DNA of 64,000 nucleotides, taken from positions 91,827 to 155,826 of the forward strand of contig JAJRQO010000021.1 in NCBI GenBank assembly GCA_024280215.1. The letters run 5' to 3'. Below, piece after piece: positions 1-64,000 of this stretch. The stretch's first letter is position 1. Every line of letters starts with the position of its first letter. Position numbers and translations under genes: made by a program. A model generated the notes under the pieces. The model saw only the letters and a list, made by a program, of their open reading frames with translations. It ran no database searches and was not told the DNA's origin. The stretch is from Candidatus Zixiibacteriota bacterium (lineage in GTDB: Bacteria; Zixibacteria; MSB-5A5; GN15; FEB-12).

Positions 1-428
1 TCCCATCCGATGCGGTGGTCGCATCGGAAATTTCAGATACAGCCGAAACCGAAATCGTTGACATAGATAAAATTCCTGACGGGAAAATGGGACTCGACAT
101 CGGCCCCGCATCAATTGCTCTCTTTGAAGAAGCACTCAAAGAAGCACAGACAGTTGTATGGAATGGACCAATGGGTGTTTTTGAATCAAAACCGTTTGCC
201 AAAGGAACTACCGCAATCGCTGAACTTCTTGCCGAGCTTACTTACAATGGCGCGACAACAATTGTTGGTGGTGGCGATTCTGCCGCGGCTGTTTCACAAA
301 TTGGTCTTGATGATAAACTTTCTCATATTTCTACAGGTGGTGGAGCATCACTTGAATTTATGGAAGGTAAAATATTACCAGGAATTGATGCATTAACAGA
401 TAATAATAAAGCGGGAGTTACGGGATGA
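1..428 (+). CDS. pgk: phosphoglycerate kinase, C-terminal part (cut by window edge)
   Basis: Catalyses the ATP-forming step of lower glycolysis (1,3-bisphosphoglycerate + ADP to 3-phosphoglycerate + ATP) in the cytosol. Only the last ~141 residues are present; the frame is open through the left edge, so the GTG at base 15 is internal. Visible are the C-domain nucleotide-binding features: the DIGPAS segment, the WNGPMGVFE block, the [11 protein letters not shown] segment and the [14 protein letters not shown] loop just before the C-terminus, all diagnostic of Pgk. The stop overlaps the tpiA start (ATGA), so the two genes are translationally coupled. Confidence 0.97.
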
Positions 429-1174
429 GAAAACAGTTAATTGCTGGCAATTGGAAGATGAACGGCACTATTGATGAGACAAAAACTCTTTTAGAGGGAC
501 TTTTATCTGGCTCTTTTGACTCAAGCAAAGCAGATATGGTCGTTTGCCCACCGTTCACTGCTCTGTCTTATGCAGGCAACTTATTGAAAGGCAGCAAGAT
601 AGCCGTTGGGGCTCAGGATATGTCGGTGCATGAAAATGGTGCTTATACCGCTGAAATCTCCGCAGGGATGCTCTTGACAGTTGGCGTATCTTTTGTTATA
701 CTTGGACACTCTGAGCGGAGGCAATATCATGCTGAATCAAATCAGATGATAAATGCCAAAGCGAAGGTTGCTATTGAAGCAGGTTTGACACCGATTATTT
801 GTGTTGGTGAGACTCTCGAAGATCGAGAATCTGGAAATACTGAAACAGTTATTGGACAACAAATCGACGGTACGCTTTTTGAGTTTTCTGCCGAGTTACT
901 AAATAAATCGGTTATTGCGTACGAACCAGTTTGGGCTATTGGAACTGGCAAAACTGCAACTCCTGAAATGGCTCAGGATGTTCATCAGTTTATTCGAAAC
1001 CGCATTGCGGGAATCGATAAAGAAGCTGCTGAAAAAATACAGATTCTCTACGGTGGGTCTGTGAAGCCAGATAATGCGAAAAGTTTGTTATCGCAGCCAG
1101 ACATTGATGGTGCCTTAGTTGGTGGTGCTGCTTTGAAGGCGGATGACTTTTTGAAGATAATTAATTCGTTGTAA
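425..1174 (+). CDS. tpiA: triosephosphate isomerase
   Basis: Interconverts dihydroxyacetone phosphate and glyceraldehyde-3-phosphate. The 249-residue length is standard for a TIM barrel. Catalytic residues are all visible: Lys11 in GNWKMN, His95 in ILGHSERR and Glu167 in [12 protein letters not shown], followed by the phosphate-binding YGGSVKP loop and the GALVGGAAL motif. The start overlaps the pgk stop by 4 bases (ATGA), and secG follows after 15 bases. The pgk-tpiA-secG order is common in bacteria. Confidence 0.98.
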
Positions 1175-1189
1175 ACGGAGGTTTATATT

Positions 1190-1612
1190 TTGTTTTCTAT
1201 TTGGGTAGTCTTTCATGTGATTGTTTGTATCGGACTCGTATTAGTTGTACTAATGCAGTCGAGTAAAGGTGAAGGTTTAGCTGGTTCCGCATTTGGTGGC
1301 GGTGGTGGTGGCGGTTTAGGCGGTGCGGTATTTGGCGGTCGTGGAGCAGCATCATTTTTATCTAAAGCTACTTCAGTCTTAGCAATCGTATTTATGTTAA
1401 ATTGTATCGCACTCGCGTATATGTCTGCTGGTGCAAAAGGTGGCGTTAATGCTGTAAGTGCTGACGGAACTCCAAGCTCTGTTGTTACAAAAAAAGCTCA
1501 ACAAGACCGTGAACGTGCATTACAACAACAAGCACAGCAACAACAGCAAGTTCCTGATTCATCTTTAAATATTAAAGTGATTCCGAACGAAGCTGCCCCT
1601 GACAGTAACTAA
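1190..1612 (+). CDS. secG: preprotein translocase subunit SecG
   Basis: Small inner-membrane subunit that assists SecYE/SecA protein export. The 140-residue product has two hydrophobic helices (about residues 2-22 and 60-82) separated by the characteristic loop VVLMQSSKGEGLAGSAFGGG and a long glycine run. The C-terminal tail is Gln-rich and polar (residues ~100-140), longer than in E. coli. The start is TTG: an ACGGAGG ribosome-binding site at 1175-1181 is 8 bases upstream of it, and no ATG fits. The gene lies 15 bases after tpiA and is probably co-transcribed. Confidence 0.93.
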   Translation: MFSIWVVFHVIVCIGLVLVVLMQSSKGEGLAGSAFGGGGGGGLGGAVFGGRGAASFLSKATSVLAIVFMLNCIALAYMSAGAKGGVNAVSADGTPSSVVTKKAQQDRERALQQQAQQQQQVPDSSLNIKVIPNEAAPDSN

Positions 1613-1630
1613 GATTTCCACGACTTCTTT

Positions 1631-1712
1631 GCGGGAGTGGTGGAACTGGTAGACACGCTAGCTTGAGGGGTTAGTGCCTTAGGGTATGCGGGTTCAAGTC
1701 CCGCCTTCCGCA
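1631..1712 (+). tRNA. tRNA-Leu (anticodon GAG)
   Basis: An 82-nt class II tRNA. The acceptor stem GCGGGAG pairs with CTTCCGC (one G-U), the anticodon stem is CTAGC/GTTAG around loop TTGAGGG with anticodon GAG at 1665-1667, there is an extended variable arm, and the T-arm carries GGTTCAAGTCC. The discriminator is A at 1712. The next bases are TTT, so CCA is not encoded. It lies 18 bases after secG on the same strand. Confidence 0.95.
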
Positions 1713-1743
1713 TTTATAGATATAAAACTTGTAATCTAAAATT

Positions 1744-2121
1744 TCATTTTATATTACAATAGCATTTATCCAGATATTCAGAAATATTAATATTGGGATG
1801 AATTGATGCTTTTTCGATATACCTACCGATCCATTGGTAGTCAATTTCTTCAATTATTGCCATCGTGTACAATTTATTTTTCTCATTAGATACAACCTCA
1901 CAAATCAAACATACTTTTGTATGGGCAATTATTTTCAGTTCGTAGCAAAATAATTTTGTTCCTTGATTATAGCACGCATTATAAAAATTTAAGACTAATG
2001 AATCAGTTCCTGTACTCTGTACAATATCCAAAATTTTTATAGGTGAATGATATTTTAATTCTGCATATCCAGGTAACATTTGCCACGCATACCATTTATT
2101 TGTCTCAAGCTTCAAATTCAT
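1744..2121 (-). CDS. hypothetical protein, 125 aa
   Basis: I do not recognise a family. The product is soluble, with no signal peptide or membrane segment, rich in Tyr, Ile and Lys, with several Cys (…NACYNQGTKLFCYELK…, KVCLICEVV). A TAGGAG ribosome-binding site lies about 10 bases before the ATG, inside the end of the 62-codon frame upstream, and the two frames are separated by only 6 bases, so they look translationally coupled. It points away from the secG/tRNA-Leu unit and is followed by no clear terminator. Confidence 0.5.
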   Translation of the reverse strand: MNLKLETNKWYAWQMLPGYAELKYHSPIKILDIVQSTGTDSLVLNFYNACYNQGTKLFCYELKIIAHTKVCLICEVVSNEKNKLYTMAIIEEIDYQWIGRYIEKASIHPNINISEYLDKCYCNIK

Positions 2122-2127
2122 TTATAA

Positions 2128-2316
2128 CTAACTCCTAACAATAATCAAACCTGGCTGAGTGAGCGTATCACACCAACCAGGTCTTATTAATGCTGTAGCT
2201 ACAGCATACGTTCCCCTCGAAAAAGGATAAATAGCCCTTCTCTCCGTTGTCCAGTAATTATATATATCAACATTTGTGCCAAACTCATCAGAAAGATTAT
2301 AGTGTTGTAACACCAC
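2128..2316 (-). CDS. small hypothetical protein or 3' remnant of a larger gene
   Basis: A 62-codon frame starting at GTG, with an in-frame TAA only two codons upstream and no visible ribosome-binding site. The composition is protein-like (aromatic-rich middle, IYNYWTTERRAIYPF), and the frame ends 6 bases before the next gene. It may be the tail of a decayed longer gene whose 5' part is lost in the AT-rich spacer beyond. No family recognised. Confidence 0.3.
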   Translation of the reverse strand: MVLQHYNLSDEFGTNVDIYNYWTTERRAIYPFSRGTYAVATALIRPGWCDTLTQPGLIIVRS

Positions 2317-2820
2317 AGGTTAAGTATCTTTTACATTTTCTTCTTTCCTGAAAGGTGTAAATTAGTCACATTTCCAATAAATTTTAGTGTGACAAAACGA
2401 CACATAAATATTCAGAACACTCGTAAATGAACATCTGCTTGAATGTCCTATTATTCAATACAGACTTTTTGTATAATTTGTGGGCAGTAAACGCCCACGT
2501 CTACCCCTCTCTAACTCGAATTTATCACTCATCCATTTTCTCTACATATCCAAAGTAATTTCACACACTCCCCTATTCTATAACTAAAACTTTATTGTAA
2601 ATAAAAAACAGAAAGCATAAATACTATGACAATCACCACAAAACTTGTTGCGATAAATTTGATTTCGCAAAACGAACCCATTTTCACTGTACCGACAGGG
2701 CATTGCCCTGTCTTATTAAGAAACGGAAATTTAAAAAATATAGAAAACTGACAAAACAAAGCCAATTTACGACAAGTTAATACGCTTTATATAATTACGA
2801 CGAAAAATTGATAAAAGAAT
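2317..2820. other. intergenic spacer with several hairpins, no gene seen
   Basis: About 500 AT-rich bases without a convincing coding frame. It holds several inverted repeats: a nested one at 2330-2361 (outer TTTACA/TGTAAA, inner CTTTC/GAAAG), a GGGC/GCCC hairpin near 2484-2497, TTGCGA/TCGCAA near 2648-2670, and GACAGGG/CCCTGTC at 2694-2712. They may be decayed relatives of the palindromic repeats at 55-62 kb, but I cannot show common ancestry by eye. Confidence 0.4.
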
Positions 2821-2848
2821 AAGCCCAATACAAAAAAATACTGGGCTT
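2821..2848 (-). terminator. rho-independent terminator after rubrerythrin
   Basis: Inverted repeat AAGCCCAATA / TACTGGGCTT (one mismatch) around an A-rich loop. Read on the minus strand it is followed by ATTCTTTT. It lies 30 bases beyond the rubrerythrin stop. Confidence 0.65.
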
Positions 2849-2877
2849 AATATGTAATTCTATTTAATAAAAAACTG

Positions 2878-3456
2878 TTACCAGTTTTCACCAAGTAATT
2901 CAAAATGTGCCTGAGGATGTAAACATGCCAAACATACTTTTGGAGCATCTTCTGATTCATGGAGATAACCACAATTGCGACATCGCCAGACAACTTTGCC
3001 GTTTCGTTTAAATACTTTGCCAGCTTCAAGATTGTCGGCAAGTTCTTTGTATCGTTTTCCATGTTGTTTTTCGGCAATTGAAATCATTTCGAATGCTAAG
3101 GCAATTTTGTCGAAGCCTTCGTCTCTGGCAATTTTTGCAAAGGCTGGATACATCTCTGTCCACTCATGTTCTTCCCCCGCCGCTGCCGCTCGTAAATTTT
3201 CAAGAGTTGAGTTTATTTTTCCTGCTGGAAATGTTTCTGTTATTTGAAGATCTCCCCCTTCAAGGAATTTAAAGAAACGTTTGGCATGTTCTTTTTCATG
3301 GTTAGCAGTTTCTTCAAAAATGTCAGCGATTTGAACTAAGCCTTCTTTTTTGGCAACGCCAGCAAAATAGGTATATCTGTTTCTTGCTTGGGATTCGCCT
3401 GCAAATGCGATGAGTAAGTTTTTTTCTGTTTGACTGCCTATTATACTTTTTTTCAT
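2878..3456 (-). CDS. rbr: rubrerythrin
   Basis: Cytosolic non-haem iron peroxidase that reduces hydrogen peroxide in anaerobes and microaerophiles, using electrons passed through its rubredoxin domain. The ferritin-like N-terminal domain (about residues 1-145) has the expected diiron ligands: AFAGESQARNRY, ETANHEKEHAKRF, GEEHEWTEMYP and ISIAEKQHGKRY. The C-terminal rubredoxin-like domain has two CxxC knuckles (CRNC and CLAC). I place the start at the ATG at 3456, because GGAG lies 8 bases before it; an upstream in-frame ATG at 3477 lacks a ribosome-binding site. That gives 192 residues, the usual size. It is monocistronic with its own promoter and terminator. Confidence 0.95.
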   Translation of the reverse strand: MKKSIIGSQTEKNLLIAFAGESQARNRYTYFAGVAKKEGLVQIADIFEETANHEKEHAKRFFKFLEGGDLQITETFPAGKINSTLENLRAAAAGEEHEWTEMYPAFAKIARDEGFDKIALAFEMISIAEKQHGKRYKELADNLEAGKVFKRNGKVVWRCRNCGYLHESEDAPKVCLACLHPQAHFELLGENW

Positions 3457-3480
3457 TTTAAATCTCCATCGATTCATAAA

Positions 3481-3518
3481 GTGTAAAAAAATTTACACAT
3501 AATGCATATATTTGTCAA
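3481..3518 (-). promoter_or_regulatory. rubrerythrin promoter with overlapping inverted repeat
   Basis: On the minus strand a perfect TTGACA (-35, 3518-3513) is followed after 17 bases by TAAATT (-10, 3495-3490). The inverted repeat GTGTAAA-N4-TTTACAC (3481-3498) covers the -10 box and the expected transcription start, a typical repressor position. A peroxide- or redox-sensing repressor would fit the gene, but the repeat does not match the Bacillus PerR box, so the regulator is unidentified. Confidence 0.6.
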
Positions 3519-3556
3519 TGATTCAATAGGAAAGTTCATAAAATTATTTATATAAA

Positions 3557-3586
3557 AAAGCCAGCAAGTCTGAACCTGCTGGCTTT
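3557..3586 (-). terminator. rho-independent terminator of the TSP3-repeat protein gene
   Basis: Perfect 10-bp stem AAAGCCAGCA / TGCTGGCTTT with a 10-base loop. On the minus strand it runs into TTTTTTATA. It lies 26 bases past the stop codon of the 811-residue secreted protein. Confidence 0.9.
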
Positions 3587-3612
3587 GAGAATAAGACATT
3601 TAAACAATAAAT

Positions 3613-6048
3613 TTATGGACAAATAGCTGGTGCAGGACCACTTTGGAACATGAAACCAACCAGTAAAACGATATCTGAAATGTCTATCGGTGCAACTCCA
3701 CCCGATCCATCAATATCCGCTTCAGTAATACATGATGGTGCTTGACCACCCTGGAATGAATAGGCAACAAGAAAAACTAAATCGGAAATATCAACAGAAC
3801 CAGCAAACGTACCGTCATCAGGTCCTCCATCTACATTTCCTCGAGAACCTATACAACAGCATGCATCACCGATGCCATCACTATCAGCATCTTCCTGTCC
3901 AGGATTTGATGTAAGTGGACAGTTATCAACTATACATGTATTAGCAGGATAGCCAGGGTCACCAAACCCATCACCGTCGATATCGGTACAATCATCACAG
4001 ACATCACCAATCCCATCAGAATCAGCATCTTCTTGTCCTGCGTTTGCGATTGTTGGACAGTTGTCATCGGTACATGTATTGGCTGGATAACCAGGGTCGC
4101 CAAACCCATCACCATCAATATCGGTACAGTCATCACAGACATCACCAACGCCATCACCATCAGCATCTTCTTGTCCTGCGTTTGCGATTGTTGGACAGTT
4201 GTCAATATCATCAGGAACACCATCACCATCAGAGTCAACAACAACTCCAGTAGAAGCAAAATGTAGGAAAATAGATGTGTCAGGTAGAATCAATGGATTT
4301 CTATACTCCCAAACAACATTTGTTCCACCATTAGTAATATCAACGGAACGATATTCAGCAACGACTTCATCATCAGTCGTATTCACATGAGTTTCAGCTC
4401 CCCATGTTGCCCCATTATCATCGGTAACAATTTGAATCAGAGTGTCACCACGATGGAATGAACATACAAATGTAGCACCTGAAACATGTTCAATTTGTGG
4501 GAATCGGTCATCATCTGTTGATGCAACAACTATAGAGGTCGCAAAGCTGTCCACAAACGAACCAGTAGTTCTCCAAGCGACTATGTCTTTGCTTGAGCTT
4601 GTGTTTTCATCCCAATATTCAGTTACAATTATGACGTTTCCATCATAGGCAGCAACTGACGGATATTGCACATGTTCTAAATCAGCACCATAAGTATACG
4701 TAAATCCTTGAGCATCAGGCCCTGGGTCTACGAGTAAAGAATCATACCAATCCTGCCGAACAAAGAGAGTCCATGTATTTGTGACTGGGTCTAACCTGTC
4801 GTAGACTGAATATGCAAAACGTGCTGTTTTATCTATTGTGTTATCAGTCGTAGCACATCCATCTACGCCAGCGAACCAACTAATGGTTGCTTGTCCAGCG
4901 TCAGTTGTAGGATAAAAAATGTGAGGAGCATCAACCATTGCTGGAGTTGTAAATGTTGTCGATGAAATCCAAGAAATCATCCCCCATTGCCAGTCAGCAA
5001 GAGTATTATCACATGCGATAGAAGTCATTTTTGTATCATGCCATCCAAAAGATTCCCAATCCCATGAGGATTGTCCCCAGTTAAAAGTATTGGTAGGATG
5101 CATAAGTCTTGTAAGATAAGTACGAGCCCCTGAGCTTTCCGTCGTTGGCCCGACTACTGTTACGTAGAAAATAGTGTCGTTTCCCCAATAGTCCAGAGAT
5201 GGGTAAGTTGGGTTCCCAGTAAAAGTAAATGAGCCACCAGTAAAGTTCGTTCCACCATCAGTAGAACCAAACCATACTAAAGTAGTGTCAAATATATTTT
5301 CTTCGTAACCTAACATCAAGTTCCCAAAACCACCATCGGCAAAAGCAGGATGTAAAGAAGAAGAATCATTTAAAACTGGAACAGGAATTGAAGTTACATT
5401 AATTTCGTAATCTCCACTCGCACCAGATTCGCCATCGATAACTATATAATAGGTATTGCCAGCAAGCATCTCAACAGCATTTACTTCAGACCTTGGGAGA
5501 GTGCAATTAGTAGAAAACCTATTACATGCAATGACGGAATCCACGTGAGCAGCATTTCGATAAATCCAAAGATGAGTCAAATATGATGAGTTACATAATG
5601 ACACATCAACAAGTTCATCTTGTGTAGGCGTATAAGAATAGACAACATCCGCAGCATTATTGGGTACTCCTACCCCAACACATGCTTCATCATAATCATC
5701 GGCAAATCCCGTAGTGTGTCCTGTATCAGAAAAAGGAGTTGATGAGATAGCAGCAGCAGTTGCGATATTATCTCCACCTTGTAAATTTGTTGTAAAGATT
5801 GTTTCAAAAGTTTCATACACAGGTTTTACCAATTGAACTTCTGAAGAAGTTTCAATTCGCTGTGTAGATGGAATCTGCCTAATACCTCTAAGAGTTTTTA
5901 CTTCGTAAGAGTTGGCTATTGTTTGGACAGTCTGATTGTTTGAACCTTTGGTTACTTTTACTATTGAGGGTTTCTCTCCAGCAATGGCAAATGAACAGGA
6001 AGTAACAATCAGGAAAAGTGATAAAAATTTCATTAAAAATTGTTTCAT
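3613..6048 (-). CDS. secreted protein with thrombospondin type 3 repeats and dockerin-like C-terminus
   Basis: An 811-residue exported protein. Residues 1-24 form a signal peptide. Residues ~95-215 resemble a bacterial pre-peptidase/PPC-type beta domain ([21 protein letters not shown]…, [23 protein letters not shown]). Residues ~225-600 look like a beta-propeller or sialidase-like region with repeated DGG(T/A)xF and WD segments; no catalytic set is recognised. Residues ~605-735 are calcium-binding TSP3 repeats (DxDGDGVxDxxDNCP). The last ~70 residues are the CC…RGNVDGG…[16 protein letters not shown] dockerin-like tail shared with two other proteins here. GGAGG precedes the ATG. Probably surface-located; the ligand is unknown. 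Confidence 0.8.
3920..4200 (-). repeat. 138-bp tandem repeat encoding TSP3 calcium-binding units
   Basis: Two nearly identical 138-bp (46-codon) units, visible for example from the paired tacatgta landmarks at 3933 and 4071, with a partial third unit beyond 4200. Each codes for [17 protein letters not shown]…[15 protein letters not shown]. The high DNA identity points to recent duplication and likely copy-number change. Confidence 0.8.
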
Positions 6049-6706
6049 TTTTTCCTCCGAAAAGTACGTAATAGTTTTAGCTGTATTATTTATCCTTTTA
6101 TCGTTCCTCCATAAAGTGAATTCACATTATGTCATTTTTTCAATTTTTGACGTATCTTTTACTAAGATGTAAAGTAGTTTTTTTGATAGTTCAATTACTC
6201 TTAATTCTTGCTCTATAACTATAGACTAATCAAAACTTACAAATCTGTCAATGTATTTCTATTTGGATTACGCACTTGGATTAAAGATGTTTCTTTTAGG
6301 ACAATAAATGGTGTAAAAACGCAAAAATTGCTTTTTCATGAAAATTCAAGAATCAAGAACCATCAATAACAAATTAATTTATCTTAGATTATTAGAAGTT
6401 ATTGATAGACGACTAAAACTGGTTCACCTTTATAGGTGAATGAGAACAAATAAACTAAATATCCAAAGTTGACTATACCAACAAACGTTAAATCATCCGC
6501 CCCTCTCGACCAAAGTCTATCTTGTGCTGAAGTAATTCAAAATTTTACTAAAGAAAAGTTAAATATGTCCCCCCCTAATTGTAAACAAAATAAATGAAAA
6601 TGGAACTACAAACAAATTAATTTTGTTACAAAGGTTACCTACAAAATAGAACAACTTAGGTCTATAAAGAAACCTACAAATCAATTAAGAACTAAGAAAG
6701 AAAGAT
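6049..6706. other. divergent intergenic region, no gene seen
   Basis: About 660 AT-rich bases between two divergently transcribed secreted-protein genes, so it must hold promoters for both. I see no strong -35/-10 pair. Notable inverted repeats are GTGAATTCAC at 6116-6125, a 9-bp repeat ATCAATAAC…GTTATTGAT around 6362-6403, and a hairpin TTCACCT-TTAT-AGGTGAA at 6423-6440. Their roles are unknown. Confidence 0.4.
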
Positions 6707-7690
6707 ATGCCCAATAATAGAACTATAATTATCTGTATTACGTTAGGAGTTATATTTTTTCAACTCATGACTACAACGACGTACGCCCAAACCTGTAGTT
6801 GTGGTGGTCCTCCTCTTCTTGGTTCACTTGAATCATTGCCTGGAACAGCAGGTAATTTCCAGATAGCCATAACTCATGATTATCGTTCAATTTCTGATTT
6901 GGTTTCAACGACAACAGAACTTGATGATGACACCCGAGAACGCTACAGCCAGTCAACTTTGTTGCAGGCAGATTACAGCCTAACATCTCGTATGACATTA
7001 TCGTTTTCATTTCCATTTGTAAGACAATCACGAACAATTCAATCACTCATCGGAAATGGTGAAAACATAAAGACTCAAGGTTTTGGCGATTTGATGGCAC
7101 TTGCCAAATACTCGCTTATACAATCCTCCATTTTTTCAGCACAATCATTAGCAGTAGGTTTTGGGATAAAAGCACCAACAGGTGAACCTGAGCTACGTGA
7201 TAACGGGTTACTTCTTTCGGCAGACATGCAGACTGGAACGGGCTCATATGATTTTATTTTATGGGGAGCAACCTCGAGAGTAATATCCCGAAGTAAATCA
7301 ATAAATATCTTCGCAAGTACCTTATATAGAATAAATGGAACCAACGACCGTTTTGGTGCATCAAATGATAGTTATAGATTTGGTAATGAATTTTGGATCA
7401 TAGCTGGAGGTTCAATCCAAGTATTCTCCAAACTTTCACAATCCTTCTCATTAAAATATCGTAAGAGTCAAGCTGACAAATTTGCCAACCAATCATTAGC
7501 AAGTTCAGGTGGTCAATGGTATGATATAGCAATTGCACTAAATAAAATCATCATAGAAAATATTGGGATTAATATTTCGACAGAATTACCAATCTATCGA
7601 AAAGTTGAGGGTACGCAGTTCAGCACAAGCTACACGTTATCATTTTCACTTTTTTATAATTTAAATCTGAAAGGTTTAAAAAATGGGTAA
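6707..7690 (+). CDS. outer-membrane beta-barrel protein (transporter-like)
   Basis: A 327-residue exported protein with a signal peptide (residues ~1-27, ending TYAQ) and a mature part of alternating beta strands ending in an aromatic (FSLFYNLNL…), as expected of an outer-membrane barrel. The pattern of short strands with TxRMTLSFSFPFVRQ, GFGDLMALAKYSL and GFGIKAPTGEP resembles the 'MetA-pathway of phenol degradation' / putative transporter barrel family. A Cys-rich TCSCGGPP follows the signal peptide. The stop overlaps the DUF3179 lipoprotein start by 8 bases, so the two act together or are at least co-expressed. Confidence 0.6.
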   Translation: MPNNRTIIICITLGVIFFQLMTTTTYAQTCSCGGPPLLGSLESLPGTAGNFQIAITHDYRSISDLVSTTTELDDDTRERYSQSTLLQADYSLTSRMTLSFSFPFVRQSRTIQSLIGNGENIKTQGFGDLMALAKYSLIQSSIFSAQSLAVGFGIKAPTGEPELRDNGLLLSADMQTGTGSYDFILWGATSRVISRSKSINIFASTLYRINGTNDRFGASNDSYRFGNEFWIIAGGSIQVFSKLSQSFSLKYRKSQADKFANQSLASSGGQWYDIAIALNKIIIENIGINISTELPIYRKVEGTQFSTSYTLSFSLFYNLNLKGLKNG

Positions 7691-8780
7691 ATTAAAAATG
7701 AACAAGACAAATTTAATTTTTACATTCTTGTTATTTCTATTTTCGATATATGTCATAACAGGCTGTTCAAACGATGTTACTAACTCAAGCAATGAAAACA
7801 ATGATGGTGTTTGGTTAATTCCAGAAGCAGAAGTTTTTGGTGGTGGCCCTGGGCGTGATGGAATCCCTGCTTTGTTTGAACCACAATTCACCTCTGCCTC
7901 ATCAGTTAATTTCCTTGCTCCAATTGATTTAGTTGTTGGTATTCGAGTTGGTAATACCGTGCGTGGTTATCCTCATATTGTCCTTGACTGGCATGAAATT
8001 GCTAATGACCAAATCGATCAATCTTTTTATTCAGTAACATACTGCCCTCTGACTGGTTCAGCAATTGGTTGGAATCGAAAAATCGATGGAAGCGTAACAA
8101 CATTTGGCGTATCTGGATTACTTTATAATACGAATCTCCTGCCTTATGATCGAGAGACAGGTAGCAACTGGTCACAGATGGAGCTACTTTGTGTCAATGG
8201 TTCTCGGGCGGGGAAAATACCAGAGACTGTACCACTTATTGAAACGACTTGGGAAAGTTTTAAACAGATGTTTCCTGATTCAAAAATCATAACTACCGCA
8301 ACAGGGTTTTCACGTTCGTATGGTACATATCCATACGACGATTATAAAACAAATAACGACAAACTTCTCTTCCCAATCAATAACAAAGATAGCCGTCTTT
8401 CAGCAAAAACAAGAGTGCTTGGAGTTAAAATTAATCAACAAAGTAAAGCATATAGAATTTCTTCTTTTACTTCCACAACAACTGTTATTCATGATTCTTT
8501 AGGTGGTGAACAAATTGTTTTAGTAGGTAATAGTAGTAGGAATTTTGCTACAGCATTCAAACGAACAGCATCTGATGGGACGCTTCTTACTTTTACGCCT
8601 GTCACAGGTATAGGTACTGCTGTACTCAGAGATTCAGATGGTACAAATTATGACTTGTTTGGATATGGGCTTGACGGACCTCGTCAAGGTCAACGATTAA
8701 TCTCGCTTGAGGAATCATACATAGCTTACTGGTTTGCATGGGGAACATTTCATGTCGGTACGGAGATATATGGCATGTAG
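7683..8780 (+). CDS. DUF3179 domain-containing lipoprotein
   Basis: A 365-residue lipoprotein: an N-terminal hydrophobic segment ends in the lipobox VITGC, with the lipidated Cys at residue 28. The mature domain has the DUF3179 signatures: VRGYPHIVLDWHEIAND, TYCPLTGSAIGWNR and FGVSGLLYNTNLLPYDRETGSNWSQ. The biochemical function of DUF3179 is not established; the conserved Cys and His residues suggest metal binding or redox, which is inference. AAAGG lies 8 bases upstream of the ATG. It overlaps the preceding barrel gene by 8 bases. Confidence 0.85.
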   Translation: MGKLKMNKTNLIFTFLLFLFSIYVITGCSNDVTNSSNENNDGVWLIPEAEVFGGGPGRDGIPALFEPQFTSASSVNFLAPIDLVVGIRVGNTVRGYPHIVLDWHEIANDQIDQSFYSVTYCPLTGSAIGWNRKIDGSVTTFGVSGLLYNTNLLPYDRETGSNWSQMELLCVNGSRAGKIPETVPLIETTWESFKQMFPDSKIITTATGFSRSYGTYPYDDYKTNNDKLLFPINNKDSRLSAKTRVLGVKINQQSKAYRISSFTSTTTVIHDSLGGEQIVLVGNSSRNFATAFKRTASDGTLLTFTPVTGIGTAVLRDSDGTNYDLFGYGLDGPRQGQRLISLEESYIAYWFAWGTFHVGTEIYGM

Positions 8781-8876
8781 CAATTGACAATTATTGTTAT
8801 ATTAATAAAGTGATTGTCAAACAACCAATTTTTCCGTTATTTGTTCATATAGAAAAATTATATTATGTGAGGAAAA

Positions 8877-9338
8877 ATGGAACCAACAATATCAATCAAA
8901 GCAGCATTTCAAATAATTGGCATTCAATTTCGTGGCACTAATGAAAATAACGCCTGCCCAAAACTTTGGGACAGATTTTTACCACGTATGGGCGAACTAC
9001 AAGGAAATTTAGCAAAACCAGTGACTGCTTTTGGGGTCTGCTCTGACTTAGATTCAGATAATAATGTCTTCACATATACGGTTGGATTAGAAGTGGAAAA
9101 TAGTGCTATTATCCCTGTCGATATGGTCTCGATGGAAATCCCTGCACAGGAATATGCGATTTTTGAATGTAGCCTACCTAAAATAATAGAAACGATTGAT
9201 AACATTTATAAAAATTGGCTTCCAAAATCGGATTTTCTTAGAGCAATCGGACCTGAGTTTGAACTATATGATGAAGAATTTAACCCAGAAATAGCTGACT
9301 CAAAGATGTATATCTATATACCCGTCATTAAGAAATAG
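8877..9338 (+). CDS. GyrI-like / effector-binding domain protein
   Basis: A 153-residue stand-alone SOUL/GyrI-fold domain of the type attached to AraC and MerR regulators or found alone (SbmC, Cass2). Visible features are the N-terminal KAAFQIIGIQFRGT strand, FGVCSDLD, FTYTVGLEVE, the IPAQEYAIFEC strand and the C-terminal YIYIPVIKK strand. Such proteins bind small hydrophobic or cationic ligands or sequester toxins. There is no DNA-binding domain. A GTGAGG ribosome-binding site precedes the ATG. Confidence 0.75.
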   Translation: MEPTISIKAAFQIIGIQFRGTNENNACPKLWDRFLPRMGELQGNLAKPVTAFGVCSDLDSDNNVFTYTVGLEVENSAIIPVDMVSMEIPAQEYAIFECSLPKIIETIDNIYKNWLPKSDFLRAIGPEFELYDEEFNPEIADSKMYIYIPVIKK

Positions 9339-9428
9339 CCAATTAATTCTTGTTCGCTATTCACACTTGACAAATTTCCAAATTCATCGATATTCGCTGT
9401 ATGAAAAACGATTATCGAAAGAACAATA

Positions 9429-10694
9429 TTGTCTAAACCAAAAATTATCGTCATTGGTGCTGGCCCATCGGGTATGTTTGCCGCTGGGGAAGCAGCAAAA
9501 CTGGGTGCGGAAGTTATCATCCTTGAGAAAAAACGTCTTCCCGGAATTAAACTTCGTATCACAGGTAAAGGTCGATGCAACCTTACAAATATAGCACCTA
9601 TCCCCGACTTTATTGAACGGTTTGGTAAAAATGGTAAATTTTTAAGACAAGCATTCCACTCATTTTTCTCTCATGACGTGAGAGCTCTCTTTAGCGAAAT
9701 GGGAGTTGATGTGCAGACTGAACGTGGCGGTCGAGTCTTCCCAAAAGATAACGATGCCCCCGCTATCGCTGAGGCGTTAGTCAATTGGACAAAAGAACAA
9801 GGGGTAAAAATTATCACAGAAACTGCAGTAACCGAGCTTTTGACTGAAGATAATAAAATTATTGGGGTGAAGACTAATTCGAAAAATTATTTTGCTGATC
9901 GTGTTATTTTGGCAACAGGTGGGAAATCATACCCTGTTACTGGTTCAACTGGAGATGGCTATAATTTTGCCAAGCTTTTGGGACATTCGATTATCCCTCT
10001 TCGCCCAGCCTTAGTTCCTCTTGAAGTCAAAGGTGATATTGCCGAACGGTTGAACAAGCTTCATTTGAAAAATATAAATGCTCGGGTATTTGCAGATGGG
10101 AAAAAGACTGGTGAAAAATTTGGCGAACTCTTTTTTAGGTCGAACACATTGGCAGGACCTATTATTTTATCTCTCTCAAGAAATATCGTAGACCAGATAA
10201 ATGCCAATGTGAAAAACATTATCTTCACAATAGATTTAAAACCTGCTTTAGATGATAAAAAACTCGACGGACGTTTGCTTCGTGAATTTCAAGCAAATAA
10301 TAAAACTTCGATTTCTGAGATATTAAAAAAATTACTTCCGATGCAACTTATAGAAATTTGTTTGGAACAGACTTCTATTGACCAACATATGACCGGCTCA
10401 CAAATGACAGCTAATGACCGCAAGAAACTTCGTTTGTGGCTCAAAGATTTCAAGATGGAAATAACAGGCTATCGACCATTTAAAGAAGCGATTATCACTA
10501 ATGGTGGCGTCAACACCAAAGAGATATTTCCAAAGACAATGGAATCAAAATTGATTTCAAATCTTTATATTGCGGGTGAGATATTAGACGTCAATGGTGA
10601 CACAGGTGGATATAATCTGCAGGCATCATTTTCAACTGGATGGCTGGCGGGACATTCGGCGGCTCTTTCCTGTTTCTCCTTAAAAAAAGTTTAA
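9429..10694 (+). CDS. HI0933/YhiN-family FAD-dependent oxidoreductase
   Basis: A 421-residue flavoprotein. The N-terminal Rossmann FAD site is VIGAGPSGMFAAGEAAKLG, followed by the family block GKGRCNLTN. The middle contains ILATGGKSYPVTGSTGDGY, and the C-terminus has the conserved GEILDVNGDTGGYNLQ motif with SFSTGWLAG. These identify the BaiN/HI0933-like family, whose physiological substrate is mostly unknown. The start is TTG, which directly precedes the FAD-binding strand; no better start is available. A bidirectional terminator follows within 15 bases. Confidence 0.9.
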   Translation: MSKPKIIVIGAGPSGMFAAGEAAKLGAEVIILEKKRLPGIKLRITGKGRCNLTNIAPIPDFIERFGKNGKFLRQAFHSFFSHDVRALFSEMGVDVQTERGGRVFPKDNDAPAIAEALVNWTKEQGVKIITETAVTELLTEDNKIIGVKTNSKNYFADRVILATGGKSYPVTGSTGDGYNFAKLLGHSIIPLRPALVPLEVKGDIAERLNKLHLKNINARVFADGKKTGEKFGELFFRSNTLAGPIILSLSRNIVDQINANVKNIIFTIDLKPALDDKKLDGRLLREFQANNKTSISEILKKLLPMQLIEICLEQTSIDQHMTGSQMTANDRKKLRLWLKDFKMEITGYRPFKEAIITNGGVNTKEIFPKTMESKLISNLYIAGEILDVNGDTGGYNLQASFSTGWLAGHSAALSCFSLKKV

Positions 10695-10706
10695 CGTAAA
10701 AAAAAA

Positions 10707-10730
10707 CCGATAAGTAATGACACTTATCGG
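10707..10730. terminator. bidirectional rho-independent terminator
   Basis: A 9-bp stem CCGATAAGT / ACTTATCGG. On the minus strand it runs into nine T residues and on the plus strand into ATTTATATTTT. It separates the convergent flavoprotein and T9SS-protein genes. Confidence 0.9.
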
Positions 10731-10763
10731 ATTTATATTTTGATAATCTCAAATCACTACAAT

Positions 10764-12350
10764 TTATTTCAACAAGATCATTTTCTTCGACTGGACAAAA
10801 TCACCTGCTGTAAGTTTATAAAAATAAACACCTGTAGAAACTTCGCTCGCATCCCATTCTACAATATGTGTACCAGCAGAAAGATTATCATCAATTAGCG
10901 TTGCCACTTTTTGTCCTAGAGTATTAAAAACTTCAACTATTACATCCGAACGAGAAGGAATTGAAAATTGAATTTGCGTTGAAGGATTAAAAGGGTTCGG
11001 GTAATTTTGAGAAAGAGAAAAAGCTGAAGGTAATTCGTTTGGAGTGTCATCATCTATATCAGTTGGCGTATTAAACGGTTCATTTAGTCTTGATTTTAAC
11101 GTAACAACTGAACCTATATTACTAGTAGAAATCGCTACTGACATTCTTATCATAACAAACTGACTATCGCCAGGTGCCAAGGTAAATGGACCTGTTGATG
11201 CCATCATACGTCTATCAGAGGCAAAGGCATCTAAATCGCCCTGACCTGTTAAAGGATATCCTGATAAAGTATATTTCACAGGATTTCCATTATACATATA
11301 AGGCGTACCGAATTTTGTCAAACCTTTCATATAATTAAAAACCGATTGAGGGTCATCTGGGTCAGTAGCACCGAGATAATGATTAAATGCTGTCATCGGT
11401 AGATTTTTATAATCAGCAATATAATTTCCATCAAAATATGCCGAGTCACCATTAGATGGTACCATAGGACCATAAAGCAATTTAAAACCAAGTGCTGGAG
11501 GAGCAACCCCTAATGAGTTATAGCTTGCATCACTGTCTGAAGAGTTGTAACAATACCATATATTATTCAGAGTATCACAACCAGTAAAATCATCACCTGC
11601 AGAACCGAGATCAGGATCAGACCAATGACCAATATAACAACTATCAATAATGTTAGTACCTTTGTTATATATTTTATATTCAATAAATAGTGAGGAGTTA
11701 TAAGTATTATCTACGATAGTTGTCATTTGCACTTCAACACCTAATAGTGTTGACGCCATATTGGTATGCTTTGCAGGATCGGCATCATTGAATACCGACC
11801 AGAGCATTTGGTCACCACGCATCTTTGGATTATTGCTCTCATCCAAAGGAGCTCCTTGACTAATGGGCCAATCTAAGAAGTCCTGATTTGGGTTTGACAA
11901 TAATGAATCACCATACAGTTTATATACACGAAACTCTGGCACATCTGCCATAAAAGTATTATTTAACATAGGACCAGGTACAAATTCTGATGTATACTCT
12001 GAAACAGAGACACGAACTTGATTATCTACTTTTCCACCAATCCAAAGACCAGCAGCGTACAGCGGTGAATAATTTGCAACAATTGTATGATTCGCATAAT
12101 CATTTAAATCGCCTGTATACGGATACCATGTACCGTAGTCATATCCAAACATACCCGACAAATCTCTTCCAAAGTTACCATGGTTGGTTACAAACATAAG
12201 AATATTATTGGCATCTACCAAAGTGGCATTGTCAACGACTGTTGATTTGTTTTCAGGTGTTACTTTATAATTTGCATCTTTCGCAACAATGCTTGATGAA
12301 ATAAAAAACAGCAAAAGGATTAAAAATAGATAATTAGTTTTTTGAGCCAT
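10764..12350 (-). CDS. secreted protein with type IX secretion C-terminal domain
   Basis: A 528-residue exported protein with a signal peptide (~1-22, ending SSSIVAKD). The body (residues ~35-430) is unrecognised, with motifs such as HGNFGRDLSGMFGYDYGTWYPYTGD and SPLYAAGLWIGGKVDNQVRVSVSEY that recur in large secreted proteins of FCB candidate phyla. The last ~85 residues form a classical T9SS sorting domain (QNYPNPFNPSTQI…VEVFNTLGQKV…GVYFYKLTAGDFVQSKKMILLK). The start is the ATG at 12350, with GGAGG 6 bases upstream; an in-frame ATG at 12386 lacks a site. Confidence 0.8.
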   Translation of the reverse strand: MAQKTNYLFLILLLFFISSSIVAKDANYKVTPENKSTVVDNATLVDANNILMFVTNHGNFGRDLSGMFGYDYGTWYPYTGDLNDYANHTIVANYSPLYAAGLWIGGKVDNQVRVSVSEYTSEFVPGPMLNNTFMADVPEFRVYKLYGDSLLSNPNQDFLDWPISQGAPLDESNNPKMRGDQMLWSVFNDADPAKHTNMASTLLGVEVQMTTIVDNTYNSSLFIEYKIYNKGTNIIDSCYIGHWSDPDLGSAGDDFTGCDTLNNIWYCYNSSDSDASYNSLGVAPPALGFKLLYGPMVPSNGDSAYFDGNYIADYKNLPMTAFNHYLGATDPDDPQSVFNYMKGLTKFGTPYMYNGNPVKYTLSGYPLTGQGDLDAFASDRRMMASTGPFTLAPGDSQFVMIRMSVAISTSNIGSVVTLKSRLNEPFNTPTDIDDDTPNELPSAFSLSQNYPNPFNPSTQIQFSIPSRSDVIVEVFNTLGQKVATLIDDNLSAGTHIVEWDASEVSTGVYFYKLTAGDFVQSKKMILLK

Positions 12351-12485
12351 ATTGCCCTCCAAAAAAAGTATTGAAATAATTTCCAATAACTGTTAAACAA
12401 CTTCATCTATCATACCAATATAATAGACAAAACCATCAATCCAATCAAGTACTTTCATCTGATTTTTTTAGTATGCCCTTTAATG

Positions 12486-13061
12486 CTACTCTTTACCATT
12501 AAATTTTAAAACATCAGAAAAACTCATTGCACCGGGGAAGCCTTGTTCGGCTATTTTTTGTTTCGCCGTCCAAGTATCAATTGAAATTTTAAAAACGGCG
12601 ATCTCTTCTATTTCTGGTTGTGTGATAGCTTTGTAATCATCATCTTTTTTAAGATGCGGGAAATACTTATCAAGCAACAGATACATTTTATCTTTAGCAT
12701 CTTTCATATCAGTCATCACATCACATGTGCCAAACGCAACCAATGAAGTGTATTCATTTGAAAATTCTCGTGCGGTATCAGCAGGAAGCAAACGACCCAT
12801 TTTCCCTAATGAGAAACAGACTTTTTTATTATGTACAATATTAGCAAACAGTCGTCCATGCTTGGAAGTATGCAGATAAATAGCATGAGTGTTTTTATCA
12901 TAGACAAAAACTGTCATAGTCATAAATGGTTGGTCTTCTGAAACAGTCGCAAGAGTTCCAAAGTCTGCATTTGAGATATAGTCAACAATCCATGCTTCAT
13001 CATTTACTTGACGGTCTTTACGACGCATTTGATCAATATTTGTTAGGTCATGTTTTTTCAT
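12486..13061 (-). CDS. pyridoxamine 5'-phosphate oxidase-family flavin-binding protein
   Basis: A 191-residue split-barrel protein of the PNPOx-like family (NimA / general-stress FMN proteins). The N-terminus RRKDRQV…FGTLATVSEDQPFMTMTVFVYD, the IYLHTSKHGRLFANI segment and the KVCFSLGKMGRLLPAD strand are typical. It likely binds FMN or haem; the substrate is unknown. It is last in an lrp-eamA-ppox operon: its ATG is 3 bases beyond the transporter stop, and its AAAGGAAG site lies inside the transporter gene. Confidence 0.85.
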   Translation of the reverse strand: MKKHDLTNIDQMRRKDRQVNDEAWIVDYISNADFGTLATVSEDQPFMTMTVFVYDKNTHAIYLHTSKHGRLFANIVHNKKVCFSLGKMGRLLPADTAREFSNEYTSLVAFGTCDVMTDMKDAKDKMYLLLDKYFPHLKKDDDYKAITQPEIEEIAVFKISIDTWTAKQKIAEQGFPGAMSFSDVLKFNGKE

Positions 13062-13064
13062 ATT

Positions 13065-14030
13065 TTAAGCACTTCCTTTTAGTTTTGTTTTAGCAGGTAG
13101 AGCATCTGGTTTATTGATGCTAACTTCTGAAGGCGTCGTTTTCTTTTTTGAACTAATAATAATAAAGACAGCTATCAAGATAAAGAGCGAACAACCTATT
13201 GTCCAAAGCGAAATTGTTTCAGATGCAATCAAACTACCAAGCAACAATGCAATAACAGGATTGACATAAGCGTAGGTAGCAACCTTTGATGGGTCGGTCA
13301 CTTGAAGCAACCAGATATATGCACCATACCCAACCGAACCGAATGTTATAAGATAAAGCAATGACATCCACCCTTCAAAAGTGACACTTTCATAATTAAA
13401 TCCGTTCAGTTCACCTGTAACTATTGATAGGAGTAACAGAACAATTCCGGCAACAAGCATTTGCATGCCAGAAGCAACTATGAGTGATTTCGGCATTTCT
13501 GTATACTTGGCAAAGATAGAACCCGATGCCCAAAATATTGTAGCAAAGATTAACAACATTGCACCAAATTGATCAATTTCGGCAAAACCACCAATGTCAG
13601 TTGGATTGATAAGAGCTGCTACGCCGATAAAGCCTAAAATAAGTCCTCCGATAGCTTTTTTAGACGGGCTACTTCCTTGGGGATGAATGGCATCAAAGAG
13701 AACTATCCATAATGGAACCATGGCAATAAGTAGTGCGGCTATACCAGATGGCACGACCTCCTCTGCCCAACTGACAAGTCCATTCCCCCCGACAAGCAAC
13801 AGAATCCCAACTATAGCAGTTGACACCCAATCTTTTGCTTTTGGTTTTTCAACTTTTTTAATTATTCCATAGAGATAAAAAAGAACGCCCGCAATAAGAA
13901 AACGGATACTTGCCATTAAAAATGGTGGAATTGTCTCAACACCAATTCGTATTGCCAAGTAAGTTGAACCCCAAATAATATATATAGCGGCAAAGCCTAA
14001 AATGATTTTATATTTTAAATTGTCTGTCAT
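13065..14030 (-). CDS. EamA-family (DMT superfamily) metabolite exporter
   Basis: A 321-residue inner-membrane protein with ten predicted helices in two EamA halves (about residues 8-140 and 155-295). The N-terminal YIIWGSTYLAIRIGVETIPPFLMASIRFLIAG block is characteristic of YedA/RhaT-like drug and amino-acid exporters. The charged C-terminal tail after helix 10 is cytosolic. It lies 8 bases after the Lrp-family regulator, which suggests that the regulator senses, and the transporter exports, the same amino acid or analogue (inference). Confidence 0.88.
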   Translation of the reverse strand: MTDNLKYKIILGFAAIYIIWGSTYLAIRIGVETIPPFLMASIRFLIAGVLFYLYGIIKKVEKPKAKDWVSTAIVGILLLVGGNGLVSWAEEVVPSGIAALLIAMVPLWIVLFDAIHPQGSSPSKKAIGGLILGFIGVAALINPTDIGGFAEIDQFGAMLLIFATIFWASGSIFAKYTEMPKSLIVASGMQMLVAGIVLLLLSIVTGELNGFNYESVTFEGWMSLLYLITFGSVGYGAYIWLLQVTDPSKVATYAYVNPVIALLLGSLIASETISLWTIGCSLFILIAVFIIISSKKKTTPSEVSINKPDALPAKTKLKGSA

Positions 14031-14038
14031 GTACGCTC

Positions 14039-14491
14039 TTAATCTAATTTTATATGGCAGGTTTCTTTATATGTATCAAGTACTATCGTTGTACGTGTTG
14101 ACACAACTGTATCTATAACACCAATTTTTTCACGAAGTAAATCTGAAAGTCCCTTAGTATCTTTGACTCGTACTTTAATAAGATAGCAATCTTCTCCTGC
14201 GACATTGTATACTTCTTGAATTTCTTCTACTTCAGCGAGTTTATGTCCAGTGTCCCATCCATTGACTTGTTCGTTGGTAGTAACATATACAAAAGCGAGA
14301 AGGTTCTTCTCAACTTTCACAGGATCTAACCGAGTTTCAAATTTTTTGATGACCCCTTTGTCTTTAAGCTTTTTAATACGTTCAGAAATCGCCGAGGGAA
14401 CCATCCCTACATCTCCAGCAATATCTTTGTTAGCCCGACGACCGTTTGCTTGTAAGACATTTAAAATCTTTTTGTCAGTTCTATCTATCAT
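14039..14491 (-). CDS. Lrp/AsnC-family transcriptional regulator
   Basis: A 150-residue regulator: N-terminal winged helix (MIDRTDKKILNVLQANGRRANKDIAGDVGMVPSAISERIKKLKDKGVI) and C-terminal RAM ligand-binding domain (LLAFVYVTTNEQ…EEIQEVYNVAGEDCYLIKVRVKDTKGLSDLL). I take the start at the ATG at 14491, with AAAGGA 7 bases upstream and the usual MIDRTDKK N-terminus; upstream in-frame Met codons would add an unlikely leader. It is first in the lrp-eamA-ppox operon and likely autoregulates through the palindrome 64 bases upstream. Confidence 0.92.
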   Translation of the reverse strand: MIDRTDKKILNVLQANGRRANKDIAGDVGMVPSAISERIKKLKDKGVIKKFETRLDPVKVEKNLLAFVYVTTNEQVNGWDTGHKLAEVEEIQEVYNVAGEDCYLIKVRVKDTKGLSDLLREKIGVIDTVVSTRTTIVLDTYKETCHIKLD

Positions 14492-14554
14492 TTTAATTCC
14501 TTTCATATAACATCTCAACGAATAAAGTATAGTATTGTTCCAATAAATCAACAT

Positions 14555-14577
14555 TATTCTAATAATATATTAGAATA
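14555..14577. promoter_or_regulatory. perfect palindrome upstream of lrp-like gene, probable operator
   Basis: Two perfect 10-bp arms (TATTCTAATA and TATTAGAATA) are separated by 3 bases, 64-86 bases before the lrp-like start codon. Lrp/AsnC proteins bind such AT-rich dyads and usually control their own operon. That this regulator binds here is inferred from position. Confidence 0.5.
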
Positions 14578-14785
14578 TATACGAATCTTATTCTCCTAAC
14601 AAGAACATTAACCGTACTTAATTCACAACCAATACTTCAACGAGAATAGATAAATGTAACCTATATTAACAACTTTCCTGCTTGCAAAAAATAATTTAAA
14701 CTATATTTTAATAAATGTTATTACTTACCTTGACGATAAAAACAATAATAATATTTAGTAACTAATCCAATTGGAGGTTTTATCT

Positions 14786-16198
14786 ATGTCTTTAAAACAA
14801 GCTTTTACAGTCATGTACTTTTTGCTCATTGCCATTAGCATCAATGCAGAAGTACCAAACACGACTAACTATCAAGGTCGCTTAACCGATGCATCTGGTA
14901 ACCCAGTCGCCGATGGATCCTATTTAGTCAAATTTATCATATATGATGCCCCTACCGCTGGAACAGATTTATGGAATACAGGTTTTCAAACTATAAATAC
15001 AGTTGATGGTCTTTTTTCTTATCAATTAGGTTCTATGGTTGCATTACCTAACGGGATTTTTTCAGATACAAACAGGTATTTGGGAATTACCGTCGGAACC
15101 GACCCTGAACTATCTCCACGTTCAAGATTTATATCCTCTGCGTATGCCTTTGAAGCAGGAAATGTAGCTTGGTCAAATATCAGTAATATACCTTCAGGGT
15201 TTGCTGACGGAGTTGATGATGAAGGTCTTTCTCAATTGGGTGATACTTTAAAAGGTAACCTTTATTTTGATGGAAATAATGATGGTACAAACGACGGTAT
15301 GATTCAAGTCAGCGGAACTAGTTCCAATTTAATTTTAGGAGATAACGGAATTACAAAATCTTTTATTTGGGGTAATTCTTTTGGTGAAGTTGACTTATAT
15401 GATATCGATGGGGATTTAACTGCCCAGTTGGCTGCAGGGAATATCGGAGGAACTCTAAGGCTTAAAGATAATACGGGTCTTGATAAAATCCTTATGTTTG
15501 GCAATTACACCGGTAATAGTTCCGTACAACTGCCAACTGACGCCATCAACAACACCGAAATACTCGATGAACCTGGGATTGCGGGTAGGCTAAACAGCAC
15601 AAGTACTATAACGCTAAACCAGACCACAACTACGATGACTGATCTTGTTACTGTAACTATAACAATCCCTTCAGCAGGGTATATTTATGTTACAGGACAT
15701 ACTTTACAATTTACCTCAGGAACGACAGCCGCTAATATTGGAATTTATCAGATTGATGAATCAAGTGGAGGGGGATTATTAAGCGCATATTACACTTGGG
15801 CAGGTTTTATTTCATCACCAAATACTAATAACTTCTATCAATCGGTTGATGCCAATAGAGTGTATTTCAAATCAGCTGGTACATACACCTTTAGACTTGA
15901 GGCACTTGCCAATTCTGGCAATAGTACTACTGCTGTAACAAAATGTTATAGCTCAAAAATAATAGCAATGTATTTCCCTACTTCATATGGAACAGTATCT
16001 GCTGTCAGTTCCCAACCGCCTTCAGATGTTGAGGCAACTTTAGTTCAAAGTACGAACCTTGACGGTTCCACAGAGCAAGTTTATGAATATGACTTACGTG
16101 ATTTAGAGTTAAAAGCAAAACAAACAGCATTGAAAGCTAAAGAAGCCGAATTAGAACTTCTTAAAGCAAAGCAACAAGAAAACAGACAAGAACAATAA
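14786..16198 (+). CDS. secreted fibre-like protein with coiled-coil C-terminus
   Basis: A 470-residue exported protein with a signal peptide of ~20 residues. Residues ~25-125 (TTNYQGRLTDASGNPVADGSYLVKFIIYD…GLFSYQLGS…LGITVGTDPELSPRSRFISSAYAFEA) are homologous to the N-terminal domain of the S74 fibre protein 1 kb downstream. The middle is beta-rich (ITLNQTTTTMTDLVTVTITIPSAGYIYVTG). The last ~35 residues are a charged coiled coil (LKAKQTALKAKEAELELLKAK), probably for trimerisation. I set the start at the ATG at 14786, with GGAGG 8 bases before it. No enzymatic motif is seen. Confidence 0.75.
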   Translation: MSLKQAFTVMYFLLIAISINAEVPNTTNYQGRLTDASGNPVADGSYLVKFIIYDAPTAGTDLWNTGFQTINTVDGLFSYQLGSMVALPNGIFSDTNRYLGITVGTDPELSPRSRFISSAYAFEAGNVAWSNISNIPSGFADGVDDEGLSQLGDTLKGNLYFDGNNDGTNDGMIQVSGTSSNLILGDNGITKSFIWGNSFGEVDLYDIDGDLTAQLAAGNIGGTLRLKDNTGLDKILMFGNYTGNSSVQLPTDAINNTEILDEPGIAGRLNSTSTITLNQTTTTMTDLVTVTITIPSAGYIYVTGHTLQFTSGTTAANIGIYQIDESSGGGLLSAYYTWAGFISSPNTNNFYQSVDANRVYFKSAGTYTFRLEALANSGNSTTAVTKCYSSKIIAMYFPTSYGTVSAVSSQPPSDVEATLVQSTNLDGSTEQVYEYDLRDLELKAKQTALKAKEAELELLKAKQQENRQEQ

Positions 16199-16261
16199 CT
16201 GTTGACAACAAAAACAAAATTAGTATACTTATACTATACTTCAAACAAATAGGACAGGTAA

Positions 16262-16933
16262 ATGAAAAATAAAATTACAGTTGTAACTTTTGCATTTCTA
16301 TTGCTCCTATCTTTTTCAACAAACAGTTTTGCAAAAAAACTTGAAAAAGATGAACAAAACAAAACAGTCTCTTCTAAAGTTGTTAAAAAAGAACAAACAG
16401 CTATAAAAACGACAACTGTTGTCAAAGAAAATTCATCAAAGTCAGAAACAGAAGTCAAAACTACATATCAAGAAAGTCTGAATCAAATTCTGAAAGACTA
16501 CACTCCCACAGCCAAATCATCAATGGCTGGTGAACAGATTAATTGGCAAGTTTTATCAACTGGTGGCAATCAAGCTACTTCCGCTAATTTTATTTTAACA
16601 AGTACAATCGGTCAAACTGCGGTTGGTATTGGAATATCTTCGAACTATCAGCTTAATGCGGGATTCTTACAAGTGTTTGGACCTCAAGGATGTTGTATCG
16701 TGGATCGTGGAAATGTTGACGGTGGCGCTGATGATGGCACCTTCCCTGGTTCTGTTGACATTGGTGATTTAGTTTATCTTGTTGCTTTTATGTTCCAAGG
16801 TGGCGTAACTCCTACTTGTATTGAAGAAGCTGACATCGACGGTTCTGGTGGTGCTATTCCTATCGACATTGCCGATTTAGTTGCTCTTGTTTCTTTCATG
16901 TTCCAAGGTGGTGTCCCACCACTTCCATGTTAA
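16262..16933 (+). CDS. small secreted protein with dockerin-like C-terminal tail
   Basis: A 223-residue protein: signal peptide (1-25), a Lys/Thr/Ser-rich linker (~26-85), a short beta domain (~88-140, INWQVLSTGGNQATSANFILTSTIGQTAVG) and the dockerin-like tail (CCIVDRGNVDGGADDGTFPGSVDIGDLVYLVAFMFQGG…DIADLVALVSFMFQGG). The tail holds two EF-hand-like loops rich in Asp and Gly. The gene sits 63 bases after the coiled-coil fibre gene and is followed by a strong terminator. It may be an adaptor or surface anchor for its neighbours (inference). Confidence 0.75.
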   Translation: MKNKITVVTFAFLLLLSFSTNSFAKKLEKDEQNKTVSSKVVKKEQTAIKTTTVVKENSSKSETEVKTTYQESLNQILKDYTPTAKSSMAGEQINWQVLSTGGNQATSANFILTSTIGQTAVGIGISSNYQLNAGFLQVFGPQGCCIVDRGNVDGGADDGTFPGSVDIGDLVYLVAFMFQGGVTPTCIEEADIDGSGGAIPIDIADLVALVSFMFQGGVPPLPC

Positions 16934-16966
16934 TAAACATTTTTTAAGCTAAAAGCTAATTATTAT

Positions 16967-16998
16967 AAAGCTGTAACCTTTTTGGTTATAGCTTTTTT
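16967..16998 (+). terminator. rho-independent terminator
   Basis: A 12-bp stem with one mismatch, AAAGCTGTAACC / GGTTATAGCTTT, loop TTTTT, followed by a T-run. It lies 34 bases past the small dockerin-tail gene. Confidence 0.9.
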
Positions 16999-17054
16999 AT
17001 TGCCTTTCTCTTTAAAAAAATAAATTTTTATAAGATTTTATAGAACATTTCTAC

Positions 17055-17084
17055 TTGACAAATTAAAGACTTATTTGATATATT
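17055..17084 (+). promoter_or_regulatory. probable housekeeping-type promoter of the S74 fibre gene
   Basis: A perfect TTGACA at 17055-17060, an 18-base spacer, then TATATT at 17079-17084, about 100 bases upstream of the start codon. The interval to the gene is AT-rich and has no other obvious signal. Confidence 0.55.
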
Positions 17085-17183
17085 ATATCTTATATAACAA
17101 CAATACATGCATATTAGTACTTAGCCTAATAAGTACAGGCCAAATATAAAGAAACATAAATCTAATCTATCAGGAGTGACCTC

Positions 17184-19577
17184 ATGAAAAAGGTCTTTCT
17201 TCTCTCGTTAATGGTTCTTGCTATATCAATAGCTATAGTTCCGCGTAATGCATCAGCAATGAATTTATTGTTAAATCATCAAGGTAAACTTTCAGATGCT
17301 TCAGGAAGCCCTGTTTCAGACGGAAATTATAATATTATTTATTCTCTTTGGGATGACCCTGTATTAGGAACAATGCTTTGGACAGAAACATTGACAGTTC
17401 CAGTCGTTAATGGTCTCTTTAGTTCTGTACTTGGTCAAGTGATAGCTCCCGATCCAATGATTTTTGAGAATCAATTATATATGCAAATTCAAGTTGGCAC
17501 TGATGCTCCAATGCTTCCACGTACAGTGATGACCTCAACTCCATATGCTGCTATGGCATTGTCGGTGCCAGGCTTTACTCCAGGTCCAGACAATACTGTT
17601 ACAGGTAACTATGCCTTTGCAGCTGGTAATAACAATACTGTAATAGGTGATTATGGTTCTATTACAGGTGGACAAAATAACTATGTCGAAATGGTTAATA
17701 CAACACCTCCTCCTTTTGATACAACTGGTATGTTTGATGGCATCTCTCCATCATTTGGCTTTGATAAATCATTTGTATGTACACCTCTGGTTGGCTGGAT
17801 TGGTTCTGGTGCTTCAAATACTGCTCTTGGTGCGACTTCAATAGTCGGAGGTGGTTCTGACAACCATGCTGATGGATTTTTCTCTGCTATTCTTGGAGGT
17901 TGTCAAAATTATGCCTTAGGTGGTTATGATGTTGTTACAGGTGGTATTGATAACCGAACAGTACTAAATGGTGGATTTAGAACTATAAGTGGTGGACGGT
18001 TTAATAGAATTAACTCTTTTTGGTATTCTACCATTGGAGGTGGTGCATTTAATGCAATTGATCCACCTTCAGTCGGTGGAACAATAGGTGGTGGTTTTGT
18101 TAACAGAATTAATGGACATGTTGCGACTATTGCTGGTGGATATTTCAATACAGCTTTAGACTTTGGAGGAACTATTGGTGGTGGTCAACAAAATAGAACA
18201 ATCAGAAGATATGCAACTGTAAGCGGTGGTCAGAATAATGTAGCAAACCAAGACTATGCGACTGTTGGTGGTGGATTTGGGAATAATGCAATCGCATCGA
18301 TGTCAACTATTGGTGGTGGTGGTCAAGCAGATTTAGCTGATCCACTAAGTAACAATGAAGTCTACGATAATTACGGTACTATCTCTGGAGGTGGTCGTAA
18401 TAAAGCAGGTTCCAATGATGGTATCGAAATCAACGACCAATACACAACAATTGGTGGTGGCTATTTCAACCAAACACTCTCCAGTCATTCGACTATTGCT
18501 GGTGGAAATTTAAATACAGCGGCAGCTATTTATGCAACTGTCGGTGGTGGCTCTGACAACTATAGTGCAAACTGGGCATCAACAATTTCTGGTGGACAAT
18601 CAAATGAAGCTCTCGGATATGTTTCTACCGTTGGTGGTGGTTTGTTTAACCTATTGATTGCTGATTCTGCTGTTATTTCTGGTGGTACTCGAAATACAAA
18701 TGGTGGTGTAAGTTCAGTTATTGCAGGTGGTTCATTAAATAATGTAACTGTTGCGGGAATCCACTCTGTTGTCGGTGGTGGTACGGGGAACCTTATGCAA
18801 GCTACAGAAGCAACAATCGCTGGTGGTTCAAGAAACACAATAATAGCAGGTGGTAATAACGGAACTATTGGTGGTGGTAGTGGTAACACAGCATCATATT
18901 TTGCTACTGTTCCTGGTGGTGCTGATAATACCGCAATGGGTGAATATTCTTTTGCTGCAGGTAAAACTGCCAATGCTGTACATGCCTGTTCGTTTGTATG
19001 GTCAGATTGTTGTATTGATGCTGCAGGAGTTGCCTTGCCATTATATTCAAATGGAGCAAATACTTTTACGGCAAGAGCAACTGGTGGATTTTATTTCTTC
19101 TCTGACTGTGATACTATTTGGGATCCAACTGCTCCACCTTCAGGAACGTACCTTCCATCTGGTGGATCCATGTGGTTGAGTGGGTCAGATAAAAATCTTA
19201 AAAGAAATATCCGAGAAGTAAACAGCTCTGACCTATTGGATAAAGTTTCTTCCCTGCCGATTTACCAATGGAGTTACAAAAATCAAGATGAGTCGATTGA
19301 ACATATTGGTCCAATGGCACAGGATTTTTACAAAACATTTCAAATTGGTGATAACAATACTTCAATTGGTGCTTTAGACCCAGCGGGTATCTCACTTGCT
19401 GCAATTAAACAATTGCACAATGAAAATTCTGATTTAAAATCAGAAATTGAAATACTAAAAAAACAAGTGGCAGAGAATAATAATCTTTCTGAAAAAGTAT
19501 CTGAACTTACTCAACTTGTTCAAATTCTTTTAGCAGGAAATAATCAATCAATTAAAAATCTTGCTACTACTAAATAA
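17184..19577 (+). CDS. trimeric fibre/adhesin with YadA-like head repeats and S74 intramolecular chaperone tail
   Basis: A 797-residue exported protein. Signal peptide 1-25. Residues ~28-135 match the N-terminal domain of the coiled-coil fibre protein upstream. Residues ~140-610 contain many 12-18-residue YadA/Hep_Hag-like repeats (…ATVGGGxxN…, …TISGG(Q/R)xN…), expected to build a trimeric beta-roll. Near residue 668 begins a peptidase S74 endosialidase-type chaperone (GSDKNLKRNIREV, IYQWSYK, HIGPMAQDF, DPAGISLAAIKQL) with the likely self-cleavage Ser668/Lys670 pair, followed by a coiled coil (~740-785). AGGAG precedes the ATG. Such fibres trimerise and release the chaperone by autocleavage; the role here is probably adhesion. 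Confidence 0.85.
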   Translation: MKKVFLLSLMVLAISIAIVPRNASAMNLLLNHQGKLSDASGSPVSDGNYNIIYSLWDDPVLGTMLWTETLTVPVVNGLFSSVLGQVIAPDPMIFENQLYMQIQVGTDAPMLPRTVMTSTPYAAMALSVPGFTPGPDNTVTGNYAFAAGNNNTVIGDYGSITGGQNNYVEMVNTTPPPFDTTGMFDGISPSFGFDKSFVCTPLVGWIGSGASNTALGATSIVGGGSDNHADGFFSAILGGCQNYALGGYDVVTGGIDNRTVLNGGFRTISGGRFNRINSFWYSTIGGGAFNAIDPPSVGGTIGGGFVNRINGHVATIAGGYFNTALDFGGTIGGGQQNRTIRRYATVSGGQNNVANQDYATVGGGFGNNAIASMSTIGGGGQADLADPLSNNEVYDNYGTISGGGRNKAGSNDGIEINDQYTTIGGGYFNQTLSSHSTIAGGNLNTAAAIYATVGGGSDNYSANWASTISGGQSNEALGYVSTVGGGLFNLLIADSAVISGGTRNTNGGVSSVIAGGSLNNVTVAGIHSVVGGGTGNLMQATEATIAGGSRNTIIAGGNNGTIGGGSGNTASYFATVPGGADNTAMGEYSFAAGKTANAVHACSFVWSDCCIDAAGVALPLYSNGANTFTARATGGFYFFSDCDTIWDPTAPPSGTYLPSGGSMWLSGSDKNLKRNIREVNSSDLLDKVSSLPIYQWSYKNQDESIEHIGPMAQDFYKTFQIGDNNTSIGALDPAGISLAAIKQLHNENSDLKSEIEILKKQVAENNNLSEKVSELTQLVQILLAGNNQSIKNLATTK

Positions 19578-19598
19578 GTCATTAAACAAAATGAAGAA

Positions 19599-19633
19599 AC
19601 GCAGAAAAAATCAAAACTTTTTTCTGCGTTTTT
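19599..19633. terminator. bidirectional rho-independent terminator
   Basis: A perfect 12-bp stem ACGCAGAAAAAA / TTTTTTCTGCGT with a TTTTT tail. It separates the plus-strand fibre gene from the 3' end of the minus-strand hydrogenase operon. Confidence 0.92.
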
Positions 19634-19649
19634 GTTCAATAGAAAAAAT

Positions 19650-20711
19650 CTAACAAATTCTTGGCAACTGCTCACCAACGGGCATATCAACAATTCGACT
19701 GGTGCCAAGAGTTGTAATAAGTTGCACCAGCTTTGTTTTCTCATCTACGACATCACCAATTATAACAGCATCTTTTCCAAGTGGATGAAGACGCAAAGCC
19801 TCGAGAACTTCTATTGCTCTGTCTGCTTTGACGACAACAATCATCTTTCCTTCATTGGCAATATATAATGGATCAAGCCCTAAAATTTCGCATGCCCCCC
19901 GTACAGGTTGACTGACAGGGAGAAATTCTTCTTTGATTCGTATACCAACATTTGAAGATTGAGCAAACTCATTTAATGTCGCTGCAACTCCACCACGTGT
20001 CGGATCACGAAAAGCATGTATTGACGAGCCACCAACTTTTAAAGCGATCTGCACTAACTCATGTACTGGGGCAGTATCGGACTTTATTGGAGATTGAAAT
20101 GAGAGCCCTTCACGTTTTGAAAGAATACAAATCCCATGATCGGCAATCGTGCCACTAACAATAATCAGATCATCAGGCATAAGACAATCAGCACCGATTT
20201 TGTAATCATGTTTAATCATTCCAATACCAGAAGTGTTAATAAATATTTTATCCCCTTTCCCCTTATTAACAACCTTGGTATCTCCAGTAACAATTTTAAC
20301 TCCAGACGATGAGGCGGCAAGTTTCATTGAGATAACAATTTTTTTTAAATTTTCCAATAAGAAACCCTCTTCAATGATAAATCCACAACTTAGATATAGA
20401 GGTATTGCTCCAGCCATTGCTACATCATTGACAGTACCATTCACAGCTAAGTCACCAATATCTCCACCAGGGAAAAAGATAGGATCTACTACATACGAAT
20501 CTGTGCTAAAAGATAATTTTTTACAATCAATTTGTAAGATAGCGTTATCATCTTGTTTGTTTAATTCATCATTTGCAAATGCCCAGACAAAAAGTTTTGA
20601 AATTAAGTCATTCGACATCTGCCCACCCGAACCATGGACAAGCTGAATTCTATCATGCTTTGTAATCGGAAGTGGACAGGTGAACTCATCTGGATCTATC
20701 TGTTTTTTCAT
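19650..20711 (-). CDS. hypE: hydrogenase maturation protein HypE
   Basis: Dehydrates the carbamoyl group on its own C-terminal Cys to a thiocyanate, which supplies the CN ligands of the NiFe centre. The 353-residue protein belongs to the PurM/AIR-synthase-like ATP-binding family: [54 protein letters not shown] and [15 protein letters not shown] are all present. The C-terminus is the expected PRIC with the acceptor Cys. The start overlaps the hypD stop (ATGA). It is the last gene of the hydrogenase operon. Confidence 0.97.
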
Positions 20712-21805
20712 TTTAGATTTTCCTGTCTGTTATAAGCGTAGTATGCAGCACATGCCCCCTCCGATGAAACCATGGTCGCACCAAGAGGATTTTTCGGAGT
20801 ACACTTTTTGCCAAACGCGTTACATTCGTGTGGTTTCTTGAGTCCTTGCAAAATAATTCCAGAGATGCATTCTTTTGGTTCATCAACTTTTAAATTTTCA
20901 ACATCAAATATTTTTTCCGCATCATAAACAGCCATCTCATCACGGAGTATCATACCACTCTCAGGAATAAGACCTATACCTCGCCATTTTTGGTCTGAGA
21001 TTTCAAATACTTTATTGATGATATCAATAGCAGAACTGTTCCCGTCACGATTGACCACTCGTGCATATTGATTTTCAACTTCATGACGTCCCTCTTCAAG
21101 TTGCCTGACTACCATCAAGATTCCTTCCAGAATATCAACAGGTTCAAACCCTGTTGCAACAATCGGAAGTTTAAATTTTGCCGCAAGCGGATAATACTCA
21201 TCCAGTCCCATCACCGTACAAACATGACCAGCCGCAAGATATCCATTGACTCGATTATTCGGAGAGTTGAGCAAAGCAATCATCGCAGGTGGTACCAACA
21301 CATGAGAAACCAATAGTGAAAAATTATCAATCCCCTGCACTTTTGCCTGCCACGCTGCCATGGCGGTAAGAGGAGCAGTCGTCTCGAAACCAACAGCAAA
21401 GAAAACAACTTTCTTCATTGGGTTATCTTTAGCAATTTGTAAGGCATCAAGTGGTGAATAAACAAACCGCACATCGCCACCTTCTGACTTTACCATAAAT
21501 AAATCTTTTTTTGAACCTGGCACTCGAAGCATATCACCAAACGATGTAAAGATAACATCATCACGTGATGCTATCGCCAACGCTTTATCAATTTTTTCAA
21601 GAGGAGTTACACAGACAGGACAGCCAGGGCCATGGACAAGTTCTATAGATTTTGGAATCAGTTGATCTATACCATTTTTCAAAATAGAATGTGTCTGTCC
21701 ACCACAAATTTCCATGATGACCCAATCTTTAGTAGTAACGGCATGGATTTCATCAACAATTTTTTTAGCAATATACGGGTCACGGAACTCATCAAGATAT
21801 TTCAT
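20708..21805 (-). CDS. hypD: hydrogenase maturation protein HypD
   Basis: Scaffold [4Fe-4S] protein on which, with HypC, the Fe(CN)2CO unit is assembled. All family motifs are visible in the 365 residues: [39 protein letters not shown] and the C-terminal cluster-binding region [32 protein letters not shown]. It lies 3 bases after hypC and overlaps hypE by 4. Confidence 0.97.
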
Positions 21806-21808
21806 AAT

Positions 21809-22087
21809 CTATATCTTTTCTTTCAAAGGCATACCAAAAACATCAAGACCTTCTTTTTCAGCTTTGGCAGTCATTTCATCCCATAACTCAAAAGTCTTTT
21901 GTGCTTCTTTTTCATTAATTTTATTTAGAGCAAAGCCAGCATGAACAATAACATACTCACCAACTTTCACATCAGCAACATAAGCAAGACAAGCCTCTTT
22001 GATTGTTCCAGCAAAATCAATTTTGCCCATGAGCATACTGTTCACATCATATAGTTCAATAACTTTTCCAGGAATAGCAAGACACAT
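21809..22087 (-). CDS. hypC: hydrogenase maturation chaperone HypC
   Basis: A 92-residue chaperone that carries the iron precursor with HypD and delivers it to the hydrogenase large subunit. The N-terminus MCLAIPGKVIEL provides the essential Cys2 after Met removal, and YVADVKVGEYVIVHAGFALNKI is the OB-fold core. The true start is the ATG at 22087, with AAAGGAG 8 bases upstream. It begins one base after the hypF stop. Its C-terminal ~20 residues (EKEGLDVFGMPLKEKI) are slightly longer than usual. Confidence 0.95.
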   Translation of the reverse strand: MCLAIPGKVIELYDVNSMLMGKIDFAGTIKEACLAYVADVKVGEYVIVHAGFALNKINEKEAQKTFELWDEMTAKAEKEGLDVFGMPLKEKI

Positions 22088-22088
22088 A

Positions 22089-24359
22089 TCAAACTCCTTT
22101 CTTTTGTGCTGATAGTTGTGCATCGGCAATCATTATTTGCCCTAACGCCAACCCTCCATCATTGGTTGGCAGTTCTTTGTGAGTAAGCAAATTAAATTTT
22201 TCATTTTGTAAACGTAAAGATATATATTCAAAGAACAATTTATTTTGATAAACCCCACCGCTCAACGCAACTGTATCGATAGCAAACTTTTCACGAGCAG
22301 ACAAAACGGCTGCTACAAAGTATTCAGCTAATTGATAATGAAAATATAGTGCAATCTGAGCAGTTGGTTTATTCTCTTGAATCATTTCTACAATTTTGCG
22401 GATTAGTTTATCAGTATCAATGACAGAGCCAACATTTTTAATTGGTTGTACATCAAATCGAGTTGTTGAGTTTGCTATGTTTTCAAGTTCAATCGCTGCT
22501 TGGGCATCGTAAGTAATAGCATGTTTTATATTAAGAAGTGCCGAAACGGCATCAAACAATCGTCCACAACTTGAAGTAAGTGGAGAGTTTATTTTTTTCT
22601 CTATCATTTGACAGACTAAGTCTGTTTTTTCTTTACTTATTGATCGCATAAAGGGAATATTTTCAGGGATTTTGTTCCCATAGGCTGAGTATAAACAGGA
22701 CAACGCCATCCGCCACGGTTCTTTAATTGCAACGGTTCCCCCAGGGAGGGCGACCTGCTTGAGCGAACAGAACCGTTCTACGTTTAAGGCATCGCCAACC
22801 AATATTTCCCCGCCCCAGATAGTACCATCAGTACCAAAACCAGTACCGTCCAAAATTATACCGATAGTCTTGTCATAATAATTATTTTCAGCCATCACAG
22901 AAACCATATGAGCATGATGATGTTGAATCGCTATCGTAGGAAGGGTTTGTTTTTTCGCCCATTTGGTAGACAAATATTCAGGATGTAAATCATAGGCAAT
23001 AGCTGTAGGTTTTGCCTCTAAAATTTTTGAAAAATGAGAGATAGAATCCTCAAAAAAATTATACGCTTTTGGATTATCTAAGTCTCCAATGTATTGACTC
23101 ATAAAAACATTATTTTCTCTTGAGAAAGCGATTGAATTTTTCAACTCTCCCCCAACAGCAAGCACGCAATGCCTGATGTTTTTATTAATAAAGTGAGGCG
23201 ATGGAACAAATCCCCGTGAACGTCGTATGATTTGTGTGTAGTCAGAAACAACACGAACTATAGAATCGTCGCATCGTTGTAGTATATTTCTGTTATGTAA
23301 TAAAAAATAATCAGCAACAGAAGACAAACGCTCAATTGCTTCGTGATTGTCAATAGCAATTGGTTCTTCAGATAAATTTGCAGATGTCATAACAAGTGTA
23401 TCAAAGTTATTTTGTAATAAGAGATGATGCAAAGGTGAATATGCAAGCATGAAGCCGAGCATTTTATTTTTAGGTGCAATATTTACTTGAAGTGTGCAGT
23501 TCCCTTTTTTCTCCATCAGAACTATCGGACGTTTATTACTTATAAGCAGTTCTGACTCCTGCTTTGAGACATAACAATATTTTTGTATTGTTTGTATGTC
23601 TCTTGACATCATGGCGAATGGCTTTTCAGCTCGTCCTTTTCGATCACGAAGTTTTTCTATAGCCTTACTATTATTTGAATCAACGGCAAGATGAAAACCA
23701 CCGATCCCTTTGATAGCTATAATTTTTCCATCTTGTAACAATGAGATAACATCTTCAATAGGACTCTCTGTACTCATTTCACTTGTACCATCATGCAACG
23801 AAAGTTGTGGACCACAGACTGAACATGCATTTGGTTGTGCGTGGAAGCGTCGATTTGAAGGGTCATCGTATTCTGTCTGACAGTTTGAGCATAGAGGGAA
23901 TTCTGACATTGACGTTAATGTTCTATCATACGGTGTTCCTTTTATAATTGTGTAACGAGGTCCGCAGTTTGTACAATTTATAAATGGGTACTTATAGCGA
24001 CGGTCATTTGCGTCAAACAGCTCCTCTAAGCAGTCATCACAAGTAGCTATATCGGGAGAAATGAATGTCGTCGGTTTCGTAATATGAGAGCTTTTCTGAA
24101 TTTTAAAATCGACATCATGACATACAAGAATATCATCAATTCTGTAATCAGTGATTTGTGCAAGAGGAGGTGGGGCAGTTTTAAGTTGTGAATGAAAACT
24201 TTCAAGATTGTTTTTCTCCCCCTCAATTTCTATAACAACTCCCTCAGAATTATTACTTACATATCCGCACAGAGTTAATTCTTTGGCAAGACGATAGACA
24301 TGTGGTCTGAAACCAACACCTTGTACGATACCATTAATTCTGATTTTCTCTCTTTTCAT
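22089..24359 (-). CDS. hypF: carbamoyltransferase HypF
   Basis: Makes carbamoyl adenylate from carbamoyl phosphate and transfers the carbamoyl group to HypE. Domain order in the 756 residues: acylphosphatase-like (RINGIVQGVGFRPHVYRLA), two zinc knuckles (CDDCLEELFD…CTNCGPRYTI; CSNCQTEYDD…CSVCGPQ), YrdC-like (IKGIGGFHLAVDSNN…RKGRAEKPFAMM) and a Kae1-like carbamoyltransferase domain (AIQHHHAHMVSVMAENN, ALSGGVYQNKLFFEYI, PTNDGGLALGQ). The start is at 24359 or, equally possible, the in-frame ATG at 24365. Both give the family length and lie just after the hypB stop. The ribosome-binding site is weak, which suggests coupling to hypB. Confidence 0.96.
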   Translation of the reverse strand: MKREKIRINGIVQGVGFRPHVYRLAKELTLCGYVSNNSEGVVIEIEGEKNNLESFHSQLKTAPPPLAQITDYRIDDILVCHDVDFKIQKSSHITKPTTFISPDIATCDDCLEELFDANDRRYKYPFINCTNCGPRYTIIKGTPYDRTLTSMSEFPLCSNCQTEYDDPSNRRFHAQPNACSVCGPQLSLHDGTSEMSTESPIEDVISLLQDGKIIAIKGIGGFHLAVDSNNSKAIEKLRDRKGRAEKPFAMMSRDIQTIQKYCYVSKQESELLISNKRPIVLMEKKGNCTLQVNIAPKNKMLGFMLAYSPLHHLLLQNNFDTLVMTSANLSEEPIAIDNHEAIERLSSVADYFLLHNRNILQRCDDSIVRVVSDYTQIIRRSRGFVPSPHFINKNIRHCVLAVGGELKNSIAFSRENNVFMSQYIGDLDNPKAYNFFEDSISHFSKILEAKPTAIAYDLHPEYLSTKWAKKQTLPTIAIQHHHAHMVSVMAENNYYDKTIGIILDGTGFGTDGTIWGGEILVGDALNVERFCSLKQVALPGGTVAIKEPWRMALSCLYSAYGNKIPENIPFMRSISKEKTDLVCQMIEKKINSPLTSSCGRLFDAVSALLNIKHAITYDAQAAIELENIANSTTRFDVQPIKNVGSVIDTDKLIRKIVEMIQENKPTAQIALYFHYQLAEYFVAAVLSAREKFAIDTVALSGGVYQNKLFFEYISLRLQNEKFNLLTHKELPTNDGGLALGQIMIADAQLSAQKKGV

Positions 24360-24375
24360 ACACATACAAATATAT

Positions 24376-25050
24376 CTACCAGTTGTCAGATTTCTTAAAG
24401 GCAACTTGTTCAACAAGCCAATCAAACCATTTAGGTAACCCATCACCTGTGCGACAGGATAGTTCAAAAACCTTAAGTTGTCCGTTTATTTTTTTGGCGT
24501 TTTCTTTTACGGTGTGAAGTTCAAAATCAGAGAAGCCAAGCAAGTCAGTTTTATTTACAATCATCACCGACGACCTTCGAAACATACCTGGATATTTAAG
24601 AGGTTTATCATCTCCTTCTGTCGTACTAATCAACACAATTTTCATATCCTCACCAAGATCATAGCTTGATGGACAAACCAAATTGCCAACATTTTCAATC
24701 ACAAAAAGGTCAATTTTTGCAAGGTCAAACTGCTCAATAGATTTTAGAATCATACTGGCATCAAGATGACAACTTCCGCCAGTTACAATCGGACGAACCA
24801 TTTTCCCGCCTGCCTTGATAAGACGGTTAGCATCATTTTCAGTTTGAACATCCCCCGCAACCAATGCAATATTGAGTTTGTCATTTAGTTGTCCAATGGT
24901 TTTCTCAAGCAACGATGTCTTTCCCGACCCAGGTGAGCTAACAAGATTGATGACAAAAACAGAATGCTCTTGAAATTTTTTTCGAAGTTCTTGTGCTAAA
25001 ATGTCATTTTCTGAGAGAACTTTTTTTTCAATCATAATTTTTTCAGGCAT
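24376..25050 (-). CDS. hypB: hydrogenase nickel incorporation GTPase HypB
   Basis: A 224-residue SIMIBI-class GTPase that, with HypA, loads nickel into the large subunit. The P-loop is SSPGSGKTSL, and the metal-binding GGSCHLDASM segment, the ENVGNLVCPSSYDLGED switch and the NKTDLLGF guanine-specificity motif are present. The N-terminal CxxCGC high-affinity nickel site and the His-rich stretch of some homologues are absent (MPEKIMIEKKVLSEND), so nickel storage is not expected. It lies 12 bases after hypA. Confidence 0.96.
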   Translation of the reverse strand: MPEKIMIEKKVLSENDILAQELRKKFQEHSVFVINLVSSPGSGKTSLLEKTIGQLNDKLNIALVAGDVQTENDANRLIKAGGKMVRPIVTGGSCHLDASMILKSIEQFDLAKIDLFVIENVGNLVCPSSYDLGEDMKIVLISTTEGDDKPLKYPGMFRRSSVMIVNKTDLLGFSDFELHTVKENAKKINGQLKVFELSCRTGDGLPKWFDWLVEQVAFKKSDNW

Positions 25051-25062
25051 GATAATTCCTTT

Positions 25063-25407
25063 TTATTCATCTGCTTCGATGTAAGCGATTTCAAGTTCGT
25101 TGCCTTGATTCATATTTATATCATTTGATTGACAGTTTGGACAGATAAAAATAAATTCCATCACTTCAAAATTAGTCTGACATTTCTTGCAGTACCCTTT
25201 AACTCGGATTATTTCTATCAAAAGTTTTGTTTGAGCTAATTCGGTATTTTTCGTGATTGCTGCAAACCCAAACTGTAGAGAATCAGGTACGATATCAGTC
25301 AAGGCTCCAATTTTCAAGCCTATCTTAGACACAGATTTAATATTACGAGTTTTCACTTCTTGTATTACGGTATTCACTATTGAGGATGCTATTGAAAGTT
25401 CATGCAT
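25063..25407 (-). CDS. hypA: hydrogenase nickel chaperone HypA
   Basis: A 114-residue nickel metallochaperone. The nickel-binding N-terminus MHELSIASSIV (Met1, His2) is intact, and the structural zinc site has two CxxC motifs (YCKKCQTNFE and FICPNCQS). Its ATG shares one base with the stop of the preceding protease gene (TAATG), so it is translationally coupled. Confidence 0.96.
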   Translation of the reverse strand: MHELSIASSIVNTVIQEVKTRNIKSVSKIGLKIGALTDIVPDSLQFGFAAITKNTELAQTKLLIEIIRVKGYCKKCQTNFEVMEFIFICPNCQSNDINMNQGNELEIAYIEADE

Positions 25408-25874
25408 TACGAAGTATATGTTTTAATATTGTTAATGTCAGCTTTTAATAATTCAATCAATTCTATCTTAGCATGCTCCACTTCAGGCGAAAGCTCTGTG
25501 CCATAGTCAAAATTTTCCCCTTCGATACCATAGACTTGCATTGTTTTAGGAAGTTTGTGAAGTGTCTTCGCAAGTTTTACAGCTTCAGGAAGAGCAAACA
25601 GATGTGATGAAGTTTGAAACAAATCAGATTCTAATTTGTCTTTTGACAGGTCGATTTGATGAATCGCCCCCACTTCTCGGTCAGAATTAACAGCATCAAT
25701 AAGAATCACATGGTCAAAATCTTCCCATAAATTTATAAGAGCAATCCCTTCACCCGACGATCTCTGAATAGTGACCTCTTCTAATTCACAGGTTGATAAA
25801 CTGTCGGCTATTTCCAAACCGACAGCATCATCTGAACGAAACTGATTACCTATCCCAATTACAAGAATTGACAT
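25407..25874 (-). CDS. hydrogenase maturation endopeptidase (M52 family)
   Basis: A 155-residue protease of the HyaD/HybD/HoxW/FrxA type that removes the C-terminal peptide of the large subunit after nickel insertion. The motifs GIGNQFRSDDAVGLEIAD and LIDAVNSDREVG carry the two acidic nickel-sensing residues, and SSHLFALPEAVKLAKTL supplies the conserved His. It lies one base after the large-subunit stop, in the usual place for its substrate pair. Confidence 0.93.
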   Translation of the reverse strand: MSILVIGIGNQFRSDDAVGLEIADSLSTCELEEVTIQRSSGEGIALINLWEDFDHVILIDAVNSDREVGAIHQIDLSKDKLESDLFQTSSHLFALPEAVKLAKTLHKLPKTMQVYGIEGENFDYGTELSPEVEHAKIELIELLKADINNIKTYTS

Positions 25875-25875
25875 T

Positions 25876-27174
25876 TTATTCTCTATCTATTGATACTTTT
25901 AAAAAGTGACAGGAACAAGAAATACATGGATCATAGTTTCTGATTGCCTGTTCACATTTCCAAGTTATCTCTTCATCCGACAAATTAATAATTAATGGAA
26001 TCAACTCACGTAAATCAGACTCAATTGATTTTTGATTTTGCGATGTAGGTGGTACAATATTTGCATTGGTTACTAATCCATTTGAATCAAGATTATAGCG
26101 ATGATAACAAATCCCGCGTGGAGCCTCTGTGCAACCATAGCCAACAGATTCTTTAGGATTGATTTCTATATACGGTTTTTTAGGTTCTACATAATTTTCA
26201 ATAATTCGAATGGCCTCATTGACGGCATGAAGAGTTTCTACCGATCGAATGATAATAGACTTAAATGGATTATAACATTCCTCTTTTAAGCCAGCATCTT
26301 TGGCAGCTTTTTGTACCTCAGAAGAAAACTTATCAAAATTTAAAGCATATCGAGCTAATGGTCCAACTTTATATTTACCACGTTCTTTTAATTTACAATG
26401 AAGCGAAGTAGAGTGTTCAACTTGTTCTTCCTCAAAATGTTTTTCAAAATCAGCGACATCTATATCGAGTCCTTTGTTAGAAACAATTCGTCCTTCATTA
26501 AATGGATATTCATCAGGATGTCTAAGAGCAACAAACTCATAATCCTGTTCAAAATCAGGATAAGTGAGAGTTGATGTTAGTTTTATCATACTATGAGCAG
26601 CAGTACGAGCCCATTTTAAATTTTCAAGCAAAGAATTAAAATCTTTCTTTGTAGGTAGTTTGTAAAAGCCACCAACTTTTACATTGATAGGATGAATCTC
26701 ACGACCACCTAAAAGAGTAACAATTTCATTACCAATTTTTTTTAACCGCAACCCTTCATTGACTACTTCGGGATGATCTTTAGCAAGTTGTATTGCATCT
26801 TGATATCCTAAGAAATCTGGAGCATGCAACATATAGACATGTAGCACATGACTTTCTATCCACTCACCACAATAAATTAAACGTCGTAGCTCTCGTAAAT
26901 TATTATCAAGCGATGCCCCCAAGGCATTTTCTATCGCATGTACTGCTCCCATTTGGTATGCGACTGGACAGATACCACAAATACGAGCAGTAATATCAGG
27001 AACTTCGGAAAAATGTCGTTCTCTTAAAAATGCTTCGAAAAACCGAGGTGGTTCAAATATCTTAAATTTTATATCTTGAACTTTATCATCTTTTATTTTT
27101 AGATAGAGAGATCCTTCGCCCTCAACTCTGGCAAGGTAATCAACGTTTATAATTTTTGTTTTACTTTTGTTCAT
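25876..27174 (-). CDS. hydA: group 3b [NiFe]-hydrogenase large (alpha) subunit
   Basis: Catalytic subunit holding the NiFe(CN)2CO site of a soluble bidirectional NAD(P)-linked hydrogenase (sulfhydrogenase type). The N-terminal L1 motif is [20 protein letters not shown] and the C-terminal L2 motif is DPCISCSCH; the four Cys ligands are all present. The peptide beyond the L2 His is short (FLKVSIDRE, nine residues), in line with the short cleaved tails of group 3b enzymes. The real start is the ATG at 27174 ([21 protein letters not shown]), inside the last 14 bases of the small-subunit gene. It gives 432 residues. Confidence 0.95.
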
Positions 27175-27949
27175 GGAAGATACTCTCATTTTTAAATTCT
27201 TCAGCGTTTGCATTTATCCCACGGTAGATTCTAATCAATTCGTCTTTTGACATTCCCATCTCTTCAAATTGATTGCTCAAAGATTTGACATTTGGATCTT
27301 CCGACGGACCAAAACAGCTATAACATCCACGATTGTATGCGGGGCAAATAGCATCGCATCCCGCATGGGTCACAGGACCAAGACATGGAATCCCCTTTGA
27401 AACCATCACACAGATATTTCCACGTCGTTTACATTCGATACAAACAGAATGTGTTGGAATATTTGGTTTTCGTCTATTAAGATATGCATTACACACTTCA
27501 ACAAGTGCCAATTTATTGATTGGACAACCTCGAAGTTCAAAATCAACTTTGACATGTTCGGCAATAGGCGTAGAATTTTTAAGTGATGAAATATAGTCTG
27601 GTTTGGCATAGACGATATTAATAAAATCGTTTACATCTTTAAAATTCTTTAATGCTTGTATCCCTCCAGACGTAGCACATGCTCCGATTGTTATCAAAGT
27701 TTTTGACATCCGACGGATTTTATGAATCCGTTCAGCATCATGGGCAGAGGTAATTGATCCTTCTACAAGTGAGATCTCATAGGGACCTTTGATAATTTCT
27801 CGAGATGCTTCAGGAAATGATGCAATTACGATTTTATCAGCAATTGCGAGTAAGGCATCTTCACAATCTAAAAGAGATAATTGACAACCGTCACAAGAAG
27901 CAAATTTCCATACCGCTAATTTTGGCTTAGATGTTTTGTTCAAAGGCAT
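27161..27949 (-). CDS. hydD: group 3b [NiFe]-hydrogenase small (delta) subunit
   Basis: A 262-residue electron-transfer subunit with iron-sulfur clusters. The proximal cluster region is present ([34 protein letters not shown]), and additional Cys ligands follow in [46 protein letters not shown], which fits the multi-cluster small subunit of group 3 enzymes. No Tat signal, so cytosolic. The stop overlaps the hydA start by 14 bases. Confidence 0.95.
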
Positions 27950-27950
27950 C

Positions 27951-28820
27951 TTAAATCTCCCTCTTATTAATTAAATCTTTTACTAAATCATAATTAAAGA
28001 CAGGACCATCTTTGCAGATAATTTTTCCCGTATACTGACAATGACCGCACAAGCCAACACCACATTTCATATTTCGCTCAAGTGAGACAAATATATTTTC
28101 TGGAGCCAACTCCTGTTGCTGAAGAGCAACTGCGGTATAACGCATCATAATTTCTGGGCCACAGAGAAAAGCCGTCGTATTAGTAGGGTCAAAATTACTA
28201 TTTTTAATAAGTGTTGTCACGACTCCGACATTTCCCATCCATTTTTGATCAGCACGATCAACAGTCACATATAAGTCAACATCAAAACGCCCTCGTAGTG
28301 ATTCTAATTCTTTTTGATAGATAATATCAGAAGGTGTCCGTGTACCATATAAGATAGAAATACGTTTATATTTTTCTCTGTTATTTAAAATATGATATAC
28401 AATCGGGCGAACAGGTGCTAAACCAATCCCACCTGCTACAATGACAATATCTTTTCCTTCCGATTTATCAATCGGCCAATAGGAACCATAAGGTCCCCGA
28501 ACACCAAGCATATCACCAACTTTAAGACGACGAATCGCTCTGGTTACATCACCGACCATACGAATAGTATGAACAAGTTTATCTGGTCTATCAGGGCTTC
28601 CACTTATAGAAATAGGTACTTCGCCACAACCATGTACATAGAGCATATTAAATTGACCAGGTTTAAAATCAAAGGAGGTTGTACCATCTTCAACTGCTAA
28701 TTCAATAGTGAATGTATCTTCTGTTTCTTTTCGAATTCTGTTTATTACAAACATCTCAGGAATAAATGCTGAGGTTGTAATTTGAGTTTCGATTTGTTTA
28801 TTATTTGATAGGAGTGTCAT
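27951..28820 (-). CDS. hydG: group 3b hydrogenase gamma subunit, FAD/NAD(P)-binding
   Basis: A 289-residue ferredoxin-NADP+ reductase-like subunit that exchanges electrons with NAD(P)H. The FAD site includes [23 protein letters not shown], the nucleotide-binding region begins [16 protein letters not shown], and the C-terminal [2Fe-2S] site is [16 protein letters not shown]…CKDGP. The ATG lies inside the last 20 bases of the cyclic-nucleotide-domain gene, and the ribosome-binding site is weak, so translation is likely coupled. Confidence 0.94.
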
Positions 28821-29265
28821 ATATATCCAATAGTTGTAATCTTAATGCCATTAATTCATCTTCCATAAGGTTGACAAATCGTTTCATCATATCATAACCG
28901 AGTTCGTGATCTTCATCACATTTTTTTCTCAGACAATTTCCATCTAAAGCAATCGCTCTGGTTACTTCCATAGCCCGACAATCAAAATGTCTGAAATACG
29001 GAGCAACCAACCATGACCACCCCAAAACATCGTTATCACCAAGGGTGTTAAACACAATCCCCCCTTTATTTGGACGAAAAACTTCCATAGCCAATTTTCC
29101 TTCACGAATAAAATAGAAAAGGTCAGCTTCGTCCCCTTCGTGAAACAGATATTCTCCAGGATTTATCCGAACATTTTTAGCACATCCAACTATTAGTTCA
29201 ATATGCTTTTTCTCCATCCCTTTTAAAAAAGGATGCTCTGCCAAATAAGATTCTAAATTTTTCAT
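28801..29265 (-). CDS. stand-alone cyclic nucleotide-binding domain protein inside the hydrogenase operon
   Basis: A 154-residue CAP-family sensor domain: LAEHPFLKGMEKKHIELIVGCAKNVRINPGEYLFHEGDEADLFYFIREGKLAMEV is a recognisable beta-roll, followed by a long C-helix ([26 protein letters not shown]) that would dimerise. The chain stops there, so the winged-helix DNA-binding domain of Crp/Fnr proteins is missing. The phosphate-binding cassette is degenerate (FNTLGDNDVLGWSWLV rather than FGE…RxA), so the ligand may not be cAMP. Placement between hydB and hydG, with overlaps on both sides, implies a role in the hydrogenase complex or its control rather than transcription (inference). Confidence 0.85.
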   Translation of the reverse strand: MKNLESYLAEHPFLKGMEKKHIELIVGCAKNVRINPGEYLFHEGDEADLFYFIREGKLAMEVFRPNKGGIVFNTLGDNDVLGWSWLVAPYFRHFDCRAMEVTRAIALDGNCLRKKCDEDHELGYDMMKRFVNLMEDELMALRLQLLDIYDTPIK

Positions 29266-29266
29266 A

Positions 29267-30433
29267 TTAGTTCTCCACCTCGGCTAATTGTTCTGCTTGA
29301 GCAGTTACTTGTTTTTGGATAGTTTGAGTTTCTTTGGTAATATCAATTCCAACTTGACACCAAACAATACATCGTCCACAACCAACGCATCCAAGCGTAT
29401 CGAACTGTTCTTGCCAACTTGCTAATTTATGTGTCATCCATTGACGGTAGCGAGATTTTATTGATGCACGAACTGCCCCACCATGAATATAAGAATACTC
29501 CATACTAAAACAGGAATCCCAGCTACGGACTCGTTCGTTTTCCACACCATCCAACGAAGTAACATCTTCGATATTGGAACAAAAACAAGTTGGGCATACC
29601 ATCGTGCAGTTTCCACAGGAGGTACAACGTTTAGCAATATCTTCCCAATGGGGATGATTGAGATTTTCAAGCAACAAATCTTTCAGATTTGTCGTATTAA
29701 GTTTTCGTCCCATATTGTTTTTTGCTGAATCTAATTTTTGAATCTCAATGTTTATCAAATCGGCAGATGCTTTTTTTATATCTAATTCTTTTAAAACTTT
29801 CAAGCCACTTTTTGAACCTGCTTCAATTAAAAATGAATGGTCGTTATCAATAATCATTTCTGTAATTGCTAAATCAAAACCAGACTTAGCTTCAGGACCT
29901 GAATCGGTTGACGTACAAAAACAAGAACTACCCGCTTCGGTACAATTTGTCGTAACGATAAAAAGAGCGTCACGTTGTTTTTTATAATAATTGTCAACAT
30001 ACTCACCATCGATAAAAATTTTATCCTGAATGAGTATTGCTTGAAGTTCGCAAGGTTTGACTCCAAAGAATGCAAGCTTATCAAGATGTTCGTCTTTTCT
30101 GATAATTGAAATTTTTCCATCAACTCGTTTTGTTTTTAAAATTGTCAAACGAGGTGGAAACAGATACTTTTTAAAAGAAAAAGGACCAACATTGTAACCA
30201 AACAATGCTTTATCGGCTCTCTCTATTAAACGATATGAACCCGATTCGTGGACATCAGTTATTCCAATCGGTAGCTCACTTATGTTGTCTAACTCATCAT
30301 AGATAATAACTTCATCTCTGATAGTAGGACCAATTGTTTTGTAATTTTGTTCTTTAAGCGATGTTAATATTGATTCAATAGCATCAACACCAACAACATA
30401 CTTAGTTCCTTTAGTGATTTTCACCTTGCTCAT
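29267..30433 (-). CDS. hydB: group 3b hydrogenase beta subunit, 4Fe-4S
   Basis: A 388-residue iron-sulfur subunit (sulfhydrogenase beta / anaerobic sulfite reductase A-like). The C-terminal third has two ferredoxin-type sites: CTSCGNCTMVCPTCFC and CVGCGRCIVWCQVGID. The N-terminal domain contains FFGVKPCELQAILIQD and TNCTEAGSSCFCTSTDSGP, both family features. It passes electrons between the small subunit and the flavin subunit and, in archaeal homologues, supports polysulfide reduction. It is first in the operon; the next stop and start are one base apart. Confidence 0.94.
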   Translation of the reverse strand: MSKVKITKGTKYVVGVDAIESILTSLKEQNYKTIGPTIRDEVIIYDELDNISELPIGITDVHESGSYRLIERADKALFGYNVGPFSFKKYLFPPRLTILKTKRVDGKISIIRKDEHLDKLAFFGVKPCELQAILIQDKIFIDGEYVDNYYKKQRDALFIVTTNCTEAGSSCFCTSTDSGPEAKSGFDLAITEMIIDNDHSFLIEAGSKSGLKVLKELDIKKASADLINIEIQKLDSAKNNMGRKLNTTNLKDLLLENLNHPHWEDIAKRCTSCGNCTMVCPTCFCSNIEDVTSLDGVENERVRSWDSCFSMEYSYIHGGAVRASIKSRYRQWMTHKLASWQEQFDTLGCVGCGRCIVWCQVGIDITKETQTIQKQVTAQAEQLAEVEN

Positions 30434-30755
30434 CTTATCCTATCACAATTATTGAAATAATGGATTTAGTTAGCTTCTATTATTTTATCGACACTCAATT
30501 ACCAATTATTAGTTAATATCATAGTTACTACTAATACATATACCAATTTACCCACGTAAAAGCAAGTGATATTTTTCACAAACTTACTTTAAACCCCACC
30601 TGACAACAAATCTCTTATCGTTCACCTTATCTTATTGGATAACTGATAGTTAAGAGATTATAAGCATGGTAGGAATCAGTAATTATAGGGACATGTATAT
30701 AAAAATAATAGGAGATAGTTTTAATAAATGATTAAACGTTGAATTAAAATAATAA
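30434..30755. other. hydrogenase operon upstream region
   Basis: About 320 AT-rich bases without a coding frame. On the minus strand a weak promoter candidate is TTGGTA-N17-TAATAG at roughly 75-45 bases before hydB. A CRP/FNR-like dyad lies further upstream at 30565-30580. Nothing else is recognised. Confidence 0.4.
30565..30580. promoter_or_regulatory. CRP/FNR-like palindrome upstream of the hydrogenase operon
   Basis: AGTGA-TATTTT-TCACA; on the minus strand TGTGA-AAAATA-TCACT, which matches the CRP consensus TGTGA-N6-TCACA at 9 of 10 positions. It is centred about 140 bases upstream of the hydB start codon. The bound regulator is not encoded in this window: the operon's own cyclic-nucleotide domain lacks a helix-turn-helix. 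Confidence 0.5.
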
Positions 30756-30791
30756 GCCCGTTGGCTGGGGGACATTAGCTAACGGGCTTTT
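30756..30791 (-). terminator. rho-independent terminator of the surface-glycan/repeat-protein operon
   Basis: A 13-bp stem with one mismatch, AAGCCCGTTGGCT / AGCTAACGGGCTT. On the minus strand it is followed by ATTATTTT. It lies 11 bases past the last gene of the long minus-strand run beginning at 46206. Confidence 0.88.
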
Positions 30792-30802
30792 AAAAGATAT
30801 TG

Positions 30803-32728
30803 TCAAGGACAAGCTACGGGTGGTGCTCCAGATGGAGTACCAAACATAAAACTTACCAACCCAACAATATCAGAAATATCAATTATCCCACTCCCATCAA
30901 TATCTGCTTCTTCAAAACAAGGTGGTGGGCTTCCTCCTTGAAAAGAAAATGCTACCATATAAACTAAATCAGCAATATCAACGGAACCCGCAAGGGTGCC
31001 ATCATCAGATCCATAATCAACGTTACCACGAACAACAACACAACATGCAGGTTGACCTGTAGTAAATGATAAATTTAAAGTTTGATTTGTATTCATAGTA
31101 TAGTTGAGTACTTCTGTTGAATCTATATATCCAGACAAAGTATCAGTGCGGCAGAACACATTAAAGCTGCCAGATGGTATCAACACAGAATATTGACCAA
31201 ACAAGTTTGTCTTATCATGTGGAGTATATACAGTATCGCCAGTACTAACATAGGCAACACAAATTTCAGCATTAGAAACCGGTGAGCCAACATTGTCGGT
31301 TACTGTTCCAGACAAAACAAGTCCTGTGTCCAAAGTTACAAACAATGTTGTATCTTGTGTAAAAGAGACATTAAATATTTTTTGAGCCGTTAAAAAATCC
31401 GTAGCCAATGGTTCAAACTCAACATCATAGGTACCTGTCTCAATTACAACAGTAAAAGCGCCACTCGCATCGGTATTATCACCTACAATTGGAATCTTCA
31501 ATTGAGTAGCTGACACTTTCACATCAATATCAGAATTAACAACAGCTCCTCCAGCAGTTTTATCCATAACACCAGACAGAAAAATCCCATCAGCTAAGAC
31601 AACATCTTGATTATAATCAGCCATTACTAAAACATTTAAAAATTGTGCAGGAGCTAACCCCGTAGGTACTTGAGGTTGATAAATTAAATTATATGTTCCG
31701 CTTGGGACAATAACTTGGTAAAATCCACTTGCATCAGTTTTATCACCTGAAGTAACTAATTTAGTACCAGTAGTAAAATCAACAATATCAATATCGACTA
31801 ATTCAATAGGATTAAATAGAGAGTTCGTGATTGTACCTGAAATTAACAAACCTGACTCAAGAGTATAATTTAAAGTAGTTGCACCTGATATTACTACACC
31901 AAAATCATCAAGAGGTACAAAAGGATCACCTGCTTGTGGGGTAACATTAACATCATAGGTACCAAGTGGAACAACCACCGAATAAAAACCTGTACCATCG
32001 GTATTATCACCAGGAGTAACTTGCAGAATACCAGTAGAACTGTTTGTAAAGTCTAAATCCGCATTTACAACAGGAGCACCACCTAATTGCGTAATAATCC
32101 CAGAGACTTCATACCCCAAAGTCATAGTAACATCTATACTTGTATCACTTGCTATTAAAACATTGTTGAGTTCTATTGGTAACCACGGATCCGCAAATAA
32201 TCCTACTGGGCGGTATCGAATACGATATTCGCCTGGAGGTACTGTAATATGGTAAAACCCATTAATATCAGTATTATCTCCTGAAGTAACTAATTTATTA
32301 CCCGACACTTGTTCATACACATTTAAATCAATATCAAATATTCCTTGTCCTAAGCTATCTCTCACAAAACCTGACAGATTATATCCAGCAGCAAGCATGA
32401 CATCAAAAGTTGTGTTCCCACTTACAGAAATACCAGTAAAAGTTTCTCCAAGATGCCCTTGTACAGAAGGGACAAATTCTAAACCATAGATACCGATAGG
32501 CAAGCCAGCAATAGAATAAAATCCTGAGGCATCCGTCACTGTCGCCGGAATCCCAATCGGCCCACCAAACTCATCAAAGAGCAAAACACTAACAGCGGAT
32601 ATAGGTACAAGAGCTGAATCTGTAACTGTTCCTGAGAGCGTAAACTGTGCAGAAACTGATGATGCTGTTAGAATAATGACCGCGAATAAAACTACATAGA
32701 CCTTTTTAATCAAACTAAATCTTTTCAT
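30803..32728 (-). CDS. surface protein with six Ig/transthyretin-like repeats and dockerin-like tail
   Basis: A 641-residue exported protein: signal peptide 1-27, then six ~85-90-residue beta-sandwich repeats of the carboxypeptidase-regulatory-like / CNA-B type, each opening with hxxSGxVxDxxGxPhxxhDhxh and containing TDASGFYxVxVPxGxYxVxFxP. The last ~70 residues are the CCVVVRGNVDYGSDDGTLAGSVDIADLVYMVAFSFQGG dockerin-like tail. The protein is paralogous to the T9SS-tailed protein encoded 41 bases upstream. GGAGG precedes the start. Likely an extended surface stalk; no catalytic motif. Confidence 0.82.
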   Translation of the reverse strand: MKRFSLIKKVYVVLFAVIILTASSVSAQFTLSGTVTDSALVPISAVSVLLFDEFGGPIGIPATVTDASGFYSIAGLPIGIYGLEFVPSVQGHLGETFTGISVSGNTTFDVMLAAGYNLSGFVRDSLGQGIFDIDLNVYEQVSGNKLVTSGDNTDINGFYHITVPPGEYRIRYRPVGLFADPWLPIELNNVLIASDTSIDVTMTLGYEVSGIITQLGGAPVVNADLDFTNSSTGILQVTPGDNTDGTGFYSVVVPLGTYDVNVTPQAGDPFVPLDDFGVVISGATTLNYTLESGLLISGTITNSLFNPIELVDIDIVDFTTGTKLVTSGDKTDASGFYQVIVPSGTYNLIYQPQVPTGLAPAQFLNVLVMADYNQDVVLADGIFLSGVMDKTAGGAVVNSDIDVKVSATQLKIPIVGDNTDASGAFTVVIETGTYDVEFEPLATDFLTAQKIFNVSFTQDTTLFVTLDTGLVLSGTVTDNVGSPVSNAEICVAYVSTGDTVYTPHDKTNLFGQYSVLIPSGSFNVFCRTDTLSGYIDSTEVLNYTMNTNQTLNLSFTTGQPACCVVVRGNVDYGSDDGTLAGSVDIADLVYMVAFSFQGGSPPPCFEEADIDGSGIIDISDIVGLVSFMFGTPSGAPPVACP

Positions 32729-32769
32729 TTCCCATGGACCTCCATAAAAATATACTTACGTTTCTTTTT

Positions 32770-34737
32770 CTATTTTAACAATACAATCTTACGGGAATCA
32801 CTTCCCATTGAAGTAATAATACGATAAATATAAAGACCAGTAGCAACTTTTTCACTTTGTTCATTGTTGCCGTCCCAATGGATTGCATATTCGCCTGGTG
32901 TATATATTTTGCTCGTTAACCGCTTAACTTTTTGTCCTAATATATTAAAAATATCGAGTTGTACATCAGTTCGTTGTAAAATTTCAAAATTTATAGTAGT
33001 TGTAGAATTAAACGGATTCGGAAAATTCTGTTGTAATATAAAATTATTGCCGTTTGAAGAAGTTGGTCTTGTAAATAACTTAAAAGTAAAATTACTATCT
33101 TCCTGTACTAAGATATTCGAATACTGCCCAGTACGCAAGTTTGTTTCTTGTGGCGGATTTACTTTTATATGATACATCCCACTTGGTAAAACTGCTTCAC
33201 CTTTACCGCTTATATCAGTAATAGCATAAGGAGTAAATAATTTCGAAGAAGTTACCGCATCAATTATTTCTATCTCAGAGAACTGAATTGTTTGATCTAA
33301 ATCATCAACAATTGTGAACAACGTTAAAAGACCTTCATCAAGTGTAATCTGACCAGCCGAGGAATCCACAGAAAAAGTAGTTTGTAAAAACTTTTTTGCG
33401 ATATAGTGTGAACCTCGTTGCGGTAAGAATGAAATATCAAAGTTACCCTGTGGAACAAAAAAATTAAAAAAACCTAAACTGTCAGTAAAATTATTAAAAA
33501 GATTTATCTTATAATTTAAATTATAAGTAACCATAGACAGTTCTACATTACGTATACCCAACCCAAAACTATCTACAACTTGCCCTGAAAAATTAATTCT
33601 GGGTGTTTGAAACATAACTAATTCAATAAGCGTATCCTGACTAATAGTAACATTAGGTATAAGTATTTGTTTAAAATCAGATCCCAAAGGAGGGTCAAAT
33701 TTTAGATCATATAATCCTTGAGGAACTGTAACGATAGATTCACCTTCCGTATTGGTCTTATCGTTCGGAGTAAATATTTTTATACCATTATTAGGTAATT
33801 TAAAATCTACATCAGCTTTCGTAATAGGATTACCTAAGGTATCGACAATTCTAATTGTACATACGATACCCTCATCAAGAACTTCATTATAAACAGAGTC
33901 TGCAACAAAATTAAAACTATCTATTAGAACTCCTATATACCTTGAACCTCTTTTGGGAGCGAAACGTAATTGATAGAAACCAGGGTCAACAGCAACATTA
34001 TAATTCCCTAAAGTATCGGTACTGTTGTTTGATGTAAACACTTTAGCACCCGTGATAGCATCACGCAAATCAATATCTACATCAAAAATTGGAAGACTAT
34101 TTATATCCGTTACTGTGCCCGAGAGAAGATTGGTTGGCAACATTGTTATATTAATGATTGTATCATTCGTAATAAGAACTGTATCAAGTTGTACACCTTT
34201 AAACCTGCTATTGAGAGGTGAATCATATCGGATACGAAATAAACCTGGTGGCACCACAACTTCATAAAAACCATTTATAATAAAGGTATTATCGTTTGGA
34301 GTAAATACTCTTCCCCCATTAATAGAATCCACATCTAAATCAACTTCACCAATCGGGTTTCCAAGAAAATCAGAAACAACACCTGATATTGCAATCCCAT
34401 TTTCAAGAGTCACATCAAGACGCTGACTGGTAGTTAAATCGAAATCGAAAACTTGTTTACCTAATAATCCACTACCAATACGAGGAGCAAAAGTAACTCG
34501 ATAAAATGTAGAATTTAGTACTGTAATAGAATACCATCCAGTAATATCGGTATTATCACCTAATGTTATGAGTTTCACACCAGTTTGAGAGTCGATTAAA
34601 TCTAAATCAACATTATCAACTGGGTTACCATTACTGTCACGAACGAAGCCAGAAATAGTTGACAACGCAGATGATACATCATACGAAAAAATTATAATAA
34701 CTATTAAAAATAGTATTTGTTTAATTCTGAGCAGCAT
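32770..34737 (-). CDS. surface protein with six Ig/transthyretin-like repeats and T9SS sorting domain
   Basis: A 655-residue exported protein: signal peptide 1-24, six ~90-residue repeats (STISGFVRDSNGNPVDNVDLDLID…, IAISGVVSDFLGNPIGEVDLDVDS…, and so on) and a T9SS C-terminal domain (QQNFPNPFNSTTTINFEILQRTDVQLDIFNILGQKV…GLYIYRI…SRKIVLLK). It starts 9 bases after the AlgE-like barrel gene with a TAAGAGAG site that overlaps that gene's stop, so it appears to be in the same transcript. It may be a surface scaffold associated with the exported glycan (inference). Confidence 0.85.
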   Translation of the reverse strand: MLLRIKQILFLIVIIIFSYDVSSALSTISGFVRDSNGNPVDNVDLDLIDSQTGVKLITLGDNTDITGWYSITVLNSTFYRVTFAPRIGSGLLGKQVFDFDLTTSQRLDVTLENGIAISGVVSDFLGNPIGEVDLDVDSINGGRVFTPNDNTFIINGFYEVVVPPGLFRIRYDSPLNSRFKGVQLDTVLITNDTIINITMLPTNLLSGTVTDINSLPIFDVDIDLRDAITGAKVFTSNNSTDTLGNYNVAVDPGFYQLRFAPKRGSRYIGVLIDSFNFVADSVYNEVLDEGIVCTIRIVDTLGNPITKADVDFKLPNNGIKIFTPNDKTNTEGESIVTVPQGLYDLKFDPPLGSDFKQILIPNVTISQDTLIELVMFQTPRINFSGQVVDSFGLGIRNVELSMVTYNLNYKINLFNNFTDSLGFFNFFVPQGNFDISFLPQRGSHYIAKKFLQTTFSVDSSAGQITLDEGLLTLFTIVDDLDQTIQFSEIEIIDAVTSSKLFTPYAITDISGKGEAVLPSGMYHIKVNPPQETNLRTGQYSNILVQEDSNFTFKLFTRPTSSNGNNFILQQNFPNPFNSTTTINFEILQRTDVQLDIFNILGQKVKRLTSKIYTPGEYAIHWDGNNEQSEKVATGLYIYRIITSMGSDSRKIVLLK

Positions 34738-34746
34738 AAATCTCTC

Positions 34747-36576
34747 TTAAATTATAAAACTTAAATTCAGTTTCGCATAGGTTGCAGTTTCTTGAGATGA
34801 AGCAAAAGCTTCACCAGGTGTAAACATACTTAATACCAAAGTAGGTTCAACTATTTCAAACAGAACAGGAAAAGCTGTAATAAAATCAATGCCTGAACCA
34901 ATATCATCAGAAAAGCCATTAGGTCTGGCAGGAGGATCATTCAGGTTGCTTCCTTTAATAGTGTTATCAGGAAAGTGCTGTTTGTAGTTATGATACACAA
35001 TATCAAAAGAAATATTACTGGTAGGATAAACTCCAAAACCTAATGTAAATATTTTTAAATTGCTTAGTTCGGGATCGAGCAAGGTTCCATAATAGTACAA
35101 AGAACTCTGTCCATTAAATGAAGCGACATTATCCTGATACGCTGTCTGTCGAAAACGTTCATTCACTAATGGAGTCGATGGGTCATCACCAGTAGCAAAG
35201 GCATACGCTAAAGTAATCGACGGGTTGTATGTCATATCAGATTTGAAAATAGTAGCTCCAATATCAAACGCCTTTCCTTTGGTTTCGTCTCCCTTATCTA
35301 CCCCACTCATAAATGACAACTCAGCCCAAGGTTTAATATTCTCCATCTCTCCAAGATAGCGAACCCCAATCCATTTTGGTTCTCTATTTCGTATGTCAGT
35401 ATCAGACCTTTTTAAATAATATGCAGACATTTGATTATCTTTTTGAAAAAACCAAGTCACCTGCCCAAACAGATCAGTCCAAGTATCAAACTTACTTTTT
35501 ATCGGATTTATAGCAGTGATATATGCCGATTCAAAAATCAAATTTTCTTTTCCATAATAAAAAACTCTAACCGCGTCCATGTAATCATCAAAAAGCCATT
35601 CGCGAGGTTCATCAAAATCTTGACGACCAACTGAAACAGCAAAACCAGCATCAGCTATGTTATGCCAGAGATAATATAGTTGAGTTATATTGGCTTCAAA
35701 ATCTCTTGATGGTAAACCTTGTTCACTTGATAAGACATACCGTTTACGTAAACGTACTTGTGCAAAAGCTGAATGAGAACTATTTATTATCGCGGTTAAC
35801 TCAGTACGAATATCATGTTCGGAATCCTCTTGATCAGTGTTATCAAACGTAGACAGATCATATTCATTTTTACTTAACCAATTTTGTCGGTATTTTATGA
35901 CACCATTAAAATAATCATTCAACATATACCCTTTACCTAAAGAATAGACAGAATTTTTTCTCAAATGCCCAAAAAGATACTTTTCTACTTTATTCAAACT
36001 GCTGGTAGCATTATTTACATCCGTTTTGTTATTAAGAATGATAATCAATCCGGAAACTTCAATTGTATCAGGAGCATTACCATCAATAGCAACCCTTGTC
36101 ACTGTACCTTTTACTTTATGATTCTTCTTCACATCACGAATTTTAATTTTTGTAGCTTTCCAGCTTCCATCTTTGCGAATACGACATGTTACCTGAACAA
36201 GTTGTTTCTTTTTTAAATTTGCTATTGTATTCTTGCTCGTACCATCACTAATAAATTTAGTTTTAGAAGTTATATCAATTTTTTTTCCAAAGAGAGTAAT
36301 TGTTTCTTCTTCTAAATCAATTGATTCAATTTGTCCTCGTAATTTTGGTTTACGAGGTTTTGGTAGTGCCTCAATTTCCAAAGCTATAAAAGATAAGGAT
36401 TCTTTAAAGTATCCTTCTACCTCATACGCTTTGCCAACTTCGATGTTAAGCGAAATATATTCTGGTTCCTTGGCATCTATCTCATGAATACACAATAAAA
36501 GTGCTATCATTAAAATTAGATACGCTCTTAATGTAATCTTTTTATGATTTCCCATTCTTTTACTTATTCCTTTCAT
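34747..36576 (-). CDS. AlgE-like outer-membrane exporter with N-terminal DUF5666-like region
   Basis: A 609-residue protein. After a signal segment (IRAYLILMIALLLCIHEIDA-like region, about residues 15-35), residues ~40-190 hold two small-barrel units resembling DUF5666 (LRGQIESIDLEEETITLFGKKIDITSKTKFI; VKGTVTRVAIDGNAPDTIEVSGLIIIL). Residues ~215-609 match the alginate export family beta-barrel: VGRQDFDEPREWLFDDYMDAVRVFYYG, TLAYAFATGDD, QSSLYYYGTLLDPELSNLKIFTLGFGVYP and a terminal aromatic/hydrophobic strand LNLSFII. It probably forms the outer-membrane pore for the polysaccharide made by the upstream genes. The start at 36576 has AAGGAAG; the longer frame from 36654 overlaps the kinase gene further. 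Confidence 0.75.
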   Translation of the reverse strand: MKGISKRMGNHKKITLRAYLILMIALLLCIHEIDAKEPEYISLNIEVGKAYEVEGYFKESLSFIALEIEALPKPRKPKLRGQIESIDLEEETITLFGKKIDITSKTKFISDGTSKNTIANLKKKQLVQVTCRIRKDGSWKATKIKIRDVKKNHKVKGTVTRVAIDGNAPDTIEVSGLIIILNNKTDVNNATSSLNKVEKYLFGHLRKNSVYSLGKGYMLNDYFNGVIKYRQNWLSKNEYDLSTFDNTDQEDSEHDIRTELTAIINSSHSAFAQVRLRKRYVLSSEQGLPSRDFEANITQLYYLWHNIADAGFAVSVGRQDFDEPREWLFDDYMDAVRVFYYGKENLIFESAYITAINPIKSKFDTWTDLFGQVTWFFQKDNQMSAYYLKRSDTDIRNREPKWIGVRYLGEMENIKPWAELSFMSGVDKGDETKGKAFDIGATIFKSDMTYNPSITLAYAFATGDDPSTPLVNERFRQTAYQDNVASFNGQSSLYYYGTLLDPELSNLKIFTLGFGVYPTSNISFDIVYHNYKQHFPDNTIKGSNLNDPPARPNGFSDDIGSGIDFITAFPVLFEIVEPTLVLSMFTPGEAFASSQETATYAKLNLSFII

Positions 36577-36599
36577 TGCTTCCTTCTGTCCCCACACTA

Positions 36600-37868
36600 T
36601 TAGCTTAAACAGCTTATAGATTTTCTTAATAAATGTACAGTTAACTTTTTCCATCTCGGTCTAAAGAGGTAAATAGTTGCTATTCTCAAAAGTGAAGCCG
36701 ATTCCCACCATATAGCTCTCTCAAGAAATTGGTCATTGCCATCATAAGTATCTTGAAATAATTTCACACCTTCAAGAATCTCCTTTGTGTTCTCGGGTGT
36801 TTGGTAGAGTCGAAGATACAAGTGTGCAATAAAATTGCCAAAATCTAATGCTGGATCGCCAGCAGACAGATTATCAAAATCAACAATTGTCGTTCGATTC
36901 TTAGAATAAAGAACCTGCTTATCATAAAAATCTCTATGAATACATTTTAAATTTGTAACTTGATTAAGTTTTGTACTTGCAGTTTCTAATATTTCAAGAG
37001 CTTCTGTAAACAACTTTGTTTCATTTGGATAAACAGACTGAACAATCGCAATTTGTTTAGATAAATTTCTTAATTCATGTAAAACTGAAAACTCACTGAG
37101 TCCATCTGTTGGTACTGTATGAACTTTTTTGATTATATTAGCAGCTTGTTGGCAACCGATGCCAAAAGAACTTTGACTAATAAGTTCATGAAGAGTTGTT
37201 CCTTGAACTTTTTCCATAAGTAATGAACCTTGCTTCTCATCATACCCATAAATCTTTGGAATTGAGAATGATTCGTTAACAGATGAACCTAATCCATATT
37301 TTTCAAGAAGTCTTGACTTATCAAACAAATCTTTACTTTTATTCTTCTTAACTAATTTTATTATAAAGCTGTTCTTTTTCTGTCCACAAACGCTAATTTT
37401 ATCTTTAGTGAATAATTCTAAGACAGCTCTCCGTTCAAGTCTATAACCTAATACATTAAATTTTATTATATCAAAATTGTTACCTTGAACATCGTTCTGC
37501 AATAAATGTCGAATATTAAACGGTTCATTTTGTTCCGAACAAATTTCTGTAAGAATCTTCAATTTGGGATCATATGGAAAAGATAATACAACTAAATTAT
37601 ATTCATCAATTGAAAAATAATAATCAGTATCTAACTTACTTTTATATTTTTCAAAATCATCTTTTACATGAAAGAGTTTACCATAATAAATTGTATAATT
37701 TTTCGAATCATCAAAATATACATGGTACTGCAACACTAACGCTTTGTTTCGATAGTATAGCCTTGTCATATACACTTTGTCAACATGAACAGTCTTTTCT
37801 AACCCCTTCCTAAAAACAGAAGTGACTAAATCAGAGTCAGTAACAAAATCATAATAATTAAATTCCAT
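36600..37868 (-). CDS. APH-fold phosphotransferase, third of three tandem paralogues
   Basis: A 422-residue kinase-like protein of the aminoglycoside phosphotransferase/choline kinase superfamily. The catalytic loop is IHRDFYDKQVLY (~residues 311-320), with Gln at the position normally Asn, and the Mg-binding motif is IVDFDNLSAGDPALDFGNFIAHL. The N-terminal ~190 residues form an extra module with VYMTRLYYRNKALVLQYHVYF and a second related strand region. The substrate is unknown; a sugar or glycan precursor is likely from the gene context. I use the ATG at 37868, which overlaps the preceding kinase by 11 bases; a Met codon at 37892 is possible. Confidence 0.8.
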   Translation of the reverse strand: MEFNYYDFVTDSDLVTSVFRKGLEKTVHVDKVYMTRLYYRNKALVLQYHVYFDDSKNYTIYYGKLFHVKDDFEKYKSKLDTDYYFSIDEYNLVVLSFPYDPKLKILTEICSEQNEPFNIRHLLQNDVQGNNFDIIKFNVLGYRLERRAVLELFTKDKISVCGQKKNSFIIKLVKKNKSKDLFDKSRLLEKYGLGSSVNESFSIPKIYGYDEKQGSLLMEKVQGTTLHELISQSSFGIGCQQAANIIKKVHTVPTDGLSEFSVLHELRNLSKQIAIVQSVYPNETKLFTEALEILETASTKLNQVTNLKCIHRDFYDKQVLYSKNRTTIVDFDNLSAGDPALDFGNFIAHLYLRLYQTPENTKEILEGVKLFQDTYDGNDQFLERAIWWESASLLRIATIYLFRPRWKKLTVHLLRKSISCLS

Positions 37869-39240
37869 ATGTAGTTTTGTTTTTGAGAACATCTAAAACA
37901 ACTTTCAATATTTTTTGAATTTTCTTTTCCCATTTATTTTCAAACAATCGAAATGGCTTAATTGATAATGACAACAATGAGAAACCAACACAGTAATTTA
38001 ATTTTGTATGGTTAATTTTAAAAACTGTATTATTACTATATGAATCTATAAACTCTATTATAAATAATTTCGCATCAAACTCAATAGCAAATATCTCTTT
38101 ATACAACAAATGAGCGATATAATTCCCTATATCTACATGAAAATCTCCAAAAGTAAATCGGTCAAAATCGAGTATTTTCATCTTGTTTCCCTGAAACAAT
38201 AGCTGTTCGTAAGAAAAATCACCATGGATAAGTACTTCATTATTCGCTTTTTTATTTACTGAAATAGTAGTAAATTCCTTTTCGACTTCATCTATCAATT
38301 TTTTATTTTCGGGAAGAATACTCTTTAGTGACTCGATTGTAGCTGATAAATTGTATTCAGAATTATTTACTGCTTTGAGTGTGTCTCTATTGATTGACAA
38401 TTTATGAATATTTGAAATCAACGATGCTGCCATCATATTAATTTTATGAAATTTTTCACTTTCAATAATTGAACATACATCATCGGCTTGGGCATCTTTA
38501 TAAATCATAAACTGCTTTTCAATATCATAACAAATTGGAACGATTACATTAGGAATATCATTTGAAATAGTATTGAGTAATTCAAAAATAGATTTTCCTT
38601 TTCGTGAAACATCACACTTAATAAAATAATTAATAACTTCTTTTGTTCCCGACTTAATATGTGTTCTCAATGTTGTTACTTTGAGCAAAATTCTTTTTTC
38701 AGGTTTGTATCTTAAAATTTCATATTTCATATTCTTATGAGAAATTCTATATTCATTATTATTTAATAGAGAATCATGACGATAAAGTATTCTTCTTAAT
38801 TTACGAGAATCTAAAATTGAATCGAGAGATTTTATTTCAGAGTCTCCATAAAAAGGATAAAATATTATTTTTGCAGAATCAAAACAGATAGAAACAGAAT
38901 CTTGCTTTCTCACACTCAGATGTAGTCCAAGTGATTTGTTTTTGGCAAGATCATAATTCTCTATAGTATATGCTTTCGCATAAAAATAACTCGTAGAATT
39001 TTCGTTTGATATTTTATGCTGTAGAACAACTTTATAAGTCACAATACAACTTGTATCAGGTTTATATCTGACATAAGAAATCTGATATGATACAAGAGAA
39101 TAATTTGAGCTACGAAAAAACTGCTCTAACGCGTCTTGAACAAACTGATTAGTAAAAAGTATATTTAATCCGCTAATTTTATCATCAACGGGTAATTTAC
39201 TTACAGAATTATCTTTTATGTTATTTTTTGTCATATTCAT
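37858..39240 (-). CDS. APH-fold phosphotransferase, second of three tandem paralogues
   Basis: A 460-residue kinase-like protein. The catalytic loop is LIHGDFSYEQLLF (His at ~339), again with Gln instead of Asn, and ILDFDRFTFGDFHVDIGNYIAHL supplies the metal-binding Asp. Two copies of an RYKP motif occur before the kinase core: SYVRYKPDTSCIVTYKV (~residue 55) and EILRYKPEKRILLKV (~residue 170). It starts 2 bases after the first kinase gene and overlaps the third. Base composition is strongly AT-rich, and the divergence from its paralogues is high. Confidence 0.8.
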   Translation of the reverse strand: MNMTKNNIKDNSVSKLPVDDKISGLNILFTNQFVQDALEQFFRSSNYSLVSYQISYVRYKPDTSCIVTYKVVLQHKISNENSTSYFYAKAYTIENYDLAKNKSLGLHLSVRKQDSVSICFDSAKIIFYPFYGDSEIKSLDSILDSRKLRRILYRHDSLLNNNEYRISHKNMKYEILRYKPEKRILLKVTTLRTHIKSGTKEVINYFIKCDVSRKGKSIFELLNTISNDIPNVIVPICYDIEKQFMIYKDAQADDVCSIIESEKFHKINMMAASLISNIHKLSINRDTLKAVNNSEYNLSATIESLKSILPENKKLIDEVEKEFTTISVNKKANNEVLIHGDFSYEQLLFQGNKMKILDFDRFTFGDFHVDIGNYIAHLLYKEIFAIEFDAKLFIIEFIDSYSNNTVFKINHTKLNYCVGFSLLSLSIKPFRLFENKWEKKIQKILKVVLDVLKNKTTYGI

Positions 39241-39242
39241 AA

Positions 39243-40499
39243 TTATTTTAGAACAATCAAACTTTCATCAAGTAGCTGCATTACTTTTACAAACCAGTTC
39301 TTCCTTAGCCTTCGTAATTCTTTTACTGTCAATTCAACCAAAGCACATCCAGTATAAAATTTTAATTCATTGTTATCAATTTCAATATTAGTTTTGTTCT
39401 TATAAGAGAGTAAAAATGATTCAAATATTTTTTCTGATGATTCGACCAATGACTTAAATTCCAATTTTTTTAATTGAGCATAAAAATTTCCTAAATCAGC
39501 AATTGGTGATCCGATAGCAATACTATCCAAATCAATTATCCAGTTTTTTGATTCCCCAATTAATACTTGTCCTTGATGAAAATCACCATGTATAACAACA
39601 TTGTCTGCATTTTTTAGATTTTGTAGTTTCAACATAAGTGCTATTCTTATTTTATTTATTTTCTTTTGTATTTCAACATTGCCATAAGTAATAATTTTTG
39701 ATGACCTTTCAAATTGATTCACAAATGATAATGGAGCTTTATTTTCAAGGTCACAAATTTTCAATGAGTGAAATTCTGATATAGTATTAGCGAAAACAGA
39801 TAAATCAGCATTATTAATATTGTGAAGCTTATCAGCAAAAGAGATAGCATCAACTTTTTCTTGGATAAGAAGTGAATCTTCTTGAGAGAAATGAAGTACC
39901 TGAGGAACAAATAATGTCTTATGTCCTTTTAATGCTTCAACTACCTTCATGGTTTTCTTGTAAGAATTTTGCACTTTATCAGGTAATTCAATACGTGCGA
40001 TTACATTTTTAAAAGATTGTGATTTATACGAAAGTAATTTATATGTGGCTACAAATCTTGTCTCAGGCTTATATCTAATTGTTTCATACGAGTCATTTTG
40101 AACATCCTGAAGAAGTGGTGATAATTTAAGTTTTCCATCAGCGGGGAACTTACAAATAAGAATATTTGATTCATCAATTAAGACAAAATTTTCACAAGAA
40201 CTTTTCCCAACAAATTCTTGCTTTACTTTTAAATAAATATCATCATTCATACACCTAATATAGTATGTATCGCATTCATTTTTATTCCCAGACTTCACTC
40301 TAAGACTGAGTTGGCAACTTTTTTTAGGGCTATAACGAATATGTTCTATTTTAACTTCAGTATATTCTTTCATAATAGAATTTGAAAAGCTTGAATTCAA
40401 GAGAGTTAAAATTTCTTGGGAATCAATTAGTTTTGCCAAAGGAAGATTTTTATCCTCTGGCAACATACGATTCTTTTTTGTCATTAGTTTTGTTTTCAA
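39243..40499 (-). CDS. APH-fold phosphotransferase, first of three tandem paralogues
   Basis: A 418-residue kinase-like protein. The catalytic loop is VIHGDFHQGQVLI (His304), with Gln for the usual Asn, followed by IIDLDSIAIGSPIADLGNFYAQL. Preceding modules hold HIRYSPKKSCQLSLRV (~residue 55) and TIRYKPETRFVATYKL (~residue 145). The start is TTG at 40499 with AGGTGA about 6 bases before it; an ATG at 40484 is the alternative. It lies 11 bases after the ABC transporter gene. Not an antibiotic-resistance enzyme by context. Confidence 0.8.
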   Translation of the reverse strand: MKTKLMTKKNRMLPEDKNLPLAKLIDSQEILTLLNSSFSNSIMKEYTEVKIEHIRYSPKKSCQLSLRVKSGNKNECDTYYIRCMNDDIYLKVKQEFVGKSSCENFVLIDESNILICKFPADGKLKLSPLLQDVQNDSYETIRYKPETRFVATYKLLSYKSQSFKNVIARIELPDKVQNSYKKTMKVVEALKGHKTLFVPQVLHFSQEDSLLIQEKVDAISFADKLHNINNADLSVFANTISEFHSLKICDLENKAPLSFVNQFERSSKIITYGNVEIQKKINKIRIALMLKLQNLKNADNVVIHGDFHQGQVLIGESKNWIIDLDSIAIGSPIADLGNFYAQLKKLEFKSLVESSEKIFESFLLSYKNKTNIEIDNNELKFYTGCALVELTVKELRRLRKNWFVKVMQLLDESLIVLK

Positions 40500-40510
40500 A
40501 TTTTCACCTA

Positions 40511-42352
40511 CTATTTCAACAGAGAAAAATGTTCTTTTAACATTCTCTCGTCTATTGAAAAGAATTTTTTAAACTCACCATTTTTTTCAAATAATTCTTG
40601 TGGCGTCCCTTGTTCAACCATTCTACCATCATTTATAAATATAACCCAATCAGCCAATGATAAGAAATTAATTCTATGAGTTATAATAAGCATCGTTCGA
40701 TTTTGTTTTAATTGAGCTAAAATATTTTTTGAATCTTTTTCAGCATGCACATCAAGCCCTGTTGCAGGCTCATCAAATATCATAACTGGTGAATTTCGCA
40801 TAGCAGCTCTTGCAAATGATATCTTTTGTCGCTGACCTCCAGATAAAGTCAATCCTCCTTCGCCAACCATAGTCTCATACCCATTCCCTAATTCCATAAT
40901 AAACTCATGAGCTCCAGCCAACTTTGCCGCTTCTACGATCTGTTCTTGAGAGGCACTATTTTTACTAAATGCAATATTTTCAGCAATACTTGTTCTAAAT
41001 AAAAACGTCTCTTGCGCAAGAGGCGTTATACGTTTTCGTAAGCTTCTAACTTTATACTCATCAATATTTTTATCGTCGATAATAATTTCACCGTCAGACG
41101 GTTTATATAATCGTAAAATTAACTTTGCTATTGTCGATTTACCTGCCCCAGTCGGTCCAAAAATTATTGTCGTCTTATTTTGAGGTATCGTACATGAAAA
41201 ATCTTTTAATATTTTCTGTTCTGAATTATAGCTAAAGTTAATAGACTTAAACTGAATATCACCTTTTATTTCTTTGGCAGAGAGTCCATCAGTTTTTTCC
41301 AATATTTCAGGTTCCATTTCAAGTAACTCAATTGTCTTCTCGCCACGAACAGTAGCTTTTGCAATTTTAGATGATAGCTGTGCGACAGTTTTTAACGGAC
41401 GATAAATTCCTCTGAGATATGACAAAAATATCAACAAGTCACCAGGGGTAATTTCATTCGCCAGTGCTTTATTTGTGCCAACCCATAGCACTGCGCACAT
41501 ACCTACTGCCGTTATAATATCAACAATTCGAGCATAGTTTGCGGTTAGCTTAGCGGTTTTCACATTCGCGGTAACATCTTTGTCAATTGAACGTCCGATT
41601 AAGCGTTCTCTTCGTTTCTCTTGTGAGTATGTTTTCACCTGTGAAATACCAGCAAAAGTTTCTTGTACGGATGCAACGATTTTCCCATACATGAGTCTCT
41701 GTTTGCGAGCTGAATCTTTGATTTGAAATGAAAACTTAATCGCAGCTAAGGCAAAAAATGGAAGAGCTGCCAACGCAATAGCGGCAAGTTGCCAATCGAG
41801 CCAAAACATAATTCCAAACATACAGACAATAAGAATAATCTGGCTGGCTAAATTAATAACCATTGATATAAGTAAATCCTGCAATAAACTTATATCACTG
41901 GTCATCCGAGTCATCAGCTCACCTGTTTCTCGATAATCATGATATGACAATGGTAATCTTTGTACATGAGAAAATAATTGCATGCGAATGTTGGCTACAA
42001 GATTGTGACCTATAATTTTGGAATAGACACCATACGTATACGTAAGAAGTCCTCTTAAAACAGCAATGAGTAAAATACCAAATGCGGCTATAAACAATAC
42101 CTCCATCGGTTCTAAATTATTTAGAAACGACAAAGCTGAATCAGCTGTTGCATCAATATCTTTAATAAGAATAAAATCAAAAACAATTTTAAGTGGCCAT
42201 GGTCGTAAGAGAGACAATAGCGTTACACCGAGCAGAGACATAGAACCAACAAAAAGACGCATCTTATGTTTTTTAAGATGCCCGCCAAAATGTTGAAAAA
42301 TTCTTCGGAGCGATTTAAATTTAATTTTGGGTAAATTATATTTTATTCGCAT
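40511..42352 (-). CDS. MsbA-like ABC exporter (fused membrane and ATPase domains)
   Basis: A 613-residue half-transporter, expected to work as a homodimer flipping or exporting a lipid-linked glycan across the inner membrane. Six membrane helices lie within residues ~35-330, with LSYHDYRETGELMTRMTSDI in the first coupling region. The ATPase domain has Walker A GPTGAGKST, the Q-loop AQETFLFRTSIAENIAF, signature LSGGQRQK, Walker B VMIFDEPATGLD with the catalytic Glu, and the H-loop ITHR. It overlaps the preceding glycosyltransferase by 17 bases. Confidence 0.92.
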   Translation of the reverse strand: MRIKYNLPKIKFKSLRRIFQHFGGHLKKHKMRLFVGSMSLLGVTLLSLLRPWPLKIVFDFILIKDIDATADSALSFLNNLEPMEVLFIAAFGILLIAVLRGLLTYTYGVYSKIIGHNLVANIRMQLFSHVQRLPLSYHDYRETGELMTRMTSDISLLQDLLISMVINLASQIILIVCMFGIMFWLDWQLAAIALAALPFFALAAIKFSFQIKDSARKQRLMYGKIVASVQETFAGISQVKTYSQEKRRERLIGRSIDKDVTANVKTAKLTANYARIVDIITAVGMCAVLWVGTNKALANEITPGDLLIFLSYLRGIYRPLKTVAQLSSKIAKATVRGEKTIELLEMEPEILEKTDGLSAKEIKGDIQFKSINFSYNSEQKILKDFSCTIPQNKTTIIFGPTGAGKSTIAKLILRLYKPSDGEIIIDDKNIDEYKVRSLRKRITPLAQETFLFRTSIAENIAFSKNSASQEQIVEAAKLAGAHEFIMELGNGYETMVGEGGLTLSGGQRQKISFARAAMRNSPVMIFDEPATGLDVHAEKDSKNILAQLKQNRTMLIITHRINFLSLADWVIFINDGRMVEQGTPQELFEKNGEFKKFFSIDERMLKEHFSLLK

Positions 42353-43601
42353 GTTCTTCTTTCAGCTCATTTGCTACTTTTATTTTTGCAATTGAAAATA
42401 TCTTTTCAACATCGCCTAAGCGTGACTCCCAGGAATGCTTCGTCTTAGCATCTTCTAAAGCTTGTGAACTAATTTTTTTTCGTAAACTCACATCATTTTT
42501 CAAACGAACAATTGCTTCACCTAATTCTTCTTTGCTACCCGCATCGACCAAAAGAGCATTTTTCTCATTAACAAGTAAATCAGAAATTTGACCTATTGCT
42601 GATGCAACTATCGGTTTTCCTGCGGCCAAATATTCAAATACTTTCAATGGTGAAAAATAAAAATTATCTAACTTTGGATATGGAGCAGTAACAATATCAA
42701 GTTTTGCTATATGTGAAGGAATTGTATTATGCTCTACGGCACCTACAAACTCAACTTTATCAATAAGATCAAGAGCTTCGCATTGGTTTTGAAGTTGCTC
42801 TATATAATCTTTCTGTCCACCTCCGACCAATCGAAGTCTTAACGATTCATCAACCTGATGTATCGCAGCAAAAGCATCAATCAGAATATCTACACCATGC
42901 CAAGGCTTAATAGAGCCTACAAAGCCAATAACAAATTCATCAACAGCATCAGAAGATTTTTTGAGGGTGCGATTATTATCATAATTATCAAGTGATACAC
43001 CATTTGGAACAGTGGTCACCGCTGTCTTTGGAGCAATATTCAATACATATTCTTTTAATTTATCCGATACTGTTATAACATGATCAGCAGTCGTAAATAA
43101 AAATTTCTCAACCGACTTCGCCAACGCTAATTGATTGAGTTGTCTAAATTCCGATGCTTCAAGCACCAAGGGTGCATTTACTTCAAGAATAAATGGAATC
43201 TTAAAATTTTTCGCAAAAACTAATCCAGCAGTTGAAAAAATAGAATAACGTTCATACAAAAGTTCAAATTCGTGATTTTGATAAATAGTAGATATCATCT
43301 GCCCTATTGCTTCATTACGATAATAGTCCGAGGCTTCTTTCATTGTATGTTTATCTTCATTTTGCTTATCTGAACCATTCATGAATTCTATATTAGCAAA
43401 GCCTGGGAGTTGATAGACAGGATACTCATGGTTCTCTGGATTCTCCAACGCAAGCCTTGATGCTGCAATAATTGGTTCATACCCTTTGAGAACTAAAGTT
43501 TTTAAAAACTCCCTAATATGAATAGAAGCACCTTTAGTGCCTCCATATGGAATACCTCTATCAGAGGACAAGTAGAGAACTTTACCTTTTGTATTTGCCA
43601 T
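42336..43601 (-). CDS. GT4-family glycosyltransferase
   Basis: A 421-residue GT-B enzyme. The N-terminal acceptor domain begins KVLYLSSDRGIPYGGTKGASIHIREFLKTL. The C-terminal donor domain has VIGFVGSIKPWHGVDILIDAF, LRLVGGGQKD, and the nucleotide-sugar-binding ExxxxxE block SPLKVFEYLAAGKPIVAS. The start is the ATG at 43601; the in-frame TTG at 43619 is part of the TTGAGG ribosome-binding region. The gene begins 4 bases after the upstream glycosyltransferase stop. It probably adds one sugar to the lipid-linked chain on the cytosolic face. Confidence 0.88.
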   Translation of the reverse strand: MANTKGKVLYLSSDRGIPYGGTKGASIHIREFLKTLVLKGYEPIIAASRLALENPENHEYPVYQLPGFANIEFMNGSDKQNEDKHTMKEASDYYRNEAIGQMISTIYQNHEFELLYERYSIFSTAGLVFAKNFKIPFILEVNAPLVLEASEFRQLNQLALAKSVEKFLFTTADHVITVSDKLKEYVLNIAPKTAVTTVPNGVSLDNYDNNRTLKKSSDAVDEFVIGFVGSIKPWHGVDILIDAFAAIHQVDESLRLRLVGGGQKDYIEQLQNQCEALDLIDKVEFVGAVEHNTIPSHIAKLDIVTAPYPKLDNFYFSPLKVFEYLAAGKPIVASAIGQISDLLVNEKNALLVDAGSKEELGEAIVRLKNDVSLRKKISSQALEDAKTKHSWESRLGDVEKIFSIAKIKVANELKEEHANKI

Positions 43602-43605
43602 CTTT

Positions 43606-44862
43606 TTAATTTGCCTCAATAGTTTTCAATTTTTTTGGAGCGGCAATATTTTTTAAATCATCTATATACATTTCGTATAATTTTCCCGCATTATTTTTAA
43701 GTGAAAAATTGTTTTCAGCAAAGACTCTTCCTTTTTTGGCATATTCTTCACGAAGCTCTTCAGACAAGAGCAACCTCTCAAGCATTTCAGCAAGTTGAAC
43801 AGGTTTTTTTTCTTCGACTAATAATCCGTTATGCTCATGTTTAATAATTTCTGGAATTCCGGAAATCCTTGTAGATATCGATGGAAGCCCAACCGCTAAT
43901 GCTTCAAGTAAAACTGTTGGTAGAGCATCAATATTATTATCTTTCGCAATAATACAAGGTAGACAAAACAGAGTCGCTTCATTCATTAACGATATAACTT
44001 CATCAGATGTTTTAGCTCCTATAAATTGTACATCATCCTGAAGCTGCAATTCCTCCTGAAGTGCCAACAAGTCTTCCTGTTCAGGTCCAGACCCGGCAAT
44101 GACACATTCAAAATCTATTTTCTTTTCTTTTAAGATTTTTAAGGCTTTAAGAAGATCATCAAAGCCTTTCTTCTCAACCAGCCTACCCACTCCTAAAATA
44201 GTTTTTGTTTTCCTTTTAGAAACCGGTACTGGTTGTAATGAATTCAAATTTACACCATTGTATAAAACTTTAATTCTATCCATATTTATTTCAGGAGCTT
44301 GTTCAAATAGATAATTTTTATTAAAATTAGTTACGGTAACTATAAAAGATGCATACTGAAGTTTTTCGCGTAAATAGTGTTCATCCATATCATACACAAA
44401 AATATCTTTTGCATGAGCAGTAAAACTAAAAGGGATTCCACAAATACGATGCGACAAATACGCGATAGTACTCGGGAGTGAAGCAAAGTGAGCGTGTAGT
44501 CTCTCGATTCCTAAACTTTCTACTTTCGAAGTTATCCATGCTGACCGCCAAATATTTTCTATTCTACTGGTATCTTTTGTGCGTAAAGCTTCGTTGATTA
44601 AGTTCCAAATATTGCTATTATATTTTTCTAAACAATCCCACTCATTTGAAATCCATCCTGACCATTTTTTTACATCAAAGTCTTCTAAATAATGAATATG
44701 TGCTTTTAACTCGCCTATCTGTGGATGAAACTTTCCTTCATTTGGTTTTTTAAGTGAGAAAATTGTAACTTCTGCACCTTGTCTCTCCAGTTCTAAAATT
44801 TCATTTAAAATAAAAGTTTCAGAAATCCGTGGGAACATTTTAACTACATATCCGATTTTCAT
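43606..44862 (-). CDS. GT4-family glycosyltransferase (colanic-acid WcaL-like)
   Basis: A 418-residue GT-B enzyme. The N-terminus MKIGYVVKMFPRISETFILNEILELERQGAEVTIFSLKKP is typical of the WcaL/AmsK subgroup, with HAHFASLPSTIAYLSHRICGIPFSFTAHAKDIF following. The donor domain carries ILGVGRLVEKKGFDDLLKAL, VIAGSGPEQEDL and the DALPTVLLEALAVGLPSISTRISGIPEII motif. AAGGA precedes the ATG. It is the second gene of the operon. Confidence 0.9.
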   Translation of the reverse strand: MKIGYVVKMFPRISETFILNEILELERQGAEVTIFSLKKPNEGKFHPQIGELKAHIHYLEDFDVKKWSGWISNEWDCLEKYNSNIWNLINEALRTKDTSRIENIWRSAWITSKVESLGIERLHAHFASLPSTIAYLSHRICGIPFSFTAHAKDIFVYDMDEHYLREKLQYASFIVTVTNFNKNYLFEQAPEINMDRIKVLYNGVNLNSLQPVPVSKRKTKTILGVGRLVEKKGFDDLLKALKILKEKKIDFECVIAGSGPEQEDLLALQEELQLQDDVQFIGAKTSDEVISLMNEATLFCLPCIIAKDNNIDALPTVLLEALAVGLPSISTRISGIPEIIKHEHNGLLVEEKKPVQLAEMLERLLLSEELREEYAKKGRVFAENNFSLKNNAGKLYEMYIDDLKNIAAPKKLKTIEAN

Positions 44863-44898
44863 TTTAAAATTTCCTTCAGTAAAGAAGTTACGAGTTAT

Positions 44899-46206
44899 TT
44901 ATTTGTTGATAAATAATTCACCACAAAAGCGAGCAAGGTTATTTGTACCGTTTAGTTCAATACTATTTTGTGCTCTCGCATTTGTTAAAGGTTGTTGTGG
45001 ATTTTTAAGTTGAGAAAATATTTTTTCTGACAACGACTGAGCTGAGACATCATCAGGATGAAGCATCTCAACCAGATTTAATTCATTTAAACATGTTGCC
45101 CGAATTAGTTGCTCTTTTCGATGCATCACTCTTGGAATCAATAAAGCACGTTTTGCACATCCAAGTAATTCCGTAACTGTGTTATAACCAGCAGTGCTAA
45201 CCACTAAATCACTCTTCTTAAAGTATAATTCGGCATTTTTCACAAAACTTTTAATTGAAACAGGTAGCCCAACAGCTTCTTTTTTAAACCGCTTCACAAG
45301 ATGTTCCTCTAAAAAGGACCCCATTAGAATAACAGTATCAAAATTTATTTCATTTTTATATTCCCGAAGCATTTGCAAATAATTGCCAATAATAATCTCT
45401 CCGGCACCATCACCACCACCGATAGTAACGGTTACCAGAGAGTTATTGCCAGAGTACCTTGGAGGTATTTTACTCGGCAATTTTTTTACAATGTAATTAC
45501 AATAAAAAGTTTTTTTCAGTAAATGTTTCGGAAAATTATAATTCTTTGCTGTCTGATAGACGTTTGGAGAACCATAGACCATAACAAAATCATATAACTC
45601 ATCCAACACTTCGTAAATCCCGTCTTTATTCCAAAGCTCACACACATTTTTGGGTGAGTCAATAATATCACGAAGACCTAAAATTTTTACACAATCTGAA
45701 CCAGATTTTTTAAGCCATTCAAGTGATGGTTGCATTTCTGATTTCATTCCAAGAGGAGAATGGTCAACTAAAAGTAGATGCGGATTATAGTCCTGTATCG
45801 TCTGAAGTAAAATATTTGTTCTGATAGTTAAAATACGTCGATAGGTTGTCCCAAGCGTTCGTGCTTCATATGCTTCAGGACCAACTTTTCGTACGGCTGG
45901 TAATTTCACATAGTCTACACCATCAGGGATTTTAAAACGGTCGACAACAGGAGAACCAGTCACCAACAATATCGAAAGCTTCGGATAATTTTCAATCAAG
46001 GCATTGGCAATTTTTAAACATCTCTGTAAATGTCCTAAGCCAAAAGTATCATGCGAATAAATCATCACCCGCTGACCATAACCAGAAACTTGCTCTCTCA
46101 ATTGCTCCAAGCTCATATTGCTATTAGCAAAATCCAATACATTTGTATTCTTAGATTCATCTTTTCTGAACTGATTAGGAATGGCAATTGTATCTATTTT
46201 ATTCAT
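44899..46206 (-). CDS. MurG-like (GT28-type) predicted glycosyltransferase
   Basis: A 435-residue GT-B protein of the 'predicted glycosyl transferase' type often found beside APH-fold kinases and ABC exporters. The N-terminal domain has VMIYSHDTFGLGHLQRCLKIANALIE, like MurG and UDP-glucuronosyltransferases. The C-terminal domain has LVTVTIGGGDGAGEIIIGNYLQML, a SFVKNAELYFKKSDLVVSTAGYNTVTELLGCAKRALLIPR block that binds the nucleotide sugar, and RKEQLIRATCLNELNLV. It is the first gene after the sigma-54 promoter; a GAGAA site precedes the ATG. Confidence 0.82.
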   Translation of the reverse strand: MNKIDTIAIPNQFRKDESKNTNVLDFANSNMSLEQLREQVSGYGQRVMIYSHDTFGLGHLQRCLKIANALIENYPKLSILLVTGSPVVDRFKIPDGVDYVKLPAVRKVGPEAYEARTLGTTYRRILTIRTNILLQTIQDYNPHLLLVDHSPLGMKSEMQPSLEWLKKSGSDCVKILGLRDIIDSPKNVCELWNKDGIYEVLDELYDFVMVYGSPNVYQTAKNYNFPKHLLKKTFYCNYIVKKLPSKIPPRYSGNNSLVTVTIGGGDGAGEIIIGNYLQMLREYKNEINFDTVILMGSFLEEHLVKRFKKEAVGLPVSIKSFVKNAELYFKKSDLVVSTAGYNTVTELLGCAKRALLIPRVMHRKEQLIRATCLNELNLVEMLHPDDVSAQSLSEKIFSQLKNPQQPLTNARAQNSIELNGTNNLARFCGELFINK

Positions 46207-46252
46207 TAATTCTCATAGTTTTAGAAAACTCATTTTCTCTGAGTTACATTGA

Positions 46253-46269
46253 AGCAAATTCGAAGCCAA
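46253..46269 (-). promoter_or_regulatory. sigma-54 promoter of the glycan operon
   Basis: On the minus strand TTGGC (46269-46265), exactly 7 bases, then TTGCT (46257-46253). This matches the RpoN consensus TTGGCAC-N5-TTGCW in both the -24 GG and -12 GC elements and in spacing. Transcription would start near 46242, about 36 bases before the first glycosyltransferase codon. The next gene upstream encodes a sigma-54 activator. Confidence 0.75.
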
Positions 46270-46353
46270 ACAGCCCAATATTCTGTATCATATTACGGCG
46301 TATAAAGTTATAAAATTACTACATAGACATAACTGGTCGACAATACAGGGATG

Positions 46354-46373
46354 ATTGGTTCATATAAACCAAT
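46354..46373. promoter_or_regulatory. inverted repeat, candidate activator-binding (enhancer) site
   Basis: Perfect arms ATTGGTT and AACCAAT are separated by 6 bases, roughly 110-130 bases upstream of the predicted sigma-54 transcription start. That is the usual distance for NtrC-type enhancers. It also sits 8 bases past the stop of the response-regulator gene, so a weak terminator hairpin is the alternative, but no T-run follows. Confidence 0.5.
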
Positions 46374-46381
46374 TGGGTGAT

Positions 46382-47788
46382 TTAATCAACAATGTTAATT
46401 ATTTTGAAGATTTCATGCTTTTTGATGCGATAACGGAGAGCTTCACGACCGAGATGAAGTTTTCGAGCTGTCATGCTCACATTTCCATCAAATTGTCGTA
46501 ATGCCTGCAGGATAATCTGTTTGTCTAACTTTTCCAAGTCGATTCCATTTTCAGGAATATTAATTTCAATTTGAGAGTCTGAGTTAATGAGTAGTTTGTG
46601 TGATACTTCGTGTGAATCGTCAGAGATATTTAAATCTTTTACAAGAATTTCTCTATCTTTTTTAATAAAAGTAACCCGTTCCATCAACTGACGTAACTCT
46701 CTTACGTTTCCAGGCCATTTATAGGAAACAAGCAATTCCTTCGCTTCATCAGTTAAAACTTTATCAACTTTATACTTTTTGCTAAAACTGCTTAAAAAGA
46801 ATTCCGCTAAATCACAAATATCTTCTTTTCGTTCTCGAAGAGGTGGTAAGCTGATGGTCAGGTTATTAAGACGGTAATACAAGTCAGATCGAAATTTTTC
46901 CGTATCCTTTAAATCTCTGTTAGATGCCGCAACTATATGAACATCAACATCAATATCTTTTAGCCCACCGACTCGTCTGATAGTCTTCTGTTCAATCACC
47001 TGCAATAGCTTGACTTGTGTTTCAAGAGTCAAATCACCAATTTCATTTAAGAAAATTGTTCCGCCATTGGCAGTATCAAAGAGGCCAACTTTAAATCGGT
47101 CAGCACCAGTAAAAGCACCTTTTTCATATCCAAATAATTCAGCCTCTTCAAGTCCTTTTGGAAGCGTTGTACAATTAACTTCGATAAATGGTTTTTCCGC
47201 AAGCTTACCACGGTAATGAATAATTCGTGACAACAAATCTTTTCCAACTCCAGTTTCACCAACAATTAAAACAGGCGGATAATCAGATGCCGATGGAAGG
47301 TCCATCGATATAACGCTTTCAATAATTTTTACAATCTCCTGCATCTTAACAGAATTAAAAATCATCTTATCATCATCTGCTTTTTCTGCTTCAATCTCGT
47401 GATAATATGAAATCTCCTGCTTTAGCCTCGTATCGTTCAATGTACGTTCGATAGCCAAAACAACTTCATCGATATCCAATGGTTTCCGAAGAAAATCCGA
47501 TGCCCCAAACCTCAAAGCTTCTACAACCGAATTCATTGTTGCGTATGCTGAAGTTATAATCACAGAAATACCAGGGTCATATTTTTTTATTTCCTGCAAA
47601 CACTCAATACCTGACATACCCGGTAATTGAATATCAAGCAAAACAATATTTACTGGATTTTTTTTCAAAAACTCTAAGCCATCTTCTGATGATGTTACTG
47701 TTGAGCAATCATGCTTATTTTCCTGCAAAGCTCGACAAATTGATTTACCGAGTAATATTTCATCTTCTATAAAAAGTATTTGTGCCAT
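46382..47788 (-). CDS. NtrC-family sigma-54-dependent response regulator
   Basis: A 468-residue activator: receiver domain (1-120) with the phospho-acceptor Asp52 in VLLDIQLPGMSG; AAA+ domain (~140-385) with Walker A GETGVGKD, the sigma-54-contacting GAFTGA loop (residues 224-229), Walker B GGTIFLNEIGDL and the arginine finger region FRSDLYYRLNNL; and a Fis-type helix-turn-helix (LDKQIILQALRQFDGNVSMTARKLHLGREALRYRIKKH). It pairs with the kinase gene 39 bases upstream and most likely drives the glycan operon just downstream through its sigma-54 promoter. Confidence 0.95.
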   Translation of the reverse strand: MAQILFIEDEILLGKSICRALQENKHDCSTVTSSEDGLEFLKKNPVNIVLLDIQLPGMSGIECLQEIKKYDPGISVIITSAYATMNSVVEALRFGASDFLRKPLDIDEVVLAIERTLNDTRLKQEISYYHEIEAEKADDDKMIFNSVKMQEIVKIIESVISMDLPSASDYPPVLIVGETGVGKDLLSRIIHYRGKLAEKPFIEVNCTTLPKGLEEAELFGYEKGAFTGADRFKVGLFDTANGGTIFLNEIGDLTLETQVKLLQVIEQKTIRRVGGLKDIDVDVHIVAASNRDLKDTEKFRSDLYYRLNNLTISLPPLRERKEDICDLAEFFLSSFSKKYKVDKVLTDEAKELLVSYKWPGNVRELRQLMERVTFIKKDREILVKDLNISDDSHEVSHKLLINSDSQIEINIPENGIDLEKLDKQIILQALRQFDGNVSMTARKLHLGREALRYRIKKHEIFKIINIVD

Positions 47789-47827
47789 AACACCCTATCT
47801 ATACAATTTTTCTCAAAAAAGCAATCA

Positions 47828-49267
47828 TCAATTTTTCACTGGTATTTTTATAATTATCTTAGTACCTAATTTTTCAACACTCTCAACAAGTAACTTCCCA
47901 TAATGTAAATCTATAATTTTCTTCGCTTGTGATAAGCCTAAGCCAGTTCCCTTTTGTTTAGTAGTCACAAATGCCTGAAACAATTTCTTTTTAATTTTTT
48001 CGGAAATACCATCACCATCATCTTCAATCGTTACGACGACAATTGAAAAACCATCAGCATCTTGCTCCATCACAGTACAAATATTTATTTTTTCAGAATT
48101 TGCTTCCAAAGCATTATTTACAAAAACAGAAAATACTTGTTCAAGAAGAATCTGATCAGCTTGGATATCTAACAGCTCTCCGTAAGTTGTACTAACATTT
48201 ACACCAGTAGCATCTATCTTAGATTTTACTGCTCGTAATGATAATGTAACAATTTTATTTATATCAATTATTTCTTTAGTTATTTGTAATGGTTTGGCAA
48301 AGTCCAAAAATCGCTTTATCCAAAGATTGAGCCTGTCAATTGACTCTATAATATCATCAAAATATTCAACAAGCTCTGAATCATTTTCTCTTTTTCCTTT
48401 TAAGTACTGCACAGCCGCTCGAATTCCCGCCAAAGGGTTTTGAAGATTATGAGCGGTGTATGCTGCAACCTCACCCAAAGCTAAAACTCTTTCTTGATTT
48501 CTAACTCCTATTTCATACTCTTGAAGCGACCGAGCCATGCTGTTGATTGACAAAGCTAAATCACCCCATTCATCTTTTTGAATATCTTCAACGCGGGTGG
48601 TAAAATTACCAAGAGAAATTTTTTGAGTGACTTGATTTACAGATTCAATTGGATGTAGAAGCCAGCGCTGATTAAGTACAAGCAGTATAATCAATAAAAC
48701 TAAAACTACTGCAACAGACGATGCTATCAAAAAAACAGCTTTTTCACCAGCATCTTTTGATGAATCAATCGATCTCGCTCTTTGGTCTTGATAATATTTA
48801 TTAAAAATAAAAATATCATCGCTCACTTCATCAACAATTTCGTTTAGTCGTTGTCGAAGCTCACTTTTATCAAATTCCTTTTTAGAGTTTTCTTTTTGAT
48901 TAATAATACCATTTAGAATCCATTGAAGTTCCACTGAAGTTTCAGCAAGAGCTTCATAATGATCTCTTTCTTCTTCTAATGTTGCAATATTTTCAAATTC
49001 TTTAATCTTTAAATCAACAAAAGAGCCTATTTCAACAATCCTATTCGGTGACATCAAATCATCGTTGATATAGTCTCTACCCAAAGCAATCTGTTGATAC
49101 ATCATTGAACGAAGATTTTCTACAAGAGTTGACTTCACTTGTATAGACGTAAGACTATCTGCTGTTTCATTCCATTTTAAGATGGAAAAAAAAGAAATAC
49201 TGCTGACAATTATAAAAATTATCAACAGTATAGTATAAGAGATAAAAAGTTTCGATTTAATAGTCAT
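47828..49267 (-). CDS. membrane sensor histidine kinase
   Basis: A 479-residue kinase: transmembrane helices at ~8-29 and ~178-198 flank a ~150-residue helical periplasmic sensor domain (four-helix-bundle-like, charged, no recognised ligand motif). Then come a HAMP domain (~199-255), an HisKA domain with phospho-acceptor His273 in AYTAHNLQNPLAG, and a C-terminal HATPase with VNNALEANSE, EDDGDGISE and KGTGLGLSQAKKIID. It is the partner of the adjacent NtrC-type regulator. No ribosome-binding site is seen, so translation may be coupled to the methyltransferase 15 bases upstream. Confidence 0.93.
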   Translation of the reverse strand: MTIKSKLFISYTILLIIFIIVSSISFFSILKWNETADSLTSIQVKSTLVENLRSMMYQQIALGRDYINDDLMSPNRIVEIGSFVDLKIKEFENIATLEEERDHYEALAETSVELQWILNGIINQKENSKKEFDKSELRQRLNEIVDEVSDDIFIFNKYYQDQRARSIDSSKDAGEKAVFLIASSVAVVLVLLIILLVLNQRWLLHPIESVNQVTQKISLGNFTTRVEDIQKDEWGDLALSINSMARSLQEYEIGVRNQERVLALGEVAAYTAHNLQNPLAGIRAAVQYLKGKRENDSELVEYFDDIIESIDRLNLWIKRFLDFAKPLQITKEIIDINKIVTLSLRAVKSKIDATGVNVSTTYGELLDIQADQILLEQVFSVFVNNALEANSEKINICTVMEQDADGFSIVVVTIEDDGDGISEKIKKKLFQAFVTTKQKGTGLGLSQAKKIIDLHYGKLLVESVEKLGTKIIIKIPVKN

Positions 49268-49282
49268 AGGAGAAAAGTAATT

Positions 49283-49966
49283 CTATTTATATGCTTTTAC
49301 AAGCATTCTTCGTTCAGAAAAACCAGGAACTTTTCTTGCGGGCTTTAATTCATGATCACGATGAGTCCCCAAGATTTCTACTTTTGAAAAACCTGTCTGT
49401 TCTAATATCTCTAAAATAAAATTTTTGGTCGGTAACATATGCAGATGACCTTTTTTACTCATTTTTCGAACTAATGCTGACAGTTCAGGATGTTCAAGTG
49501 GCACCGCTTCTACAAATTCCAAAAACGCAATATGCTCAGTTAGGTCATAAACACGGTCTAATACTTGCATTGGGAATTTCAGATGATGAAATACCGCAAG
49601 AAAAAGCACATAGTCAAACCGACCTAATTCTTTTCTTTTCAATGAAAGAATATCAGTCGCCATAAATTTAACTTTGGAATTAAAGAGTGATTTTACAAAT
49701 TCAAATTTCTCTTTAGCCTTCGGGCTTTTATCGACAGCAATTATTTTCGATGCACCTCGTTTTTCAAATTCGAAGGAATAAAACCCTTCATTGCTCCCTA
49801 TATCCAAAACAGATTTTCCTGAAAGGTCAGCAGGTAACCCCATCAACTCGATTTTTTTTGATTCAGACTCACCAGTTTCTCCGTCCGTCACAATACCGTT
49901 GCCAAGTGGAATAGACTGATACCAATTAAATTTATTTGCTTTTTCTTGTATAGTTTTGCTATCCAA
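49283..49966 (-). CDS. SAM-dependent methyltransferase
   Basis: A 227-residue class I methyltransferase. The SAM site is SVLDIGSNEGFYSFEFEKRGASKIIAVDKSPKA, motif II FDYVLFLAVFHHLKFPMQVLDRVYDL, and the N-terminus FNWYQSIPLGNGIVTDGE resembles the CmoB/DUF1698-like subgroup that also occurs in polysaccharide clusters. The start codon is TTG with AAGGATG upstream; no ATG fits. It is 17 bases after the epimerase. A role in capping or decorating the glycan is plausible but not shown. Confidence 0.82.
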   Translation of the reverse strand: MDSKTIQEKANKFNWYQSIPLGNGIVTDGETGESESKKIELMGLPADLSGKSVLDIGSNEGFYSFEFEKRGASKIIAVDKSPKAKEKFEFVKSLFNSKVKFMATDILSLKRKELGRFDYVLFLAVFHHLKFPMQVLDRVYDLTEHIAFLEFVEAVPLEHPELSALVRKMSKKGHLHMLPTKNFILEILEQTGFSKVEILGTHRDHELKPARKVPGFSERRMLVKAYK

Positions 49967-49983
49967 CTGATAACATCCTTTCT

Positions 49984-50940
49984 TTATTTGTAATTATCTT
50001 TAAACCACAAAATTGTTTTTCTTAAGCCAGCTTGAAATGGCTGGAATTTTTGCAACCCTAACACATTTATTACTTTTGTAGGATCCGCAAGAGTACATGG
50101 ATCATCACCAGCTTTTAATGGAAGAAATGTAGGGGTTATATTCGTTTTTAATATTTTCTGAATCCCATCAAGTAAATCATTCACCGATGTTAATTGCCCA
50201 GGGCCAACATTAAAAACCTCACCTATCGCAGATTTTTTACGAGATGCTAACCTAAGAGCTTTGACAATATCACCAACATAGACAAAATCACGGGTTTGTT
50301 TCCCATCGCCATAAATTATCGGTTGAATACCACTAAGCAGCTTTGTCGCAAAACTTGGAATAACATTGGAATACTGTGAGCGAGGATTTTGTCTTGGTCC
50401 ATACACAGAGAAAAATCGCATCGATACAGTTTCAAGTTTATATAAATTCAAATACAAATCACACAGTTGCTCACCTATCAATTTTGATGCTGCATAGGGT
50501 GACGACCCTTTTACAACCATCGACTCTTTAAACGGAACCTTATTGCCAGCACCGTACACCGATGCCGACGAGACATACACAACTCGTTTGACATTATTTT
50601 GCCGTGCTGCTTCCAGAACATTCTGAGTACCACCAATATTTACATCCGATGTTTCAATAGGATTATCGACAGAATAAGGAACCGATGAAATCGCAGCAAG
50701 ATGATAAACTTCCACGGCATTTTTCATTACCTTTTTTAAGGCAGTATAATTACGTACATCATTCTTGACAAACGTTACATTTTTTAAGACTGTTGAAATA
50801 TTTTTCTTTATACCAGTAGAAAGATTATCGTATACAAAAACATCAAAGCCAGAGTTCACCAAACTTTCGACAAGATGCGATCCAATAAATCCCGCCCCAC
50901 CTGTTACTACTACTTTTTTCTTTATATTATTTTTGATAAT
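49984..50940 (-). CDS. NAD-dependent sugar epimerase (extended SDR) with a non-canonical start
   Basis: An SDR enzyme of the UDP-glucose/UDP-GlcNAc 4-epimerase group. It has VYHLAAISSVPYSVDNP, the catalytic Tyr/Lys in SPYAASKLIGEQL, and VSMRFFSVYGPRQNPRSQYSNVIP. The first canonical start, a TTG at 50862, would remove the essential NAD motif, yet the same frame continues upstream and encodes KKKVVVTGGAGFIGSHLVESLVNSGF. The open frame reaches a TGA at 50949; within it only ATT (50940), ATC (50937) or ATA codons can initiate, and GAGG lies just before them. I therefore extend the gene to 50940 (318 aa). It is first in the operon with the methyltransferase and two-component pair. Confidence 0.82.
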   Translation of the reverse strand: MIKNNIKKKVVVTGGAGFIGSHLVESLVNSGFDVFVYDNLSTGIKKNISTVLKNVTFVKNDVRNYTALKKVMKNAVEVYHLAAISSVPYSVDNPIETSDVNIGGTQNVLEAARQNNVKRVVYVSSASVYGAGNKVPFKESMVVKGSSPYAASKLIGEQLCDLYLNLYKLETVSMRFFSVYGPRQNPRSQYSNVIPSFATKLLSGIQPIIYGDGKQTRDFVYVGDIVKALRLASRKKSAIGEVFNVGPGQLTSVNDLLDGIQKILKTNITPTFLPLKAGDDPCTLADPTKVINVLGLQKFQPFQAGLRKTILWFKDNYK

Positions 50941-50949
50941 ACGACCTCA

Positions 50950-51420
50950 TCTTAAAATAGATTTTATAATTATTTAATCGGTTAGTTTATTAAATATATA
51001 AAAAGAGTTTTTTATACAAGGAAAATCTTTTGAGATTATACATTTTAGTGTTTTGCACTATATATAGGAAAAAAATATTTTAACCATTGTAATTTATTAC
51101 AAAATCTACTTTTTTTAGAAGATTTTATAAACAATTAAGGTTTACCTTTTTTTATCGCTGATCTATTTTTAATATATTTCCTCAACAGTAAGCAATCTCT
51201 TTAGTTTCTAACCATCAACATGGTGCGACCTTTTATCTTTAATGCAAGCTCTATTAAAGCTAACTCAGTAGGATATTTTAGAAGTATCTATACGGACTTA
51301 AAATCTTCTTCAATTAAATTTATATCCCCTCACACAGCATTCACATTACTAATAATAAGTTGGGTAGATGTTTGTATAACCTTTTGTAACAAGACCAAGT
51401 AGTTAGTATTATTTGGAATG
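50950..51420. other. intergenic region, no gene seen
   Basis: About 470 bases of low-GC sequence between the epimerase operon and the tRNA-Ser repeats. Short open frames here have no ribosome-binding site or protein-like composition. It must contain the promoter of the epimerase operon (a TATAAAAT box is near 50960 on the minus strand), but no convincing -35 is visible. Confidence 0.4.
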
Positions 51421-51603
51421 TTATGGCCGAGAACTTGAGAGACATATCGAACTTTGTTATATGAAAAATCGTAATAATTGGAAAAGTTTTCGTACTAATA
51501 AAGCCATTATTTTATGGCCGAGAACTTGGGATTTATAGCGGATTTACATTTATGATAAATAGTAACATTGGGGAAATTTATAATTTGAATAAAGCCATTT
51601 AAA
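51421..51603 (-). repeat. two degenerate ~91-bp direct repeats in register with tRNA-Ser
   Basis: Copies at 51421-51511 and 51512-51603 share TTATGGCCGAGAACTTG at one end and AATAAAGCCAT at the other (51497-51507 and 51588-51598), spaced 91 bases apart. The tRNA-Ser gene follows at the same period, and its CCA end (TGGCGGAGG on the plus strand) aligns with TGGCCGAGA of the repeats. On the minus strand the GCCAT…ATGGC-TTTATT junctions look like short terminators. Decayed tandem tRNA copies or repeated tRNA terminators are both possible. Confidence 0.5.
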
Positions 51604-51604
51604 A

Positions 51605-51692
51605 TGGCGGAGGAGGTAGGATTCGAACCCACGGTACCTTGCGGCACAACGGTTTTCAAGACCGCCGCATTCGACCACTCTGCCACTCCTCC
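51605..51692 (-). tRNA. tRNA-Ser (anticodon UGA), CCA encoded
   Basis: An 88-nt class II tRNA including CCA. The acceptor stem GGAGGAG pairs with CTCCTCC, the discriminator is G, and CCA is encoded at 51607-51605. The anticodon loop contains CTTGAAA with anticodon TGA, the variable arm is long and GC-rich (GTGCCGCAAGGTAC), and the T-arm has GGGTTCGAATCC. A GCCATTTTAAATGGC hairpin with TTTATT follows on the minus strand as a likely terminator. Confidence 0.95.
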
Positions 51693-51713
51693 GAAGGATT
51701 GTAGAGACAAGCG

Positions 51714-51744
51714 ATAATAACAGATTTTATCGGTCGTTTGTCAA
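51714..51744 (-). promoter_or_regulatory. tRNA-Ser promoter
   Basis: On the minus strand a perfect TTGACA (51744-51739) is followed after 18-19 bases by TTATTA/TATTAT (51720-51714). Transcription would start ~15 bases before the mature tRNA 5' end. Confidence 0.7.
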
Positions 51745-51766
51745 GAAATTATTTTATCAAATTAAA

Positions 51767-51795
51767 AAAGAGGAAGGCATACAGCCTTCCTCTTT
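51767..51795 (-). terminator. rho-independent terminator of the lipoprotein gene
   Basis: A perfect 12-bp stem AAAGAGGAAGGC / GCCTTCCTCTTT with loop ATACA. On the minus strand it is followed by TTTTAATTT. Confidence 0.92.
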
Positions 51796-51817
51796 GTGAC
51801 TTTCGATGATATGAAGA

Positions 51818-52726
51818 TTATTTTCTCGATGAAATTTTCCCCAACTTTGCCCCAATAGCAGTCGGTCCGCAGGTTTCCGTCACTGACCAAGTTGTTGTTC
51901 CATCACTATACGTGACAATTTCAGATGTTCCGTTAAAGGTTATTGTAATAGTCCAAGTACCGTCAATATTCAATGAATCAAGAGATGAACCTTGACCGCC
52001 TATACAATTTAGCATAATATTTTGAGTCCCAACAATTTGACCAGATGTTATACAATCGTCAAGTGCATCAATAACAAATACTAAGTTCGTTATTGTAAGA
52101 GTGTTATTCATATCTAAACTACAAGTATCAGTTAACTCTACATAAGTTGCTGTAAGTGTATCATTTGTATTTCCATTAATTGTAACAACTCCAAGAGAAT
52201 CAAACGTTGTTGCAGAAAGATCAAAGGACTGATGTCCTACACCTGAGCCGAAAGTATTATTTTGAAATGCATATTGTGCACGAATTTTGATTCCATTCAT
52301 TGTTGAATCAGGTAATGCAACAGGTGTATTATTAACAAGTGTTTGAATTGAATCAATTCCCTCTACTATTGTCGTATCGGAAAATTCAACAAATGTCGCA
52401 GCATAATCGAAGATATGCCAACCGTTGGAATATGAATAATTATTTGAAATGACAATTACAGTATCTGCTGTAGCTTTTGTATAAGCAATTTTAGATGGTG
52501 CTGCTGATGGAAATTGCATTTCTAGTAATTCAAAAGATAAGTCCAAACCGTTACCAGCCATTTCTGATGAAACAGTTCCAATAGAATCAGCAACAAATTG
52601 GAAAGATGCTGAACTCGTATCACCTATAATTAAATTTGACTCTGTTGCTGAATCTGAACCACAACCAATCATGCTTATCACAGTAATACAGACTGCAACA
52701 ATCGTTAATAAACTAAATTTTTTCAT
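51818..52726 (-). CDS. hypothetical lipoprotein
   Basis: A 302-residue lipoprotein with the lipobox ISMIGC (lipidated Cys ~22) and a Ser/Thr/Asp-rich beta-type mature part; four further Cys lie in the C-terminal half (DTCSLDM, DDCITSG, MLNCIGG, TETCGPT) and may pair. No family recognised. The start is the second in-frame ATG at 52726, because AAGGA lies 6 bases before it. It is divergently transcribed from the DtxR-like regulator and shares the operator-containing spacer, so metal-dependent control is possible (inference). Confidence 0.7.
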   Translation of the reverse strand: MKKFSLLTIVAVCITVISMIGCGSDSATESNLIIGDTSSASFQFVADSIGTVSSEMAGNGLDLSFELLEMQFPSAAPSKIAYTKATADTVIVISNNYSYSNGWHIFDYAATFVEFSDTTIVEGIDSIQTLVNNTPVALPDSTMNGIKIRAQYAFQNNTFGSGVGHQSFDLSATTFDSLGVVTINGNTNDTLTATYVELTDTCSLDMNNTLTITNLVFVIDALDDCITSGQIVGTQNIMLNCIGGQGSSLDSLNIDGTWTITITFNGTSEIVTYSDGTTTWSVTETCGPTAIGAKLGKISSRK

Positions 52727-52842
52727 TTTCATTCCTTCTTGTAGAAGTTATTATTTTAATACGTTTATTATATATCGACTAAATATTTAGTACAACTTAG
52801 ATAAATTTAATCCAATTTCAACAAAAATATTACCATAATATT

Positions 52843-52860
52843 TATTACCTTAAGGTAATA
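52843..52860. promoter_or_regulatory. operator 1, perfect 18-bp palindrome
   Basis: TATTACCTTAAGGTAATA, a perfect dyad just upstream of the -35 box of the regulator gene. The core TTACCT…AGGTAA recurs at operator 2. Likely bound by the DtxR/MntR-like protein encoded next to it. Confidence 0.7.
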
Positions 52861-52866
52861 TTTGTC

Positions 52867-52894
52867 TTGACTTACCATATAAGTGTTATATATT
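52867..52894 (+). promoter_or_regulatory. promoter of the metal regulator-transporter operon
   Basis: TTGACT (52867-52872), a 16-base spacer, then TATATT (52889-52894). It lies between the two palindromic operators. Confidence 0.55.
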
Positions 52895-52902
52895 CAAATA
52901 AA

Positions 52903-52916
52903 TTACCTAAAGGTAA
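52903..52916. promoter_or_regulatory. operator 2, near the transcription start
   Basis: TTACCTAAAGGTAA, with the same half-sites as operator 1 and a centre 58 bases downstream of it. It covers roughly +1 to +15, where bound repressor would block transcription. It ends 11 bases before the regulator's start codon and just upstream of its GGAG site. Confidence 0.65.
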
Positions 52917-52927
52917 TATATGGAGAT

Positions 52928-53416
52928 ATGATGATTTTAACTGCTGTACAACAAGATTACATTGAGACTATCTATAAACTATCGTCCGAGCTTACAGATA
53001 AAAAACTTCGGATTACTGATATCGCTGAAGCATTAGGTACTAAACTTCCGACAGTAACCCGCACAATTAAAAAATTAGTTGAATTCGGATACGTACATCA
53101 TGAAAGCCATGGCGGTGTTCTACTCACTCCAAATGGTACAAAAATAGCTGAAGAACTTGCTCATTTACATAATGACCTCATACGCTTTTTTACTGATGTT
53201 TTAGGAATGACTAAAAAACAAGCGATGATTGATGCCTGTCAAGCCGAACATGCTTTCTCATCTATCTCAGCACAAAAATTACATGAATTTCTCATCTACT
53301 ATCGAAATTTACCAGAAACAGAACAAGAAGTAATTTCGAGATTTAAAAATATTAAAAACAAAAAAAATGCGTTTAAAAATTTGCCGACTAATCAAACTTC
53401 TGGTTGGCGAGCTTAA
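52928..53416 (+). CDS. DtxR/MntR-family metal-dependent transcriptional repressor
   Basis: A 162-residue regulator. The N-terminal winged helix is LTAVQQDYIETIYKLSSELTDKKLRITDIAEALGTKLPTVTRTIKKLVEFGYVHHESHGGVLLTPNGTKIAEEL. The dimerisation/metal domain has HNDLIRFFTDVLGM…DACQAEHAFSSISAQKLHEFL, with the Cys, Glu and His of a DtxR-type metal site. The SH3-like third domain of DtxR is absent, so it is of MntR/TroR size. I start at the ATG at 52928 after GGAG; an immediately following ATG is equally possible. It very likely controls its own operon through the two palindromes. Confidence 0.9.
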   Translation: MMILTAVQQDYIETIYKLSSELTDKKLRITDIAEALGTKLPTVTRTIKKLVEFGYVHHESHGGVLLTPNGTKIAEELAHLHNDLIRFFTDVLGMTKKQAMIDACQAEHAFSSISAQKLHEFLIYYRNLPETEQEVISRFKNIKNKKNAFKNLPTNQTSGWRA

Positions 53417-53433
53417 ACATTTAAGGATTTGTA

Positions 53434-54198
53434 ATGACAATAATTGAAATGGGAATACTTGCATCTGTTCTTGCTGGACTCGCGACTGGAGTTGGAGCTT
53501 TGCCTGCCCTCTTTTTTAAAAATGTTCCTGATAGAGTATTAAACACAATGCTTGGCGGAGCTGCTGGTGTTATGCTTGCGGCGACATCGTTCTCCCTAAT
53601 TGTTCCAGGTATTGAACATGGTAACGATATTTGGCCTGGCATGGGAGTTTATGTTGTTTCTGCGGGCATGATGTTTGGTGCTATCTTTTTAGACCGTATT
53701 GACAAATGGATTCCGCATGAACATTTCCAGATGGGACATGAAGGACCTTCAAGTAAAATGAAACGTATCTGGCTATTCATCATCGCAATCACAATTCACA
53801 ATTTCCCAGAAGGTCTCGCTGTTGGTGTCGGATTTGGAGCTGGTGATGTAGGGGCTGGTACTTCACTTGCAATCGGTATTGGACTACAAAATATGCCAGA
53901 AGGTCTCGCTGTTGCTCTTCCTCTTCTCAGTTTAGGGTATAGCAAATGGAAATCTGTCGGTATTGCGACCGCTACTGGGCTTGTCGAACCTATCGGAGGT
54001 CTGCTTGGTGTTGGTATGGTCACCGAATTTCAACAAGTGCTTCCAATCGGTTTAGCTTTTGCTGCTGGTGCGATGTTATTTGTTATTTCAGATGAAATTA
54101 TTCCAGAGACACATTCCAAAGGTCGCTCACGTACCGCAACATTCGGCGTCATGATTGGTTTTATCATTATGATGGCAATGGATAACTTATTAGGATAA
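53434..54198 (+). CDS. ZIP-family divalent metal transporter
   Basis: A 254-residue inner-membrane protein with eight predicted helices. The diagnostic helix IV/V metal-site motifs are HNFPEGLAVGVGFGAGD and IGLQNMPEGLAVALPLLSLG, as in ZupT-like importers of Zn, Fe or Mn. A His/Glu-containing loop (HEHFQMGHEG) lies between helices III and IV. It is 17 bases downstream of the DtxR-like repressor, which indicates metal-responsive uptake of iron or manganese more than zinc (inference from regulator family). Confidence 0.92.
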   Translation: MTIIEMGILASVLAGLATGVGALPALFFKNVPDRVLNTMLGGAAGVMLAATSFSLIVPGIEHGNDIWPGMGVYVVSAGMMFGAIFLDRIDKWIPHEHFQMGHEGPSSKMKRIWLFIIAITIHNFPEGLAVGVGFGAGDVGAGTSLAIGIGLQNMPEGLAVALPLLSLGYSKWKSVGIATATGLVEPIGGLLGVGMVTEFQQVLPIGLAFAAGAMLFVISDEIIPETHSKGRSRTATFGVMIGFIIMMAMDNLLG

Positions 54199-54199
54199 C

Positions 54200-55291
54200 A
54201 TGTCATCTACAAAAATTGCAATTTTAAACTCACGGCAAGGCTTATACCCTTGCCGTTTGCATGAATGGGTTAAACAAACTCTCAAAGTTCTTCACTCGCT
54301 ACGAAAGTCAGAAACAATTATTGTTTCATCTATTGGTATGTCGACATGGGACATAGTCACAATTATCGCATCAAAATTACAGCTTCGTTTAGAACTTCAT
54401 ATACAACAATCCGAAAATATTTCAGATGAAAACATGAAAAATATTATTGTTAGAGAGTACAACCTAAACTCATCTCTTGTATCGTTTATTATGATAGATA
54501 AAAATGAATATAATAAATTTCAAATAGCCAGAGATATATCAATTTTAGATTCAGCGGAAAGACTCATTCCAATTTCTGTTCGACCGAATGGAAATTTAGA
54601 AAAACTTCTTCTTACACATGACAAAAAAACAGACAACTCCTTTCAGCTACCATATAAGAAAAAAAGAGATAAAATATCATACACTCTAAAAGAAAATGAG
54701 TCAAACCCAATAATAAGAACTATCAAAGATACATATATTTGCCATTGGACAAGAACCTCAAAATCAAAATACAACCACGAACGGGAATATGATTTCTACA
54801 ATAAAATTCTACAATCAGATTTATATCCACGGACTGCAATTCAAAATTTATTACATATAATCGAGCATCAAACTATTTATGCAACCGCTACTCATATGTC
54901 ACAAAACATTCCGACAGTCTCTTTTACATCACTTACTCCAATAGAGATGATACCTCTTTTCAAATGGCGAAGTCGTTATAGTGAGATGTCATTTGAACCG
55001 TATGGCATTGGTATAAAAAAAGAAGTCACTTTCAGCAATAATATTCAAGAAGTTATCTACTATGACAAAACTCAAAAAAATATATTTACTGAATCAGATG
55101 AAGAAATCTGGCTTACACAATCAAATGGGATTGTTACAAATTGGGAGAAAGAATGCGAACTTCGTCACTTGGGTAATTTTAATTTCTCGAATATATCAGT
55201 TGAAAATATCCTGCTTTTTACTCGTTATAAAAAAGAAGCCAGTCAACTTCATGAGTTAACCGGCTATAAAACTATCTCTTTTGAAATCTAA
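54200..55291 (+). CDS. unknown protein co-transcribed with the metal transporter
   Basis: A 363-residue soluble protein I do not recognise. The first ~150 residues look alpha/beta (KIAILNSRQGLYPCRLHEWVKQTLKVLHSLR…ETIIVSSIGMSTWDIVTIIASKLQLRLELHI), a Rossmann-like pattern resembling nucleotide-binding folds. The C-terminal half (WTRTSKSKYNHEREYDFYNKIL…RSRYSEMSFEPYGIGIKKE…EVIYYD…ECELRHLGNFNF) has conserved-looking Arg, Glu and His residues that may form an enzyme site. The ATG follows the transporter stop after one base, with AGGA overlapping the stop region. The three-gene unit ends in palindromic repeats. Confidence 0.7.
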   Translation: MSSTKIAILNSRQGLYPCRLHEWVKQTLKVLHSLRKSETIIVSSIGMSTWDIVTIIASKLQLRLELHIQQSENISDENMKNIIVREYNLNSSLVSFIMIDKNEYNKFQIARDISILDSAERLIPISVRPNGNLEKLLLTHDKKTDNSFQLPYKKKRDKISYTLKENESNPIIRTIKDTYICHWTRTSKSKYNHEREYDFYNKILQSDLYPRTAIQNLLHIIEHQTIYATATHMSQNIPTVSFTSLTPIEMIPLFKWRSRYSEMSFEPYGIGIKKEVTFSNNIQEVIYYDKTQKNIFTESDEEIWLTQSNGIVTNWEKECELRHLGNFNFSNISVENILLFTRYKKEASQLHELTGYKTISFEI

Positions 55292-55312
55292 TCTATTTAG
55301 TATTATTTGTTG

Positions 55313-55351
55313 TGTCGGGTGTTTTCACACTTTAGTGTGATACACCTGACA
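55313..55351. repeat. nested palindromic repeat, copy 1
   Basis: Outer stem TGTCGGGTGT / ACACCTGACA (10 bp, one G-U), inner stem CACAC / GTGTG around loop TTTA. It lies 21 bases after the unknown gene's stop and could also act as a terminator-like structure. Confidence 0.7.
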
Positions 55352-55361
55352 TTTCTACAAA

Positions 55362-55405
55362 TCTGTCAGTTCTCAATTCGCTAAAGCGAATAAGGAACTA
55401 ACAGA
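55362..55405. repeat. nested palindromic repeat, copy 2
   Basis: Outer stem TCTGTCAGTTC / GAACTAACAGA (one mismatch), inner stem ATTCGC / GCGAAT around loop TAAA (TTTA on the minus strand). The minus strand reads GTTAGTTCCT…GAACTGAC, close to the repeat at 61729-61770. Confidence 0.7.
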
Positions 55406-55420
55406 ACAATTAACATTGGC

Positions 55421-55439
55421 AGAACCACTAAAGGGTTCT
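55421..55439. repeat. short palindrome next to copies 1 and 2, possible terminator
   Basis: AGAACC / GGTTCT with a 7-base loop ACTAAAG, the last of three hairpins in a row. It lies 6 bases beyond the stop of the minus-strand subtilase and may terminate it, although no T-run follows. Confidence 0.5.
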
Positions 55440-55445
55440 TCCCTA

Positions 55446-58376
55446 CTATTTTAGTAATAACATCTTTCTACTTTGACTAAATGAATCTGTTGTCAGCTTA
55501 TACAAATAGATTCCCGATGCGACATCTGATGCATCCCATATAATTGTATGCACTCCCGCTTCGGCAGTTTGTCTTTGATTGAAAACTTTTTGTCCAACAA
55601 GATTAAATATTTCAAAATTATATTCTGTCGAATTAGGTAATTCAAACTGTATAGACGTTGTCGGATTAAATGGATTTGGAAAGTTCTGGTTCAGCGAAAA
55701 ACTTTGAGGTAGTTCACCTGGTCCAAAATCATCTCCGATATCTGTCACAAATCCAGCATAGGCAGATTCGGCATCCATAGAAGTTTGCTGTATTGCTGGA
55801 TATGTATCACCAGCAATCAGAGCAAAAGCAACCGTATCGGTTTGCCCATCCGCAAGTGAAATTTGAGCAGTTGTAAATTGTAATAAATCAGCTTTAGAAG
55901 TTTTAAATGTCTCACTACCGATGAATCCATTTGACAATGCAATCGCTTTATCGTTTTCTGTAAATCCATCCAATGCTCCGAAGCCTGGATCGATAAAATC
56001 ACTCGTTTCGGTAAATGATCCCGATGGTGACGGTTGTAAAACTTTTACTCCACGATAATTCATAATTATTCCCGAAGAATCTGTTGCAAGCCAAGAAAAT
56101 TTATCAAAAAGTTCATAGCCACCAACGTTATTCCACCAAACTGGTTCTACATCCCAGTTCATGTAAATACTCACATTCAAATTATTCACCGCAGCACCTG
56201 AATTGTTTCTTATTAAGTATCTCAAAATTAACAGATCTTGATATGGACCATAATCAAATGCATAACTTTGTTGTACCACTTCCAGTCCAATAGGATTCTC
56301 GGCTCTTGAATCAGAAAATTTTGCGTAGGTTTGTTGTGTTACTCCAATTTTAGGAGAGACAAATCGGATATCACCTCCAGGCATAATCTGAAAGTCGCCA
56401 TCAGGCTCTTGTGCTACATTGAAGACACCATCAGAAATCTGTAACGAATCCAATCCGATAAGCAATCCACCCTCATACAATTCATTTGGGCCTCCCGTAT
56501 ATCTAAATCCTCTTCCATCAACAACAGGAAATACAGACAGAGCATTAAAACCAAACGCTCCAAAATTAGAAAGTGAAAATTCGATATTACCGACATTATG
56601 GGTAACAAATGAACGAGATGTTTTTGGCTCTACAAGAAAATATATTTTGATTGTATCGGTTAGTTCATCACTTACTAATTCAACATCCAAAGAAAGTATC
56701 GTTCCAGCAAGCAGTGTGTCATCAATAGCAACATCAAATGTCGTTACTGCTCTCAAAGTATCACCCTCATTAATATCTCCTAATGCTGTAAATCCTGAGA
56801 TGACATGTAAGGCAGAATTCAAACCTATAATAGTTGCAGAGACATTTGATGCCAACGCACCCGTATTTTGAATTACGATTGTTCCAACAACTGTATCACC
56901 TGCAACAATCGGCGGTGTATCAAATGAATAGAGTGCAAAATTTGGAGTTGTATTCACAGCAGACAAAGCAGTCAAAGCAGCTACACAATCAATCCTACCC
57001 CATCCGTAATCATTATCTGGTCCTACACTTCCCATATCTATAGCAGATGTCAATATTGCTTCTTTAATTTCAGCAACGGTAGCATTTGGGTTCTTCTGAC
57101 GCAACAATGCCACCAACCCAGAAACATGTGGTGCCGCCATAGATGTACCAGTACTCACAGAATATAAACCATTTGGCATAGTAGATCTCACAGTTACACC
57201 AGGTGCTGAAACATTTGGCTTAATCTTCCCTAATGGACAGATTGACGGACCACGTGAAGAAAGATTATTGATGAGTCCTGTCGTATGGTCGAGATTTCCA
57301 ACCGCAAAACAATCAAGAGAGTCATTGGCACGATTGGCAGGATTTCGAATCGTAGATGCACCACTAGTTCCTTCATTGCCAGCAGCAAAGATATTGACCG
57401 TTCCCAAAGCTTCTGAATTCTCAATCAAATCATAAAAAATATTTTTACAATCAATGTTAGGCACTCCCCAACTATGATTAATAACATCAGGTAAATCGTC
57501 TATTGTATTTGGGTTGCCATCAGGATCAGCCGCCCATTCAAAGGCATCAATGATAGATGCATACACGTCGATGACCGCAGCAGAAATCCATTTTGCCTCT
57601 GGAGCGACACCAACCGTATCACCCGTAAGGGTATCAATACCAACCATCAACCCCATAGTGTGAGTTCCATGATACCTGCAAACCGAACCGATACAATTAG
57701 TAAAACTATGTGGAGCTAAAACTTTTAATGAGGGATCAAACCATGCTGCCAACGAGTCGCCATCAAGACCTTTCCAACTATGCTTCAAAGCAGGGTGTTC
57801 CCCGTCTACTCCTGTATCAAATGAACAGACAACTGAACCAGCACCCGTAAACCCCATACCCCATGCGACTGGAGCATTGATGTACGTCAGGTTAGACTCT
57901 ATACCAGCAGTAGCTTTTGATGAACTTGTTTTCACATCCTCTGGTTCAATCGAAACCAACTGAGGGATTGTTTGTATTTTTATAATATCAGAGCGACTCG
58001 ATAGTTTTTCAATTTCCACAACAGACAACTCAACATCTATTATATTCACCATCCAATGAGGTTTAATGTTTTGAACAGAAGTTTGAGGCAGCCCATGTAA
58101 ATAGTTGAGCAAAGATTGTTGAGCTTGCTCGTGCGAATTTTTCAGACTTCCGACAACAGCGGTATACCGCTCTGCACGTGATTGTCTGGCTGCCGTACTC
58201 ATTGAATGAATCAGTCTTTTATCAACAACCTTGGGAAGCTCAAGCCACACACGAATGAGTTGATTCGATTGTGTAAGGTTCATCTGCGCCTGTAATTCTT
58301 CTGATATTTCAGATGAGAATCCTGTTAATGGTAAACTTATAAATATTATGACAAGAATTGTTCGTAAAAATCGCAT
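55446..58376 (-). CDS. secreted subtilisin-like serine protease with T9SS sorting domain
   Basis: A 976-residue exported S8 protease. Signal peptide 1-22, then an inhibitor-like propeptide (~25-145). The catalytic domain (~165-470) has Asp187 (CSFDTGVDG), His239 (YHGTHTMG), oxyanion Asn334 (AAGNEG) and nucleophile Ser412 (STGTSMAAPHVSGLVALL), all intact. Residues ~475-590 form an Ig-like beta domain (PPIVAGDTVVGTIVIQNTGALASNVSA). A further unassigned region follows (~600-885), and the last ~85 residues are the T9SS tail (QNFPNPFNPTTSIQFELP…GIYLYKLTTDSFSQSRKMLLLK). Likely surface-attached or released; a role in nutrient proteolysis. Confidence 0.94.
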   Translation of the reverse strand: MRFLRTILVIIFISLPLTGFSSEISEELQAQMNLTQSNQLIRVWLELPKVVDKRLIHSMSTAARQSRAERYTAVVGSLKNSHEQAQQSLLNYLHGLPQTSVQNIKPHWMVNIIDVELSVVEIEKLSSRSDIIKIQTIPQLVSIEPEDVKTSSSKATAGIESNLTYINAPVAWGMGFTGAGSVVCSFDTGVDGEHPALKHSWKGLDGDSLAAWFDPSLKVLAPHSFTNCIGSVCRYHGTHTMGLMVGIDTLTGDTVGVAPEAKWISAAVIDVYASIIDAFEWAADPDGNPNTIDDLPDVINHSWGVPNIDCKNIFYDLIENSEALGTVNIFAAGNEGTSGASTIRNPANRANDSLDCFAVGNLDHTTGLINNLSSRGPSICPLGKIKPNVSAPGVTVRSTMPNGLYSVSTGTSMAAPHVSGLVALLRQKNPNATVAEIKEAILTSAIDMGSVGPDNDYGWGRIDCVAALTALSAVNTTPNFALYSFDTPPIVAGDTVVGTIVIQNTGALASNVSATIIGLNSALHVISGFTALGDINEGDTLRAVTTFDVAIDDTLLAGTILSLDVELVSDELTDTIKIYFLVEPKTSRSFVTHNVGNIEFSLSNFGAFGFNALSVFPVVDGRGFRYTGGPNELYEGGLLIGLDSLQISDGVFNVAQEPDGDFQIMPGGDIRFVSPKIGVTQQTYAKFSDSRAENPIGLEVVQQSYAFDYGPYQDLLILRYLIRNNSGAAVNNLNVSIYMNWDVEPVWWNNVGGYELFDKFSWLATDSSGIIMNYRGVKVLQPSPSGSFTETSDFIDPGFGALDGFTENDKAIALSNGFIGSETFKTSKADLLQFTTAQISLADGQTDTVAFALIAGDTYPAIQQTSMDAESAYAGFVTDIGDDFGPGELPQSFSLNQNFPNPFNPTTSIQFELPNSTEYNFEIFNLVGQKVFNQRQTAEAGVHTIIWDASDVASGIYLYKLTTDSFSQSRKMLLLK

Positions 58377-58536
58377 ATTTTTCTCCAGTACTATATTGAC
58401 GAAAGATGTTGTCAGTCGTTTAAATCTTTATACTCTTTAAAATAGCTATCTTTTGAAAAAAGAACAGGGAAAAATTTGATTTTTGAGTATAAATCACATA
58501 CTATTTAGACAAAGTTATTTTAAGAAGGATTAACTC

Positions 58537-59049
58537 ATGAATTTTAAAGATTTAGATAAAGAACAACTTTTAGGAGTAATTGAAGATTTTTCAAAAAACT
58601 GGCTTGCCCATGATGGTCTCTGGTTTCAGGCTGTCGAACGTGGTAGTGACATGAAAACCGCTATTCAGTATGACTCCGAAGCATGGGAAAAGTTCACGAT
58701 AATCGAAGCAAAACGAATCATGAAACGTCATAACATAGCCGAGAACTCAGGCTTGGACGGACTTAAAAAAGCTCTCGGTTTCAGACTCTATGCTGCTATC
58801 AATGTACAAGCGATTAAAAATGAAACCGACAATTCATTTGAATTTTACATGATTGAGTGTCGGGTACAGACAGCCCGTGTCAGAAAAAATATGCCTCTCT
58901 TCCCATGTAAAGAAGTTGGCATTGTCGAATACACAGGCTTTGCCAAAACTATCGACCCACGAATTAAAACCGAAGTCATCTGTTGCCCTCCAGATTTAGA
59001 GGCTGGCGATAAATTCTACTGTGGTTGGAAATTCAGCATTGATGAATAA
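58537..59049 (+). CDS. conserved hypothetical protein (DUF6125-like)
   Basis: A 170-residue soluble protein. The N-terminus NWLAHDGLWFQAVE…SEAWEKFTIIEAKRIMKRH and a C-terminal part with several Cys (IECRVQTARVRKN, FPCKEVGIVEY, CCPPDLEAGDKFYCGWKFSI) resemble a family I know as DUF6125, whose function is unknown. The Cys set could hold a metal or cluster. AAGGAT precedes the ATG. It stands alone, followed by a palindromic repeat and a bidirectional terminator. Confidence 0.65.
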   Translation: MNFKDLDKEQLLGVIEDFSKNWLAHDGLWFQAVERGSDMKTAIQYDSEAWEKFTIIEAKRIMKRHNIAENSGLDGLKKALGFRLYAAINVQAIKNETDNSFEFYMIECRVQTARVRKNMPLFPCKEVGIVEYTGFAKTIDPRIKTEVICCPPDLEAGDKFYCGWKFSIDE

Positions 59050-59059
59050 TAATTTGTAG

Positions 59060-59101
59060 GTCGCGTTCCAAGCAACTTGTTTACAAGTTGCAGAACCCGA
59101 C
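59060..59101. repeat. nested palindromic repeat, copy 3
   Basis: Outer stem GTCGCGTTC / GAACCCGAC (one mismatch), inner stem GCAACTTG / CAAGTTGC (8 bp, perfect) around loop TTTA. It begins 11 bases after a stop codon, and GTAG directly precedes it, as in REP elements. Confidence 0.75.
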
Positions 59102-59123
59102 AGTATTATAAATTATGTGCAAT

Positions 59124-59161
59124 AAAAAAAGTCACCCATCTTACCGACAGGTGACTTTTTT
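59124..59161. terminator. bidirectional rho-independent terminator
   Basis: Stem AAAAAAGTCACC / GGTGACTTTTTT (12 bp) with a 13-base loop between convergent genes; A- and T-runs are on both sides. Confidence 0.92.
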
Positions 59162-59180
59162 ATTATATTTTACTGTGCAT

Positions 59181-59200
59181 GGCAGACGTCCTCGTCTGCC
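59181..59200. repeat. short perfect hairpin GGCAGACG-TCCT-CGTCTGCC
   Basis: An 8-bp GC-rich stem in an AT-rich spacer, 16 bases before the 3' end of the epimerase gene. It looks like a small dispersed palindrome; no T-run on either side. Confidence 0.6.
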
Positions 59201-59215
59201 TTAAGATAATATCTT

Positions 59216-60151
59216 CTACAATCCTAACTGCTTCCGATAATACTCAACTGTCCGACGGACACCTTCTTTAAATTCTACTTCAGGTTCATAACCAAACTTT
59301 GCAAGCTTATCAATCGATGCATACGAATGTTTTATATCGCCAGCTCGTTCATCTTCATAAACTGCTTCAATATCACAACCGATAATCTCACGCAAGATAT
59401 CCAATGTCTCGTTAAGTGTAAACTGTCCGTTACATCCGACATTAAAATAGTCACCACAGATATCATCATTAGTTGCCGCAAGCAGATTTGCCTGCACACA
59501 GTTGTCTATATAAGTAAAGTCACGAGACTGTTCTCCATCACCAAAAACTGTCGGTTGTTTGCCACGTAAAAATGCTTCGATAAATTTTGGAAAGACTGCC
59601 GCATAAGCAGAATTCGGATCTTGTTGTGGTCCAAAAATATTAAAATATCTGAGTGCCACAGTCGGGAACTTATACAACTCCCAATAGACTTTCAAATAAT
59701 ATTCGTTGGTAAGTTTTGTAACTGCGTATGGAGAAAGCGGCGATGGTCTCATCCCTTCATGTTTCGGAAGTTCTTCAGCATCACCATAAACTGATGATGA
59801 TGACGCCATAACCATTTTTTTCACACCAGCAGATTTGGCCGCTTCAAGCAGATGTAAAGTCCCATCGACATTAACAACATTGGATGTAAGCGGATTTTCA
59901 ACCGAACGAGGAACTGATGGAAGAGCAGCTTGGTGTAAGATATAATCAATACCTTCAACAGCTTTTTTGACAACCCAAAAATCCCGAATATCACCATCAA
60001 CAATTTCTATATCATTTATAACCGCTTGTAAATTATCAATATTACCAGTTGAAAAATTGTCTAAAACCCGTACAGATTCACCTTTTTCAACTAATTTTTT
60101 GGTTATATTTGAACCAATAAATCCGGCACCACCGGAGACTAAATATTTCAT
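59216..60151 (-). CDS. NAD-dependent sugar-nucleotide epimerase (extended SDR)
   Basis: A 311-residue enzyme of the UDP-glucose/UDP-GlcNAc 4-epimerase type (WbpP/GalE-like). The NAD site is VSGGAGFIGSNITKKL, DNFSTGNIDNL follows beta-2, the catalytic Ser/Tyr/Lys are in ASSSSVYGD and SPYAVTKLTNEYY, and RYFNIFGPQQDPNSAYAAVFPKF and GDGEQSRDFTYIDN are substrate-site motifs. It is paralogous to the epimerase at 49984-50940. It lies upstream of nothing on its strand except the terminator, with its own AGGG site; it probably supplies a sugar nucleotide for surface glycans. Confidence 0.92.
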   Translation of the reverse strand: MKYLVSGGAGFIGSNITKKLVEKGESVRVLDNFSTGNIDNLQAVINDIEIVDGDIRDFWVVKKAVEGIDYILHQAALPSVPRSVENPLTSNVVNVDGTLHLLEAAKSAGVKKMVMASSSSVYGDAEELPKHEGMRPSPLSPYAVTKLTNEYYLKVYWELYKFPTVALRYFNIFGPQQDPNSAYAAVFPKFIEAFLRGKQPTVFGDGEQSRDFTYIDNCVQANLLAATNDDICGDYFNVGCNGQFTLNETLDILREIIGCDIEAVYEDERAGDIKHSYASIDKLAKFGYEPEVEFKEGVRRTVEYYRKQLGL

Positions 60152-60271
60152 TTTATGTATCCCTATAAAGTAATCTATTTCATATAAATATCGGCAAAAA
60201 GTTGATTAACTAAATCTATAATGCATAATAACCGTATACAGCTTAATATGATAATCTACTGATGTCCAGTT

Positions 60272-61675
60272 TTATCTTTTAGAATAACAACAATATGTTA
60301 TCTCATCTGATGAAAAACACTTTATCTTTTCATACAATTTCATAAACTTGGATGAATTATAAAACCGAGAAATTGGACTATCGATATACAGCACCACCCA
60401 GTCAGGTTTATAATCAGCAACCAACTCAAAATATTTCCCTGACCTATTATAGATAACAGCTTCAGGCGAAACTAAACCGTCTCGGTCTAATATTTTTCGC
60501 TTTGAATAATAGCCGATATAGCCAATATCTTCAGCGGCTATAATTTCATCTTCCGATGTATGGGTGTATAAATAATACCCGATTTGTTTATGAACTTTCT
60601 CAAGATTGTGTTGAGATAATTTGTAATATGATACTTTCATATAAACCATAGGTAAAAGCAATAGACAAATCAGAGCAAATATAATTTTTTTATATAACAA
60701 AACTTGGAGTGTTTGATTTTGAATCTTTTCAATAAGAAAAATAAACCCCGCTCCAATAAATAGAAAATAAATTGGATAAATCGGAGAAACATACCATATA
60801 AAAAGAGCCGTATTACTCACTGCCAAAGGCAGAATCATTCCACCTAACCAAACAAGTGCCAACAATCCAAAGTTCTGTTTTTTCCAAAGCCAGTATGCAC
60901 CGATACCAGCAAGAAGAATTAAAACGATCCCGTAATAATTATAAATGTTTAATATCAGAAACAGCTTATCAATTATATTTGATGAACCGAATTGCGAATA
61001 CAAGGCAAGTTTGGCTGTGATAGAATTTGGTATGACAGAACCAAAATAATAATTTGAAAACAAAAACCACGGAGCGATTATTGAAAATGGAATCGCAAGC
61101 AGTTTGATAAGTTCTTCTCTGTTTTGTATGAGAGTTTTTATGCCTAACAATAAAAGCAGAAGAAACCCCTCTGGTCTTGTCAGCGATGCAAGCGTTGCCA
61201 TCCCCCACGCGTAGTAATGTTTTTCTTTATGTGAATAATACATCGAAGTTATAATCAAAAGCGTAAAAAACGAAGTCTCCATCCCTGCTGTATCAGTCAC
61301 TAACAGTCTCGGAAATAAGATATACAAAAGCACAGGCACAAATGCAAAATGGTTCATCCGAAGCGAACATGCAAACTTATAAATCAGAACCGCTGTTATA
61401 CCTGATGACATCAACGCAACAAGCGTCGCTGCTTGCTGAACTTTGAATCCGATAACATGCACCATTGACAACAACAACGTAAACAGAGGCGTCGTTGTAC
61501 CCAGAACATGTTCACCTTTGTTATAGACAAACCCGTCACCAATAGCAAGATTTTCGACATACCGAAAGGTGATGAATGCATCATCGAATGTAAAATTTGT
61601 CAACCAATGGAAGATAATCCGTACGAGTATAGTTGATAGAAAAATAATTGTAATTTTCTTCTGCATCAATTCCAT
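60272..61675 (-). CDS. GT-C fold membrane glycosyltransferase
   Basis: A 467-residue polytopic inner-membrane protein (about 10-12 helices). The first external loop carries NFTFDDAFITFRYVENLAIGDGFVYNKGEHVLGTTTPL, in which Asp31-Asp32 match the catalytic acidic pair of GT-C enzymes using polyprenyl-phosphate sugars; a soluble C-terminal domain (~residues 370-467, SEDEIIAAEDIGYIGYYSKRKILDRDGLVSPE) is typical of this group. It probably transfers a sugar or mannose from a lipid carrier to an extracytoplasmic acceptor. The start may be the ATG at 61675 or at 61666; the latter has GGAA upstream. Confidence 0.82.
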   Translation of the reverse strand: MELMQKKITIIFLSTILVRIIFHWLTNFTFDDAFITFRYVENLAIGDGFVYNKGEHVLGTTTPLFTLLLSMVHVIGFKVQQAATLVALMSSGITAVLIYKFACSLRMNHFAFVPVLLYILFPRLLVTDTAGMETSFFTLLIITSMYYSHKEKHYYAWGMATLASLTRPEGFLLLLLLGIKTLIQNREELIKLLAIPFSIIAPWFLFSNYYFGSVIPNSITAKLALYSQFGSSNIIDKLFLILNIYNYYGIVLILLAGIGAYWLWKKQNFGLLALVWLGGMILPLAVSNTALFIWYVSPIYPIYFLFIGAGFIFLIEKIQNQTLQVLLYKKIIFALICLLLLPMVYMKVSYYKLSQHNLEKVHKQIGYYLYTHTSEDEIIAAEDIGYIGYYSKRKILDRDGLVSPEAVIYNRSGKYFELVADYKPDWVVLYIDSPISRFYNSSKFMKLYEKIKCFSSDEITYCCYSKR

Positions 61676-61728
61676 ACAAAAATATAGGAGAGTTTAATAA
61701 TGAGGTCAAGTTAAAGGAGTTTGTGTTT

Positions 61729-61770
61729 CGTCAGGTCCTGATTTTGATTTATCAAAATTGTGAACTGACG
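61729..61770. repeat. nested palindromic repeat, copy 4
   Basis: Outer stem CGTCAGGTC / GAACTGACG (one mismatch), inner stem ATTTTGA / TCAAAAT around TTTA. Its 5' flank GTCAGGTCCTGATT is the exact reverse complement of the 3' flank of the next copy. Confidence 0.75.
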
Positions 61771-61776
61771 ATATAA

Positions 61777-61819
61777 GTGTCAGGTCACAATTCTCTTTCA
61801 GAGAATCAGGACCTGACAC
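61777..61819. repeat. nested palindromic repeat, copy 5 (inverted relative to copy 4)
   Basis: Outer stem GTGTCAGGTC / GACCTGACAC (10 bp, perfect), inner stem ATTCTC / GAGAAT around loop TTTCA. Together with copy 4 it forms a head-to-head pair between two divergent genes. Confidence 0.75.
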
Positions 61820-61896
61820 AACATAAAATTATATAACTTGTGAATAGATTGTTCAAGTTTTATAATGAAAACATAATTTAACTATTGAGGAATTTT

Positions 61897-62787
61897 ATGG
61901 CTAAATATATCTATTGGAGCAAAGAAACAATTTGTGACTGGTCTTTCACTATTATTTACCCTCCTATAGTGGAAGAGACAAATCATATAATTAAAGAGAA
62001 ATTTAGAGATGGAAACTTTTTGTTTCTTAATTTTCTATTTGATAATAATTTTCAAAAAAAGTTTTCAAAACTAGGTATTAAGCACTCTGAATATACTCAT
62101 AAGAATAAGAAAACAAAATTCGCTTCAATTAGCTCACATGATATTGACGCTTTTAATGATGTTGGCAAATTTTATGAACATTCCTATATTGAAATTTCGA
62201 AATCACTCTCTAAAGAAAAAATTCATAATATTCCTGATTTAAACTACTCTGAATCTCTTCATTTTGGAGAAGATAAAAAAGTAATATCAATTCTAGATTC
62301 GTTAGAAAGTTCATTTCTATTCACTCAAAATGATGGAAGAGAAATTCGTTTATTCTCACGTCATGGTGATTTAACAAATAATTATTTAATAGAGTTGTTT
62401 CGATTTCATATTAAAAATTTAGATATTGAAATAAAAAATAAATTTTCTGACCAAATTATTCTAAAGATTGCTTATTTTTGTAAAAACACTAATGAAATTT
62501 CAGATAATATAATCATTGATTCTACTGGATTAGTCAAATTTCAATTATGGAATAGTAAAATTATTGATAGAGGACCTAAGCTAGAGGAATTTATTCAAGT
62601 GTGTAATGTTTGTATCAATAATGATGAGATTACATTTTCGGAATGGGGAAAAGTTTCTTCTAGTGAATTACCATCAAACATTGCTAACAGAAAAGCTGGA
62701 AAAAGCTGCTTAACATTTATGGTTGGTATATTACTAATTATAATTTGTTTATACTATCTGATTAAGTTTTTGATTGGGTTATTCTAA
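61897..62787 (+). CDS. unknown protein with C-terminal membrane anchor
   Basis: A 296-residue protein that I do not recognise. The body is polar and very Lys/Asn/Ile-rich, without a signal peptide; a basic KAGKSC segment is followed by one hydrophobic helix (FMVGILLIIICLYYLIKFLIGLF) at the extreme C-terminus, so it is tail-anchored with a cytosolic domain. I take the ATG at 61897 with GAGG 6 bases upstream; the TTG at 61885 belongs to that site. The AT-content is even higher than in neighbouring genes, and flanking palindromes suggest a recent arrival (inference). The stop overlaps the convergent symporter gene. Confidence 0.65.
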   Translation: MAKYIYWSKETICDWSFTIIYPPIVEETNHIIKEKFRDGNFLFLNFLFDNNFQKKFSKLGIKHSEYTHKNKKTKFASISSHDIDAFNDVGKFYEHSYIEISKSLSKEKIHNIPDLNYSESLHFGEDKKVISILDSLESSFLFTQNDGREIRLFSRHGDLTNNYLIELFRFHIKNLDIEIKNKFSDQIILKIAYFCKNTNEISDNIIIDSTGLVKFQLWNSKIIDRGPKLEEFIQVCNVCINNDEITFSEWGKVSSSELPSNIANRKAGKSCLTFMVGILLIIICLYYLIKFLIGLF

Positions 62788-64000
62788 CGGTCTTTGTATG
62801 GCAAGTGCTTGCCAGCTTTTTTCTCATCCATATACTTCTTAGACATTTTGACAACCGCACCCGACATGAAGATAAGAGCAATAAGGTTCGGTGCCGACAT
62901 CAATCCATTGGCCGCATCGGCAAAGTTCCAGACAGGTTCCAAGTCAAGCGTCGCACCCATGAGAGTAAAGATAATATAAATCCATTTATACGGAAGTTTT
63001 GATTTTGCTCCACCAAGATACTCAACACCTTTTTCGCCATAATATGACCATGCCACCACCGTTGAAAAAGCAAAGAGCATGATACCAACAACAACCATCC
63101 ATCGTCCAAAACCAGGAAGAGCAATTTCAAATGCGGTCATCGTCAGCACCGCACCATTTTGACCATTCGCCCAAACACCTGTTGAGATAATTACCAAGGC
63201 TGTCATCGAGCAGATAACAATCGTATCGATAAATGGTCCAAGCATCGCAACCAAACCTTCACGCACAGGCTCGTCAACTTTTGCAGTAGCATGTGCCATC
63301 GCAGCCGACCCCTGCCCTGCCTCATTTGAGAACAAGCCACGGCGAAGTCCCCACGCAAATGTCATCCAGATAGTCGCACCACCAGCGGCACCACCGACAA
63401 CAGCAGTTGGGTTAAAAGCATGATAAAATATAAGTTCAAACGATGGTAATATCTGTTCGTAATTCATAAACAATGCGACCATCGCAGATAAGACATAGAC
63501 AACCGACATGCCAGGCACCAAATATGTCGCAACCGAGCCGATTCGTTTGATACCTCCAATAATAACGGCACCCGTCAGACCTGCTAAGATAAATCCGAAT
63601 ATCCAGCGAAACATTGTTTCGCTTTCAGCGGAAACCTCAAAGACATCAATCAACGAATGAGCCATCGTATTTGACTGCACCATATTTCCCGCACCCAATG
63701 CACCAATCGCTACAAACGATGCAAACATGTAGGCAAGCGGTTTGAAATACTTTGGCATACCCATTTCAATATAATACATCGGACCACCACGGACATTTCC
63801 GTCAGGATCGATTTTACGATACTTAATTGCTAAAGTACACTCGGCAAATTTAATCGCCATACCAAAAAATGCCGTAACCCACATCCAAAATATCGCTCCC
63901 GGTCCACCCCAATACAATGCAACCGCCACACCAGCGATATTTCCGATACCGATTGTCGCCGAAAGAGCTGCCGACAATGCCTGAAAATGAGTAAGCTGAC
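62784..64000 (-). CDS. AGCS-family sodium:alanine/glycine symporter, N-terminus beyond the window
   Basis: An Na+-coupled amino-acid importer of the inner membrane (AlsT/DagA/GlyP family). 405 codons are present; the frame is open to the right edge (…QLTHFQALSAALSATIGIGNIAGVAVAL), so the TTG at 63977 is internal and the first ~60-100 residues are missing. Family motifs are IGIGNIAGVAVALYWGGPGAIFWMWVTAFFGMAIKFAE, RGGPMYYIEMG, AWGLRRGLFSNEAGQGSAAMAHA and VREGLVAMLGPFIDTIVICSMTALVI. The polar C-terminus ends in KHLPYKDR. Confidence 0.94.
   Translation of the reverse strand, partial: QLTHFQALSAALSATIGIGNIAGVAVALYWGGPGAIFWMWVTAFFGMAIKFAECTLAIKYRKIDPDGNVRGGPMYYIEMGMPKYFKPLAYMFASFVAIGALGAGNMVQSNTMAHSLIDVFEVSAESETMFRWIFGFILAGLTGAVIIGGIKRIGSVATYLVPGMSVVYVLSAMVALFMNYEQILPSFELIFYHAFNPTAVVGGAAGGATIWMTFAWGLRRGLFSNEAGQGSAAMAHATAKVDEPVREGLVAMLGPFIDTIVICSMTALVIISTGVWANGQNGAVLTMTAFEIALPGFGRWMVVVGIMLFAFSTVVAWSYYGEKGVEYLGGAKSKLPYKWIYIIFTLMGATLDLEPVWNFADAANGLMSAPNLIALIFMSGAVVKMSKKYMDEKKAGKHLPYKDR

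Follow-up and report, generated by a model that had tools for sequence, protein, structure and literature searches.

A conserved candidate surface-glycan operon of Zixibacteria combining APH-fold kinases, an MsbA-type exporter and an AlgE-like barrel under a predicted sigma-54 promoter

Gene content of the operon

The window, a stretch of 64,000 nucleotides from a Candidatus Zixiibacteriota genome (3.03 Mb in 42 contigs), carries at positions 30803-46206 a run of ten minus-strand open reading frames separated by gaps of -55 to +41 nt. All ten frames of the original prediction, which had been made from the letters alone, are present, and Pfam matches the families it had proposed for them: a GT28 C-terminal domain, two GT4 domains, an ABC transporter, three APH domains and an Alginate_exp barrel. 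The first gene, gt28 (44899..46206), encodes a GT28/MurG-like glycosyltransferase (PF04101, 52 bits) that is syntenic in relatives, and is followed by the GT4 glycosyltransferase genes gt4a (43606..44862; PF00534, 143 bits; top NCBIfam model EpsE-like, under its cut-off) and gt4b (42336..43619; PF13692/PF00534). An ABC half-exporter of the MsbA/HepA/PglK type (40511..42352; PF00664 and PF00005) precedes three APH-fold kinases, namely kinase A (39243..40499), kinase B (37858..39240) and kinase C (36600..37892). The run is completed by an AlgE-like outer-membrane barrel with an N-terminal DUF5666 domain (34747..36654; PF18914, 50 bits) and by two surface proteins of the CarboxypepD_reg type, repeat protein 2 (rep2; 32770..34737; PF13620, PF18962 and TIGR04183) and repeat protein 1 (rep1; 30803..32728; PF13620, 116 bits). 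Since a signal peptide follows the methionine at 36576 or 36555, the start of the AlgE-like frame at 36654 is probably too early and the true start probably lies near one of these two positions; the apparent 55-nt overlap with kinase C is then likely an artefact of start choice.

The end of the operon is marked by an intrinsic terminator on the minus strand (30754..30789), as had been claimed: a stem-loop (-17.1 kcal/mol, z = -5.1 relative to shuffles) is followed by a T-rich tail. This long-loop structure was found by folding and missed in a consensus scan, which returned 8 terminator-like sites (7.9 expected) and 101 promoter-like sites (85 expected) and is uninformative on internal operon breaks, because these counts are near expectation.

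A regulator pair lying directly upstream on the same strand (46382-49267), absent from the original prediction, belongs with the ten-gene run. It consists of an NtrC-type response regulator with receiver, sigma-54 AAA+ and HTH_8 domains (46382..47788) and of its partner, a 4HB/HAMP/HisKA/HATPase histidine kinase (47828..49267), both assigned by Pfam and synteny. Further upstream, also on the minus strand, are a SAM methyltransferase gene (49283..49966; Pfam), which adjoins the cluster in the window genus and one more genus, and a gene for an NDP-sugar epimerase/dehydratase (49984..50862; PF01370, 184 bits), a frequent neighbour of the cluster by synteny.

Predicted sigma-54/NtrC control

The control region that separates the regulator gene from the first gene of the operon contains a conserved palindrome, TGGTTnAnnTnAACCA, which is found at that place with 0-1 mismatch in 10 of 14 clusters, as against 0-1 of 300 shuffles. 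In the window it reads TGGTTTATATGAACCA (46356..46371, minus strand) and is the predicted binding site of the NtrC-type regulator; the whole window genome holds only two such sites. About 100 bp downstream lies a sigma-54-like -24/-12 element, TTGGCTTCGAATTTGCTT (46252..46269, minus strand), the predicted operon promoter, which matches 11 of 14 consensus letters, a score equalled by none of 300 shuffles. In six further clusters, a comparable element is located 98-104 bp away from the palindrome, and in one more at 118 bp; none was found in 5 of the 14 clusters tested. The window genome has rpoN, and thus every sequence feature looked for in sigma-54/NtrC control, i.e. -24/-12 element, upstream palindrome, NtrC-type activator and rpoN, is present. 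The simplest reading is a predicted switch dedicated to this single operon, and the conserved predicted promoter gives a handle on when the operon is switched on. Neither this control nor the uronate signal described below had been part of the original prediction.

Conservation and distribution

Among 98 genomes of relatives, the window genome included, searches with the GT28 protein gave strong matches (E below 1e-80) in 12, and the kinase B profile, the kinase C profile and the AlgE-like protein each match exactly these 12 genomes and no other. Two independent sets of 12 would be identical by chance with a probability of ~1e-15, a figure that shared ancestry makes larger in truth. The cluster-bearing genomes are spread over five families, the window's own family contributing 5 of its 54 genomes. 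Comparison of neighbourhoods shows the same gene order throughout: epimerase, histidine kinase, NtrC regulator, nucleotide-sugar dehydrogenase (missing in the window genus) and GT28, then GT4a, GT4b, ABC exporter, kinases, AlgE-like barrel, repeat protein 2 and repeat protein 1. By these comparisons, the ten-gene run is one conserved, all-or-none gene set. The original prediction had seen in it a single unit for synthesis, export and display, open to refutation if the kinases proved unlinked from the glycosyltransferase and ABC genes in relatives; the unit stands, because the kinases occur in the same 12 genomes and in fixed order.

Beyond this set, kinases are linked to homologous glycosyltransferases in 18 of 80 GTDB loci from at least six phyla, one to three of them standing beside the same glycosyltransferases in Nitrospirota, Chloroflexota, Acidobacteriota, Myxococcota, Pseudomonadota and Eiseniibacteriota. 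The other homologous GT28 loci (62 of 80, some of them incomplete) have no kinases, and the kinases therefore appear to be an optional addition to the core. No published description of such a cluster was found in the open-licence literature, an absence that is weak evidence.

Predicted glycan assembly, export and surface proteins

A sequence search of the PDB with GT28 returned generic UGT/MurG matches only. In most relatives, a UDP-glucose/GDP-mannose dehydrogenase gene stands in front of gt28 (the window genome has a nucleotide-sugar dehydrogenase at another place, outside the cluster), and homologous clusters of other phyla contain heparinase II/III-family genes; together, these genes suggest a uronate-containing glycan. 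Neither a recognised polymerase nor an initiating enzyme or a TPR scaffold is encoded in the cluster, and what it makes may therefore be a short glycolipid and not a polymer.

The barrel clearly belongs to the Alginate_exp family (PF13372, 90.3 bits for a cut-off of 25.2), and phmmer relates it to AlgE structures (E = 0.001). The ABC exporter is, by Pfam, a fused MsbA-type half-transporter without a glycan-binding domain, and its score of 377 bits lies under the cut-off of 602 of the MsbA model TIGR02203. That it is the housekeeping MsbA was rejected, as four other exporters of the genome score higher. In kinase-free clusters of Acidithiobacillus, Sulfuriferula and acidobacteria, a conserved, unrelated protein (A8) is encoded downstream of the ABC gene; it has 300 aa, a signal peptide and an aromatic C-terminus, and matched nothing in the family and PDB searches. 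A8 is likely an outer-membrane barrel, to judge from these features, and since the kinase-free clusters would thus also have a barrel, the layout common to all seems to be GT28-GT4-GT4-ABC together with an outer-membrane barrel, to which the kinases are added as an optional module.

The six repeats claimed for each surface protein were recovered as six repeat-HMM matches in both rep1 and rep2, at ~88 residues per repeat. Rep2 carries a type IX secretion C-terminal signal (TIGR04183, 41.7 bits for a cut-off of 23), and the window genome encodes the PorU sortase (693 bits for a cut-off of 420), so that both marks of a type IX cargo, a sorting domain and a T9SS in the genome, are present for rep2; the domain was also seen by eye in most rep2 homologues with an intact C-terminus. 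In rep1, no type IX sorting signal was found; by eye, its C-terminus resembles a dockerin, though Pfam gave no match. The repeat proteins were found only in the Zixibacteria clusters.

Sequence, structure and number of the kinases

All three kinases exceed the cut-off of the APH family (PF01636, 23.2 bits), kinases C, B and A scoring 37.0, 27.5 and 36.8 bits, respectively. Each has the catalytic HxD and the metal-binding DxD, invariant among the kinases compared (HGDFHQGQ and DLD in A, HGDFSYEQ and DFD in B, HRDFYDKQ and DFD in C), and pseudokinases were rejected on the grounds that the catalytic residues are kept. The glucosamine kinase of Streptacidiphilus has an HGDFHxGQ loop and a DFD motif, and its Gln305 and Asp317 hold magnesium ions (PMC6520443). 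Kinase A reproduces this loop, B and C retain its glutamine, and the second metal position is accordingly Gln in A, B and C, as in that enzyme. The NCBIfam equivalogs for maltokinase and glucosamine kinase were nevertheless not matched (14.7-16.8 bits for cut-offs of 375 and 550), nor were the spore kinase models TIGR02906 and NF053880 (at most 32.9 for 172.7 bits), and a Pfam search gave no match of the window kinases to PF06293 (Kdo/WaaP kinases).

AlphaFold2 models of kinases C and B (pLDDT 87.5 and 88.3) have an N-terminal helix and three long strands ahead of the kinase N-lobe, a two-part N-lobe that resembles the maltokinase cap (PMC4306142). In Foldseek, both models match the APH/choline kinase/methylthioribose kinase/maltokinase fold, and of the matches listed, maltokinases are the only ones whose alignments cover the full length of kinase C. 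The TM-scores on the query are 0.35-0.5, and the substrate is therefore unreadable from the fold; sequence searches of the PDB returned generic APH, MTRK and maltokinase matches.

The original prediction of three kinases for one product does not hold as a general design, in that two are usual and one to three occur. Most relatives have B and C, kinase A being confined to three-kinase lineages (the window genus and G045); three kinases also occur in G061. In one genome (G058, locus L032), B and C are fused into a 937-residue protein with two APH domains, which points to joint action. Outside Zixibacteria, the metal-site residue tends to be the usual Asn in the first kinase (HGDLHxxN) and Gln in the second (HGDxHxxQ), and the Asn-type and Gln-type kinases fall into separate clades. 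Cultured carriers of two-kinase clusters include Rubrivivax albus and Ramlibacter alkalitolerans (loci L063 and L101). Comparison of the window with G003, another species of its genus, gives identities of 46-66% for the kinases and 76-85% for the glycosyltransferases and ABC exporter, which makes the kinases the fastest-changing enzymes of the set.

Relation to known systems

The usual classification of surface polysaccharides in Gram-negative bacteria recognises a few routes, namely Wzx/Wzy, the ABC-dependent capsule and the synthase route. The gene set described here fits none of them as tested, and it recurs across phyla. Within the ten genes, Pfam matched no Wzx/Wzy flippase or polymerase; an ABC-dependent capsule system (KpsMTCS) is not indicated, the exporter being fused and no KpsC/S match being found; and the alginate synthase Alg8/Alg44 and scaffold AlgK are missing. 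With alginate export, the operon shares a barrel of the Alginate_exp family and a likely uronate-type product, but apart from lacking these components, it uses an ABC exporter for the inner-membrane step, and its barrel has the extra DUF5666. HepA, PglK and ChvA are likewise fused ABC half-exporters for glycans or lipid-linked glycans, yet the window exporter scores less than half of each equivalog cut-off.

WaaP/WaaY kinases phosphorylate core sugars of LPS in the cytosol, after which MsbA exports the glycolipid. The proposed pathway would resemble this order of cytosolic glycolipid phosphorylation and MsbA-type export, although the window kinases belong to APH (PF01636) rather than to PF06293 and the run has no heptose or Kdo enzymes. 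The departure from textbook pathways seen in the original prediction thus holds for Wzx/Wzy and KpsC/S, but the arrangement is less unprecedented than it had appeared, given the kinase-GT4 spore clusters of Bacillus and Clostridium. The nearest precedent is the Bacillus spore-kinase cluster, in which two APH-type kinases, two GT4 enzymes, a UDP-glucose dehydrogenase and an epimerase are clustered and lost together; in Clostridium, three kinases form one operon flanked by glycosyltransferases, and the substrate of the spore kinases was unknown when they were described in 2009 (PMC2860764). These clusters (ytaA/cotI, cotS, cotSA, ytcABC) similarly combine several APH-type kinases with GT4 enzymes, but they serve the Gram-positive spore coat and have no exporter, outer-membrane barrel or GT28, and the window kinases fall far under the cut-off of the CotS model (33 for 173 bits). 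By the tests made, the window operon is a member of neither the spore-kinase nor the WaaP/WaaY system.

Proposed mechanism and alternative explanations

We consider it reasonably probable that the locus is a dedicated, switch-controlled surface-glycan operon, by which an acidic chain would be built, phosphorylated and exported, and the repeat proteins displayed. The histidine kinase/NtrC pair would answer an envelope or environmental signal, the regulator binding the palindrome at 46356-46371 and transcription starting from the sigma-54 element at 46252-46269, with a transcript that would span the ten genes and end at the terminator at 30754. GT28 may prime a lipid or other membrane acceptor, to be extended by the two GT4 enzymes with sugars including a uronic acid. 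The APH-fold kinases, usually B and C and here also A, would act in the cytosol, placing phosphate on sugars of the growing glycan or on its activated precursors, before the MsbA-type exporter flips the product and the AlgE-like barrel carries it across the outer membrane. The repeat proteins, one of them a type IX cargo, would be displayed with the glycan and may anchor or organise it. The linkage and export parts of the original interpretation are largely right; for its phosphate part, we infer that the kinases most likely phosphorylate the glycan or its sugars ahead of export, which makes a phospho-glycan product plausible. The substrates phosphorylated by APH-fold enzymes also include proteins and small molecules other than sugars, which counts against a phospho-glycan. 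More tentatively, and with the odds somewhat against it, the clusters could represent an undescribed Gram-negative secretion class, with related gene sets in at least six phyla, in which GT28 and GT4 enzymes would build a uronate-containing glycan, paired APH-fold kinases would phosphorylate it, an MsbA-type exporter would flip it and an AlgE-like or other barrel would let it pass.

Other roles for the kinases are conceivable. As maltokinase or glucosamine kinase do, they might make or salvage a sugar phosphate precursor for the pathway's nucleotide-sugar synthesis, and the catalytic loop and DFD motif common to glucosamine kinase, the resemblance of the modelled N-lobe to the maltokinase cap and the full-length alignments of kinase C with maltokinases agree with such a role. 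Two to three divergent kinases nevertheless exceed the need of one precursor, the cluster has no pyrophosphorylase or nucleotidyltransferase, and the distance from the NCBIfam cut-offs is large, so that we regard precursor supply as a serious but unlikely alternative. Compared with maltokinase and glucosamine kinase, the window kinases show very low identity (11-13% in Foldseek), stand in a different genomic setting and keep the specificity residues at most in part. It is rather improbable that the kinases cap the chain, setting its length and licensing export like WbdD in ABC-dependent O-antigen synthesis: the layout is ABC-dependent, the kinases adjoin the exporter gene and a methyltransferase gene is nearby in the window genus, but the exporter lacks the glycan-binding domain, the methyltransferase is not conserved with the cluster and more than one kinase would be left unexplained. 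For some Bacillus spore kinases, a structural or regulatory partnership with the glycosyltransferases has been suggested; CotSA assembly depends on CotS, and pseudokinases make up several of the spore kinases (PMC2860764). The window kinases, too, might work mainly in this way, and their fast divergence would suit such a role, but the His/Asp/Gln/DxD residues do not vary in kinases B and C of Zixibacteria, and we think it decidedly improbable. A chance run of unrelated same-strand genes, favoured only by the generic nature of several families, is refuted by the neighbourhood data, with the same order and all-or-none presence across five families.

The kinase-glycosyltransferase pairing parallels that of the Bacillus spore clusters, and the question common to both is the substrate of glycosyltransferase-linked APH-fold kinases. 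In two of the clusters, from Chloroflexota and Pseudomonadota, a histidine-phosphatase-family gene lies between the kinases.

Kinase genes and their counterparts in homologous clusters

The three APH-fold kinase genes (36600-40499) form the GC minimum of the window, at 27.5-30%, and are also the genes that diverge fastest between species of its genus. Among the loci from other genomes that carry homologous clusters (L-numbered here), two three-kinase clusters of Nitrospirales have a middle kinase in which the catalytic H[GR]D motif is missing, although the protein still matches APH at 54 bits (L064:17523-18743 and L073:17531-18733); it is possibly a pseudokinase. Homologous clusters of other phyla contain a histidine-phosphatase-family gene, either flanked by kinases or in kinase-free versions of the cluster (L058:17166-17819, L051:17509-18198 and L076:16443-17144).

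Neighbouring genes of the window

The epimerase gene upstream of the operon (49984-50941, minus strand) is missing its nucleotide-binding start in the ORF as called, 49984-50862. Its frame stays open beyond that ORF through VVVTGGAGFIGSHLVES, where none of the common start codons occurs, and the gene therefore probably begins with a rare one. Two sizeable ORFs, 54200-55291 and 60272-61675, have no Pfam match. Between them lies a subtilase with a Por_Secre_tail domain (55446-58376), which gives the window another type IX secretion cargo besides the operon's repeat protein; C-terminal matches of this kind number about 40 across the genome.

Receiver-GT28 fusions in Planctomycetota

In Planctomycetota, a GT28 glycosyltransferase of the operon type is fused to a response-regulator receiver, in some cases also with PAS (L038:6736-11203, L039:7144-11194, L041:1132-5837 and L042:516-4951). 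The fusion gene is adjoined in these loci by a histidine kinase containing DUF5666, a domain shared with the operon's AlgE-like protein, and the pair forms a two-component system in which a glycosyltransferase appears to serve as the output.
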